From Saprospiraceae bacterium (lineage in GTDB: Bacteria; Bacteroidota; Bacteroidia; Chitinophagales; Saprospiraceae), in contig JAEUUU010000184.1 in assembly GCA_016787345.1 (NCBI GenBank), positions 1-40,315 on the forward strand: a stretch of DNA of 40,315 bases, read 5' to 3'. Shown piece by piece: positions 1 through 40,315 of the stretch. The notes under the pieces are model-generated. The model was not told where the DNA came from and did not search any database. It saw only the letters and a list, made by a program, of their open reading frames with translations. How positions within the stretch are numbered: the first letter of the stretch is position 1; each line of letters opens with the position of its first letter. Position numbers and translations under genes: made by a program.

Positions 1-3000
1 TGGGCCAACCGAACCATCCGTTTGTTCCCCAACGGCCCGGCCGTACGGACCGAGAAAGACGGCCGTTTTTCCTTCCGGCACATCGACCTGAGCCTGTACA
101 CGCATCTCCAGTTGCCCAACGAACAATACATCCCCCTGAACGGCTATCAGCAGAATCTGGTGGTGTACGCCAACGGCGCTACCTCCCATTACCGAAGCTG
201 GGCTTATGCCGACCCCGAAAGCAAAACCCTGCTCAGTGGCCGTCTGACCGATGCGATCGGCGAGCCCCTGATCGGCGCCAGTATCAGAATCGAACGCAAA
301 AACCAATTGGTCGGCAAGGCAGTCACCGATATCAACGGCAAATACGAGCTGCCCGTGCCCGCCGATCAGTACGACCTGAAATTTTCCTACACCGGCATGA
401 GCACGGGTTATATCAGGAGCTTTACCGTGCACGCGGCACAGGTGAATCGTGTGGATGTGGTGCTCAACGAAGGACAGATGATCAGGGAAATCGCCATCGC
501 GCCCCCGCAGGTAGTTGCCCTGGACGATGTTAGTGAAGCCGAAAGCCTGACTGCCGAACAAATTACCAATTTACCTACGCAAAACATCAACGCCATCGTG
601 GCTACTCCTGCCGGCCTTGCTCCGGAGGCCGACGTCAAGATCAGAGGCGCCCGCGCCAACGCTACGACTATTTATATCGACGGTGTCCGGGTAAACAGCG
701 ATAAGATGGTAGAAGACAGGGCCGATCCCGGCGGCGTCCCGGCTGATTTTGCCGACCGCAAGGAGATGGCCTTGTCGGAAGTTGTCATCATTAGCTACAA
801 TATTCCAATGGTGCGTAAGGATGATATGGCGACCGGCGCCACTTTCGATGCCGACGACCTCGTGCCCATGTCGAAGCCCGCTGCCAAACTGAGACAGCCT
901 TCCGAGTCGCGGCGCGCTGCTGCGCCTTATTTTAACCCGTATCGACAGTCAAACTTCTCCAGAGCACGGCAGTTTTACGCCCCCCGATATGAACAGTTCA
1001 ACACTGCGCCGGCAGCGGGTACCGATTTCAGAACCACCTTGTTCTGGGCGCCGTCGCTCCGCACCGATGCTTCGGGCCAGGCCTCGGTGGAATTTTTCAC
1101 CTCCGATGCCATTACCAACTTCCGCGCTACCCTCGAAGGTATTTCGGAACAAGGTGGCGCAGGCCGCGCCGAACACCGGTTTTTTGTCGAAAAACCGCTC
1201 AATATGCAGGTTAAAACCCCGCCCTACGTCATCTCCGGCGACCTGCTCCGGCTCGATGTGGCGCTGACCAACAAAACCAGTCACCCTGTTACCGGTGTGC
1301 TCGATCTGGCAGTACCCGCGCATTTTGCGCTGCAAAACCAGCAGGATAATCAGATCACGATCCCGGCCGGCGAAACCCACGTGGCCAAACTGGAATACCG
1401 CATCGGGCGCGGTGAAAACACAGCCCAAAAAGTGGGTATCCTGTTTCGCGTACCCGATACCGCCGAGGAATCCATGGAAGTTGACATTCCAACCCTCGAC
1501 CGGGGCTTCCCCGTGCGTATGGTGATGGCCGGGCAATCGTCGCAAAATACCTGGAACGTCCGGCTGAACGACCCCGTTGAAGGTACCCTCGGAATCACGC
1601 TCAATGCCTATCCTTCGCCGCTCGAAGACGTGTTAAAAGGCATGGAACGTATGCTCAATCAGCCCGGCGGCTGTTTTGAACAGGTGTCGAGTAATAATTA
1701 TCCCAACTTGCTCGTACTCGATTTGTTGCGGCAAACCGGTAAAAACAACCCGGAAGTAGAGACGCGCGCAAATACGTACCTGGCCAGCGGTTATCAGCAA
1801 CTTGCGGCTTACGAATGCAAAAGCGGCGGTTTCGACTGGTGGGGGCGCGACCCCGCGCACGAGGGCCTGACGGCCTATGGCATCATGGAGTTTGTGGACA
1901 TGAAACGGGTGTACCCCGTCGATCAGGGCTTGATCGACCGTTCCGTCAAATGGTTGTTGAGCCGGCGCGACGGGCAGGGTGGTTGGAAGCGTCGCGAAGA
2001 CTGGCACGGCTGGCAAAGCGACGGCGTAATCGGCGCCTATATCGCCTGGGCGGTTTGCGAAGCGGGGATGGGTAAAAAATTCCAGCCGGAAGTCAACGTG
2101 GCTTACAAAAACGCCGTCGACAGCCAGGACCCCTACCAGATGGCCTTGCTGGCCAATGCCATGGCGCTTTTGGGCGACAGCCGAGCCGATATTTTGATCA
2201 ATCAATTGGTCAAAAAACAGCATGAAAATGGCTCCTGGACCGGTTCAACCCATTCCGTGGTCAATGGCGGTGGGGCAAGTTTTCAGGTGGAAACCACGGC
2301 TTTGGTGGCCCTGGCGCTGATGAAAAAAAGCGAGCATCCTTTGGCACTCGAAAAAGCCATGCAGTTCATCATGTCGTCAAAAAATGAATACGGTTACGGC
2401 AGTACGCAAAGCACCGTACTGGCCCTGAAGGCATTGATCGTGTATGCCCAACGCAACGCGGATCAGACCGGCGACGGCCGTCTGGTCGTGCAGATCGATG
2501 GCAAGCGGGTGGCTGAACAGGATTTTTCGACGCGCAGCGCAAAGCGCATTGAAATAAAGGGCCTTGAACAATTCGTAACCGGTCCGCAGGCGCGCATCGA
2601 TGTGTTTTTTGAAGGAGGAAAGGCGACCATTCCCTTCGACATTGAACTCAAATACGCCAGCCGTCAGCCGCGCAATGCGGCAAATTGCCCGCTCGAATTC
2701 AAGACAAGTCTGGATCGCAATTCAGCCGCAATTGGTCAAACCGTCCGGTTAAGTGCGCAAATCCGGAATACGGCCACTACGCCGGCCGCTTCGCCGATGG
2801 TCGTAGTGGGTATTCCCGCCGGGTTGAGTTTGCAGCCCTGGCAGTTGAAAAAACTGATGGACGAGAAGAAGTGCGATTTTTACGAAATATGGGACGGCTA
2901 CGCGGTTTTTCACTTCGAGCGACTCGCTCCGGGCGAGCAGCGGCGGCTCGATCTCGACCTGCGCGCCGATCTGGCAGGCAGTTTTGAAGCGCCGGCCAGT

Positions 3001-3069
3001 CAGGCATTTCTCTACTACCAGAACGAACAACGGGTATGGAGCAAGCCGGACAGGCTGGTGATTGAATAA
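1..3069 (+). CDS. Alpha-2-macroglobulin-family thioester protein (5' end missing)
   Basis: The reading frame is open from base 1, so the true start lies left of the window and at least 1022 residues are visible. Numbering from base 1, residues about 77-155 look like a carboxypeptidase-regulatory beta-sandwich (motif GRLTDAIGEPLIGA). Residues about 190-235 resemble a TonB-receptor plug (IRGARANATTIYIDGVRV). From about 340 onward it is alpha-2-macroglobulin-like: a bait/MG-type block (TLFWAPSLRTDASGQASVEF), the thioester motif GCFEQ with Cys558, an alpha-helical thioester domain and a receptor-binding-like C-terminus. The intact CxEQ implies a covalent protein trap. Bacterial homologues are periplasmic or surface proteins thought to capture proteases; that role is inferred. 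The gene ends 2 bp from the convergent regulator gene. The family call is confident; the plug-like section is a weaker match. Confidence 0.88.
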   Translation, partial: WANRTIRLFPNGPAVRTEKDGRFSFRHIDLSLYTHLQLPNEQYIPLNGYQQNLVVYANGATSHYRSWAYADPESKTLLSGRLTDAIGEPLIGASIRIERKNQLVGKAVTDINGKYELPVPADQYDLKFSYTGMSTGYIRSFTVHAAQVNRVDVVLNEGQMIREIAIAPPQVVALDDVSEAESLTAEQITNLPTQNINAIVATPAGLAPEADVKIRGARANATTIYIDGVRVNSDKMVEDRADPGGVPADFADRKEMALSEVVIISYNIPMVRKDDMATGATFDADDLVPMSKPAAKLRQPSESRRAAAPYFNPYRQSNFSRARQFYAPRYEQFNTAPAAGTDFRTTLFWAPSLRTDASGQASVEFFTSDAITNFRATLEGISEQGGAGRAEHRFFVEKPLNMQVKTPPYVISGDLLRLDVALTNKTSHPVTGVLDLAVPAHFALQNQQDNQITIPAGETHVAKLEYRIGRGENTAQKVGILFRVPDTAEESMEVDIPTLDRGFPVRMVMAGQSSQNTWNVRLNDPVEGTLGITLNAYPSPLEDVLKGMERMLNQPGGCFEQVSSNNYPNLLVLDLLRQTGKNNPEVETRANTYLASGYQQLAAYECKSGGFDWWGRDPAHEGLTAYGIMEFVDMKRVYPVDQGLIDRSVKWLLSRRDGQGGWKRREDWHGWQSDGVIGAYIAWAVCEAGMGKKFQPEVNVAYKNAVDSQDPYQMALLANAMALLGDSRADILINQLVKKQHENGSWTGSTHSVVNGGGASFQVETTALVALALMKKSEHPLALEKAMQFIMSSKNEYGYGSTQSTVLALKALIVYAQRNADQTGDGRLVVQIDGKRVAEQDFSTRSAKRIEIKGLEQFVTGPQARIDVFFEGGKATIPFDIELKYASRQPRNAANCPLEFKTSLDRNSAAIGQTVRLSAQIRNTATTPAASPMVVVGIPAGLSLQPWQLKKLMDEKKCDFYEIWDGYAVFHFERLAPGEQRRLDLDLRADLAGSFEAPASQAFLYYQNEQRVWSKPDRLVIE

Positions 3070-3071
3070 CA

Positions 3072-5795
3072 CTAATAATTGATAATGAACCCCGTAAGGT
3101 TTGCGTCTTCCGGCAGACCCAGTTTTTTGCGCAGGCGGTAGCGTTTGTTTTCCACGCCGCGCACGGAAATGTTGAGCAGGGGAGCGATTTCCTTGGACGA
3201 CAGGTTCATTTTCAAATAAGCCGCCAGTCGCAGATCTCCAGGCGTGAGATCGGGGTAATCGTGCATGAGTCGTTTGAAAAAATCGTCGTGCACTTTGTTA
3301 AAAGACGCTTCAAAAACTTCCCAGTCATGGTCGCCTTCCAGATGGTTGTCGATGAGTCTGGCTAGTTTTTGAAGCGCTTTTGGTTCATTGCGGGCTTCGA
3401 GCAGGTCGTCTTTGAGCCGTTGCAGCACTTCGTTTTTTCGTATCAGGTTGAGTGCGGCATTGGAAAGTTCCCGGTTTTTATTCTCCACTTCCAGAAACAA
3501 TTTTTCACTATCCGCGAGGGCGCGCTGGCGTTCCAGTTCCTGGGCGGCGTCGGCTTCGAGGCGCAGACGCTGGCGTTCCAGTTGCCGACGGCTGTATTTT
3601 TCCACTCCCCAAAGCAATAAGAAAGCCAGCAGCAAATAGGCGATACTTGCCCAAATGGACAAATACCAGGGGGGCAATATCCGGATGTTCAGTACGGCCT
3701 CTTCCGCGCATCCTTCCGTGCGTACCCGAAACCTGTATTTGCCGTAAGGCAGGTTGGTGAATTCCTTTTCGCCCGACGTGGTCCAAACCGACCATTGGCT
3801 GGAAAAACCCTCCAGTTGCCAGGAAAATTTGGGCGCCCGCCCATAGGATGGTACGGCAAACAGAAAACGCAGGTTGTTTTCCCTGGCGCCAAGTGAGATC
3901 GTACTGCCATCAGTGGGTAGCGCAACAAGGCCCGAATTTGTTTCCATTAATCGAATGGCCGGCGCAGCGGCAGGTACGGCGGCATAGGTCGAGCCGGTTT
4001 TCCGCAACAGGGCGAATCCTGTTTCGAGGCAGAACAGGTAATCGCCGTTACTCAGTCGAATGATGTTTTCAAAATTGGGCACCAAAGGCAGGTTAAATGA
4101 AGAGACTGCAGCGCCTTCAACCATACGAATACCGCTGCTGTCGACCCGAAAAAAGACGCCGTTTTCACCCGGGAGCCATTTTTCCCTGCCCGCATCCGGC
4201 TCGGGTTCGAAGTAGATACGTTCGGCTGTGGTCCGGATATTCCATACGCCTCTGTCGCTGTTGACCCGTAAAGTGCCGTCGATGAAAGCCAGGTTCAGTT
4301 GGAAATCGGTCGGAAGGCCGTCCGTACGGGTAAAAAAACGTTGTTCTTCTACATGGCTGAGGTCCTGGCTCAACCGCAATCTGAACAAGCCCCGGTTGGG
4401 GTGGGCGCCCCACAATTCGCCATTGGGGCCAAAAACAATCTTTTTCAGCGGTTGGGCAAAGCCCGAAAGTCGATGGCTGAATTGCCAGTCAGACTCGGGG
4501 CTCTTTTTTCTGAAAACAACCAGACCGGTGTAAGTGCCCTGTATCAGAACGTTTTCCTGTCCGGGCACCGCCACGGTACTCCAGCCCCCTGTCACGTCCG
4601 AGATGCGACGGGCGTTGTACCCGTCGATCAGAAAACTGCCGCTGTTGTGGCCGCAGAGCAACTGGGTATTGAATGCCGTTAATTGCCAGACCTGTCCCTG
4701 GGTGCCTTCAAGTAATTCAAAATTACCGGTTTGCGTCTGCACAAAAACACCCTGATTGGTGCCGATGTACAACAGGCCGCGGTGCTCTGCCGCGGTGTAT
4801 ACGGTACCGATTCGCCCCGACTGATCGATGAAAAAGGTAAGCGGCGAATGCAGGGCAACCAGATCAATTCCCCGATCGAGGCCAAGCCAGAGGTCGCCGG
4901 CGCTGTCTTCCAGCATGGCCAGCACAGTGTTGTTCTGGAGGCCGTTTTCGCGGTTGAGATGATAGCGTTGGCGGCCGTCGGGCGCAAGCACATAGACGCC
5001 GTTCAGAATGGTGCCGACCGCCCAGCCGCCATCGCGCAGGGCAATGGCTTTGTTTAACTGAAAACGTTGAAATTCAAGATTTAAGGGGTTGGGCCAGGGC
5101 CGGCATTGATGGTTGGAAATCTCGAAAATGCCCTTGTTGGTGGTGCCCGCCCAGAGGCTGCCCTGGGGACCGGGTACGATAAATTGAACGATTTCGCCGG
5201 CCAGCGCGCCAGTTCCGGGAACAAAGCGAAAAGTATTGTCGGGTAAAAGTTCGTATAAGCCCTGACCGATGGCCGGCAGGTAAATTTTGCCTCCTGCCTC
5301 CCGGGCAAACATAATTGAGGCAGGCGGTTTGAGGACCGTTATTTTTTGGTAATCAAACTTGTAAATTGTTGAAAATGACTGAAACAGAACAAAGCCAGGT
5401 CCTGGCAAAATGTGCCAGATTTCTTCCTGCTCCAGTTTGTCGTTGCGCACTTCAGCGCTCAACGAACGATAGCCCGGTTTGCCGTTTCCGTCGATGATCC
5501 AATATCCGAATTCGGCAAATCCGCCGCAAAAAACCTCTCCGTGGGGCCCCGTTGCCACGGCTCGGATTGTTTGCCGGTTCGGGAGGTAAATATTTCTCCA
5601 GCGTACACCGTCGAATTCCAGCAATCCGCCGTTGTTGCCGGCATAAATCCATCCATCCGGCGATTGCGCCAATGCCCAATTCTGGTTTTGCGCACCATAA
5701 TCGGCCGGAGAAAAATTGCGAATGCGCGGCGTGCCTTGCCCGGCCAGCAGGCTGGTACAAAGCAGGAAAAGCATCAGGGTCCAAAGCTTGCGCAT
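3072..5795 (-). CDS. Membrane-tethered beta-propeller/Y_Y_Y/HTH transcriptional regulator
   Basis: This 907-residue protein has a signal peptide (MRKLWTLMLFLLC...LLAGQ), a long periplasmic region of Reg_prop-type propeller repeats (for example WIYAGNNGGLLEFDGVRW), and a Y_Y_Y domain around 620-700 (FTNLPYGKYRFRVR). These are followed by one transmembrane segment around 711-729, a coiled coil around 735-810, and a LuxR-like helix-turn-helix near 849-892 (SSKEIAPLLNISVRGVENKR). There is no histidine kinase, receiver or phosphotransfer domain, so it is not a hybrid two-component system. It most likely senses a periplasmic ligand and binds DNA from the membrane. An upstream TTG at 5825 is possible, but the ATG at 5795 gives a clean signal peptide. 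It lies downstream of, and on the same strand as, the YeeE-like genes, 67 bp away. Ligand unknown. Confidence 0.9.
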   Translation of the reverse strand: MRKLWTLMLFLLCTSLLAGQGTPRIRNFSPADYGAQNQNWALAQSPDGWIYAGNNGGLLEFDGVRWRNIYLPNRQTIRAVATGPHGEVFCGGFAEFGYWIIDGNGKPGYRSLSAEVRNDKLEQEEIWHILPGPGFVLFQSFSTIYKFDYQKITVLKPPASIMFAREAGGKIYLPAIGQGLYELLPDNTFRFVPGTGALAGEIVQFIVPGPQGSLWAGTTNKGIFEISNHQCRPWPNPLNLEFQRFQLNKAIALRDGGWAVGTILNGVYVLAPDGRQRYHLNRENGLQNNTVLAMLEDSAGDLWLGLDRGIDLVALHSPLTFFIDQSGRIGTVYTAAEHRGLLYIGTNQGVFVQTQTGNFELLEGTQGQVWQLTAFNTQLLCGHNSGSFLIDGYNARRISDVTGGWSTVAVPGQENVLIQGTYTGLVVFRKKSPESDWQFSHRLSGFAQPLKKIVFGPNGELWGAHPNRGLFRLRLSQDLSHVEEQRFFTRTDGLPTDFQLNLAFIDGTLRVNSDRGVWNIRTTAERIYFEPEPDAGREKWLPGENGVFFRVDSSGIRMVEGAAVSSFNLPLVPNFENIIRLSNGDYLFCLETGFALLRKTGSTYAAVPAAAPAIRLMETNSGLVALPTDGSTISLGARENNLRFLFAVPSYGRAPKFSWQLEGFSSQWSVWTTSGEKEFTNLPYGKYRFRVRTEGCAEEAVLNIRILPPWYLSIWASIAYLLLAFLLLWGVEKYSRRQLERQRLRLEADAAQELERQRALADSEKLFLEVENKNRELSNAALNLIRKNEVLQRLKDDLLEARNEPKALQKLARLIDNHLEGDHDWEVFEASFNKVHDDFFKRLMHDYPDLTPGDLRLAAYLKMNLSSKEIAPLLNISVRGVENKRYRLRKKLGLPEDANLTGFIINY

Positions 5796-5862
5796 TGCGG
5801 CAAAGAAACGTATTATCTCCTGCAAACGACCGGTTTCAAGGCTCAGGACCTGTCAAAAAGCG

Positions 5863-6285
5863 TCAATGAGGGAGTTTTTCCCGAAGCTTGCCATAGGTCC
5901 AGGTGCCGGCAATGGCGCTCAGCAAAGTGACGACAACCACGGTCATTCCGGCGCCGATCTGGGCATAAAGCGGTCCCGGGCAAGCGCCGGTTATCCCCCA
6001 ACCGATGCCAAACAACAGGCCGCCGATCACGATTCCTTTGTCGAAAGATTTGGGCTGAATGACAATGGGTTCGCCGTTGCGGGTTCTGACATTGAATCGT
6101 TTCATGAGCCATACACTGATGGCGCCGGTGACCACCGCGCTGCCAATGACGCCGTACATGTGAAAAGATTGCAGACGGTACATTTCCTGAATACGCCACC
6201 AGGAAATCACTTCTGCTTTGGTCAGTAAAATGCCGAACAGGATGCCCGCCAATAAATAAGGTAAATAACTGCGAAGAGTAGACAT
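5863..6285 (-). CDS. YeeE/YedE-family membrane protein, small half (DUF6691-like)
   Basis: A 140-residue protein with about four hydrophobic segments and the motif GITGACPGP (Cys102) near the C-terminal third. This signature is typical of the second half of YeeE/YedE sulfur-transport proteins. Full-length family members move thiosulfate or related sulfur compounds across the inner membrane using conserved cysteines. In many bacteria the fold is split into two short genes, as here. The gene starts 21 bp downstream of the larger half on the same strand, so co-transcription is very likely. The exact substrate (thiosulfate, persulfide or other) cannot be read from the sequence. Confidence 0.85.
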   Translation of the reverse strand: MSTLRSYLPYLLAGILFGILLTKAEVISWWRIQEMYRLQSFHMYGVIGSAVVTGAISVWLMKRFNVRTRNGEPIVIQPKSFDKGIVIGGLLFGIGWGITGACPGPLYAQIGAGMTVVVVTLLSAIAGTWTYGKLREKLPH

Positions 6286-6306
6286 GGCTAATACGAACCG
6301 GTTGCG

Positions 6307-6864
6307 TTAGAGTATAAGGGGCAGTAACAGGTGGGTGGTAATAAAACCGCCTGCCATAAAACAGATCGTCGCAACCAGCGACGGCCACTGAAGGGTCGAC
6401 AACCCGAAAATGGAGTGCCCGCTCGTGCAACCGCCGGCATAACGCGTCCCAAAGCCCACTAAAAAGCCGCCAACTACCGTGAAGATCAAGCCACGCCAGC
6501 TGAGCAAAACATCCCAGGAGAAAATCTCCGAAGGCCCGAGGCCGGAGAAGTCCGTCAGCCCGAGGGCTTGCAGATCCGCTACGGTGTCGGGCGCGATGGC
6601 AACCGGCTCCGGATTTCCGAGTACGGTGACCGACAGCAGGGCGCCCAGCATGATACCGGCGACGTAGACCAGATTCCAGGTGCGGTCTTTCCAGTTGTAC
6701 TGAAAAAACGGAATGCCGGCCGGCACGCATGCCGCACACAAATCGCGCAGCGTGGAAGAGATTCCGAAACTTTTATTGCCAATCCATAAAAGCAAGGGTA
6801 CGGTTAGTCCGATCAAAGGGCCGGCCACATACCAGGGCCAGGGTTGACGTAGTAATTCCAGCAT
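6307..6864 (-). CDS. YeeE/YedE-family membrane protein, large half
   Basis: A 185-residue polytopic membrane protein ending in the motif [18 protein letters not shown] (Cys146), the hallmark of the first half of YeeE/YedE sulfur transporters. With the following 140-residue protein (GACPGP motif) it would rebuild a full two-half transporter, comparable to the PmpA/PmpB-type pairs. Extra cysteines at 43 and 46 ([11 protein letters not shown]) sit near the second hydrophobic stretch. It lies 69 bp downstream of a DUF983 gene on the same strand. No rhodanese or sulfur dioxygenase gene, the usual companions of such pairs, is visible nearby, so the sulfur role rests on family membership only. Confidence 0.86.
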
Positions 6865-6933
6865 GGGAGAAAGTGTTGAAAGTAATGAGCTTGACCAGGA
6901 AAAAATCGTCGCTGTTGTTTTCAGCCGGCTTGT

Positions 6934-7326
6934 TCAGGGTCGATTTTTGCCCGCCTTCGGATCGTATTTGACATTGATATTGATCCACATCAGCCGGGAG
7001 ATGCGAAAGATATACACAAAGTTGAGTACCAGGAACACGCCGAGCAAACTAAACGCTGCCGTCTGACTCCAGCCAAGTCCCCAGTGGAACAAGGCGATAA
7101 ACAGGAGGCAAAACCAAGCTGTCCAGATGTAGGAAATAAACATGGCGCCGTAGTAATAACCGGGTTCCGGAAAATAATTGAGGTCGCAACACGGACAACG
7201 CTCCAGCATGTCGAAGGGTTTGACAAACGACCAGGATCCGGTCTGGAATGTCTCGCCTTCGTGACAACGGGGGCATTTGAGATGAAAAATACTGTACGAT
7301 TTTGAGCCTTTGTGCAAGAATGACAT
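6934..7326 (-). CDS. DUF983-domain membrane protein with zinc-ribbon-like cysteines
   Basis: A 130-residue protein with two CxxC-type pairs (CPRC at 18-21 and CPCC at 44-47) followed by PEPGYYYGAMFISY and two hydrophobic segments, which is the DUF983 pattern. The paired cysteines suggest a small metal-binding ribbon facing the cytoplasm ahead of two membrane spans. The biochemical function of the family is not established. An in-frame ATG at 7368 would add 14 residues. I prefer the ATG at 7326 because family members begin close to the KGSKxYSIF motif, and because a -7-like box (TACCTTCG, 7354-7347) lies between the two ATGs. It is divergent from the MbnP-like lipoprotein gene. Confidence 0.84.
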   Translation of the reverse strand: MSFLHKGSKSYSIFHLKCPRCHEGETFQTGSWSFVKPFDMLERCPCCDLNYFPEPGYYYGAMFISYIWTAWFCLLFIALFHWGLGWSQTAAFSLLGVFLVLNFVYIFRISRLMWININVKYDPKAGKNRP

Positions 7327-7346
7327 AACCAAGGGTACTTTGGCCG

Positions 7347-7354
7347 CGAAGGTA
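7347..7354 (-). promoter_or_regulatory. -7-like promoter box for the DUF983 gene
   Basis: On the minus strand the sequence reads TACCTTCG, a 7/8 match to the Bacteroidota -7 consensus TAnnTTTG. It lies about 20 bp before the ATG at 7326. No convincing -33 TTG element was seen at the usual distance. Confidence 0.4.
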
Positions 7355-7367
7355 GGGTGGGTTGGCA

Positions 7368-7375
7368 TACCTTTA
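7368..7375 (+). promoter_or_regulatory. -7-like promoter box for the MbnP-like lipoprotein gene
   Basis: TACCTTTA is a 7/8 match to TAnnTTTG and lies 31 bp before the ATG at 7407. Together with the opposite-strand box at 7347-7354 it makes a compact divergent promoter region. Its position argues against a translation start upstream of 7407. Confidence 0.4.
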
Positions 7376-7406
7376 CCTCATCCTTAATTTTTTCACGTCC
7401 TTTCTT

Positions 7407-8144
7407 ATGCGAATCATTTGGCTCTCTCTGCTGTTTTTGCTCTCCCTGAACGCCTGTGATAAATCTACCCCGCTCCCCGAAGCAGCGCAGGTGTCCCTTG
7501 TTTTTGAAAATGTGGTCAACGGGCAGCCACTGACATACAGCGCAAAACAATACACCAATGCCGCGGGTGATTCTTACTCCGTCGAACTGCTGAAGTATTA
7601 TGTGACCAACGTCGTCTTGCTGCGCGCCGATGGCGCCGAATTCAAACTGGGCAATTACGACCTGATCGATGCCGCCAAGCCCGCTACCTGTGAAATAACA
7701 GCCGGGCAGGTCCCCAATGGTCATTATACCGGCATGCGTTTCCTGCTGGGCGTCGATTCGTTGCGCAATCACACAGGTTTGCAGGACGGTGACCTCGACC
7801 CTGTATATGGCATGTTGTGGAACTGGAATACGGGTTATATCTTTTTCAAACACGAAGGTCGCTTCACCAATGCTCAGGGAGAAGATCAGGGCCTGATTTT
7901 CCATTTCGGTAGCGACATTGCGCTCACGCCCGTAGAAATCTCTTTCCCCGAAGGATTGCACGTGGAAGGCGTAGCCCGAAAAGCATTTATCCGGTTCGAT
8001 CTCGCACCACTGTATGCTACTCCTCACGTGATCGATTTCAATTTGGACAATTACCGCCAGAGTATTACCGCCGACGACCGTATCTGGCTGGCTAATATGA
8101 AAGAAAATATGCCCGGCGCGTTCAGTTTCAGCCGGGTCGAATAA
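7407..8144 (+). CDS. MbnP-like (copper-binding family) lipoprotein
   Basis: A 245-residue predicted lipoprotein whose signal peptide ends in LSLNAC, with Cys17 as the acylation site. The body matches the MbnP family: an N-terminal strand block (VSLVFENVVNGQPL), YSVELLKYYVTNVVL, and the core motif GMLWNWNTGYIFFKHEG with Trp138 and Trp140. MbnP proteins bind copper in the periplasm, and in methanobactin operons one Trp is converted to kynurenine by a dihaem enzyme. No such enzyme adjoins this copy; the nearest candidates are about 18 kb away at 25806-27923. An upstream TTG at 7362 would remove the lipoprotein signal from the N-terminus, so the ATG at 7407 is chosen. Copper binding is inferred. 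Confidence 0.82.
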   Translation: MRIIWLSLLFLLSLNACDKSTPLPEAAQVSLVFENVVNGQPLTYSAKQYTNAAGDSYSVELLKYYVTNVVLLRADGAEFKLGNYDLIDAAKPATCEITAGQVPNGHYTGMRFLLGVDSLRNHTGLQDGDLDPVYGMLWNWNTGYIFFKHEGRFTNAQGEDQGLIFHFGSDIALTPVEISFPEGLHVEGVARKAFIRFDLAPLYATPHVIDFNLDNYRQSITADDRIWLANMKENMPGAFSFSRVE

Positions 8145-8170
8145 GTTTTCCGCGCCGAAGCGCCGGTAAA

Positions 8171-8224
8171 AAAAGAAGCGCGGACGATGTTGCCAACGGC
8201 AAAACATCTCCGCGCTTCTCTTTT
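8171..8224. terminator. Bidirectional hairpin terminator
   Basis: Between the convergent genes ending at 8144 and 8248 there is a long inverted repeat. AGAAGCGCGGA (8174-8184), GATGTT and GCC pair with GGC, AACATC and TCCGCGCTTCT (8209-8219). The loop is 3 nt, with small internal mismatches. An A-run precedes the stem and CTTTT follows it, so the stem has a T-tract on either strand and can stop both genes. Confidence 0.85.
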
Positions 8225-8247
8225 ATACGCACATTAGGTGTTGTTTT

Positions 8248-11200
8248 TTAACGCAGCAATGTCACTTCGCCCACCAAAGGCGGCTGCAAAGCCCCGTCGC
8301 CCCGTCGCCAAAGGATATTGTAAATGTAGACGTCTACCGGCGCTTCCTGGCCGTCGATCGTACCATCCCAGCGGGCATTGGGGTCGGCGCTTTCAAATAC
8401 TTTTTGTCCCCAGCGGTTGTAAATTTCCATCTTGTCCACGGTTGCGATACCCTCATTTACCACGACGATGCTGAAACTGTCGTTGGTGCCGTCGCTGTCG
8501 GGTGAGAAGGCATTGGGCACTTTGACCTCGGGGAAAAGCAGGAAGATATTCAACACAGCAGTATTCTGACAACCCACCGGAGAAGTCACCACCACCTGAT
8601 ACGACACGTTTGGCTCGTTGGTCGAAGGCGTGATGTCGATGGTCTGGGTGTTGCCCACCGGGTTGCCGTTTTCCGTCCACACAAATGTGTAACCGGAGAG
8701 GTTGCCACCAGGGGTAACTCCGGCGGTCAGTTCGAGCGGGACACCGAGATCGAGCGTGTCTTGTGAGGGGTCGGCAACGATGTCCAGGCCAAAATTGGGC
8801 ACGGTGTTGACTTCGACGGAATCCTCGATTTCGCACCCGTCGCCGTATTGATAAAGGATGTGGTAAGTAGCGTCTTCTGTGGGCGCGATATTGATCTGCG
8901 GTCCGTTTCCGCCGGGTGTCCAGGTGTAAGAGCCTCCGGGGAACGATCCGGTAGCCGTCAAAGTCAAGGGATTGCCTTCACAGATCGTGGTGTCGTTGCT
9001 TACCGTCAAAGTGGCATTTTGAACCTGTATTTGAATCTGACCGGTGGTAACGCAATTGCCGATGGTAGCGGTTACGGCGTACGTCGTCGTTACGTCGGGC
9101 GATACTTCCGGATAGGGTTCATCGGGGAAAAAGCCCGGATCGAAAGGTGTGGAACTCCATTGGAAAACTGTGCCGGGAGGATAAAAGCCGGAGTTGAGGA
9201 TCGCGCTTTCACCGGGGCAAAGCTGGCGGTCTTGCGGGAAATCGAGCGCTGCGCCATCGCCCTGAACCGTCACGGTGACTTCGTCGGTCAGTTGACAATT
9301 GTCGCCAAAAGTGTAGGTGACGGTGTACACCGTCGTCTCTTGTGGCGTTACTACGATGGCTTGTCCGGCCTGCCCGTCGCTCCATTGGTAAGTGCCCGGC
9401 AAGGCGCCAGCAGCGCTGAGCGGCGCTGTGAAGTTGCGGCAAATGGTCGTATCCCCAAACGCCTGCAAGGTGCTGAAGGTCGTGGTGATGGTCAGGGTAT
9501 CGCTTACGCTGCAATCGCCGTTCGTCGCCGTTAGGAAGTAGGTGATGCTGGGCAGGGTAGGAGTAACAACGGGTTGCGGGTCGTTAACCGTACCAAAAAA
9601 TGGATCGGTCGACGTCCAGGTATACGTGCTGACGTTGTCGGATACCAAATTCAGTTGCACGGATTCGCCGCCGCACAACTGCCGGTCACCCGGGAACTGA
9701 TACAGGGGTAAAGGCACAACCTCTACGGTTACAGAAGCGCTGCCGGGGCAACCCATAAATTCTCCGGTGACGGAGTAGGTCGTTGTCGACTGCGGACTGG
9801 CAATAGGATTGTCGCAACTGTCGCAACTCAGGCTGGTTGCGGGCATCCATGATATTCCGGTCACACCGGGATCATAGGTGACATTCAGCTGAACTTGTTC
9901 GCCCGGACAAATTTTGGGATTGACGGGCGTCGCCGTGAGCTCCGCCGGCGGGATTACCGTTACGAGTGCATAACTCGTGTCCGAGCATTGTCCGAACCTC
10001 GTTATCCGCTGGTAGGTTGTGGTCAAATTGGGCTGTGCCACCATATTGTACAAGCTGTCGGGTGTAAGCTGGCCCTCTCCCGGCGTCCAGACGAACTCGA
10101 TTCCAGGGTATTCTGCCGGCTCGTAAATGGGCGAGGTCAGCAATACCTTGGTGCCCTGGCAGACTGTCGTATCATCCGGCAAAATAGCCAGATCGTCGGG
10201 CAGACTGTCGACAGTGATGTACAAGGAGGCCGTCCGGGTACAACCCGGCACACTGGTGGTCGCGGTATACAAGGTGGTTTCAAATGGCGTAGCCACGGCC
10301 GTCTGGCCATTGGGGCCGATTTGCAAACTGGAAGCAGGGGTCCAATTGACCTGTGAATTCTGGGGAAAAACAGTTGACGCGATCGGCACGGATGCGCCCT
10401 GACAAATCGCAACTGTGTCCGGCGTGTTTAAATCGATATTGATTGAAATGACGCTTACCGTCACCGTTTCCACTTCCGTACAACCTGGGTTGGAAGCCGT
10501 CAGGGTGTACGTGGTCGTCTGCTCCGGCGTAGCCACCGGATTGGCAATTTCGGCATTGTTGAGTCCGTCGGAGGGCGTCCAAACATAAGTGATGCCCGTT
10601 TCCGTTACGGTCGTGCCCAACGCAACGCTGTCTCCCTGGCAGATGGTCAGATCGTCGATGACTGCAAGCAAGGGCGATTGATACACCGTAAGCGTTACAC
10701 TGTCGACGGAGGGGAACGGACAGGAGATGTTTTGCGCCACGAGGTAATATTTGGTGGTGACCAGCGGTATCACAGCGGGGTTGGCGTCATTGGAGCTGAA
10801 ACCGGTCGGGTCGGAAACCCAGTTGTAAAAAGTGCCCGGCAGCGATGGTCCGCCGATATTGACGATTGTACCAGCACAGATAATCTGGTCGTCAGCAATG
10901 TTGTATTGCGGCGCCTGACCATCCACTACCGTAATTTTGATCGTGTCGTACTGCGTGCACAAAGGCGTTGTCAGCGCGGCGATATAGGTGTATTCGCCGG
11001 TCGTCAGGCCGGAAACCTCCGGTGAAGCGCAGTTGTAGCAACTGAGGCCAGCCGGCCCGGTCCAGGTATATTGCGCTTCGGGGAAAGGGTTGCCCGGGTT
11101 GAGCGTGAACTCCGCCAGGTTGCAAACCTCTACGTCCGGGCCCAGGTCAATATCGTACACCTTTACCGTAACCACTTCGTTGTAAGAGGTGCAGGTATTG

Positions 11201-13242
11201 GCCACTTGTACTTCATAACTGGTTGTTTCGCTGGGCGTTGCGATCGGGTCGGGGCAATTCAGGCAAGACAGGGTTGGATTGGGCGCCCAGAAATAAGCGG
11301 CCCCACCGGATGCAATAAGTTGTACCGACTGACCGGAACAAACTGCCGTGTCGGCGCTCACAAAAATTGGGTTGTCGTTATCGTCGAGTACGCCGACGGT
11401 CGTTCCGCCAAAATCAATGGAAATACCGCCCTGTTCGATCACGTTGCCGAAATCATCGAGCAAAATCACATAAATCTCTCCTTCGAGCACGTCGATACGG
11501 CGAACGAAGTCGTCGCCACCGGCGCCCGGGGTTGCCGGACTGCCGCAGTCAAAATCGTCGAGTACCGGCGTCCCGAGCACGGGGTGCGTATCGGCAAGGC
11601 CGGTCGGATCGGCGCCACCGGCCCAGGAAGAACGAATGGGCTGGTTGTTGGCGGTGAAGTCGCAAATTTCGGAGGGGTCGTTCATGGGGCCCCAAACGTT
11701 GAAGTCGATGTCCGAGGCTTCTGCCGGGTCGGCTGCTTGCACCGAGAAACCGAATTTGCCGTCGGCGCTGGCTTTGAACCAGAAGAAAGAATAATTGAAT
11801 TGCGGAGCGACAAAACAGCCCTGGTTCACGCCGTCGACCAGAAAGCCGGGGTCGCCGGCGCCGGGCGTGAGTGCGATGATTTCGGGCAAAGTTGTACTGC
11901 AACCACCGATGTTCAGGGCATTGTCGCAGGTGGAAGCCGGCGGCAATACGACCGGGCAGGTCACCGTGTCGATTTCAATGTCGAACGGCGAGCAGTTGGC
12001 TCCGGAACCGAAGAGGATGTAGTAGGTGCCGGGATTTTCCAAAAACGCGGCACTGATACTGGGGTTGGAAGAAGCAAAACCGCCACCGGCAGAAGTGATG
12101 CAGTTCGTGCCGGGTTGGGTCGGGCATTGATCGAAAATCGCCAGTCCTGCGCCCACATTGGTGCCGTTGGTCGATACCTGTATACACTCGTCGCCGGGTG
12201 AAGTGTAGGTAAAAATGTAGTCGTTGCCGAACAGGAAGCCGTCGTTGCCGCAGGGCGTATTGTCGACGGTATTGCCCGAAAAACAGTTCGACAGGTCTTC
12301 GGCGGAATACGGCAGGGAGGGCACGACCACTGGCGCGTCACAGGTAGTGGGCGGTGGTGTCGTGCAGGCATTGGGCGAGCACTCCCAGACGATTTGAAAA
12401 CCGGCGTCGTTGACCAGAAAATCCGAAGTAAAATGGATGGTGGCACAATCGCCCGGTATTTGCACCTCGAAATTGGCGCCGTCGCCGGTCACTTGCGTCA
12501 GTTCCGTGCCGCTGAGGTCGTCGCCAATGATAAACGACAAGTAGTCAAAGTTGAATTCGGTGGAATAGGATACCACGTTCAGAATGATGCACTGGTGAAA
12601 TTCCTGCGGGCAAATGGTAAAGGTCAGGTCTTCGTTGACTTGATAATCGGCATCGGGGCCGCCCGAATCCCAGAGGGTGCCAGTGCAACTTTGGCTGCCA
12701 GGCGAGTCGCCCATATTGATTTCGGGTACATATTTTTCAATGCACAGTTTGAATGTGCCGGCATTAGGCGATGCTGTGGCAGAGTAATCATTGATCCTCA
12801 AATAATACGGAATGCCGGGTGTCAGACCGAATTGCTCGAGATGTATCTCGTTGACGTTCAGCGGCGCCGATGCGCAATCCAGTTCGGCCAGCCCCTCGTA
12901 AATACAATCGCCGCGGTAAATGGCTACCTGGGGCATTTGCATGGTGCCGTTGCCGTCGACATTGCCGTACACAGATATTTCGATGTCGACAATACTGCCG
13001 TCGGCCGGCAGGGTAAACTGGAACCAGACGTCGCGATCAACCCCGTTGACAAAGCAGGCCGGGATGTTATCATTGAGCGAAATATTGCTCGCCGTGGCGT
13101 CTACGTTGGTGTATTGCGCCGGATCGGAGCAATAAGGTACCTCCCCAAGGTCGATCAAGCCGGCGCAATCGTCGTTGACGGGCGCCTGGGCGAATAGGAA
13201 CAGGGAGCAAAGAGAAAACAGGGTGCTTAAAAAGACCTTCAT
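8248..13242 (-). CDS. Giant secreted Ig-like repeat protein with T9SS type B sorting domain
   Basis: A 1664-residue protein with a signal peptide (MKVFLSTLFSLCSLFLFAQA). The N-terminal 600 residues hold several beta-sandwich-like blocks beginning NDDC or TCDA, which resemble PPC/CUB-like domains. About twelve tandem Ig/PKD-like repeats of 80-90 residues follow, each starting with a pattern like DTTICQGDSVxL and carrying xxTTTYxVT later on. The C-terminus (about 1575-1664) is the gliding-motility-associated C-terminal domain: FSPDSDGTNDSF, then YNRWGQKVFES. That domain directs export by the type IX system and attachment to, or release from, the cell surface. Paired cysteines in the repeats suggest disulfides. 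The likely role is adhesin or surface filament; the ligand is unknown. It converges on the MbnP-like gene with a shared terminator. Confidence 0.92.
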   Translation of the reverse strand: MKVFLSTLFSLCSLFLFAQAPVNDDCAGLIDLGEVPYCSDPAQYTNVDATASNISLNDNIPACFVNGVDRDVWFQFTLPADGSIVDIEISVYGNVDGNGTMQMPQVAIYRGDCIYEGLAELDCASAPLNVNEIHLEQFGLTPGIPYYLRINDYSATASPNAGTFKLCIEKYVPEINMGDSPGSQSCTGTLWDSGGPDADYQVNEDLTFTICPQEFHQCIILNVVSYSTEFNFDYLSFIIGDDLSGTELTQVTGDGANFEVQIPGDCATIHFTSDFLVNDAGFQIVWECSPNACTTPPPTTCDAPVVVPSLPYSAEDLSNCFSGNTVDNTPCGNDGFLFGNDYIFTYTSPGDECIQVSTNGTNVGAGLAIFDQCPTQPGTNCITSAGGGFASSNPSISAAFLENPGTYYILFGSGANCSPFDIEIDTVTCPVVLPPASTCDNALNIGGCSTTLPEIIALTPGAGDPGFLVDGVNQGCFVAPQFNYSFFWFKASADGKFGFSVQAADPAEASDIDFNVWGPMNDPSEICDFTANNQPIRSSWAGGADPTGLADTHPVLGTPVLDDFDCGSPATPGAGGDDFVRRIDVLEGEIYVILLDDFGNVIEQGGISIDFGGTTVGVLDDNDNPIFVSADTAVCSGQSVQLIASGGAAYFWAPNPTLSCLNCPDPIATPSETTSYEVQVANTCTSYNEVVTVKVYDIDLGPDVEVCNLAEFTLNPGNPFPEAQYTWTGPAGLSCYNCASPEVSGLTTGEYTYIAALTTPLCTQYDTIKITVVDGQAPQYNIADDQIICAGTIVNIGGPSLPGTFYNWVSDPTGFSSNDANPAVIPLVTTKYYLVAQNISCPFPSVDSVTLTVYQSPLLAVIDDLTICQGDSVALGTTVTETGITYVWTPSDGLNNAEIANPVATPEQTTTYTLTASNPGCTEVETVTVSVISINIDLNTPDTVAICQGASVPIASTVFPQNSQVNWTPASSLQIGPNGQTAVATPFETTLYTATTSVPGCTRTASLYITVDSLPDDLAILPDDTTVCQGTKVLLTSPIYEPAEYPGIEFVWTPGEGQLTPDSLYNMVAQPNLTTTYQRITRFGQCSDTSYALVTVIPPAELTATPVNPKICPGEQVQLNVTYDPGVTGISWMPATSLSCDSCDNPIASPQSTTTYSVTGEFMGCPGSASVTVEVVPLPLYQFPGDRQLCGGESVQLNLVSDNVSTYTWTSTDPFFGTVNDPQPVVTPTLPSITYFLTATNGDCSVSDTLTITTTFSTLQAFGDTTICRNFTAPLSAAGALPGTYQWSDGQAGQAIVVTPQETTVYTVTYTFGDNCQLTDEVTVTVQGDGAALDFPQDRQLCPGESAILNSGFYPPGTVFQWSSTPFDPGFFPDEPYPEVSPDVTTTYAVTATIGNCVTTGQIQIQVQNATLTVSNDTTICEGNPLTLTATGSFPGGSYTWTPGGNGPQINIAPTEDATYHILYQYGDGCEIEDSVEVNTVPNFGLDIVADPSQDTLDLGVPLELTAGVTPGGNLSGYTFVWTENGNPVGNTQTIDITPSTNEPNVSYQVVVTSPVGCQNTAVLNIFLLFPEVKVPNAFSPDSDGTNDSFSIVVVNEGIATVDKMEIYNRWGQKVFESADPNARWDGTIDGQEAPVDVYIYNILWRRGDGALQPPLVGEVTLLR

Positions 13243-13394
13243 GCAATTAGGTTTTAATTTCGGCCGAAAAATATCTGGAATTTACGGCGCGGCGATAAGA
13301 CGGCGCGTTTTTTGAAAAATTCTTTTGCACAAATGCAATCAGGCGGCAAAAATGAATGCCTGGAAGCCCAAACTTTCAATCCGGCTTTCCTCAC

Positions 13395-13402
13395 TACTTT
13401 TG
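13395..13402 (+). promoter_or_regulatory. -7 promoter box upstream of dut
   Basis: TACTTTTG is a full match to TAnnTTTG, 39 bp before the TTG at 13442. Transcription from here would start near 13409. That leaves the in-frame ATG codons at 13352 and further upstream outside the message and supports the TTG start. Confidence 0.5.
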
Positions 13403-13441
13403 CCCCCGAACTTTGACCATCCGAATCACAAAACCCATCCC

Positions 13442-13882
13442 TTGACACTTCCCATCCGCATCATCAACCGCTCCGACAACCCCTTGCCGGCTTACGAGAC
13501 CGCCGGAAGCGCCGGACTCGATCTGCGCGCCAACCTCGCAGCGCCGGTCACTCTGCCTCCGCTCGGCCGCGCCCTCATCCCCACCGGGCTGTTTATCGAA
13601 CTGCCTCAAGGCTACGAAGCGCAGGTCAGACCAAGAAGCGGTCTGGCATTAAAACGCGGCCTGACCATGTTAAATACCCCCGGCACCATCGACAGCGATT
13701 ACCGCGGAGAGATCGGCTGCATTGTCGTCAACCTCTCGGCCGAAGCGCAAACCATCGAACACGGCGAGCGTATCGCCCAGATGGTCATCGCCCGTTACGA
13801 AACGATTCAGTGGCAGGAAGTGGACGAACTGACTGCTACCGATCGCGGCGCCGGCGGATTCGGCAGCACCGGAAAATCCTGA
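13442..13882 (+). CDS. dut: Deoxyuridine 5'-triphosphate nucleotidohydrolase (dUTPase)
   Basis: The enzyme hydrolyses dUTP to dUMP and pyrophosphate, keeping uracil out of DNA and supplying dTMP synthesis. All five trimeric dUTPase motifs are present in order: [10 protein letters not shown] (21-30), PRSGLA (64-69), [12 protein letters not shown] (81-92), ERIAQMVI (109-116) and [10 protein letters not shown] (135-144). Starting at the TTG at 13442 gives 146 residues, the usual family length. Upstream in-frame ATGs at 13325 or 13352 would add a non-conserved stretch and lie before the likely promoter box. It opens a plus-strand run of closely spaced genes, 24 bp before the nucleotidyltransferase. 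Confidence 0.93.
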
Positions 13883-13906
13883 TCCTTCAAATTTGACACC
13901 GCTCTC

Positions 13907-14914
13907 ATGAATATCATCATACCGATGGCCGGTCGAGGCACCCGCCTGCGCCCGCACACGCTGACCGTTCCCAAACCCCTGATCCCCGTTGCCGGCAAAC
14001 CGATTATTCAACGACTGGTCGAAAGCCTTGCCGGCTCCTATTCCGGCAAAATAGAAGAGATTGCCTACATCGTTGGCGATTTTGGCGCCGATGTTGAACG
14101 CGAACTGGTGGCGATCGCCGAAGCGCTGGGCGCCCGCGGCCGCATTTATTACCAGCAAAAAGCCCTGGGCGTCGGTCATGCGCTGTATTGCGCTGCCGAA
14201 AGCCTGAAAGGCCCCTGCATGATCGCTTTTGCTGATACCTTGTTTAAGGCGGATTTCTCCTTCGACGCCCGCGAAGACGGCGTCATCTGGGTGCAAAAGG
14301 TCAAAGACCCCTCCTCGTTCGGGGTGGTAAAACTGGATGCGGAAGGCTACATCACCGATTTTGTCGAAAAGCCGTCCACATTTGTTTCCGATCTGGCGAT
14401 CGTTGGCATCTATTATTTCCGCGAAGGCGAAAAACTGCGCTCGGCACTTCACGAGGTAATCCGCCGCGAAATGCGGGAAAAAAACGAGTTTCAATTGACC
14501 ACCGCGCTCGAAATGCTCAAAAACGAAGGCATCCGTTTCCGTACCGGCGAGATCGAGGAGTGGCTCGATTGCGGCAACAAGGAGGCTATCCTGTACTCCA
14601 ACGAACGGATGCTGGTGTTTCACCGCGATCAGGGCCTCGTGTCGCCGCTCGCCACCATCGAAAATTCGGTGATCGTGCCGCCCTGCTTTATCGGCGACAA
14701 TGCCGTGCTGCGCCACGCCGTCGTGGGGCCCTATGTCAGCGTCGGACACAACTCTACCGTCGAAAATACGGTTATAGCCAACAGCATTATTCAGAATCGC
14801 TCCCAGATCAGAAACGCCGTGTTGGAAAATTCCATGGTCGGCAACTCCAGCAAGTTCGTAGGCTCCCGCGACGAACTCAATCTGGGCGATTATTCCCACT
14901 TTACACAGCGGTAA
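13907..14914 (+). CDS. Sugar-phosphate nucleotidyltransferase
   Basis: A 335-residue enzyme with the nucleotidyltransferase signature AGRGTRLRPHTLTVPKPLIP (8-27) and an FVEKPS motif. The C-terminal tail is hexapeptide-like (VGPYVSVGHNSTVENTVIANS) and predicted to form a left-handed beta helix. Relatives transfer an NTP to a hexose-1-phosphate (glucose-1-phosphate thymidylyl- or uridylyl-, or mannose-1-phosphate guanylyltransferases) to make activated sugars for cell-surface glycans. The sequence does not decide the nucleotide or sugar. It sits in a tight operon with dut upstream and the TPR protein 35 bp downstream; no other glycan gene is adjacent. Confidence 0.88.
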   Translation: MNIIIPMAGRGTRLRPHTLTVPKPLIPVAGKPIIQRLVESLAGSYSGKIEEIAYIVGDFGADVERELVAIAEALGARGRIYYQQKALGVGHALYCAAESLKGPCMIAFADTLFKADFSFDAREDGVIWVQKVKDPSSFGVVKLDAEGYITDFVEKPSTFVSDLAIVGIYYFREGEKLRSALHEVIRREMREKNEFQLTTALEMLKNEGIRFRTGEIEEWLDCGNKEAILYSNERMLVFHRDQGLVSPLATIENSVIVPPCFIGDNAVLRHAVVGPYVSVGHNSTVENTVIANSIIQNRSQIRNAVLENSMVGNSSKFVGSRDELNLGDYSHFTQR

Positions 14915-14949
14915 ACCAACACCCGAAAGCCGCCGAACCTGAATTTTAC

Positions 14950-16431
14950 ATGAAAAAATACCTTCTGTTTGTCTGCCTGCTCGGCATTTCCCAAATTTCG
15001 CTTGCCCAAAATACGCTCGATGGTATGGTTAAACTCGTGCCGGAACAGGAAGTCGGGCGCCAAAGCGATTTCATCAACGCCGAAAAGGAACGCATCCTCC
15101 AGCACTGGGATAAAGCGATTCCGCTTTACAAAAATTTCCTGCGCGAAAACCCCGACAACGATGCAGCATGGTTCGGTATGGCGCGTTGCGAATTTGCGAA
15201 AAAGAACTTCGACACCGCGTTGGAAAATATCAACAAAGCCGTGGCCATTGCCCCTTCCAATCAGTGGTACCGCGTTCTGCAGGCCGATATTTACGACCAG
15301 TTGGGGCGCACCAAAGATGCCGCCGCGGTATTTGCCGAATTGACCAAAATGTACCCCCAAACCCGAGAATTTTATGAAAAACAAGCCTACTATGCGGTGC
15401 TCTCCGGCGACCCGCAGGGTGGTTTGAAAGCCCTGGATCAGCTCGAAAAAGTGATTGGCGTGACCGAAGAGACCTGTATGAAAAAACACGTCATTTACCT
15501 CGGCATGTCGGACAATAAACGCGCTGCCGGTGAACTGCAGCGCCTGGCCGATACTTATCCAAATCGCCTCGAATACCGCCACCGCCTGGCAAAATTCTAC
15601 GCCGAAACCGGCGATAAAACCGCCGCCCGGAAAGTCTACGAAGACATCCTCCGCCGCAATCCCAACGACCGTGAGGCGCAATTGGCCCTGCTCGACCGCA
15701 AAGCCAATTCCAGCGAAACCGCGTACCTCGAATCTCTGATCCCGATTTTCAGCGACCCCTCGGCGCCAATCGACCCCAAAATCCAGCAAATCGCCCCTTA
15801 TTTATCCAAACTCACCCCCTCCGACCCCAACGCGCCGGCCATGATCCGCCTGGCAGAAGCATTGGAAAAAGCGCACCCCAACGACCCGAAAACATACAGC
15901 GTTTCCGGTGGCGTATTTTATCAACTGGGTCGCTCCAACGAGGCTTTGGAAAAATACCGGCAATGCCTGCGCCTCAACCCCAATGTTTTTGGCGCCTGGG
16001 AAAATACCATGACTATCCTCGACGAGCAGAAAAACTACGACGAACTGCTCAAAACGGCCGAACAAGCCATGGACGCGTTTCCCAACCAACCCAAAGGCTA
16101 CTTGTTCTACGGCGTCGCCGCAACCGAAAAAGGCCGCTACGACGATGCTGTCGGCCAACTCGAACAAGCGCTCATCATGGCCGGCAACAGCCCGCTTCGC
16201 CTCGACATACTGGATCAACTGGGCGTGGCATTGACCCGTAAAAAAGACTACCCCGCCGCAGCCAAACGCTTCGAACAGGCGCTCGCCAAAGGCGGCGAAC
16301 AACATGTCGGCGTGCTCGAACACTACGGCGACCTGCTCGCGCTCCAGAACGACAAAAAAGGCGCCCAGACCTACTGGCAGAAGGCCTACGACCTGTCTAA
16401 AAATCCCGCTTTGCTCGAAAAACTGAAATAA
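14950..16431 (+). CDS. Exported tetratricopeptide-repeat protein
   Basis: A 493-residue protein with an N-terminal signal peptide (MKKYLLFVCLLGISQISLAQ), followed over nearly its whole length by TPR-like helical pairs (AIPLYKNFLRENPDNDAAWF, ALEKYRQCLRLNPNVFGAWE, AVGQLEQALIMAGNSPLRLD). There is no enzymatic domain, so it is probably a periplasmic or outer-membrane-associated scaffold. In Bacteroidota such proteins are common helpers of envelope assembly, but no specific partner is indicated. The frame is open further upstream inside the nucleotidyltransferase gene; the ATG at 14950 is chosen because it starts the signal peptide. The methyltransferase gene follows after 5 bp. Confidence 0.87.
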   Translation: MKKYLLFVCLLGISQISLAQNTLDGMVKLVPEQEVGRQSDFINAEKERILQHWDKAIPLYKNFLRENPDNDAAWFGMARCEFAKKNFDTALENINKAVAIAPSNQWYRVLQADIYDQLGRTKDAAAVFAELTKMYPQTREFYEKQAYYAVLSGDPQGGLKALDQLEKVIGVTEETCMKKHVIYLGMSDNKRAAGELQRLADTYPNRLEYRHRLAKFYAETGDKTAARKVYEDILRRNPNDREAQLALLDRKANSSETAYLESLIPIFSDPSAPIDPKIQQIAPYLSKLTPSDPNAPAMIRLAEALEKAHPNDPKTYSVSGGVFYQLGRSNEALEKYRQCLRLNPNVFGAWENTMTILDEQKNYDELLKTAEQAMDAFPNQPKGYLFYGVAATEKGRYDDAVGQLEQALIMAGNSPLRLDILDQLGVALTRKKDYPAAAKRFEQALAKGGEQHVGVLEHYGDLLALQNDKKGAQTYWQKAYDLSKNPALLEKLK

Positions 16432-16436
16432 ACCAC

Positions 16437-17588
16437 ATGGCCCTATTTCTTGCCAAAACAATGCACGGCCTCGAACCCGTGCTGGCCGACGAACTCCGCG
16501 CCCTGGGCGCTGCTGATATCCGGCCGCTGAAACGCGCCGTGTCGTTTGAGGGCGATAAAAAACTGCTGTACCGGGCCAATTACGAATTGCGCACGGCATT
16601 GCGAATACTCGTGCCCGTACATTCTTTTCCCGCTTACAATGAACGAAACCTTTACTCCGGCGTCCGGGAGGTCGACTGGGGCCGGTACCTGACGGTGCGC
16701 GACACCCTGGCGGTAGACGCCGTGACCGCCGGAGAAACCTTCCGGCACTCGCACTACGCAGCCCTCACGGTCAAAGACGCCATTGTCGACCAGTTTCGCG
16801 AGCGGCACGGCCGCCGGCCCGACGTCAATACGGCCGCGCCTTCTCTGCGGGTACACCTGCATGTCCAGGGTACGCAATGCGACCTGCTGCTCGATGCCAG
16901 CGGCGATACGCTCCACAAACGCGGCTACCGCCGCGATACGGTGGAGGCGCCGCTGAGCGAGGTTTTGGCGGCAGGTATGGTGTTGTTGTCTGGCTGGAAC
17001 GGCCGGGGACCGTTTGTCGATCCGATGTGCGGCAGCGGCACACTGGCCATCGAGGCGGCAATGATCGCGTTGAATATTCCGCCGCAAATCAAACGAGAGT
17101 CGTTCGGTTTTTTCCGCTGGCCGGATTTTGATCAAAAATTGTGGAGAGAAGTAAAAAAGGAGGCTGACAGCCGTATCCAGAAGGACTTTGAATTCCCGAT
17201 TCTGGCTTCCGATAAAGATTCGCGCGCCCGCAATGCCACCGCCGTCAATGTGCTTTCGGCTGGACTGGAGGACCACGTCCGAATCGAAAAAATGCCTTTT
17301 GAAAAACTGAGCCCGCCGGAACCTCCCGGCGTTTTGATTACCAACCCGCCCTACGACGAACGCCTCAAAGTGGAAGCCATCGCCGAATTTTATGAAAGCA
17401 TAGGCCACCGGCTCAAACAAAGCTGGACCGGCTGGGATGCCTGGTTGATTTCTTCCAACCGGGATGCGTTGAAACACGTCGGCTTGCGGGCTTCCCGCCG
17501 TATCACCCTGTTCAACGGCGCGCTGGAATGCAGTTTTCAAAAATTCGAGTTGTATGAAGGCAGCAGGCGGAAATCGGATGAGGATTAA
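16437..17588 (+). CDS. THUMP-domain class I RNA methyltransferase (RlmL N-terminal-like)
   Basis: A 383-residue protein with an N-terminal ferredoxin-like/THUMP region (about 1-150), a SAM-binding motif FVDPMCGSGTLAIEAA (193-208) and the catalytic NPPY (303-306). This matches the half of E. coli RlmL that makes N2-methylguanosine in 23S rRNA (position 2445 there). The RlmK half of the E. coli fusion is absent, as is usual in Bacteroidota. The substrate assignment is by family. It starts 5 bp after the TPR gene, and its last codons overlap the start of the next small gene, so translation is probably coupled. Confidence 0.9.
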   Translation: MALFLAKTMHGLEPVLADELRALGAADIRPLKRAVSFEGDKKLLYRANYELRTALRILVPVHSFPAYNERNLYSGVREVDWGRYLTVRDTLAVDAVTAGETFRHSHYAALTVKDAIVDQFRERHGRRPDVNTAAPSLRVHLHVQGTQCDLLLDASGDTLHKRGYRRDTVEAPLSEVLAAGMVLLSGWNGRGPFVDPMCGSGTLAIEAAMIALNIPPQIKRESFGFFRWPDFDQKLWREVKKEADSRIQKDFEFPILASDKDSRARNATAVNVLSAGLEDHVRIEKMPFEKLSPPEPPGVLITNPPYDERLKVEAIAEFYESIGHRLKQSWTGWDAWLISSNRDALKHVGLRASRRITLFNGALECSFQKFELYEGSRRKSDED

Positions 17589-17955
17589 GTTGTGTATCCT
17601 GTTCTTTCTGGCAGTGCATGGCTTTGCTGTCGCCCAGATTGATTGCCAACGGCGTCCTGAACTGCTGTTGACCGATTTTCCCCGGCCGGCCGCGGGCTTT
17701 TTTCTGGAAAAAAACAAGCAGACGGGCCTTTTGGGGGAACGTTTCAAGGCCTCGGATTTCTTCCCGACGCCAATCGTCGCGCCGCTTTTCCACAATTCGC
17801 CTCCGCAATTGCGAATTCCCGACTGGTCAGCCGACGAACTGCCTTTTTTCTGCCGCATCGAACATCGCTGGGACAAACGCACCCGGGTGCCGATCAAATT
17901 CCGGCTCGGCTCGGTGGATTACGTTGATTGGCTGGAAGGAAAGAGAGAATTTTAA
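17578..17955 (+). CDS. Small exported protein of unknown function
   Basis: A 125-residue protein with a clear signal peptide (MRIKLCILFFLAVHGFAVAQ) and a mature part of about 105 residues. Two cysteines (in IDCQRR and FFCRIEHRW) could form a disulfide, and the region PDWSADELPFFC is proline- and aromatic-rich. I do not recognise a family. The ATG lies inside the 3' end of the methyltransferase gene (11-nt overlap), placing it as the last gene of the dut operon. Signal peptide and codon pattern support a real gene; the function is unknown. Confidence 0.72.
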   Translation: MRIKLCILFFLAVHGFAVAQIDCQRRPELLLTDFPRPAAGFFLEKNKQTGLLGERFKASDFFPTPIVAPLFHNSPPQLRIPDWSADELPFFCRIEHRWDKRTRVPIKFRLGSVDYVDWLEGKREF

Positions 17956-17964
17956 GCGGATGTA

Positions 17965-17972
17965 TACCTTTG
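17965..17972 (+). promoter_or_regulatory. -7 promoter box for the FG-GAP/ASPIC lipoprotein gene
   Basis: TACCTTTG fully matches TAnnTTTG and lies 39 bp before the ATG at 18012, the same spacing as seen for dut. It starts just after the stop codon of the preceding small gene, so the lipoprotein gene probably has its own transcript. Confidence 0.5.
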
Positions 17973-18011
17973 GCGGCATCTACCCACCAAAGTTGTGTCC
18001 CCCGTTCGTTT

Positions 18012-21000
18012 ATGTTGAAAAGAATACTTCCTTGTTTCGTGCTGTTGGCTGTGTTCGGCGCCTGCAAAAAAGATGCAGCCGGTTCGGGTCAAAGCAATGC
18101 GGATCGTTTGTTTTCCCAACTGCCCTCCTCGGCCACAGGGATCGATTTCCGCAACGATCTTCAATACGACAGTGACTTCAATATTTACCGCTACCGTAAT
18201 TTTTACAATGGCGGCGGCGTGGCCATCGGCGACGTGGATGGCGATGGTTTGCCCGATGTCTTTTTTACCGCCAACATGGGTAAAAACCGCCTTTACCTCA
18301 ATAAAGGCAACTGGAAGTTTGAAGACGTCACCGATCGCGCGGGCGTGGCGGGCCGGGGCTCCTGGTCGACCGGCGTAGCGATGGCCGATGTCGACGGCGA
18401 CGGCCGTCTCGACATTTATGTATGCAATTCCGGCAACCCCCGCTCCAACGAGGCGCAGCGCGATTTTCACCGCGAAAACGAACTTTTTATCAACAATGGC
18501 GATGGCACATTCACCGAAAAAGCGCGCGAATACGGTTTGGCCGACCAGGGACTGACGACCCATGCCGCGTTTTTTGATTACGACAAAGACGGCGACCTCG
18601 ACTGCTATATTCTCAACAACTCCTTTCGCGCCGTGGGCTCATTCGACCTGCGGCAAAACCTCCGCTTTACCCGCGACAGTCTGGGCGGCCACAAGTTGTA
18701 TCGCAACGACAATGGCCAGTTTAAAGACGTATCGGTCGAAGCCGGTATTCTCGGCAGCGTCATTGCTTTCGGCCTCGGCGTCACGGTGGGCGACGTTGAT
18801 CTCGACGGCTGGCAGGACATTTACGTGTCCAACGACTTTTTTGAAAAAGACTACCTCTACCACAATCGCGGCGACGGCACCTTCGAAGAAGTGCTCGAAA
18901 AACAAATGCGGCACATCAGCTCCGCCAGTATGGGCGCCGATATGGCCGACCTCAACAACGACGCGTATCCGGAGATTTTTGTCACCGATATGCTGCCCGA
19001 ACCCGATGCGCGCATCAAAACCACCACCACCTTCGAAAGCGCCGACCGATTTGAGTTCGTGCGCAGCAACGGGTATTATAACCAGTTCACCCGCAATGCT
19101 TTACATCTCAATAATGCCGACGGGACTTTTTCCGAAATCGCCTGCCTGGCCGGCGTGGAAGCCACGGACTGGAGCTGGGGCGCCCTGCTTTGCGACCTCG
19201 ATAACGACGGCTGGCGCGACATCTACGTGGCCAACGGTATCGCACAGGATTTGACCAATCAGGATTACCTGAACTTCGTTTCCGACCCTGTCGTGCAAAG
19301 CGAAATCATTACCGGGGGCAATGTCGATTTCAAACGGCTGATCGATTCCATCCCCAGTCAGCCTGTTCCCAATTATGCTTTTAAAAACAACGGAAACCTC
19401 GGGTTTGAGAATGTAGCCGCCAGTTGGGGACTGGCTCAGCCGGGCTTTTCAAATGGCTCGGCTTACGGCGATCTCGACAACGACGGCGACCTCGATCTCA
19501 TCGTCAATAATGTCAACAGCGAGGCGTTCGTGTATCGCAACGAGGCAGACAAGCAACTGAAAGACAATCACTTCCTCAAAGTTCAGTTGCAGGGCGACGC
19601 GCCCAACACGGGGGCATTCGGCGCCAGGGTATTTTTGCGGGCGCAGGGCAAAACGATTTATCAGGAAGTGTTGCCCATGCGCGGCTTTCAAAGTTCGATG
19701 GACGTTCGGCCCAATTTCGGGCTGGGCAATATCGCTCAAATCGACACGCTTCTGGTGGAATGGCTCGACGGCAAAACGACCCTGTTGACCAATGTCGCGA
19801 CCAATCAAATTTTGACGCTAAAACACAGTGAAGCCAACCACCCGCCGGTGGAGAAACCCTGGTTGAAACCTTCATTAGCACCTGTTTTTCAAAAAATAAC
19901 GGCCGCCGTGGGGGCCGACTGGCAGCATCGGGAGAGCAATTTCCGCGACTGGGACCGCGACCGCCTGTTGTATTTTTCCCACTCCACCGACGGGCCACGC
20001 ATGGCAGTGGGCGATGTCGACGGCGACGGCCGCGACGACTACTACATCGGGGGCGCGGCGGGTCAGGCCGGCGCCCTGTTTCTTCAACAAGCCAACGGCA
20101 AATTCCGACAGTCGCCGCAACCCGCATTTGCCGCGGACGCCGCTTGCGAAGACACCGACGCGGTTTTGTTCGATGCCGACGGCGATGGCGACCTCGATCT
20201 TTATGTGACCTCCGGCAGTAATGAGGCGGCATCCATGTCGCCGGAACTGACCGACAGATTGTATATCAACGACGGAAAGGGACGGTATACGAGGGCAAAA
20301 GACCAGATCCCGGGCGACAAACCCTTTGCCAGCGGTTGCGTACGCGCCGCCGATGCCGATGGCGACGGCGACCAGGATTTGTTTGTCGGTATGCGCCTTT
20401 TGCCCGAAAAAGTGGGTGTGCCGGTCGGCGGCTTTTTATTGCTCAACGACGGCAAAGGCAGGTTTGCGCCCTCCATTCAGGAGGTTTTTAAAAATATGGG
20501 CCTCATCACCGATGCTGCATGGGCCGACGTCGACGGCGACGGTGATTCCGATATTGTCGCTGTGGGCGAATGGATGAGCATCCGAGTTATCCTGAACAAT
20601 GGCAAAGCAGGTTTTTATAATGGTAACGCCGACAACGGACTAAGGCGCCTCAACGGACTATGGAAACGTATTCAGCCCGCCGATTTCAATGGTGACGGAC
20701 AGGTCGATTTTATCGTCGGTAACATGGGGCTCAATAGCCGTCTTGAAGCGGCAACAGACCAACCGTTGACCATGTTTTTCAGCGATTTTGACAAAAACGG
20801 AGTGACGGAACAAATCCTTTGCCGCTACAACGGCGGCGTGCTGCTGCCCTACGTCTTGCGTGGCGATTTGGTGGGCAACATGCCGGCGTTGAAGAAAAAA
20901 TACCTGCGGTTTGGCAACTATGCCGGCCAGACCATGACCGACATTTTCAAACCCGAGCAAATGCGGGAAGCGCTTGAACTGAAAGTAGAGGAATTGCGCA

Positions 21001-21368
21001 GCGGCGTATTGATCAACCAGGGGAATGGCAAATTTTCATTTATTCCCCTGCCTGTCGAGGCGCAATTTGCCCCGCTTTTCGGCTTGTGCACGGGCGACTT
21101 CGACGGCGACGGAAAAGCGGATGTCTTGTGCGGGGGTAATTTCCTCGGCTGCAAGCCCGAATTCGGTTATATGGATGCCGACTACGGCTTGTTCCTGAAA
21201 GGCGACGGGCAGGGTGGTTTCAAGGCAATTCGCGCCCGTGAAAGCGGATTCCGGATCGAAGGTCAGGTGCGCGACATTCGGCAGGCCCAGGTTGCCGGAA
21301 AACCTGCCTGGTTGGTGGCCCGCAACAATGCTGCTGTCGAGATATTCAGTCTACGTAAGGTCAAATAA
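18012..21368 (+). CDS. FG-GAP/VCBS-repeat lipoprotein with ASPIC/UnbV domain
   Basis: A 1118-residue predicted lipoprotein (MLKRILPCFVLLAVFGACKK, Cys18) built from two beta-propeller-like blocks. About fourteen calcium-loop-like repeats of the form DVDGDGxxDxxV are present, for example GDVDGDGLPDVFF, CDLDNDGWRDIYV and GDFDGDGKADVLC. Between the blocks (about 520-615) lies an ASPIC/UnbV domain (GAFGARVFLRAQGKTIYQEV then WLDGKTTLL). Such proteins are outer-membrane or surface lipoproteins of Bacteroidota, often encoded near SusC/SusD systems; none is seen here. The repeats suggest calcium-stabilised propellers for binding glycans or proteins, which is an inference. The ATG at 18012 is chosen for the lipoprotein signal. 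The 3' end overlaps convergent bshB1 by 18 nt. Confidence 0.9.
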   Translation: MLKRILPCFVLLAVFGACKKDAAGSGQSNADRLFSQLPSSATGIDFRNDLQYDSDFNIYRYRNFYNGGGVAIGDVDGDGLPDVFFTANMGKNRLYLNKGNWKFEDVTDRAGVAGRGSWSTGVAMADVDGDGRLDIYVCNSGNPRSNEAQRDFHRENELFINNGDGTFTEKAREYGLADQGLTTHAAFFDYDKDGDLDCYILNNSFRAVGSFDLRQNLRFTRDSLGGHKLYRNDNGQFKDVSVEAGILGSVIAFGLGVTVGDVDLDGWQDIYVSNDFFEKDYLYHNRGDGTFEEVLEKQMRHISSASMGADMADLNNDAYPEIFVTDMLPEPDARIKTTTTFESADRFEFVRSNGYYNQFTRNALHLNNADGTFSEIACLAGVEATDWSWGALLCDLDNDGWRDIYVANGIAQDLTNQDYLNFVSDPVVQSEIITGGNVDFKRLIDSIPSQPVPNYAFKNNGNLGFENVAASWGLAQPGFSNGSAYGDLDNDGDLDLIVNNVNSEAFVYRNEADKQLKDNHFLKVQLQGDAPNTGAFGARVFLRAQGKTIYQEVLPMRGFQSSMDVRPNFGLGNIAQIDTLLVEWLDGKTTLLTNVATNQILTLKHSEANHPPVEKPWLKPSLAPVFQKITAAVGADWQHRESNFRDWDRDRLLYFSHSTDGPRMAVGDVDGDGRDDYYIGGAAGQAGALFLQQANGKFRQSPQPAFAADAACEDTDAVLFDADGDGDLDLYVTSGSNEAASMSPELTDRLYINDGKGRYTRAKDQIPGDKPFASGCVRAADADGDGDQDLFVGMRLLPEKVGVPVGGFLLLNDGKGRFAPSIQEVFKNMGLITDAAWADVDGDGDSDIVAVGEWMSIRVILNNGKAGFYNGNADNGLRRLNGLWKRIQPADFNGDGQVDFIVGNMGLNSRLEAATDQPLTMFFSDFDKNGVTEQILCRYNGGVLLPYVLRGDLVGNMPALKKKYLRFGNYAGQTMTDIFKPEQMREALELKVEELRSGVLINQGNGKFSFIPLPVEAQFAPLFGLCTGDFDGDGKADVLCGGNFLGCKPEFGYMDADYGLFLKGDGQGGFKAIRARESGFRIEGQVRDIRQAQVAGKPAWLVARNNAAVEIFSLRKVK

Positions 21369-22070
21369 ATTGCCCACTCCCGGCGTGCGGCTGTTGATGA
21401 ACCCTTCGGCAAATTCCACCCCGATAGGGCGGCCGAACACCCGTCCTTTCGCTTCCATGAAGTGCAAAAAGTCTTTGCCGGAAATAGGGGTGTTGGGTTC
21501 CTGACCGTTGGGGTCGTAAAACTGGGATTTGAACGCGAGAATGGCTTCCATTTTGCGCGGAAACCAGGTTGTGATGTCGACTACGAAGTCGGGTGTCAGG
21601 TGTTTGTCCTGAATGTAGTGGTACACGGCTTTGGGGCGCCATTTTTCCTGTTTGTTGCCCTCGTTGTCAACGGTTTCGATTTGTGCCAGGCCGGCGTAGA
21701 AGCAAGCGTCTGCGGCCATTTTTGCGGCGCGGCCGTGGTCGGGGTGGCGGTCGTCGGGAGCATTGCAGAGCACGACGTCGGGACGGTATTGGCGGATGCA
21801 GCGAACGATTTTGAGCCAGTTGGCGGGTTCGTGAACGAAAAGCCCGTCGGGGATATCCAGTGTTTCACGAAAAGCGGCGCCCAGGATACGGGCGGCTTGC
21901 CGGGCTTCCTGCGCCCGGATTTCAGGAGTGCCCCGTGTGCCCAGTTCGCCGCGGCTCAGGTCGAGCAATCCGAAACTTTTACCCAGGGCTGCATGGCGCA
22001 GCAGCGTACCGGAAGCGCTGAGTTCCACATCGTCGGGGTGTATGCCAATGGCCAGAATGTCAACTTTCAT
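21351..22070 (-). CDS. bshB1: Bacillithiol biosynthesis deacetylase BshB1
   Basis: A 239-residue PIG-L-family zinc deacetylase with AIGIHPDDVELSASG (zinc ligands His11 and Asp14) and DDRHPDHGRAA (His112). The C-terminal SGKDFLHFMEAKGRVFGRPI fits the BshB1 subgroup. It removes the acetyl group from GlcNAc-malate to give GlcN-malate, the middle step of bacillithiol synthesis; this low-molecular-weight thiol replaces glutathione in many Bacteroidota and Firmicutes. bshA and bshC are not in the window, which is usual for dispersed pathways. The gene is convergent with, and overlaps, the FG-GAP gene by 18 nt. Confidence 0.92.
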   Translation of the reverse strand: MKVDILAIGIHPDDVELSASGTLLRHAALGKSFGLLDLSRGELGTRGTPEIRAQEARQAARILGAAFRETLDIPDGLFVHEPANWLKIVRCIRQYRPDVVLCNAPDDRHPDHGRAAKMAADACFYAGLAQIETVDNEGNKQEKWRPKAVYHYIQDKHLTPDFVVDITTWFPRKMEAILAFKSQFYDPNGQEPNTPISGKDFLHFMEAKGRVFGRPIGVEFAEGFINSRTPGVGNLFDLT

Positions 22071-22203
22071 TGTTTTTGGCTAATATTCCTGTGTAATAGT
22101 CGTTAGTTTTTTGTTTTTCCGACACAATGCCGGCAAATTACCGGCGCGTTTTTTGCACCGTTTTTCACTGGCTACGGCCGCATGATCAGTTCAAAACAGC
22201 ACA

Positions 22204-22719
22204 ATGGAAACGACACCGGACAATAATACGCCCAGCCGCGCAGTGCTCGAACAATTGCTTTCCGGCGTGACGGCGCTGGAGAAAGCCCTCGTAGAATCTG
22301 AACAACGGGCACAAAAGTACGCGCAGGAAGCCGAAACGCTTCGCCTGGCGCACGATCAACAAACCCAGGCCCTGGAAAAAGTGGCTGAAACTGCCAGGCG
22401 GCTTCAGCATGACTATGAGGTGCTTCGTATCCAGAAGGGCGGTTTTGGTTTTAAAATGTTGTTGCTCAGCGGGTTTGCCGGTTTTGTCACGGGCTTTCTG
22501 ATGCATTGGCTGTTTTTCCGGCCGACCAACGAGCACGCCGAGGCTTTTGCCCGTTTTCGCGATGCGAATTTGTTTCATTACGAAGTCGCCATCAGTCAGG
22601 GCCGTATCGATGAAGTTGAAAAAGCGCTGAAAGCCGACGAAAACAAACCGGAGAATGCGCTCATTCAGTCGGAAATCGAGTTCGCCCGAAAACTTGTGGG
22701 CGCTGCTGCCAGGCAGTAA
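22204..22719 (+). CDS. Coiled-coil, single-pass membrane protein of unknown function
   Basis: A 171-residue protein without a signal peptide. Residues about 12-78 form a long heptad-rich coiled coil (ALEKALVESEQRAQKYAQEA), followed by one hydrophobic segment (about 84-105: MLLLSGFAGFVTGFLMHWLF) and a charged helical tail of about 65 residues. I recognise no family. It lies 87 bp upstream of the ECF sigma gene, with a separate -7-like box in between, so it is probably not part of the sigma operon. Probably an inner-membrane protein. Confidence 0.75.
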   Translation: METTPDNNTPSRAVLEQLLSGVTALEKALVESEQRAQKYAQEAETLRLAHDQQTQALEKVAETARRLQHDYEVLRIQKGGFGFKMLLLSGFAGFVTGFLMHWLFFRPTNEHAEAFARFRDANLFHYEVAISQGRIDEVEKALKADENKPENALIQSEIEFARKLVGAAARQ

Positions 22720-22742
22720 CAAGCGGTTGGATGGTTCCAAAA

Positions 22743-22750
22743 TAAATTTG
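22743..22750 (+). promoter_or_regulatory. -7 promoter box for the ECF sigma operon
   Basis: TAAATTTG fully matches TAnnTTTG and lies 56 bp before the ATG at 22807. A TTG occurs 13 bp upstream (22727-22729), closer than the usual 17-23 bp, so only the -7 part is claimed. It looks like a housekeeping promoter rather than an ECF-type one. Confidence 0.4.
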
Positions 22751-22806
22751 CGTGCCATGCAACCTTTTCCCCCGCCGATCCGCACTTGTCGTTTTAACAC
22801 ACACGT

Positions 22807-23379
22807 ATGAGTCACACCCACCCGCTGCACGACCCGGAAGGGTTCGCGCTGGCGAAAGCCTGTCATTCGGGCGAGCGCCAGGCTCAGCATGCCTTGTGGG
22901 TGCGTTATAAAAATCGAATGTTCGGCCTGTGCCTGCGATTCGCCTCTTCGAGGCAAGAGGCCGAGGACTTGTTGCAAGACTCCTTTGTGAAGGTATTTCG
23001 CGACATCGGGCAATATCGTGGCGAAGGAAGTCTTGAAGGGTGGGTGCGACGTATTGTACTTCGCACATCTATCGAACACCTGCAGAAAAAACGCATCGAT
23101 ACGGGTGTAATCGACGATACCAAATTGTTGCGGGCATTGTCGGATGTCGATCTCGCTTTGGGCGATATTGAATCCGACGAGCCTGGTCGGCTGGTCTCTT
23201 TGCTGCAACAATTGCCACCGGGGTTTCGGGCTGTACTGAACCTGTACGTGATCGAAGAACGCAGCCACGAGGAAATTGCAAGGGAATTGGGCATCTCGGT
23301 CAATACCTCAAAATCACAACTCAACCGGGCCAAAGCTTTTCTGCGGCGGCTTGCTGACAAAACACTGCTATTGTTATGA
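22807..23379 (+). CDS. ECF-type RNA polymerase sigma factor
   Basis: A 190-residue sigma-70-family protein with region 2 (about 25-100: RYKNRMFGLCLRFASSRQEA, EDLLQDSFVKVFRDI, GWVRRIVLRTSIEHL) and region 4 (about 133-185: LPPGFRAVLNLYVIEERSHE, EIARELGISVNTSKSQLNRA). No region 1 or 3 is present, as expected for the extracytoplasmic-function class. It recruits RNA polymerase to a small regulon in response to an envelope signal. Its stop codon overlaps the start of the next gene (ATGA), implying translational coupling to a probable anti-sigma partner. Downstream lie the MbnP-like and dihaem genes, which may be its targets or operon partners. Confidence 0.93.
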   Translation: MSHTHPLHDPEGFALAKACHSGERQAQHALWVRYKNRMFGLCLRFASSRQEAEDLLQDSFVKVFRDIGQYRGEGSLEGWVRRIVLRTSIEHLQKKRIDTGVIDDTKLLRALSDVDLALGDIESDEPGRLVSLLQQLPPGFRAVLNLYVIEERSHEEIARELGISVNTSKSQLNRAKAFLRRLADKTLLLL

Positions 23380-24713
23380 TACAACCGCCACATTTTGATC
23401 GTGATGATCTGGAACAGCATCTTCGTTCCGAACTGCGCGATTATGCCCCCGAAGCGCCTGACCGGCTCTGGGAGGGAATCGAGGCGCGGTTGCCGCAACG
23501 CCGCCGCCGCCCGGTGATTTGGTGGTGGCTGACTGGAGTTGCTATGGCCGGGCTCTTTGCTGGAATGGCCTATCGTTTTAAGGGTGACAAATACATTGCC
23601 CAACATATACCCGTGCCGATGGCGCAGCCGCTTTCCGCCGTGACGCCAGTCGGCCACTCAATTCTCCAAAGCACGGCCGGTAGCGCCCCCGCCATACTTG
23701 CCGGTTTGCCTGCGCCAGAACAAACGGACCGCCGGAAAAATGGCGTCGCCCGGGCGACGCCTCTGGTGGGACTAAGGTCGGACGCCGCTATAACACCTCA
23801 AACATATTCCCAACTGCTGAATGGCCAGGCGCCCGGCTTGGACAATGATGTACGCCCGGCAGCGCTCCTGTCTATGGCAGCGCTCTCCGCACTGGAGTTT
23901 GAAAACAAATCCAGGCTGAGGCAATGGGCTCGTACGTCTCATATCAAACCGCTGCGCGATACCCGCTGGGCAGTCGGGGTATTGGCCGGCCCGGTGTGGC
24001 TTTGGCAACAGGACGGCGGCGCCTCGACAGGCTATACAAATCATCTGGCATTTGCCGAACAAAGTGAAGGGCCTGCTACCGGCTGGCAGACGGGATTGTA
24101 TGCCCGCTTCGATCTGCACCCGCGCTGGCAATTGAGTGCCGGAATCGGGCGACGCACGACGACACAGGTTGCATCACATACTGCCGAATTGCGCCTTACT
24201 GACGCCGTTTGCCTCAACCCTTACGATCCGGGCCCGAAATTGTACGAGTTTCAGTATAATCTGCATTCGAGTGGGAATGAATCCAGCCTTACCGTACGCA
24301 TCGCCCAGGTGGACACCATGAACACGATGCCTGCCGATGAGCCGTTTCTGTTGAACATGCATACCTCGCGCCAAAGAACGGATTGGGTGGTGCCGCTGAC
24401 TTTACTGCGTTCCTTCGGAAGCGGCCGCTGGCAGGGTTTTGTAGAGGGGGGCGGCGCTTTGAATATTCCGGGCAGTATCAACGTGCAGGTGGAGCATTTT
24501 TCGGAAGCCTGTGCGGATCTGTGCTTTGAAGCCAGCCACATGCCGACCTTGACCAGTCAGGACCGCGGCAATGTCTCGTTTTCGTGGTTGCTCGGCGCCG
24601 GCGTGGACTACCGCCTTGGGCGGCGTTTGAGCCTGAGCCTTGCCCCCTCGGTGTTTGGGCAAAAAGGACAAACCGGTTTGGTGCTCAACGGCGGTGTCTT
24701 GCTTCGGCTTTGA
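23376..24713 (+). CDS. Putative anti-sigma partner with membrane span and barrel-like C-terminus
   Basis: A 445-residue protein overlapping the sigma gene by 4 nt (ATGA). Residues 1-45 are a charged cytoplasmic segment (LEQHLRSELRDYAPEAPDRL, WEGIEARLP) like the short N-termini of Bacteroidota anti-sigma-like proteins. A transmembrane segment follows at about 47-67 (VIWWWLTGVAMAGLFAGMAY). A linker runs to about 185, and from there on amphipathic beta strands (WAVGVLAGPVWLWQQ, GLYARFDLHPRWQLSAGIGR, VDYRLGRRLSLSLAPSVFG) resemble an outer-membrane beta-barrel domain. The order of inner-membrane span then barrel-like strands is odd. Function as the cognate regulator of the sigma factor is inferred from coupling; no known anti-sigma motif was recognised. 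Confidence 0.7.
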   Translation: MIQPPHFDRDDLEQHLRSELRDYAPEAPDRLWEGIEARLPQRRRRPVIWWWLTGVAMAGLFAGMAYRFKGDKYIAQHIPVPMAQPLSAVTPVGHSILQSTAGSAPAILAGLPAPEQTDRRKNGVARATPLVGLRSDAAITPQTYSQLLNGQAPGLDNDVRPAALLSMAALSALEFENKSRLRQWARTSHIKPLRDTRWAVGVLAGPVWLWQQDGGASTGYTNHLAFAEQSEGPATGWQTGLYARFDLHPRWQLSAGIGRRTTTQVASHTAELRLTDAVCLNPYDPGPKLYEFQYNLHSSGNESSLTVRIAQVDTMNTMPADEPFLLNMHTSRQRTDWVVPLTLLRSFGSGRWQGFVEGGGALNIPGSINVQVEHFSEACADLCFEASHMPTLTSQDRGNVSFSWLLGAGVDYRLGRRLSLSLAPSVFGQKGQTGLVLNGGVLLRL

Positions 24714-24765
24714 TCAAGCGGAAAATATATGTCTACAACTATTTCACACGCATAACCAATCGTTT

Positions 24766-25737
24766 ATGAAAAAATTTCTTCTCTCCTGTCTTGCCTTTTT
24801 TGTCCTTGGGGCTGCCGCGCTGGCACAGAATAATGTCGTGTTGCACCTTTCGCCACGCCTCGGCAATGCGCCTTTTGCGCTGAATACGCCTGTTTCAGCC
24901 GGCGCTTACGAATACAAAATCAACCGTCTGGAATATTATATTTCAGAAATCAAAATCACCCACGATGGAGGCCAGGAAACGCCTGTCACAGACATGCACC
25001 TGCTGGTGCGACCGGCCCTGGATAGCATGTATTACCTCGGCTCTTTTCCACAAATCACCAATGTGGAAAGTATTACGTTTTCGGTGGGCGTAGACCAGGC
25101 GCACAATCACCTCGATCCTGCCTCTTACCCGGCCAATCACCCGCTGGCGCCTCAAAATCCGGCCATGCAGTGGGGATGGGCCGCAGGTTATCGCTTTGTG
25201 GCCATCGAGGGCAAGGCGGGTGTAAACTTTGCCTACGACTTTGAAATCCATGCCCTGGGCGATGCGAACTACAAAACGCTGACCCTGCCCACCGCTGCCG
25301 AAACACACCCGGACGGCGACAAAACCATTCATCTGGTTGCCGATTATTCGCAGGTGCTGAGCAGCATTAATGTGTCGGCCGGGCTGATTGTGCACGGTTC
25401 GTCGGGCAAAGCGGTGACTGTGATGAACAACATGAAAGATGTCGTTTTCAGCGCCGAAACTTCGGCTGTGCTCAATCCCGCATTTGAAGGCACTTTCAGC
25501 GTATCGCCGAATCCGGCCACAGCCGGCAAGGCGGTAGCAACGATGACCCTGCCAGAGGGAGGCGATTACCGTATTTCGCTGACTGATCTCTCGGGCCGTG
25601 TGGTAATCAACCAGCCTATTGCGGCTGGCAGCCAGACCTTTGCCATCGACCAGCCGCTGAACGCTGGCGTGTATTTCGTCCAACTGTGGCAGAACGCGCG
25701 CCCGGTGGCAGTGGAGAAACTGATTGTCACACAGTAA
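24766..25737 (+). CDS. MbnP-like protein with T9SS type A sorting domain
   Basis: A 323-residue exported protein (signal MKKFLLSCLAFFVLGAAALA). Residues about 24-230 match the MbnP family: YEYKINRLEYYISEIKI, SVGVDQAHNHLDPASYPANH, and the core motif MQWGWAAGYRFVAIEG with Trp136 and Trp138. The C-terminal 80 residues (FSVSPNPATAGKA, ISLTDLSGRVV, AGVYFVQLW) are a T9SS type A sorting domain, so the protein should cross the outer membrane. MbnP binds copper and is modified by the dihaem enzyme MbnH; two MauG/CcpA-like genes follow directly here. The ATG at 24766 is chosen for the signal peptide. It begins 52 bp after the anti-sigma-like gene. Confidence 0.87.
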   Translation: MKKFLLSCLAFFVLGAAALAQNNVVLHLSPRLGNAPFALNTPVSAGAYEYKINRLEYYISEIKITHDGGQETPVTDMHLLVRPALDSMYYLGSFPQITNVESITFSVGVDQAHNHLDPASYPANHPLAPQNPAMQWGWAAGYRFVAIEGKAGVNFAYDFEIHALGDANYKTLTLPTAAETHPDGDKTIHLVADYSQVLSSINVSAGLIVHGSSGKAVTVMNNMKDVVFSAETSAVLNPAFEGTFSVSPNPATAGKAVATMTLPEGGDYRISLTDLSGRVVINQPIAAGSQTFAIDQPLNAGVYFVQLWQNARPVAVEKLIVTQ

Positions 25738-25754
25738 GATTTGTTTTATAAACT

Positions 25755-25802
25755 GGGGCGTACGGCGGATACCCGTGTTTCTGTTTGTACGCCCCCCTTT
25801 TT
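25755..25802 (+). terminator. Rho-independent terminator-like hairpin between MbnP-like gene and first dihaem gene
   Basis: A perfect 9-bp stem, GGGGCGTAC (25755-25763) with GTACGCCCC (25787-25795), has a 23-nt loop and is followed by CC and five T. It starts 17 bp after the MbnP stop codon and ends 3 bp before the next ATG (25806). It could end or attenuate the upstream message, or shield the downstream start. Confidence 0.7.
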
Positions 25803-25805
25803 ACA

Positions 25806-26831
25806 ATGAAACAACTTTACTTTCTCGCGTTAGGTTTAGCCATTATACTTGTCGCTTGTCGGAAGGAATCACCCGAGGTTCCGTCTGAACAGCCAGAACC
25901 GCTGTTGGTCGTACCACCGGGCTTCCCCGATCCTGTATTTCCGGATGGCAATGAACTGACGCCGGCCCGCTGGGTGTTGGGGAAAAAGTTGTTTTACGAT
26001 CCGGTGATGTCGAATGACAGCACAATTTCCTGTGCTTCGTGTCACCATGCAGCCAAGGCGTTCAGCGACACATTGGCATTCAGTCCAGGCGTAGCCGGCC
26101 GGCCGGGTACGCGCAATGCGCCTACGCTGGCCAACATCGGTTATCATCCCTATTTTACCCGAGAGGGCGGCGTGCCTACACTGGAGATGCAAATTCTGGT
26201 ACCCATTCAGGAGCACAATGAATTCGATTTCAATATCCTGTTGATTGTGGAGCGACTCTTGCGCGACACTTCGTACGTCCGAATGAGCAGGGAAGCCTAT
26301 GGCCGCGACCCGGATGCTTTCGTCATCACCCGATCGATTGCCTGTTTCGAACGGACTTTGGTTAGTGGAAACAGCCGCTACGACCGGCACTTTTTTCAGG
26401 GAGAAAGCGGGGCTCTCACCGCGGCTGAAAAGCGCGGTATGGAACTGTTTTTTTCTGAAAAAACCGACTGTTCGCGCTGCCATGGGGGATTTAACTTTAC
26501 AAATTATGCATTTGAAAACAACGGGCTTTATACCGACTACACGGACCCGGGCCGCTTCCGGCTGACCGAGTTGGAAAGCGATCGCGCCCGTTTCAAGGTG
26601 CCGACACTGCGCAATGCCGCGCTCACCGCGCCGTATATGCACGATGGCTCGCTGCCCACCCTGGAGGCGGTGATTGAACACTACGATTCAGGCGGGCGGG
26701 CGCACCCCAACAAGAGCGCACTGATCAGACCACTGGCTTTGAGCGCCGCTGAAAAGGCCGATCTGGTCGCCTTCCTGAACAGTCTGACCGATGAGGCATT
26801 TGTCAGCAATCCGAAATTTCGTCAAAATTGA
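25806..26831 (+). CDS. Dihaem cytochrome c peroxidase/MauG-family lipoprotein (first copy)
   Basis: A 341-residue predicted lipoprotein (ALGLAIILVACRKE, Cys18) with two c-type haem sites, CASCH (76-80) and CSRCH (222-226), and the PYMHDG motif (Met278) that supplies a haem ligand in bacterial cytochrome c peroxidases. The catalytic-region Glu is kept (PIQEHNEF), but the tryptophan of the usual WDG motif near the haems is replaced: the aligned stretch reads FTREGG with Arg119. Family members reduce peroxide, or, as in MauG and MbnH, oxidise residues of a partner protein. Next to an MbnP-like gene, a role in modifying it or passing electrons to the second copy is plausible. The ATG at 25806 gives the lipobox. 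Confidence 0.88.
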   Translation: MKQLYFLALGLAIILVACRKESPEVPSEQPEPLLVVPPGFPDPVFPDGNELTPARWVLGKKLFYDPVMSNDSTISCASCHHAAKAFSDTLAFSPGVAGRPGTRNAPTLANIGYHPYFTREGGVPTLEMQILVPIQEHNEFDFNILLIVERLLRDTSYVRMSREAYGRDPDAFVITRSIACFERTLVSGNSRYDRHFFQGESGALTAAEKRGMELFFSEKTDCSRCHGGFNFTNYAFENNGLYTDYTDPGRFRLTELESDRARFKVPTLRNAALTAPYMHDGSLPTLEAVIEHYDSGGRAHPNKSALIRPLALSAAEKADLVAFLNSLTDEAFVSNPKFRQN

Positions 26832-26843
26832 TTCCTTTTTGAT

Positions 26844-27923
26844 ATGAAAAAACTTCTCCTCCTGATACTTACGGCCATTTTCATTGCCAATTGTGATTCC
26901 AAAGACCCTGTCGAGCCGCCGGCTGCGTACGACCCCACGCCGTACAACCTTGAAGTGGGCTATTTCCCGGTGCCGGATTTGCCCGCCGACAACAAACTGA
27001 CGGTGGCTGGCGTGCAACTCGGGCGAATGTTGTTTTACGAACCCAAACTCTCAAAAGACGGCTCGCAGGCCTGCGCCGATTGCCACAAACAGCAGGATGC
27101 CTTTTCGGATATTCGCCGCTTCAGTATCGGGGTGGAAGGCCTGCCGGGTAAACGCCAGGCGATGGCTGTGATGAACCTGGCCTGGCACCACAACGGCTTG
27201 TTCTGGGACGGGCGGGCGCTACATGTACGCGACCAGGCACTAAAACCTATTCAGGATCCCCTGGAAATGAACGAAACCTTGCCCAACGTGGTCGCCAAGT
27301 TGTCGGCAGATAAAAAGTACACCGACCAGTTCATACGTGCATTTGGCGATGCCAACGTGAGCCCGGAGCGCATAGCGCTTGCGCTGGAGCAATTTATGCT
27401 GACCATGGTGTCGAACAATTCCAAATACGACAAGTGGAAAAACGGGCAAGCGACGCTGAGTGAAAGTGAAGAACGCGGCAGGATTCTGTTTTTCACCGAA
27501 TTCGACCCCTTCGGAACGGAACGGGGCGCCGAGTGCTTTCACTGTCATGCCGGATTTAATTTTACCAACGACGAATTCATGAACAATGGCCTCGATACGG
27601 ATGCCGAACAGACCGACGAGGGCCGGGGCAAGGTAACCGGCAACCCGGTGGATCAGGCAAAATTTAAGGTGCCGAGCCTGCGCAACGTCGCGCTGACGCC
27701 CCCCTACATGCACGACGGACGTTTTACCACGCTGGAAGAGGTAATTGACCATTACAACACCGGCGTCAAACCATCGGCTACCCTGGATGAACTCATGCAA
27801 TACAACATCCAGCCTGGTGGTCTGCAATTGACCGCCCAGGATAAAGCCGATCTGACCGCTTTTTTGAAAACGCTGACGGATGAGACGTTCCTGACCAATC
27901 CGGCCTATCAAAAGCCGGAATAG
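26844..27923 (+). CDS. Dihaem cytochrome c peroxidase/MauG-family lipoprotein (second copy)
   Basis: A 359-residue predicted lipoprotein (LLILTAIFIANCDS, Cys17) with CADCH (77-81) and CFHCH (231-235), an intact inter-haem tryptophan motif FWDGRA (Trp121), the catalytic-region Glu in PIQDPLEMNE, and PYMHDG (Met289). It thus looks like a complete MauG/CcpA-type enzyme anchored in the periplasm or outer membrane. It starts 12 bp after the first copy, so the two are co-transcribed and probably act as a pair. By analogy with MbnP/MbnH it may oxidise a Trp of the MbnP-like protein encoded upstream; an ordinary peroxide-reducing role is the main alternative. Confidence 0.89.
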   Translation: MKKLLLLILTAIFIANCDSKDPVEPPAAYDPTPYNLEVGYFPVPDLPADNKLTVAGVQLGRMLFYEPKLSKDGSQACADCHKQQDAFSDIRRFSIGVEGLPGKRQAMAVMNLAWHHNGLFWDGRALHVRDQALKPIQDPLEMNETLPNVVAKLSADKKYTDQFIRAFGDANVSPERIALALEQFMLTMVSNNSKYDKWKNGQATLSESEERGRILFFTEFDPFGTERGAECFHCHAGFNFTNDEFMNNGLDTDAEQTDEGRGKVTGNPVDQAKFKVPSLRNVALTPPYMHDGRFTTLEEVIDHYNTGVKPSATLDELMQYNIQPGGLQLTAQDKADLTAFLKTLTDETFLTNPAYQKPE

Positions 27924-28004
27924 GGATACCTCCGCCGCTCAGGGCTCGTCGTCTGCCGGGCCTTTCAACGGTGAATCACAGGTAAACTCCTTTGTGCCCC
28001 CGAC

Positions 28005-29942
28005 TCAGAACTTCCAGCGCCGGAACGCTTCCATAGCCTCATATTCCGCCAGGCCCAGTGCCCGGTATTGCTCGGCAGTCTCGCGGTTGCGGTCTTCGGC
28101 GCGTTGCCAGAATTCGCGGGCATCGTCGCCGGGGAAGGGCGGCTGGTCTTTCTGGCTTTGGTGCATGAAGATGGCCTGGCGCTTTTTCTTCAATTCCATG
28201 GGACTGATGGGCACGGCCATTTCGATCTCGTCGACGGCCCATTCGTGCCAGGCGCCGCGATAGAGCCATAGCCAGCAATCGCGCATCCAGGCGCGGTCGT
28301 ACAAGCGCCTGAACGCTTCAAAAATGGCGTCGAGGCAAACCCGATGCGTGCCGTGCGGATCGGCCAGGTCGCCGGCGGCATACACCTGGTGCGGCTGAAC
28401 CGATTCCATAAGATTCATGATGATCTGGATATCGTCTTCCCCCAGCGGTTTTTTCCGGGTGCGGCCGGTTTCGTAAAACGGCATGTCAAGAAAGTGGATA
28501 TGGTCGTCGTCGAGCCCGACGAAACGGGCCCCTGCCCGGGCTTCGGTGCGGCGGATGAGTCCTTTGATCGAACGCACGTCGTCGATGTCGGAGTCGCTCA
28601 ATCCCTTGTTTTTGAGGAACTTGATGATCTTTTTGATCTTTTTGTCGCCGGCTTCGGTGTCGAGTTTTTGATCCTTTACAAATTCTCCGAAAAACTCGGC
28701 AAAACGCAGCGCATCGTGGTCATGCACGGCAATGTTTCCGGAAGTTTGATAGGCTACATGTACGTCGTGGCCTTGTTCGACCAGCCGGAGGAAGGTGCCG
28801 CCCATGGAGATCACGTCGTCGTCGGGGTGCGGACTGAACAGGATCACACGCTTGCGGGCCGGATTGGCGCGTTCGGGCCGCTGGGTGTCGTCGACATTGG
28901 GTTTGCCGCCGGGCCACCCGGTGATGGTGTGTTGCAGGCGGTTGAAGATTTTGATATTGATCTCGTAGGAGGAGGCGTGTTCGATGATCAGTTCGGAGAG
29001 GCCGTGTTCGTTGTAGTCTTCGTCGGTGAGTTTAAGGATGGGTTTACCGACCTTTTGCGACAGCCAGATCACCGCTTTGCACACCAGATCGTCGGTCCAG
29101 TTGCAGATACCGACCAGCCACGGCGCTTTGCGGCGCGTAAGTTCAGTAGCGGCGCTTTCATCGATAATAATGCGGATGTTCGGGTGTTTTTGCAAAAAAG
29201 TGGCTGGCACAGCGGTTGAAATGTCGCCTTCCACGGCGTGGCTGATAATGCCGGCTTTGTGGCTGCCCCAGGCCAACAGGAATACCTGGCGGGCTTTAAA
29301 AATCGTGGCGATGCCCATGGTGATGGCGCGATAGGGCACGTTTTGTTCCAGGCCGAAATCCTTGACGGCGTCGCGCCGCGTGAGGTTGTCGAGCCGAACC
29401 ATGCGGGTGAGCGATTGTTCGCGGGCGCCCGGTTCGTTGAAGCCGATGTGTCCGGTACGCCCGATGCCGAGCAGTTGGATATCGATGCCGCCGGCGAGGT
29501 CAATCAGTTTTTCATACCGCTCGCAGTAGGCTTCCACTTCCTCCATCGGTATGGTTCCGTCGGGGATGTGAATGTTTTGCTTGGGAATGTCGACGTGGTC
29601 AAATAGGTATTCGTGCATGAAGCGCCAGTAGCTTTGCTGGCTTTCCCGCGACATGGGGTAGTACTCGTCGAGGTTGAATGTGACAACATTGTGGAAACTC
29701 AGGCCTTCTTCCTTGTGCATCCGGACCAGTTCTTCGTACACCCGGATCGGTGACGAACCGGTTGCCAGCCCCAGCACGATCTGTTCGCCGTCCTGCTGCT
29801 TTTGCCGGATGGCCAGCGCTATGGTACGTGCCACGTGGCGGGAGGCTTCACCGGGGTCGGCCCAAATCTTGACGGGCATTTTTTCAACGCTTTCGAGTTC
29901 GAATTTGAGGTAGCCGGCTGAGGATTTTTCCTTGTTTGTCAT
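28005..29942 (-). CDS. nagB: NagB-like glucosamine-6-phosphate deaminase fused to a PIG-L deacetylase-like domain
   Basis: A 645-residue two-domain protein. Residues about 20-340 are NagB-like (LGLATGSSPIRVYEELV, FNLDEYYPM with Asp92, GIGRTGHIGFNEP with His165 and Glu170), which convert glucosamine-6-phosphate to fructose-6-phosphate plus ammonia. Residues about 364-645 are PIG-L-like (FSPHPDDDVISMGG), a zinc N-deacetylase fold. The fusion is known in Bacteroidota but its second activity is poorly defined; deacetylation of a related amino sugar is a fair guess. At the position of the E. coli ring-opening Asp141 this protein has Thr163. The ATG at 29942 is chosen over a TTG at 29969, which lies in the promoter box. 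A 36-bp palindrome covers the upstream region. Confidence 0.9.
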   Translation of the reverse strand: MTNKEKSSAGYLKFELESVEKMPVKIWADPGEASRHVARTIALAIRQKQQDGEQIVLGLATGSSPIRVYEELVRMHKEEGLSFHNVVTFNLDEYYPMSRESQQSYWRFMHEYLFDHVDIPKQNIHIPDGTIPMEEVEAYCERYEKLIDLAGGIDIQLLGIGRTGHIGFNEPGAREQSLTRMVRLDNLTRRDAVKDFGLEQNVPYRAITMGIATIFKARQVFLLAWGSHKAGIISHAVEGDISTAVPATFLQKHPNIRIIIDESAATELTRRKAPWLVGICNWTDDLVCKAVIWLSQKVGKPILKLTDEDYNEHGLSELIIEHASSYEINIKIFNRLQHTITGWPGGKPNVDDTQRPERANPARKRVILFSPHPDDDVISMGGTFLRLVEQGHDVHVAYQTSGNIAVHDHDALRFAEFFGEFVKDQKLDTEAGDKKIKKIIKFLKNKGLSDSDIDDVRSIKGLIRRTEARAGARFVGLDDDHIHFLDMPFYETGRTRKKPLGEDDIQIIMNLMESVQPHQVYAAGDLADPHGTHRVCLDAIFEAFRRLYDRAWMRDCWLWLYRGAWHEWAVDEIEMAVPISPMELKKKRQAIFMHQSQKDQPPFPGDDAREFWQRAEDRNRETAEQYRALGLAEYEAMEAFRRWKF

Positions 29943-29966
29943 GGTTGTCAAAATTGGTTTGCCCGA

Positions 29967-29974
29967 CAAAAGTA
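29967..29974 (-). promoter_or_regulatory. -7 promoter box for nagB
   Basis: The minus strand reads TACTTTTG, a full TAnnTTTG match, 24 bp before the ATG at 29942. The palindrome at 29980-30015 begins 5 bp upstream of it and so covers the -33 region, which shows no clear TTG. Confidence 0.55.
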
Positions 29975-29979
29975 GGCTA

Positions 29980-30015
29980 AAATTTCACTCCGTTAACGTT
30001 AACGGAGTGAAATTT
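29980..30015. promoter_or_regulatory. Perfect 36-bp palindrome, probable operator of nagB
   Basis: An uninterrupted 18+18 bp palindrome with no spacer. Its centre is GTTAACGTTAAC (29992-30003) with a central CpG, flanked by CACTCC/GGAGTG and AAATTT arms. It overlaps the expected -33 region of the nagB promoter. The symmetry and central CpG resemble operators of LacI- or GntR-type sugar regulators, but no such regulator gene is in the window. It could also act as a terminator stem on either strand, though its T-tails are short. Confidence 0.75.
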
Positions 30016-30053
30016 ATGACAAATTTTCGAGAAGATGCCCTTGCAAAACGAAA

Positions 30054-30088
30054 CGGCAGGCCACTCGTCAAAATCGAGCGGCCTGCCG
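30054..30088 (-). terminator. Probable terminator of the purH-nth transcript
   Basis: A 14-bp stem with one mismatch, CGGCAGGCCACTCG (30054-30067) with CGAGCGGCCTGCCG (30075-30088), and a 7-nt loop. Read on the minus strand it is followed by TTTCGTTTTG. It lies 36 bp downstream of the nth stop codon and before the nagB promoter. Confidence 0.65.
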
Positions 30089-30123
30089 GAAGGGTAAAAA
30101 ATCAGATAATTGAATTCGAAGGA

Positions 30124-30744
30124 TCAGACGCCGAATCGGGCGCAAATAGGGCAATCTTCTTTTTTATGCCCACGCGCCGGACAGTATTGCCGGCCGAAAA
30201 AGATGATCTGGAGGTGCAGTTTGTTCCAGCTGGATTCCGGGAACAGCGCTTTCAGGTCGCGTTCGGTTTTTTCCACACTTTTGCCATCGCTCAGGCCCCA
30301 GCGGGCCGCCAGGCGATGGATGTGGGTGTCGACGGGGAATGCCGGCACGCCGAAAGCCTGCGACATCACGACCGAAGCCGTCTTGTGGCCCACGCCGGGC
30401 AGGGCTTCCAGGGCTTCAAAACTGTTCGGAACTTTGCCGCCGTGTTGATCGATGATGATTTTTGAAAGCCCCCAAATCGCTTTTGATTTAGCCGGCGACA
30501 GGCCGCAAGGCAGGATAATCTCCCTGATTTCTTCCACCGACAATTTGACCATGTCGGCCGGATTGTCGGCCTTGGCGAAGAGTTTGGGCGTAATTTGATT
30601 GACACGCTCGTCGGTGCATTGCGCCGACAAAACGACGGCCACCAGCAACGTGTAGGCATCCCTGTGTTGCAGGGGAATGGGCGTCTCGGGGTATAAGTCG
30701 TCGAGCATCCGGGCAATTTCGCGTGCTTTTTCTTTATTGTTCAT
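30124..30744 (-). CDS. nth: Endonuclease III-family DNA glycosylase/AP lyase
   Basis: A 206-residue HhH-GPD glycosylase. The helix-hairpin-helix reads LPGVGHKTASVV with catalytic Lys121, and the catalytic Asp139 lies in PVDTHIHRLAARWG. Endonuclease III removes oxidised pyrimidines and cuts the abasic site in base excision repair. The C-terminal [4Fe-4S] loop normally has four cysteines; here only three are seen (Cys188, Cys198, Cys201) and the protein ends five residues after the last, so the cluster is probably absent or altered. The gene starts 6 bp after the purH stop codon, so they form one operon. Confidence 0.92.
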   Translation of the reverse strand: MNNKEKAREIARMLDDLYPETPIPLQHRDAYTLLVAVVLSAQCTDERVNQITPKLFAKADNPADMVKLSVEEIREIILPCGLSPAKSKAIWGLSKIIIDQHGGKVPNSFEALEALPGVGHKTASVVMSQAFGVPAFPVDTHIHRLAARWGLSDGKSVEKTERDLKALFPESSWNKLHLQIIFFGRQYCPARGHKKEDCPICARFGV

Positions 30745-30750
30745 AGCCTG

Positions 30751-32304
30751 TCAATGCCGGAAGTGACGGAAACCGGTCATCACCATCGCCATGCCGCGTT
30801 CGTCGCAGGCGTCGATGGAGTCCTGGTCTTTCATCGACCCGCCGGGTTGAATGACGGCGGTAATACCCGCTTCGTGAGCGATTTCCACACAGTCGGGGAA
30901 AGGGAAAAAAGCATCGGAAGCCATGACGGCGCCGTTCAGATCGAAGCCGAAGGAACGCGCTTTGGCAATAGCCTGACGCAACGCATCGACGCGTGAAGGC
31001 TGGCCGCAGCCCATGCCGATGAGCTGACGCTCTTTGACCAGGGCGATTGCGTTGGATTTGAGGTGTTTGACGCACTTTACGGCAAACAGCAATTCGCCCA
31101 CTTCTTTGGGCGTCGGCGGGCGTTTGGTGACCGGTTTGAGGTCGGCTTCGGTTTCGGTTTTGAGGTCGGTATCCTGTTCGACCACGCCGTTGAGCAGGCT
31201 GCGGAAGCTGCGTGGATTTATTTCAAAAGTTTTGATTTTCAGTAAAATACGCTGGTCTTTTTTGCGAAGCAATTCGAGCGCATCAGGCGCGAAATCGGGC
31301 GCGATGAGCACTTCGTAGAAGAGTTTGTTGATCTCCTGAGCCGTTTCCAGATCGACGGTCGTATTGGTAATAAAAATACCCCCGAATGCAGAAGTTGAAT
31401 CACAGGCAAGCGCCGCCTGCCAGGCCTCCAAAAGGGTGTTCCGACGGGCGACACCGCAGGCATTGGTGTGTTTGAGAATGGCAAAAGTGGGCTTTCCGGC
31501 GTGGAATTCGCGCATCAGCGCCACAGCAGCGTCGATGTCGACGAGGTTGTTGTAGGAAATCGATTTTCCGTTGAGTTTGTCAAATACCTGTTCGAAATCG
31601 CCGAAAAACACCCCTTTCTGGTGCGGGTTTTCGCCATAACGCAGGATGTCGGAGCGGTGAATGGAGTATTTGAACGAAATATCGGTTGTGCCCTCGTTGA
31701 ACCAGTTGAAGATAGCGACGTCGTAATTGGAGGTCACTTTGAAAGCGCGCCGGGCAAATTCGCGGCGGTTGTCGGCCGTGAAGAGGCCGTTTTGCTCGTT
31801 GAGTAATTCGAAAAACAGGGCGTAATCGTCCTGAGAAGGTACGATCACCACGTCGTTCCAGTTTTTGGCTGCGGCCCGGATCAGGGATACGCCGCCGATG
31901 TCGATTTTTTCGATGATTTCGGCGGGGTCGTCGGTTTTGGCGACGGTATCCTCGAAGGGATAAAGGTCTACGATCACACAGTCGATTTCCGGGATGTTGT
32001 ATTGTTCGAGTTGGGACAGGTGCGCTTGTTCGCGGCGTGCCAGAATACCGCCGAATACCGCCGGATGCAGGGTTTTTACACGGCCGTCGAGGATACTCGG
32101 GTAGCCCGTCAGACTTTCCACGGCAACGGCAGGGATACCGAGTTTTTCAATAAAAGTTTGGGTGCCGCCGGTGCTGTAAAGGGTTACGCCGAGTTCGTGC
32201 AGGCGGCGAATGATGGGTTCCAGGCCGTCTTTGGAATAAACGGAAACCAGGGCCGACCGCAACTGACGATCTGGCTGAGGGGGGGTATTCGACTTATTTT
32301 TCAT
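30751..32304 (-). CDS. purH: Bifunctional AICAR formyltransferase/IMP cyclohydrolase
   Basis: This 517-residue enzyme does the last two steps of purine synthesis: formylation of AICAR with 10-formyl-THF, then ring closure to IMP. The N-terminal MGS-like cyclohydrolase domain carries LYSTGGT and SILDGRVKTLHP (70-81). The C-terminal transformylase carries KHTNACGVA with Lys278 and His279 and ends in DACDERGMAMVMTGFRHFRH. Length and motif order are normal. A TTG at 32325 is in frame, but it lies inside the -7 box, so the ATG at 32304 is used. It leads an operon with nth and is divergent from the methyltransferase gene. Confidence 0.96.
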   Translation of the reverse strand: MKNKSNTPPQPDRQLRSALVSVYSKDGLEPIIRRLHELGVTLYSTGGTQTFIEKLGIPAVAVESLTGYPSILDGRVKTLHPAVFGGILARREQAHLSQLEQYNIPEIDCVIVDLYPFEDTVAKTDDPAEIIEKIDIGGVSLIRAAAKNWNDVVIVPSQDDYALFFELLNEQNGLFTADNRREFARRAFKVTSNYDVAIFNWFNEGTTDISFKYSIHRSDILRYGENPHQKGVFFGDFEQVFDKLNGKSISYNNLVDIDAAVALMREFHAGKPTFAILKHTNACGVARRNTLLEAWQAALACDSTSAFGGIFITNTTVDLETAQEINKLFYEVLIAPDFAPDALELLRKKDQRILLKIKTFEINPRSFRSLLNGVVEQDTDLKTETEADLKPVTKRPPTPKEVGELLFAVKCVKHLKSNAIALVKERQLIGMGCGQPSRVDALRQAIAKARSFGFDLNGAVMASDAFFPFPDCVEIAHEAGITAVIQPGGSMKDQDSIDACDERGMAMVMTGFRHFRH

Positions 32305-32322
32305 GCTGTAAATTTGAAGCCG

Positions 32323-32330
32323 CAAAAGTA
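32323..32330 (-). promoter_or_regulatory. -7 promoter box for purH
   Basis: The minus strand reads TACTTTTG, identical to the boxes before nagB and dut, 18 bp before the ATG at 32304. It overlaps an in-frame TTG, which therefore cannot be the start. The small imperfect repeat GGCCATAATGGGC lies just upstream. Confidence 0.5.
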
Positions 32331-32357
32331 GCCCATTATGGCCAAGAAGGACGGCTC

Positions 32358-33155
32358 ATGTCAAACATTCTCGAATTTTTAGCCCATACACATCAATCGT
32401 GGATTCACCCCAGGGGCAGGGCGGCAACCCGATGTTTGCTCGACCGACTGGCTGCGGCGCCCCACGACAAATTGCTTGAAATCGGCTTCGGCACCGGGCA
32501 AACGCTGGTCGAAGCTGCGTTGCGCTGGCCGGGCTCCCGGCTGTGGGGCGTTGAGCAGTCGAGGGCCATGTACGAAACGGCCGGCCGGCGCTTGCTTTTT
32601 TGCGGCATCGCCCGGGCCCAGCTTTCGATGATCGGAGATGGACAGGCGCTGCCTTTTTCCGACGGTTTTTTCGATGCGGTGTACGCGGAGTCGGTGCTGG
32701 CAATTTTACCCGATGCAACCATCGAAACTTATTTCCGGGAGATAAACAGAGTGCTCCGGCCGGGCGGTGTTTTTTTGAACAACGAATCGCTCTGGCTCGA
32801 CGGACTTCCGGTTGCCCGAAGGCAGGAGATCAATCGTATTTGTATGGAAAGATTTGGTATCCGGCAGGCCTCGGAGCAATGGGCGACAAAGGAAAACTGG
32901 CTTCTGTTGGCAGAAAAATCCGGATTCGTTGTCGCAGAGACCGTGCCGCTGGCAACAATCCGACCGGTTTCGAGGTGGTCGTTGCAGCCGCCATTGCGCG
33001 CAACGGTTTTTTCCGCACTGGGCTGGCTGCATAGAAGCGTCCGCCCGGCGTTGCGCGCCCAGCGGCGTACATTTCTGGAAGCGCAAAAAGAGATGAACCG
33101 ACAGGGCCCAATGCTCGAAGCCTGGCTGTTTCATCTGGCCAAACCTGCAACCTAA
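32358..33155 (+). CDS. Class I SAM-dependent methyltransferase
   Basis: A 265-residue protein with the SAM-binding motif LLEIGFGTGQTLVEA (39-53), an acidic post-motif (GVEQSRAM), a UbiE-like stretch GDGQALPFSDGFFDAVYAES, and REINRVLRPGGVFL. This is a Methyltransf_11-type enzyme. The C-terminal 90 residues are helical and basic (HRSVRPALRAQRRTF) and may recognise the substrate or touch a membrane. The substrate cannot be told; quinone/lipid and small-molecule methylation are common for this group. It is divergent from purH, with 53 bp between the starts. Confidence 0.85.
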   Translation: MSNILEFLAHTHQSWIHPRGRAATRCLLDRLAAAPHDKLLEIGFGTGQTLVEAALRWPGSRLWGVEQSRAMYETAGRRLLFCGIARAQLSMIGDGQALPFSDGFFDAVYAESVLAILPDATIETYFREINRVLRPGGVFLNNESLWLDGLPVARRQEINRICMERFGIRQASEQWATKENWLLLAEKSGFVVAETVPLATIRPVSRWSLQPPLRATVFSALGWLHRSVRPALRAQRRTFLEAQKEMNRQGPMLEAWLFHLAKPAT

Positions 33156-33175
33156 GCCCCACACCGCCCGCTACC

Positions 33176-33215
33176 ATCAACCCTTATAAACCCTCATCAA
33201 CCCTATAAACAGATC
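33176..33215. repeat. Short imperfect tandem repeat
   Basis: Two adjoining copies of about 20 bp, ATCAACCCTTATAAACCCTC then ATCAACCCTATAAACAGATC, lie in the 62-bp gap between the convergent methyltransferase and tdk genes. No function is apparent, and no clear hairpin terminator was found there. Confidence 0.5.
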
Positions 33216-33217
33216 AA

Positions 33218-33802
33218 TTATTTGAGATGCAAAATGTTGCCCATGTGGTAACAAGACCGGCAACGGGGCTCGTATTGTTCTTTTTCTCCCAGCAGTACCA
33301 CGGCGTCGCCTTCGGCCAGACGGAAGGAATGGGTGGCCAGGTTACCGCAATGCACACAAATGGCGTGCACTTTGGTGACGTATTCGGCAATCGCCAGCAA
33401 TTTGGGCATAGGCCCGAACGGCGCGCCCCGATAATCCATATCCAGCCCGGCCACCACGACCCGGATACCCCTCAAGGCCAGTTGCTGGCAAACCTCGACA
33501 ATGCCCTCGTCGAAAAACTGTACCTCGTCGATGCCGACGACGGCGGTATGGTCGTTTATTTCCAGTAATTTTTCCGAATGATCGACAGGCGTAGCCAAAA
33601 CACTGGTTGTATCGTGAGAGACGATACTGGATTCGTCGTAGCGCGTATCGATCCTGGGTTTGAACACTTCTACCTTGAGCGAAGCGATTTTGGCGCGTTT
33701 GAGGCGGCGGATAAGTTCTTCGGTTTTGCCGGAAAACATACATCCGCAGATCACTTCAATCCAGCCGGAGCGCTGGCCTTTAAAATGAGGTTCGAGAAAC
33801 AT
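33218..33802 (-). CDS. tdk: Thymidine kinase (type II, zinc-containing)
   Basis: A 194-residue salvage enzyme that phosphorylates thymidine to dTMP. The Walker A reads GCMFSGKT (20-27), the Walker B-like segment is GIDEVQFF with catalytic Glu93, and the zinc site is made by CVHC (149-152) and CRSC (181-184). The lasso region [13 protein letters not shown] is present. Length is typical for the family. With dut it supports dTMP supply, but the two genes are 19 kb apart. It is convergent with the methyltransferase gene and divergent from the proline-rich protein gene. Confidence 0.96.
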
Positions 33803-33873
33803 GGAAAAAAACGAGTTGTAGTTGGCTGAACTTTTTGAAATTCGCCGTGAAAATAATCACCTCCCCGGGGTTG

Positions 33874-33888
33874 GGTAAATTATACCCG
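33874..33888. promoter_or_regulatory. Small inverted repeat between divergent tdk and proline-rich protein genes
   Basis: GGGTA-AATTA-TACCC is a 15-bp inverted repeat 24 bp before the ATG at 33913 and about 70 bp before tdk. On the minus strand it contains TAATTTAC, near the -7 consensus. It may be an operator or part of a promoter; the evidence is symmetry and position only. Confidence 0.3.
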
Positions 33889-33912
33889 GTTCCGAATTAT
33901 GAACATTAGAAA

Positions 33913-34680
33913 ATGGATCTGTTAAAAGCCAAAATTTACCTCGACAAGATCAACCGCGAGTTTGCGCGGATGGGCAAAGACCCGGAAAATGTCGCCCGTA
34001 TCGATATCGACATCATGTTGTCGTACGTCCGGGAGTTTTACGACACCTTCCTGGAAGAGAAAAGCGCGCCGGTTGTCGCTGCGCCCGCGCCCAAACCCGA
34101 GGCGCCGAGCCGGCCTGTACATACGCCGCCGGCCGAGCCGCCCGCGCCCAAACAAGCCGACCCGCCGCCGCCTCCCGCTCCTGCGCCGCCTCCCGCACCG
34201 CCCGCTCCCGAGCCGGTACCGGTAGTCGTTGTTCGGCCGCCCGAGCCGCCCGCTCCGCCGGCGCCGCCTGTTCCGCCCCCCGTCGAGGAAAAACCTTCCC
34301 TCGCTTCTGCGCCGCCTACGCCCGAACCTGCCCGCCCCAGCGGCGCCCACCACGGGCATAATCATGTGCCGCCCGAGGCAGAGGCCTTGTTTGAACAAAA
34401 GCAGGCGAAAGAACTGTCCGAGAAACTGTCGGAACTGCCCATCGCCGACCTCCGTAAGGCCATTGCCCTCAACGACCGCCTCCTGCTCACCCGCGAATTG
34501 TTCGGCGGCGATGCCCAGGCATTTGAAAATGCCATCAGCGCGCTCAACAGTTTCTCCGGTTTTGATCAGGCCAAACATTATTTGATCGAAAACTGCGTGA
34601 TGCGCTATCACTGGACGGAAAAGAAGCATCAGGAAACGGCCCGCAACTTTATCAAACTGGTGCGCAGGCGTTATAAATAA
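33913..34680 (+). CDS. Protein with proline-rich linker between two helical domains, unknown function
   Basis: A 255-residue protein with no signal peptide. Residues 1-50 form a helical domain (LLKAKIYLDKINREFARMGK). Residues about 52-142 are an Ala/Pro-rich linker with runs such as PPPPPAPAPPPAPPAPEP. A histidine cluster, HHGHNH, sits at 146-151. Residues about 155-255 form a second helical domain (LSELPIADLRKAIALNDRLL, LFGGDAQAFENAI) ending in a basic tail. The second domain recurs in Bacteroidota hypothetical proteins, but I know no function. The histidines could bind metal. It starts an operon with the FAD oxidoreductase 8 bp downstream. Confidence 0.8.
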   Translation: MDLLKAKIYLDKINREFARMGKDPENVARIDIDIMLSYVREFYDTFLEEKSAPVVAAPAPKPEAPSRPVHTPPAEPPAPKQADPPPPPAPAPPPAPPAPEPVPVVVVRPPEPPAPPAPPVPPPVEEKPSLASAPPTPEPARPSGAHHGHNHVPPEAEALFEQKQAKELSEKLSELPIADLRKAIALNDRLLLTRELFGGDAQAFENAISALNSFSGFDQAKHYLIENCVMRYHWTEKKHQETARNFIKLVRRRYK

Positions 34681-34688
34681 ACATTGTA

Positions 34689-35726
34689 ATGAAAAAAATA
34701 CTCGTGGTCGGGCAAGGCATCGCCGGAACCGCCATGACCTGGGCGCTCCGGCAACGGGGCGCCCAGGTGCATTTGATCGATTCGGATGCGCCAACCAGTT
34801 CGTCCCGTGTAGCGGCCGGCATCATTAATCCGGTTACGGGAAAGCGTTTTGTGAAGTCATGGGGAGTTGAAACCTTTCTGCCGGCTGCCCGATTGTTTTA
34901 CAAAAGCCTGGAAGATTACCTCGGCATTTCATTTTGGCACGAAACGCCGATCCTGCGCCTATTGCGCGCCACGCAGGAGGCCAACGACTGGTCGTCGCGC
35001 TGCGGAATGCCCGATTATGCGGAATGGTTGGGCGAGCAGGCGGATGCCGGCGACTGGTCGCCGTATCTGCACCCCGGTTTTTCATTCGGTGAAATTCGAA
35101 AGAGCGTCCGGGTCGACTTTTCTCAATTGCTCCCTGCTTTTCGCAGTAAAATGGCGGAAGAGGGGGTATTTTCAGTGCAAACATGGTCGTACGAACAGTT
35201 CGACCGGCAAGCCAGTGTTTTTGATGCCCTTGTTTTTTGTGAAGGATGGAGTGCCATGAACAATCCGTTTTTCCCGGGCCTGGCCTGGCAAGTGGTGAAA
35301 GGGGAGGCTTTTATCATCCGGATTGCGACCGAATCCGGCTTGAATATGCCGCGCGAAATGATCAAAAAGGAGGCCATCATCGTTCCTATGGGAGATGGGC
35401 TGTACTGGGCAGGCGGCACGTACAACTGGACTTTCGACGACGAGGCGCCGACCGAGGGGGAAAAGGAAATACTCCTTGGGCGCTTGCACGACATGCTCGC
35501 CGTGCCATTTGAAGTTGTAACCCACCGCGCAGCGGTACGGCCTGCCACCAAAGACCGGCGTCCGTTTTTGGGCCGAAGCCCGCGACACCAGAACGTGTTT
35601 ATCTTCAATGGACTGGGGACCAAGGGTGCATTGTTGGCCCCGTTTTGGGCGCAGCACCTGGCTGAACATCTGCTGAACGGCGCTGCGCTCGATCCGGAAG
35701 TGGATATCCGGCGGTTTAGTAACTGA
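34689..35726 (+). CDS. FAD-dependent oxidoreductase (DadA/glycine-oxidase-like fold)
   Basis: A 345-residue protein starting with a Rossmann FAD-binding motif, VVGQGIAGTAMTWAL (GxGxxG at 8-13), then an RVAAGIINPVTGKRF segment, and near the C-terminus RPATKDRRPFLGRS and NGLGTKGALLAPFWA. This is the DAO fold of D-amino-acid dehydrogenases, glycine/sarcosine oxidases and the MnmC oxidase domain; the NPVTGKR and RPATKDRRP patterns are closest to the MnmC-C-like group. The substrate is not determined. The ATG lies 8 bp after the proline-rich protein gene, and the 3' end overlaps the convergent esterase gene by 11 nt. Confidence 0.85.
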   Translation: MKKILVVGQGIAGTAMTWALRQRGAQVHLIDSDAPTSSSRVAAGIINPVTGKRFVKSWGVETFLPAARLFYKSLEDYLGISFWHETPILRLLRATQEANDWSSRCGMPDYAEWLGEQADAGDWSPYLHPGFSFGEIRKSVRVDFSQLLPAFRSKMAEEGVFSVQTWSYEQFDRQASVFDALVFCEGWSAMNNPFFPGLAWQVVKGEAFIIRIATESGLNMPREMIKKEAIIVPMGDGLYWAGGTYNWTFDDEAPTEGEKEILLGRLHDMLAVPFEVVTHRAAVRPATKDRRPFLGRSPRHQNVFIFNGLGTKGALLAPFWAQHLAEHLLNGAALDPEVDIRRFSN

Positions 35727-36549
35727 CCGTGCGCTCAAAAAACTTGTGAAAAAACAACACCTGATAGTCGACGGCATTGCCCCAGTAGTCGCCGTTGTGC
35801 TCACCCGGCCGTTCAGTGTATTCGTGCGGAATGCCGGCTTTCAACAGTTTTTCGTGCATCTTGCGATTGGCTTTGAGGAAAAAGTCGCCGTCGCCGCAAT
35901 CGATGATGAGGTCTATGGAAACGCCTTCGATCAGCGGGATGAGGTTGACAACCGAGTTGTTTTTCCAGTTGTCCCAATGCCGCGCCGGATTGCCCAGTAC
36001 ACCTTCCAGGTCCCAGTCGTTTTTTCGAAAAGGCTGTAAATCAAGTCCTCCAGCCATGCTTCCGGCGGCCCCGAAAAGATCGTGGTGGCGAAAGGCCAGC
36101 GACATGGCGCCATGCCCGCCCATGCTCAGGCCGGCAATGGCGCGCCCTTCGCGCGCCCGACGGGTGTGGTAATAATAGTCGATAAACGGCACCACTTCTT
36201 GCGTGATGTGCGTGTCATAACGCACTGTCGAATCGACGGGGCTGTCGAGATACCAGCTGTCGTAGCCGCCGTCGGGGCACACGATCAGCATTTGGTAGGT
36301 GTCGGCCAATTGGCGTAAATGCGGGGCGTCGGTCAGCCAGGCGGCGAAGTTGCCGCTCCAGCCGTGCAGCAGATACAGGACAGGGTAGGGGGCATGCCGA
36401 AACGAGTAGTTGTCGGGTCGTATCACGAGGCATTTGACCGCCTTGTGCATCGAAGGGCTGTTGATTTCCAGGGTGTCGACCTGGCCGGCGTGCAGACGAT
36501 CGAGGCCGAGAAAGAGACTGATAAACAAGATATAAGCGCGCAAAGTCAA
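35716..36549 (-). CDS. Exported alpha/beta-hydrolase esterase (esterase D/XynC-like)
   Basis: A predicted serine esterase with YLLHGWSG (oxyanion region), the nucleophile elbow AGLSMGGHG, a later Asp in IDCGDGDFF, and a final His in PGEHNGDYW. This is the esterase D / antigen 85-like group, which hydrolyses acyl esters on sugars or small molecules. The start is uncertain. The TTG at 36549 gives a 277-residue protein with a normal signal peptide (TLRAYILFISLFLGLDRLHA). The in-frame ATG at 36621 would put 24 residues before it and lies upstream of a -7-like box (36582-36575). I favour the TTG. The 3' end overlaps the FAD oxidoreductase gene by 11 nt. Confidence 0.84.
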   Translation of the reverse strand: MTLRAYILFISLFLGLDRLHAGQVDTLEINSPSMHKAVKCLVIRPDNYSFRHAPYPVLYLLHGWSGNFAAWLTDAPHLRQLADTYQMLIVCPDGGYDSWYLDSPVDSTVRYDTHITQEVVPFIDYYYHTRRAREGRAIAGLSMGGHGAMSLAFRHHDLFGAAGSMAGGLDLQPFRKNDWDLEGVLGNPARHWDNWKNNSVVNLIPLIEGVSIDLIIDCGDGDFFLKANRKMHEKLLKAGIPHEYTERPGEHNGDYWGNAVDYQVLFFHKFFERTVSY

Positions 36550-36574
36550 AAAAATAGAAGATGGTTTGAAGCGG

Positions 36575-36582
36575 TGAAAGTA
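36575..36582 (-). promoter_or_regulatory. -7-like promoter box for the esterase gene
   Basis: The minus strand reads TACTTTCA, a 7/8 match to TAnnTTTG, 25 bp upstream of the TTG at 36549. It is used as supporting evidence for that start. Confidence 0.3.
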
Positions 36583-36704
36583 AGGGCATGGCGCATTTGA
36601 GACAAAATATTGGCGCGCCATGGTAACAAAAAAAAGTAGGCCCGGATATCGGGGCATGTCAGTTACAAATCAACTCCTGTTATTTCACAACGTACCTCAA
36701 CCAT

Positions 36705-36740
36705 GGCGCCTTCCTTCCGGGGACAAGGATGGGCGGCGCC
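36705..36740 (+). promoter_or_regulatory. Potential leader hairpin upstream of the secreted T9SS type B protein
   Basis: GGCGCC (36705-36710) can pair with GGCGCC (36735-36740), and TCCTT (36712-36716) with AAGGA (36725-36729), around a short loop. It ends 20 bp before the ATG at 36761, so it lies in the probable 5' leader. Stem symmetry is incomplete; a regulatory role is speculative. Confidence 0.3.
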
Positions 36741-36760
36741 TCATTTTCCAGGTTCAAACT

Positions 36761-39742
36761 ATGAAAAACATGCTATTCGCATTGCTTGCGCTCATGGCAA
36801 GCCCCTTGCTCGCCCAAAATCTGAACACGATGTGCGGCAACGGCAATTTTGAAAGCGGTTCGATCGACCCTGCCGAATGGAGTGGCAGTTATGGCAACTT
36901 CTCCACCAATTCGTGCAATTATCCGGTTGGGTCCAATACCGGCTTCTCCTCCAACGCCAACGTAAATCAGAACGACGGCAACCAGACGGTCGTAGCCGCT
37001 GGCAACGACCCGATTATTTCTGTCCTGTCGACCGTACCGCCTTACCCGACGGTCAACAATTATTCCCTTCGCCTGGGCAATGCAGCGCCCTGTTTCGGCG
37101 AAGAGTCGATCAGCAAAACTTTTGTGGTCGGTCCCGGCGACAGATACCTGCGGTTCTGGTACGCTTACGTGGGGGATTTTACCCATGCCAATGGCGCGCC
37201 GAGCGCGGTTACGCCCTTGTTCAGCGTCACGTTGTACGACAACACGCAGTCGCACGATTACAGCCATGTGGTCAATCTCGGCAACGGCTCAAACGTCCTG
37301 ATGGCGAGTACTGCCGACAATTTTGTCGTGAAATACAACAACCAATGGGTGTACAAAATCTGGACCTGCGTCGAAATTCCGCTCGATTCGATGACCAACA
37401 GCAACGTCACCCTGACTTTTTACAACAGAGATTGCACGGCCGGCGCACATGCCGGTTACACGTATATCGACAACCTCTGTCTCGACTGCTACGGCGACCC
37501 TTCGGGTAGTTTCCAACTCGATCCGGACAATTCGGATACCTGCGGACTGCCCGGACAAATCTGTTTCAATTACACCCTGCCCGACAACGGGGCCAATACC
37601 GGTAATTGCCAGATCGACCTGACCATTTACCAAAACGGATCGCCGCTGGCCCTGTTCAACAGCCCTGTACTGACTTCGGGTACGCAATATTGCTTCCCCT
37701 TGACTACGGGCAATCTTTCGGCGCTCAACAATGGTCTGGGCGGGTTCGACTTTGCCGCTACGGCCCACTTCTCCATCACCGATGCTCTTGGAAATACCCA
37801 GTTGTTGCCCGATAAAGTGCTCGGCAGCGCTCCGGACGGTGTGGATTCCGGGGCAAACAACGATTGTGAATTCATCTGTGGCGGCAGCGCCAATTGCGAT
37901 TCGCTGAGCGTGAGCGTCACCGATCTCGGCGGCGACCAATGCTGCTATCGGGTCGATCTGCACAACCATCAAAACCTGCCCATTGCCTACATGGAAGCGA
38001 CGGTCAACGGCGACTGGGCATTTGCCACGGGCTACTCGGCCGGCGCGCCATTTTTGTGGTCGCCGACGCCGCCCGGACCCAATTCGCTCCCGATTTCCAT
38101 TACGTCGCCGGCAGGGGCCAGTTCCATTCCGCAGGGCGATTACGCAGACGCTTTGAATTTCTGCCTCGAACCTGTTCGACCCAATACGACCACGCCGCAA
38201 ATCCTGGTATTTACCTGGTATACACCTGCGCCGGGGGGGCAGGGTTTCATGCCGGTGTGCAGCGACACGATCGTACGGCAATGCCAGCCCGCGGTGGATC
38301 AACCCTGTGTGACTGTTTCAGCCGGTCAGATTAATTGTAATCCGGAGAACCCCTACGAGTACCTCGTGAGTTTCCAGGTGACCAACAACAGCGGATTTAC
38401 CGCGACACACGTAACGCTCGACAACCTTTCCGACCCGGTCAACTTCGGTTTCAGCGCCTGCAACGCCAGTTCGCACCTGCCTTCCATTATCATTCCTTTG
38501 TCGCCGGCTTTGCCCGATAACGCTACGTCGGGGCCCTTGTGCGTAAAATTTACCAGTCTGACGCCCATTCTTTCCCCGACAAACCTGACGCTCACGATCG
38601 GTTTGATGAGCCCGACCTCCTGCTGCCACAATGAAGAACCGTTGAAACTGGTTTTGCAGCCCTGTTGCGACCCTTGTCGGGACATCAAACTGACCAGCAA
38701 TCCGATTAATGTGGGCCAGGACGATCAGTGCTGCCACAGTCTCGATATCGAAAACGACTGCGCGTACAAGTTTTTCCACAAAATACAACTCGATATCGTG
38801 ACGCCGGGTATTCAATTCGGCTACCACGCACTGGGAGGTCCCAATGCGGCCGACTGGAATATAACGGCTTCTACGCCAGTAAGCCTGAGTTTTGCCCTGA
38901 ATGGCGCCAACTACATCCCCAAGGGCACGACCATGGACCTCGTCCAGTTTTGCCTCGACAACATCGACCAGCCTTCCGAAACGCCGCAACGCATTGCCGT
39001 TAAATGGTTTACACTGAATGCGCAGGGCGTCGACAGCCTGGCCTGTACCGATACGCTGACGTTCAACTGCGTGCCACGAATCGACAATGAGTGTCTGGAA
39101 ATAAGCGATCAAAAACTCGAATGTTCGCCCAACGACAGCATGTATTGCTACACGTTCACGGTAAAAAATACCTCGTCGATCCCCTTTGGCGCGACCAATC
39201 TCGACCTGTTTGAAGTCAGCGGCGCGCACATCGACTTCGTCGGCTCCGGGGGCACGTTCCCGCTGCCGCCGCTGAACGCGGGCGATACGATCCGCCTGAC
39301 AGTATGTTTCGACGCATCGCCATTTCCCATAGCAGAGGATTTTCTGGTATTTCAGTACCGCTTGCGCTATTTGATGGGCGACACCTGCTGCTATGAAAGC
39401 GCGCTGGACACCATCGCCGTACCGAATTGCTTCGACTCGATTTGTCCGCCGACCTGCTGCTGCTATCCCTCCAATATCGTGTTGCCCACTGGCCTTTCGC
39501 CCAACAACGACGGTTTTAACGACGAATTCGTCATCACGGGAATCGACCGCTGCAACAAGGTCACCCTGACCGTGTACAACCGCTGGGGCAATATCGTGTG
39601 GAAAAAAGATCAGTACGACAACAGCTGGGCCGGTACCAATCAGCAAGGCGATGAACTGCCACAGGGCACTTATTACGTGTTGCTGACGCTCCACGACAGC
39701 GGCGCCAACATGTCGGGTTTTGTCGACCTGCGAAGACAGTAA
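36761..39742 (+). CDS. Secreted multi-module protein with T9SS type B sorting domain
   Basis: A 993-residue exported protein (signal MKNMLFALLALMASPLLAQ). The first 230 residues look like a jelly-roll carbohydrate-binding-type domain (CGNGNFESGSIDPAEWSGS through TYIDNLCLDC). Two tandem copies of a two-part module follow, each with a DQCC start (near nt 37934 and 38714) and a Cys-rich fibronectin-like second part (INCNPENPYEYLVSFQVTNN; LECSPNDSMYCYTFTVKNTS). The last 90 residues are the gliding-motility-associated/T9SS type B domain (LSPNNDGFNDEF, YNRWGNIVW). It is probably a surface adhesin or filament subunit. The frame is open upstream to 36620, but the ATG at 36761 starts the signal peptide. 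A PorP/SprF gene follows, the usual partner. Confidence 0.91.
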   Translation: MKNMLFALLALMASPLLAQNLNTMCGNGNFESGSIDPAEWSGSYGNFSTNSCNYPVGSNTGFSSNANVNQNDGNQTVVAAGNDPIISVLSTVPPYPTVNNYSLRLGNAAPCFGEESISKTFVVGPGDRYLRFWYAYVGDFTHANGAPSAVTPLFSVTLYDNTQSHDYSHVVNLGNGSNVLMASTADNFVVKYNNQWVYKIWTCVEIPLDSMTNSNVTLTFYNRDCTAGAHAGYTYIDNLCLDCYGDPSGSFQLDPDNSDTCGLPGQICFNYTLPDNGANTGNCQIDLTIYQNGSPLALFNSPVLTSGTQYCFPLTTGNLSALNNGLGGFDFAATAHFSITDALGNTQLLPDKVLGSAPDGVDSGANNDCEFICGGSANCDSLSVSVTDLGGDQCCYRVDLHNHQNLPIAYMEATVNGDWAFATGYSAGAPFLWSPTPPGPNSLPISITSPAGASSIPQGDYADALNFCLEPVRPNTTTPQILVFTWYTPAPGGQGFMPVCSDTIVRQCQPAVDQPCVTVSAGQINCNPENPYEYLVSFQVTNNSGFTATHVTLDNLSDPVNFGFSACNASSHLPSIIIPLSPALPDNATSGPLCVKFTSLTPILSPTNLTLTIGLMSPTSCCHNEEPLKLVLQPCCDPCRDIKLTSNPINVGQDDQCCHSLDIENDCAYKFFHKIQLDIVTPGIQFGYHALGGPNAADWNITASTPVSLSFALNGANYIPKGTTMDLVQFCLDNIDQPSETPQRIAVKWFTLNAQGVDSLACTDTLTFNCVPRIDNECLEISDQKLECSPNDSMYCYTFTVKNTSSIPFGATNLDLFEVSGAHIDFVGSGGTFPLPPLNAGDTIRLTVCFDASPFPIAEDFLVFQYRLRYLMGDTCCYESALDTIAVPNCFDSICPPTCCCYPSNIVLPTGLSPNNDGFNDEFVITGIDRCNKVTLTVYNRWGNIVWKKDQYDNSWAGTNQQGDELPQGTYYVLLTLHDSGANMSGFVDLRRQ

Positions 39743-39768
39743 AGTGGCAATTGCGGCATTTTTTTCAT

Positions 39769-39793
39769 GGGCGGGGGAAAAGCGCCCCCGCCC
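39769..39793 (+). terminator. Very stable hairpin between the T9SS type B gene and PorP/SprF gene
   Basis: GGGCGGGGG (39769-39777) pairs perfectly with CCCCCGCCC (39785-39793), leaving a 7-nt loop, and GATTTTCC follows. The T-tract is weak, so it may act as a partial terminator or an RNA stabiliser that sets the ratio of the two gene products rather than a full stop. Confidence 0.55.
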
Positions 39794-39821
39794 GATTTTC
39801 CTCATCAAGCAAACTTTTACC

Positions 39822-40315
39822 ATGCGCAACATACTTTTCCTTCCTGTTCTTTTCCTGCTTTCGATGCCGCTGAGGGCTCAGCAGGACGCCATGTTCACCC
39901 GCAACACCTTCAACAGCATGTACCTGTTCGGCAATCCTGCCTATTGCGGGGTACACGGTTACTGGACCACCAATGCTCTATACCGCACGCAATGGCTCGG
40001 TTTCGACGGCGCGCCGCAAACCATGTACCTGGGCGCCGAGGGAATGGTGGGCCGGCGGCAAAATGCCGGGCTCGGCTTTTCGCTCATGCACGATAAAATC
40101 GGCCTCGACCGAATGACCCATTTGTCGGCCAATTACGCCTACCATATCCGGATGGACAAGGACCAAACCCTGTCGCTGGGACTGAAAGCCGGGGCTTTTT
40201 ATTACAAATCACTGCTCGGCTCGGCGGTACTCGACGACAATGGCGACCCGGTGTATTCATCCGGCGATGTTCAAGGCGTGGTGCCGCAGCTCGGCGTGGG
40301 GGCGTACTGGTACAC
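39822..40315 (+). CDS. PorP/SprF-family T9SS outer-membrane protein (3' end missing)
   Basis: The frame starting at ATG 39822 stays open to the window edge (164 full codons visible). It begins with a signal peptide (MRNILFLPVLFLLSMPLRAQ), then the PorP/SprF hallmark QQDAMFTRNTFNSMYLFGNP, PAYCGVHGYW, YRTQWLGFDGAPQTMYLG and beta-strand repeats (GLGFSLMHDKIGL, LSLGLKAGAFYYKSLLG). PorP/SprF proteins are outer-membrane barrels that help export or anchor a partner carrying a type B sorting domain, and their genes usually follow that partner's gene, as here (79 bp gap with a hairpin). The C-terminal part of the barrel lies beyond the window. Confidence 0.9.
   Translation, partial: MRNILFLPVLFLLSMPLRAQQDAMFTRNTFNSMYLFGNPAYCGVHGYWTTNALYRTQWLGFDGAPQTMYLGAEGMVGRRQNAGLGFSLMHDKIGLDRMTHLSANYAYHIRMDKDQTLSLGLKAGAFYYKSLLGSAVLDDNGDPVYSSGDVQGVVPQLGVGAYWY

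Follow-up and report, generated by a model that had tools for sequence, protein, structure and literature searches.

Pairs of the MbnP/MbnH type are widespread, and to our knowledge their role outside methanobactin producers is largely open. The study of the solved MbnP reportedly found copper binding that depends on kynurenine. Excerpts from PMC3621798 place such pairs far beyond methanobactin producers and term them mysterious partners. The CorA/CorB and MopE/SACCP pairs of methanotrophs likewise comprise a surface copper protein, there containing kynurenine, and a co-transcribed dihaem BCCP-like protein, with SACCP found on the surface together with MopE (PMC3912023, in excerpt). Among regulators, the Dma/Das proteins of Bacteroides combine an N-terminal anti-sigma region, a transmembrane helix, a disordered tether and a C-terminal barrel, are encoded beside ECF21 sigma factors, and act on vesiculation and glycan loci (PMC13088901, in excerpt). 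ECF sigma factors are also tied to copper genes elsewhere. CorE of Myxococcus xanthus, which itself needs copper for DNA binding, controls a multicopper oxidase, P1B ATPases and an HMA protein (PMC3107203, in excerpt), while MbnI/MbnR of methanobactin loci are an ECF sigma and anti-sigma factor found beside copper-related genes and accompanying TonB-dependent transporters (PMC9601215, in excerpt).

The window analysed here, a 40,315-nucleotide stretch of contig JAEUUU010000184.1 from a Saprospiraceae bacterium (assembly GCA_016787345.1), contains five consecutive plus-strand genes encoding an ECF sigma factor, a membrane partner, a T9SS-tailed MbnP and two dihaem enzymes, H1 and H2 (Table 1). 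Profiles, coordinates and strand agree with the five-gene run described in the first-pass annotation, whose interpretation is partly supported by the results below. The sigma and partner genes overlap by 4 nt, and the subsequent intergenic gaps are 52, 68 and 12 nt. Gene calling was mechanical throughout; ATG 24766 is the likely start of MbnP, as against the mechanical TTG 24640, and H1 is read from ATG 25806 in place of TTG 25785 in the open reading frame list. A promoter and terminator scan gave no more signals than shuffled sequence, and a Pfam scan of window genes showed no mbnA, mbnB or mbnC. The locus shares with the MbnP/MbnH pairs of methanobactin operons and stand-alone pairs, including that of Methylosinus trichosporium, the MbnP family and fold, an adjoining dihaem enzyme and a conserved Trp motif. 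It differs in its T9SS tail, in usually having two non-sister enzymes, one of which lacks the inter-haem Trp, in its Dma/ECF neighbours in some genera, and in scoring under the TIGR04052 and TIGR04039 cut-offs. It is a variant of the MbnP/MbnH type. The CorA/CorB and MopE/SACCP pairs differ from it in being copper-repressible and in having one dihaem gene described per pair, T9SS and Dma being Bacteroidota features.

Table 1. Features of the five-gene locus (positions in the window).
Feature	Coordinates	Strand	Basis
ECF-type RNA polymerase sigma factor, 190 aa	22807..23379	+	Pfam Sigma70_r2 (E 2.6e-13), Sigma70_r4_2 (E 3.6e-15); TIGR02937 80.5 bits (cut-off 42.9); homologues before partner and MbnP in loci L203, L205 and others
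Membrane partner, Dma-like layout, putative anti-sigma factor	23376..24713	+	AF2 model; Foldseek matches to outer-membrane barrels; layout of Dma2 in PMC13088901 (in excerpt)
C-x3-C motif (CADLC, partner residues 379-383)	24510..24524	+	Between strands 352-377 and 401-413; conserved in linked partners
MbnP-family secreted protein, 323 aa, N-terminal signal sequence	24766..25737	+	PF20243 108.5 bits (gathering cut-off 27); AF2 mean pLDDT 92.5; fold match 7l6g
Trp136-Gly-Trp138 (WGW) of MbnP, candidate Trp-oxidation site	25171..25179	+	Both Trp invariant in alignments
T9SS type A C-terminal sorting domain of MbnP	25504..25728	+	PF18962 and TIGR04183; SprA in genome
H1, dihaem MbnH/MauG-like lipoprotein, Arg at inter-haem Trp position	25806..26831	+	TIGR04039 292.6 bits (below curated cut-off 362.85); best PDB match 6e1c
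H2, dihaem MbnH/MauG-like lipoprotein, inter-haem Trp kept	26844..27923	+	TIGR04039 250.9 bits (below curated cut-off 362.85); best PDB match 6e1c

The MbnP protein belongs to PF20243 and scores 41.9 bits against TIGR04052, the WxW equivalog, under the curated cut-off of 140. Solved MbnP was not recovered by sequence searches and was recovered by fold search only, chains of 7l6g being the six best Foldseek PDB matches of the model (E 1.4e-8 to 1.5e-7; TM 0.41-0.44 over the query, tail included, and 0.45-0.49 over the target). Trp136 and Trp138, which the first-pass annotation numbered correctly from the start at 24766, are invariant in all 41 sequences of alignment A1 and all 61 of a second set, the window included in each. 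The tail only just passes Por_Secre_tail (PF18962), with 27.5 against a cut-off of 27, and scores 35.6 against TIGR04183 (cut-off 23). SprA, the sole T9SS part searched for, is present in the genome (2306 bits). The earlier suggestion that MbnP is T9SS cargo is thus consistent with its predicted sorting domain and with SprA. Among the matches listed from one open-access library, no paper describes a T9SS-exported MbnP, an absence that carries little weight.

H1 and H2 are both CCP_MauG proteins (152.2 and 184.6 bits, respectively) with two CXXCH motifs each. Among aligned relatives, the haem Cys and His residues are kept in 58/58 H1 and 43/43 H2. The inter-haem Trp is present in all 43 H2 sequences and in none of the 58 H1 sequences, which have Arg (53), Gly (3), Thr (1) or Ser (1) at this position. 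In a quick tree of 23 of the 58 H1, 16 of the 43 H2, 30 other dihaem enzymes, MbnH and one peroxidase, in which MbnH, the peroxidase and one further row have long branches, H1 and H2 each form one clade (SH-aLRT 100 and 99), and H1 groups with seven non-triad enzymes (support 98) before H2. A recent tandem duplication is therefore rejected. The two enzymes named in the first-pass annotation are indeed present, to be read now as distinct lineages, one without the inter-haem Trp.

One alternative casts both enzymes as ordinary cytochrome c peroxidases of the surface, clearing hydrogen peroxide, with MbnP as a docking protein and the copper neighbours reflecting stress islands. The CCP_MauG assignment, the many bacterial peroxidases recovered in searches, and the retention of the aligned Gln (56/58 H1, 43/43 H2) and Glu (all sequences) fit this proposal. 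However, MbnH is the best solved relative of both enzymes by sequence, and both are closely paired with MbnP. The Tyr of PYMHDG, kept in 57/58 H1 and 43/43 H2, might also be held against a peroxidase, but it does not separate MbnH from peroxidase here because an aligned Tyr also occurs in the sole peroxidase row (1iqc). We regard the peroxidase alternative as quite improbable.

Both enzymes are lipoproteins and probably also lie outside the cell. Lys at +3 with an acidic residue at +4 after the lipid Cys, a pattern resembling the lipoprotein surface-export signal described in PMC5080379 (in excerpt), occurs in 34/85 H1 and 23/65 H2 compared with 8/105 background lipoprotein-like ORFs; the N-termini of the window's own enzymes (CRKES and CDSKD) fit this signal only in part.

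The triad of MbnP, H1 and H2 recurs in tens of genomes, which makes its grouping more than chance, and the conserved neighbourhood that the first-pass annotation proposed searching for does exist. Both enzymes lie beside a T9SS-MbnP at 45 of 59 family loci (44 in the order H1-H2 and one in the order H2-H1), one enzyme being present only as a fragment of less than 300 aa in four of the 45 (L080, L083, L097 and L123). H1 alone is found at 12/59 and neither enzyme at 2/59. These 59 regions were taken from the best-scoring matches first, leaving out those weaker than about E 4e-49, together with G186 and G221 (cut contigs), G201, identical to G127 in score and length, and G071, which has two copies on one 3-kb contig (L049). 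A second set of 79 loci, whose organisms overlap with those of the 59, was found via the pattern P[SA]MHWGW (best 80 of 367). Aureispira sp. CCB-QB1 (L269) has the order MbnP-H2-H1. H1 is not indispensable, as H2-only loci exist (L203, L234 and L264, as well as L250, close to the end of its contig). Where MbnP has no adjoining H2, 3 of 11 genomes encode a close H2 at another site (58-62% identity).

Copper genes are enriched around relatives of the module, which gives substance to the copper link proposed earlier. Their neighbours include CueO-like multicopper oxidases, CusB-like and RND efflux parts, heavy-metal P-type ATPases and HMA proteins; cluster c4 was labelled an RND pump by eye, and a comparable gene in L357 proved to be ACR_tran. 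Among the matches listed, with one triad taken per genome and positions entered by hand, an HMA domain lies within 6 kb of the triad in at least 13 of 48 genomes, from nine genera, compared with 0.40 expected (Poisson; relatedness ignored). With profiles built from triad neighbours, and oxidase and ATPase queries drawn from sets later counted, so that the counts favour the triad and linked side, copper-type genes occur in 29/59 triad regions compared with 2/40 control regions, hand-picked on long contigs from a subset of these genomes (P 1.6e-6, Fisher; relatedness ignored), and at 7/10 sigma-linked loci compared with 1/17 other sigma/partner loci (P 9e-4; relatedness ignored). That query bias does not affect the HMA count from Pfam. 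In the pattern-found set (best 80 of 367), 25/79 loci have copper-type genes other than HYC_CC_PP and 39/79 have HYC_CC_PP. Six loci from outside the family together yielded a single HYC_CC_PP gene and nothing else of copper type. A CueO-like oxidase is in or adjoining the operon at 5/10 sigma-linked loci (L352, L355, L356, L205 and L302), with a sorting-tail match above cut-off at L352, L205 and L302. The surroundings of the window's own module yielded no copper gene.

The first-pass annotation proposed a system for surface copper acquisition or redox modification. Its surface and copper elements gain support, but the neighbours of relatives point away from acquisition. Under the acquisition proposal, surface MbnP would scavenge copper under limitation, as CorA and MopE do, and pass it to an importer; CorA and MopE are indeed surface-exposed or secreted kynurenine copper proteins that are copper-repressible and come with a dihaem partner protein (PMC3912023 and PMC3621798, in excerpt). 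However, the recurrent neighbours are of efflux, chaperone and oxidase types, and a non-exhaustive survey, in which recurrent neighbour families were scanned or read, showed no TonB-dependent importer, which also sets the locus apart from MbnI/MbnR. Acquisition thus appears rather unlikely. A role in copper tolerance or buffering is more likely because CueO-like oxidase, efflux parts and HMA proteins are the neighbours of relatives.

The membrane partner has no Pfam match, even at E 0.1. Its AF2 model, of moderate confidence (mean pLDDT 66.4), has a helix at 47-73, pLDDT below 50 at 71-193 and strands at 198-444, suggesting short N-terminal helices, one transmembrane helix, a disordered tether and a C-terminal outer-membrane-barrel-like domain. 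Foldseek matches the partner to outer-membrane barrels such as NspA (TMt 0.70). The model and these matches bear out the coupled barrel-like partner noted earlier and allow it to be named further: set beside an ECF sigma gene, its modelled layout resembles the published description of Dma, and it is putatively a Dma-type (dual-membrane-spanning) anti-sigma factor. Unlike the Dma/Das loci described in PMC13088901 (in excerpt), this one occurs with copper-type genes and has C-x3-C in its barrel. The motif is present in 10/10 partners upstream of a co-directed MbnP and in 0/17 other partners, and judging from modelled strand order it probably sits in an outward loop; it may be merely inherited, because the ten linked partners lie in one clade. 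Locus L224 has a divergently placed ECF/partner pair beside MbnP and lacks C-x3-C.

An ECF profile built from the window and two relatives, which may miss distant ECFs, finds any ECF near 6/60 triad loci compared with 1/40 control regions (P 0.24; relatedness ignored). The recurrent sigma/partner/MbnP loci and the C-x3-C association reject chance as the source of the sigma link, and the 6/60 count rejects it as a general feature of the family. The sigma factor that the first-pass annotation called the module's own is therefore tied to it in the window's genus and two others, three genera in all, and the pair is missing at most family loci. At one locus, L354, the MbnP sorting tail is unseen because the contig end cuts MbnP after 91 aa.

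We modestly favour, as a whole, a copper-handling outer-surface module under Dma-type control, in which MbnP is modified by H1 and H2 and serves in copper buffering or detoxification. The partner would span from the cytosol through the periplasm to its outer-membrane barrel, holding the ECF sigma factor in the cytosol, and may sense surface copper or redox state, perhaps via the C-x3-C loop. In contrast to CorE, the candidate sensor is here a separate trans-envelope protein. On receiving the signal, it would release the sigma factor, leading to transcription of the operon. MbnP would be exported by T9SS, and H1 and H2 would then oxidise one of the WGW Trp residues, with kynurenine as the most likely product, letting MbnP bind copper. 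H2 would be the more MbnH-like oxidase as regards its kept inter-haem Trp, with H1 performing a second step or supplying oxidising equivalents; H2 as main oxidase fits poorly with H1, which lacks the Trp, being kept more often (alone at 12/59 loci).

MauG links two Trp residues into tryptophan tryptophylquinone (PMC3912023, in excerpt), and H1 and H2 could similarly build a quinone-type or cross-linked cofactor from both WGW Trp residues, making MbnP a redox protein and not a chelator. The two Trp are invariant and two residues apart, and two distinct enzymes could perform two steps. Against this, the nearest solved protein is MbnP, said to bind copper in a kynurenine-dependent manner, and relatives have a copper gene context; we consider such a cofactor very improbable.

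The role of Dma anti-sigma factors is described as poorly understood (PMC13088901, in excerpt), and for one of them copper, sensed together with a specific pair of Cys residues, would be a concrete and testable signal. H1 is naturally suited to testing whether enzymes of the MauG type require an inter-haem Trp. With the copper-handling module proposed here, MbnP/MbnH-type pairs in Bacteroidota gain a copper setting, a path to the cell surface and a candidate regulator.

The MbnP-family protein of the module passes the PF20243 cut-off (108.5 bits against 27), and its tail passes those of Por_Secre_tail (27.5 bits against 27) and TIGR04183 (35.6 against 23). Neither of the two dihaem lipoproteins, H1 and H2, reaches the TIGR04039 cut-off of 362.85 bits, and MbnP likewise misses that of TIGR04052 (41.9 bits against 140). 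A sequence search gives MbnH (6e1c) as the best solved relative of each enzyme, while the six best fold matches of the modelled MbnP (mean pLDDT 92.5) are all chains of solved MbnP 7l6g (TM 0.41-0.44 over the query including the tail). The window proteins are therefore relatives of MbnP and MbnH lying outside the narrow TIGR models. The available text of PMC3621798 places MbnP/MbnH pairs far beyond methanobactin producers as early as 2013, and that of PMC9426467 notes copper operons with MbnPH-like genes. A limited search of open-access literature, itself weak evidence, found no published T9SS-exported MbnP, unlike enzyme pair, Trp loss in H1 or Dma/ECF link.

Features of the window
Feature	Coordinates	Strand	Remarks
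Single frame with alpha-2-macroglobulin, thioester, carboxypeptidase-regulatory-like and TonB plug domains	22-3069	+	Unusual mix
Second MbnP-family gene	7407-8144	+	PF20243 145.8 bits; lipoprotein-like N-terminus
FG-GAP/ASPIC-UnbV protein	17928-21368	+	Upstream of module; clusters with proteins of MbnP-H1-H2 regions L090, L123, L130
PIG-L deacetylase-type gene	21351-22070	-	Flanks module
ECF sigma factor	22807-23379	+	First gene of module
Partner (putative Dma-type anti-sigma membrane protein)	23376-24713	+	4-nt overlap with ECF sigma gene
MbnP-family protein with T9SS type A sorting domain	24766-25737	+	ATG start; PF20243, Por_Secre_tail, TIGR04183
H1, dihaem lipoprotein	25806-26831	+	TIGR04039 292.6 bits
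H2, dihaem lipoprotein	26844-27923	+	TIGR04039 250.9 bits
PIG-L deacetylase-type gene	28005-29969	-	Flanks module; fused to glucosamine-6-phosphate isomerase-like domain

A window-type MbnP match (E 1e-20 or better) is present in 77 of 248 Saprospiraceae genomes and 49 of 112 genera. At the 59 best-scoring copies fetched from the family, the triad occurs as MbnP-H1-H2 in 44 and MbnP-H2-H1 in one, these 45 including four in which one enzyme is fragmentary; 12 have H1 only and two neither enzyme, one being cut by a contig end and the other having H1 upstream. The 79 named loci, drawn from the best 80 of 367 P[SA]MHWGW pattern matches, carry both enzymes at 61, with H1-H2 at 50 and H2-H1 at 11 (L263 was assigned its order by reading an overlapping H1 frame); the latter 11 are Flavobacteriales-type records and two Aureispira. 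H1 alone is found at 13 (four near contig ends) and H2 alone at four (one of these near a contig end); at one locus the best-scoring MbnP has no enzyme next to it. Across Bacteroidota, matches reaching E 1e-50 occur in 13 of 395 genomes, the window's included. Six loci fetched from outside the family comprise two triads (L314, L315), three with H1 only (L316-L318) and one rearranged set (L319).

The MbnP family at large is far commoner than the window type (59 of 61 family genomes), and the window's own genome holds four MbnP genes. The second MbnP in the window has no detected sorting tail and no adjoining dihaem gene. Two more loci, on contigs C38 (L005; dihaem gene 4672-5706, MbnP about 8229-8861) and C104 (L006:2289-4206), pair MbnP with a dihaem gene, one of them as a simple MbnP-MbnH pair; several MbnP systems thus coexist per cell.

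H1 and H2 form separate clades in a tree of a subsample (SH-aLRT 100 and 99), H1 grouping with other, non-triad dihaem enzymes. In MauG, the inter-haem Trp carries charge between the haems. The equivalent MbnH position is Trp in 43/43 H2 but 0/58 H1, where it is Arg (53), Gly (3), Thr (1) or Ser (1). Haem Cys and His and the aligned Glu are kept in all rows of both enzymes, as are the Tyr of PYMHDG (57/58 H1, 43/43 H2) and the aligned Gln (56/58 and 43/43) in nearly all. H1 is more often kept across loci, although H2 is the enzyme with the inter-haem Trp. Arg or Lys also occupies this position in dihaem enzymes adjoining other MbnP (L015, L030, L031, L032, L033, L035, L040), so the substitution is not confined to H1.

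MbnP would leave the cell via the T9SS; SprA is present in the genome. Solved MbnP is reported to have a Trp converted to kynurenine and to bind copper. By analogy with MbnP, CorA and MopE, a Trp of the window protein may be converted to kynurenine, after which it would bind copper. CorA and MopE are described in the available text of PMC3912023 as kynurenine copper proteins of the surface. H1 and H2 are proposed to act on MbnP outside the cell. After the lipid Cys, positions +3 and +4 are Lys and an acidic residue, respectively, in 34/85 H1 and 23/65 H2, against 8/105 other lipoprotein-like ORFs and 1/27 in control regions. This pattern is close to the surface export signal C-X-K-(D/E)2 given in the available part of PMC5080379, which the window's own enzymes (CRKES, CDSKD) fit partially. 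Were H1 and H2 instead periplasmic, MbnP would be modified before its export, with the model otherwise unchanged.

The partner is likewise proposed to bind the ECF sigma factor and to sense surface copper or redox state. In its model (mean pLDDT 66.4), N-terminal helices are accompanied by a single TM helix, residues 71-193 are disordered and residues 198-444 form strands, and the fold search matched outer-membrane barrels; this is the layout of Dma2 as described in the available text of PMC13088901. From the strand order in this moderate-confidence model, Cys379 and Cys383 probably sit in a long, outward-facing loop.

The first-pass annotation gave the module its own sigma factor, an arrangement confined to few relatives: only 6 of the 60 family loci, counting the window, have an ECF sigma gene nearby. 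The pair is directly upstream of MbnP in L203 (MbnP 71% identical to the window's; no H1) and L205 (55%), and was not seen in L204 (62%; 2.3 kb upstream covered), L206 or L208. When four linked partners were used to search 398 family genomes, 11 matches exceeded 180 bits, all others among the matches listed scoring 82.5 or less. MbnP is next or one gene further on after ten of these (truncated by a contig end in L354): eight in the window's genus (represented by 31 genomes in the search) and one each in genera g3 and g47. The eleventh, L353, is a second copy in genome G700 with no MbnP downstream; all 11 form one clade (99/98). A C-x3-C motif is found in 10/10 linked partners versus 0/17 others, L353 and the divergently placed L224 among them (P 1.2e-7). 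The second G700 ECF/partner pair (L353:5998-7952) lies near a multicopper oxidase, and the end of such a second-type partner stands at the edge of the window genome's contig C128 (L359) near a similar oxidase.

Copper-type genes are near 7/10 linked loci versus 1/17 other partner loci. A CueO-like multicopper oxidase lies between partner and MbnP in L352, L355 and L356 and downstream of the dihaem genes in L205 and L302; none of the five reaches the CueO model's own cut-off, and the sorting-tail match is over cut-off in L352, L205 and L302. The window's assembly is 94% complete in 191 contigs; its best match to these oxidases is 36% identical and lies on C128 behind the end of the second partner gene. 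Further downstream, L203 encodes a heavy-metal P-type ATPase, incomplete at the locus end, which scores over the TIGR01525 cut-off (382.5 against 346.25) and under that of the copper model TIGR01511 (386.4 against 397). An AraC-type regulator, an HMA-MauE protein and an RND pump are encoded in L357.

Gene products that recur around relatives include a double-HMA CopZ-like protein, an HMA-MauE membrane protein, a CusB-like adaptor and an RND pump (assigned by eye), besides HYC_CC_PP, NHL and FG-GAP/ASPIC proteins. Among the matches listed, PF00403 lies within 6 kb of the triad in 13 of the 48 genomes counted, spanning 9 genera (expected 0.40). With search profiles built from triad neighbours themselves, copper-type genes except HYC_CC_PP are found in 29/59 triad regions (20/40 genera) versus 2/40 controls (P 1.6e-6), and HYC_CC_PP in 21/59 versus 0/40. 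The same profiles find neither type in the window, and one HYC_CC_PP but no other copper-type gene at the six loci outside the family. The first-pass annotation had suggested copper acquisition or redox modification; on the basis of the neighbours of relatives, we favour a role in copper tolerance or buffering over acquisition.
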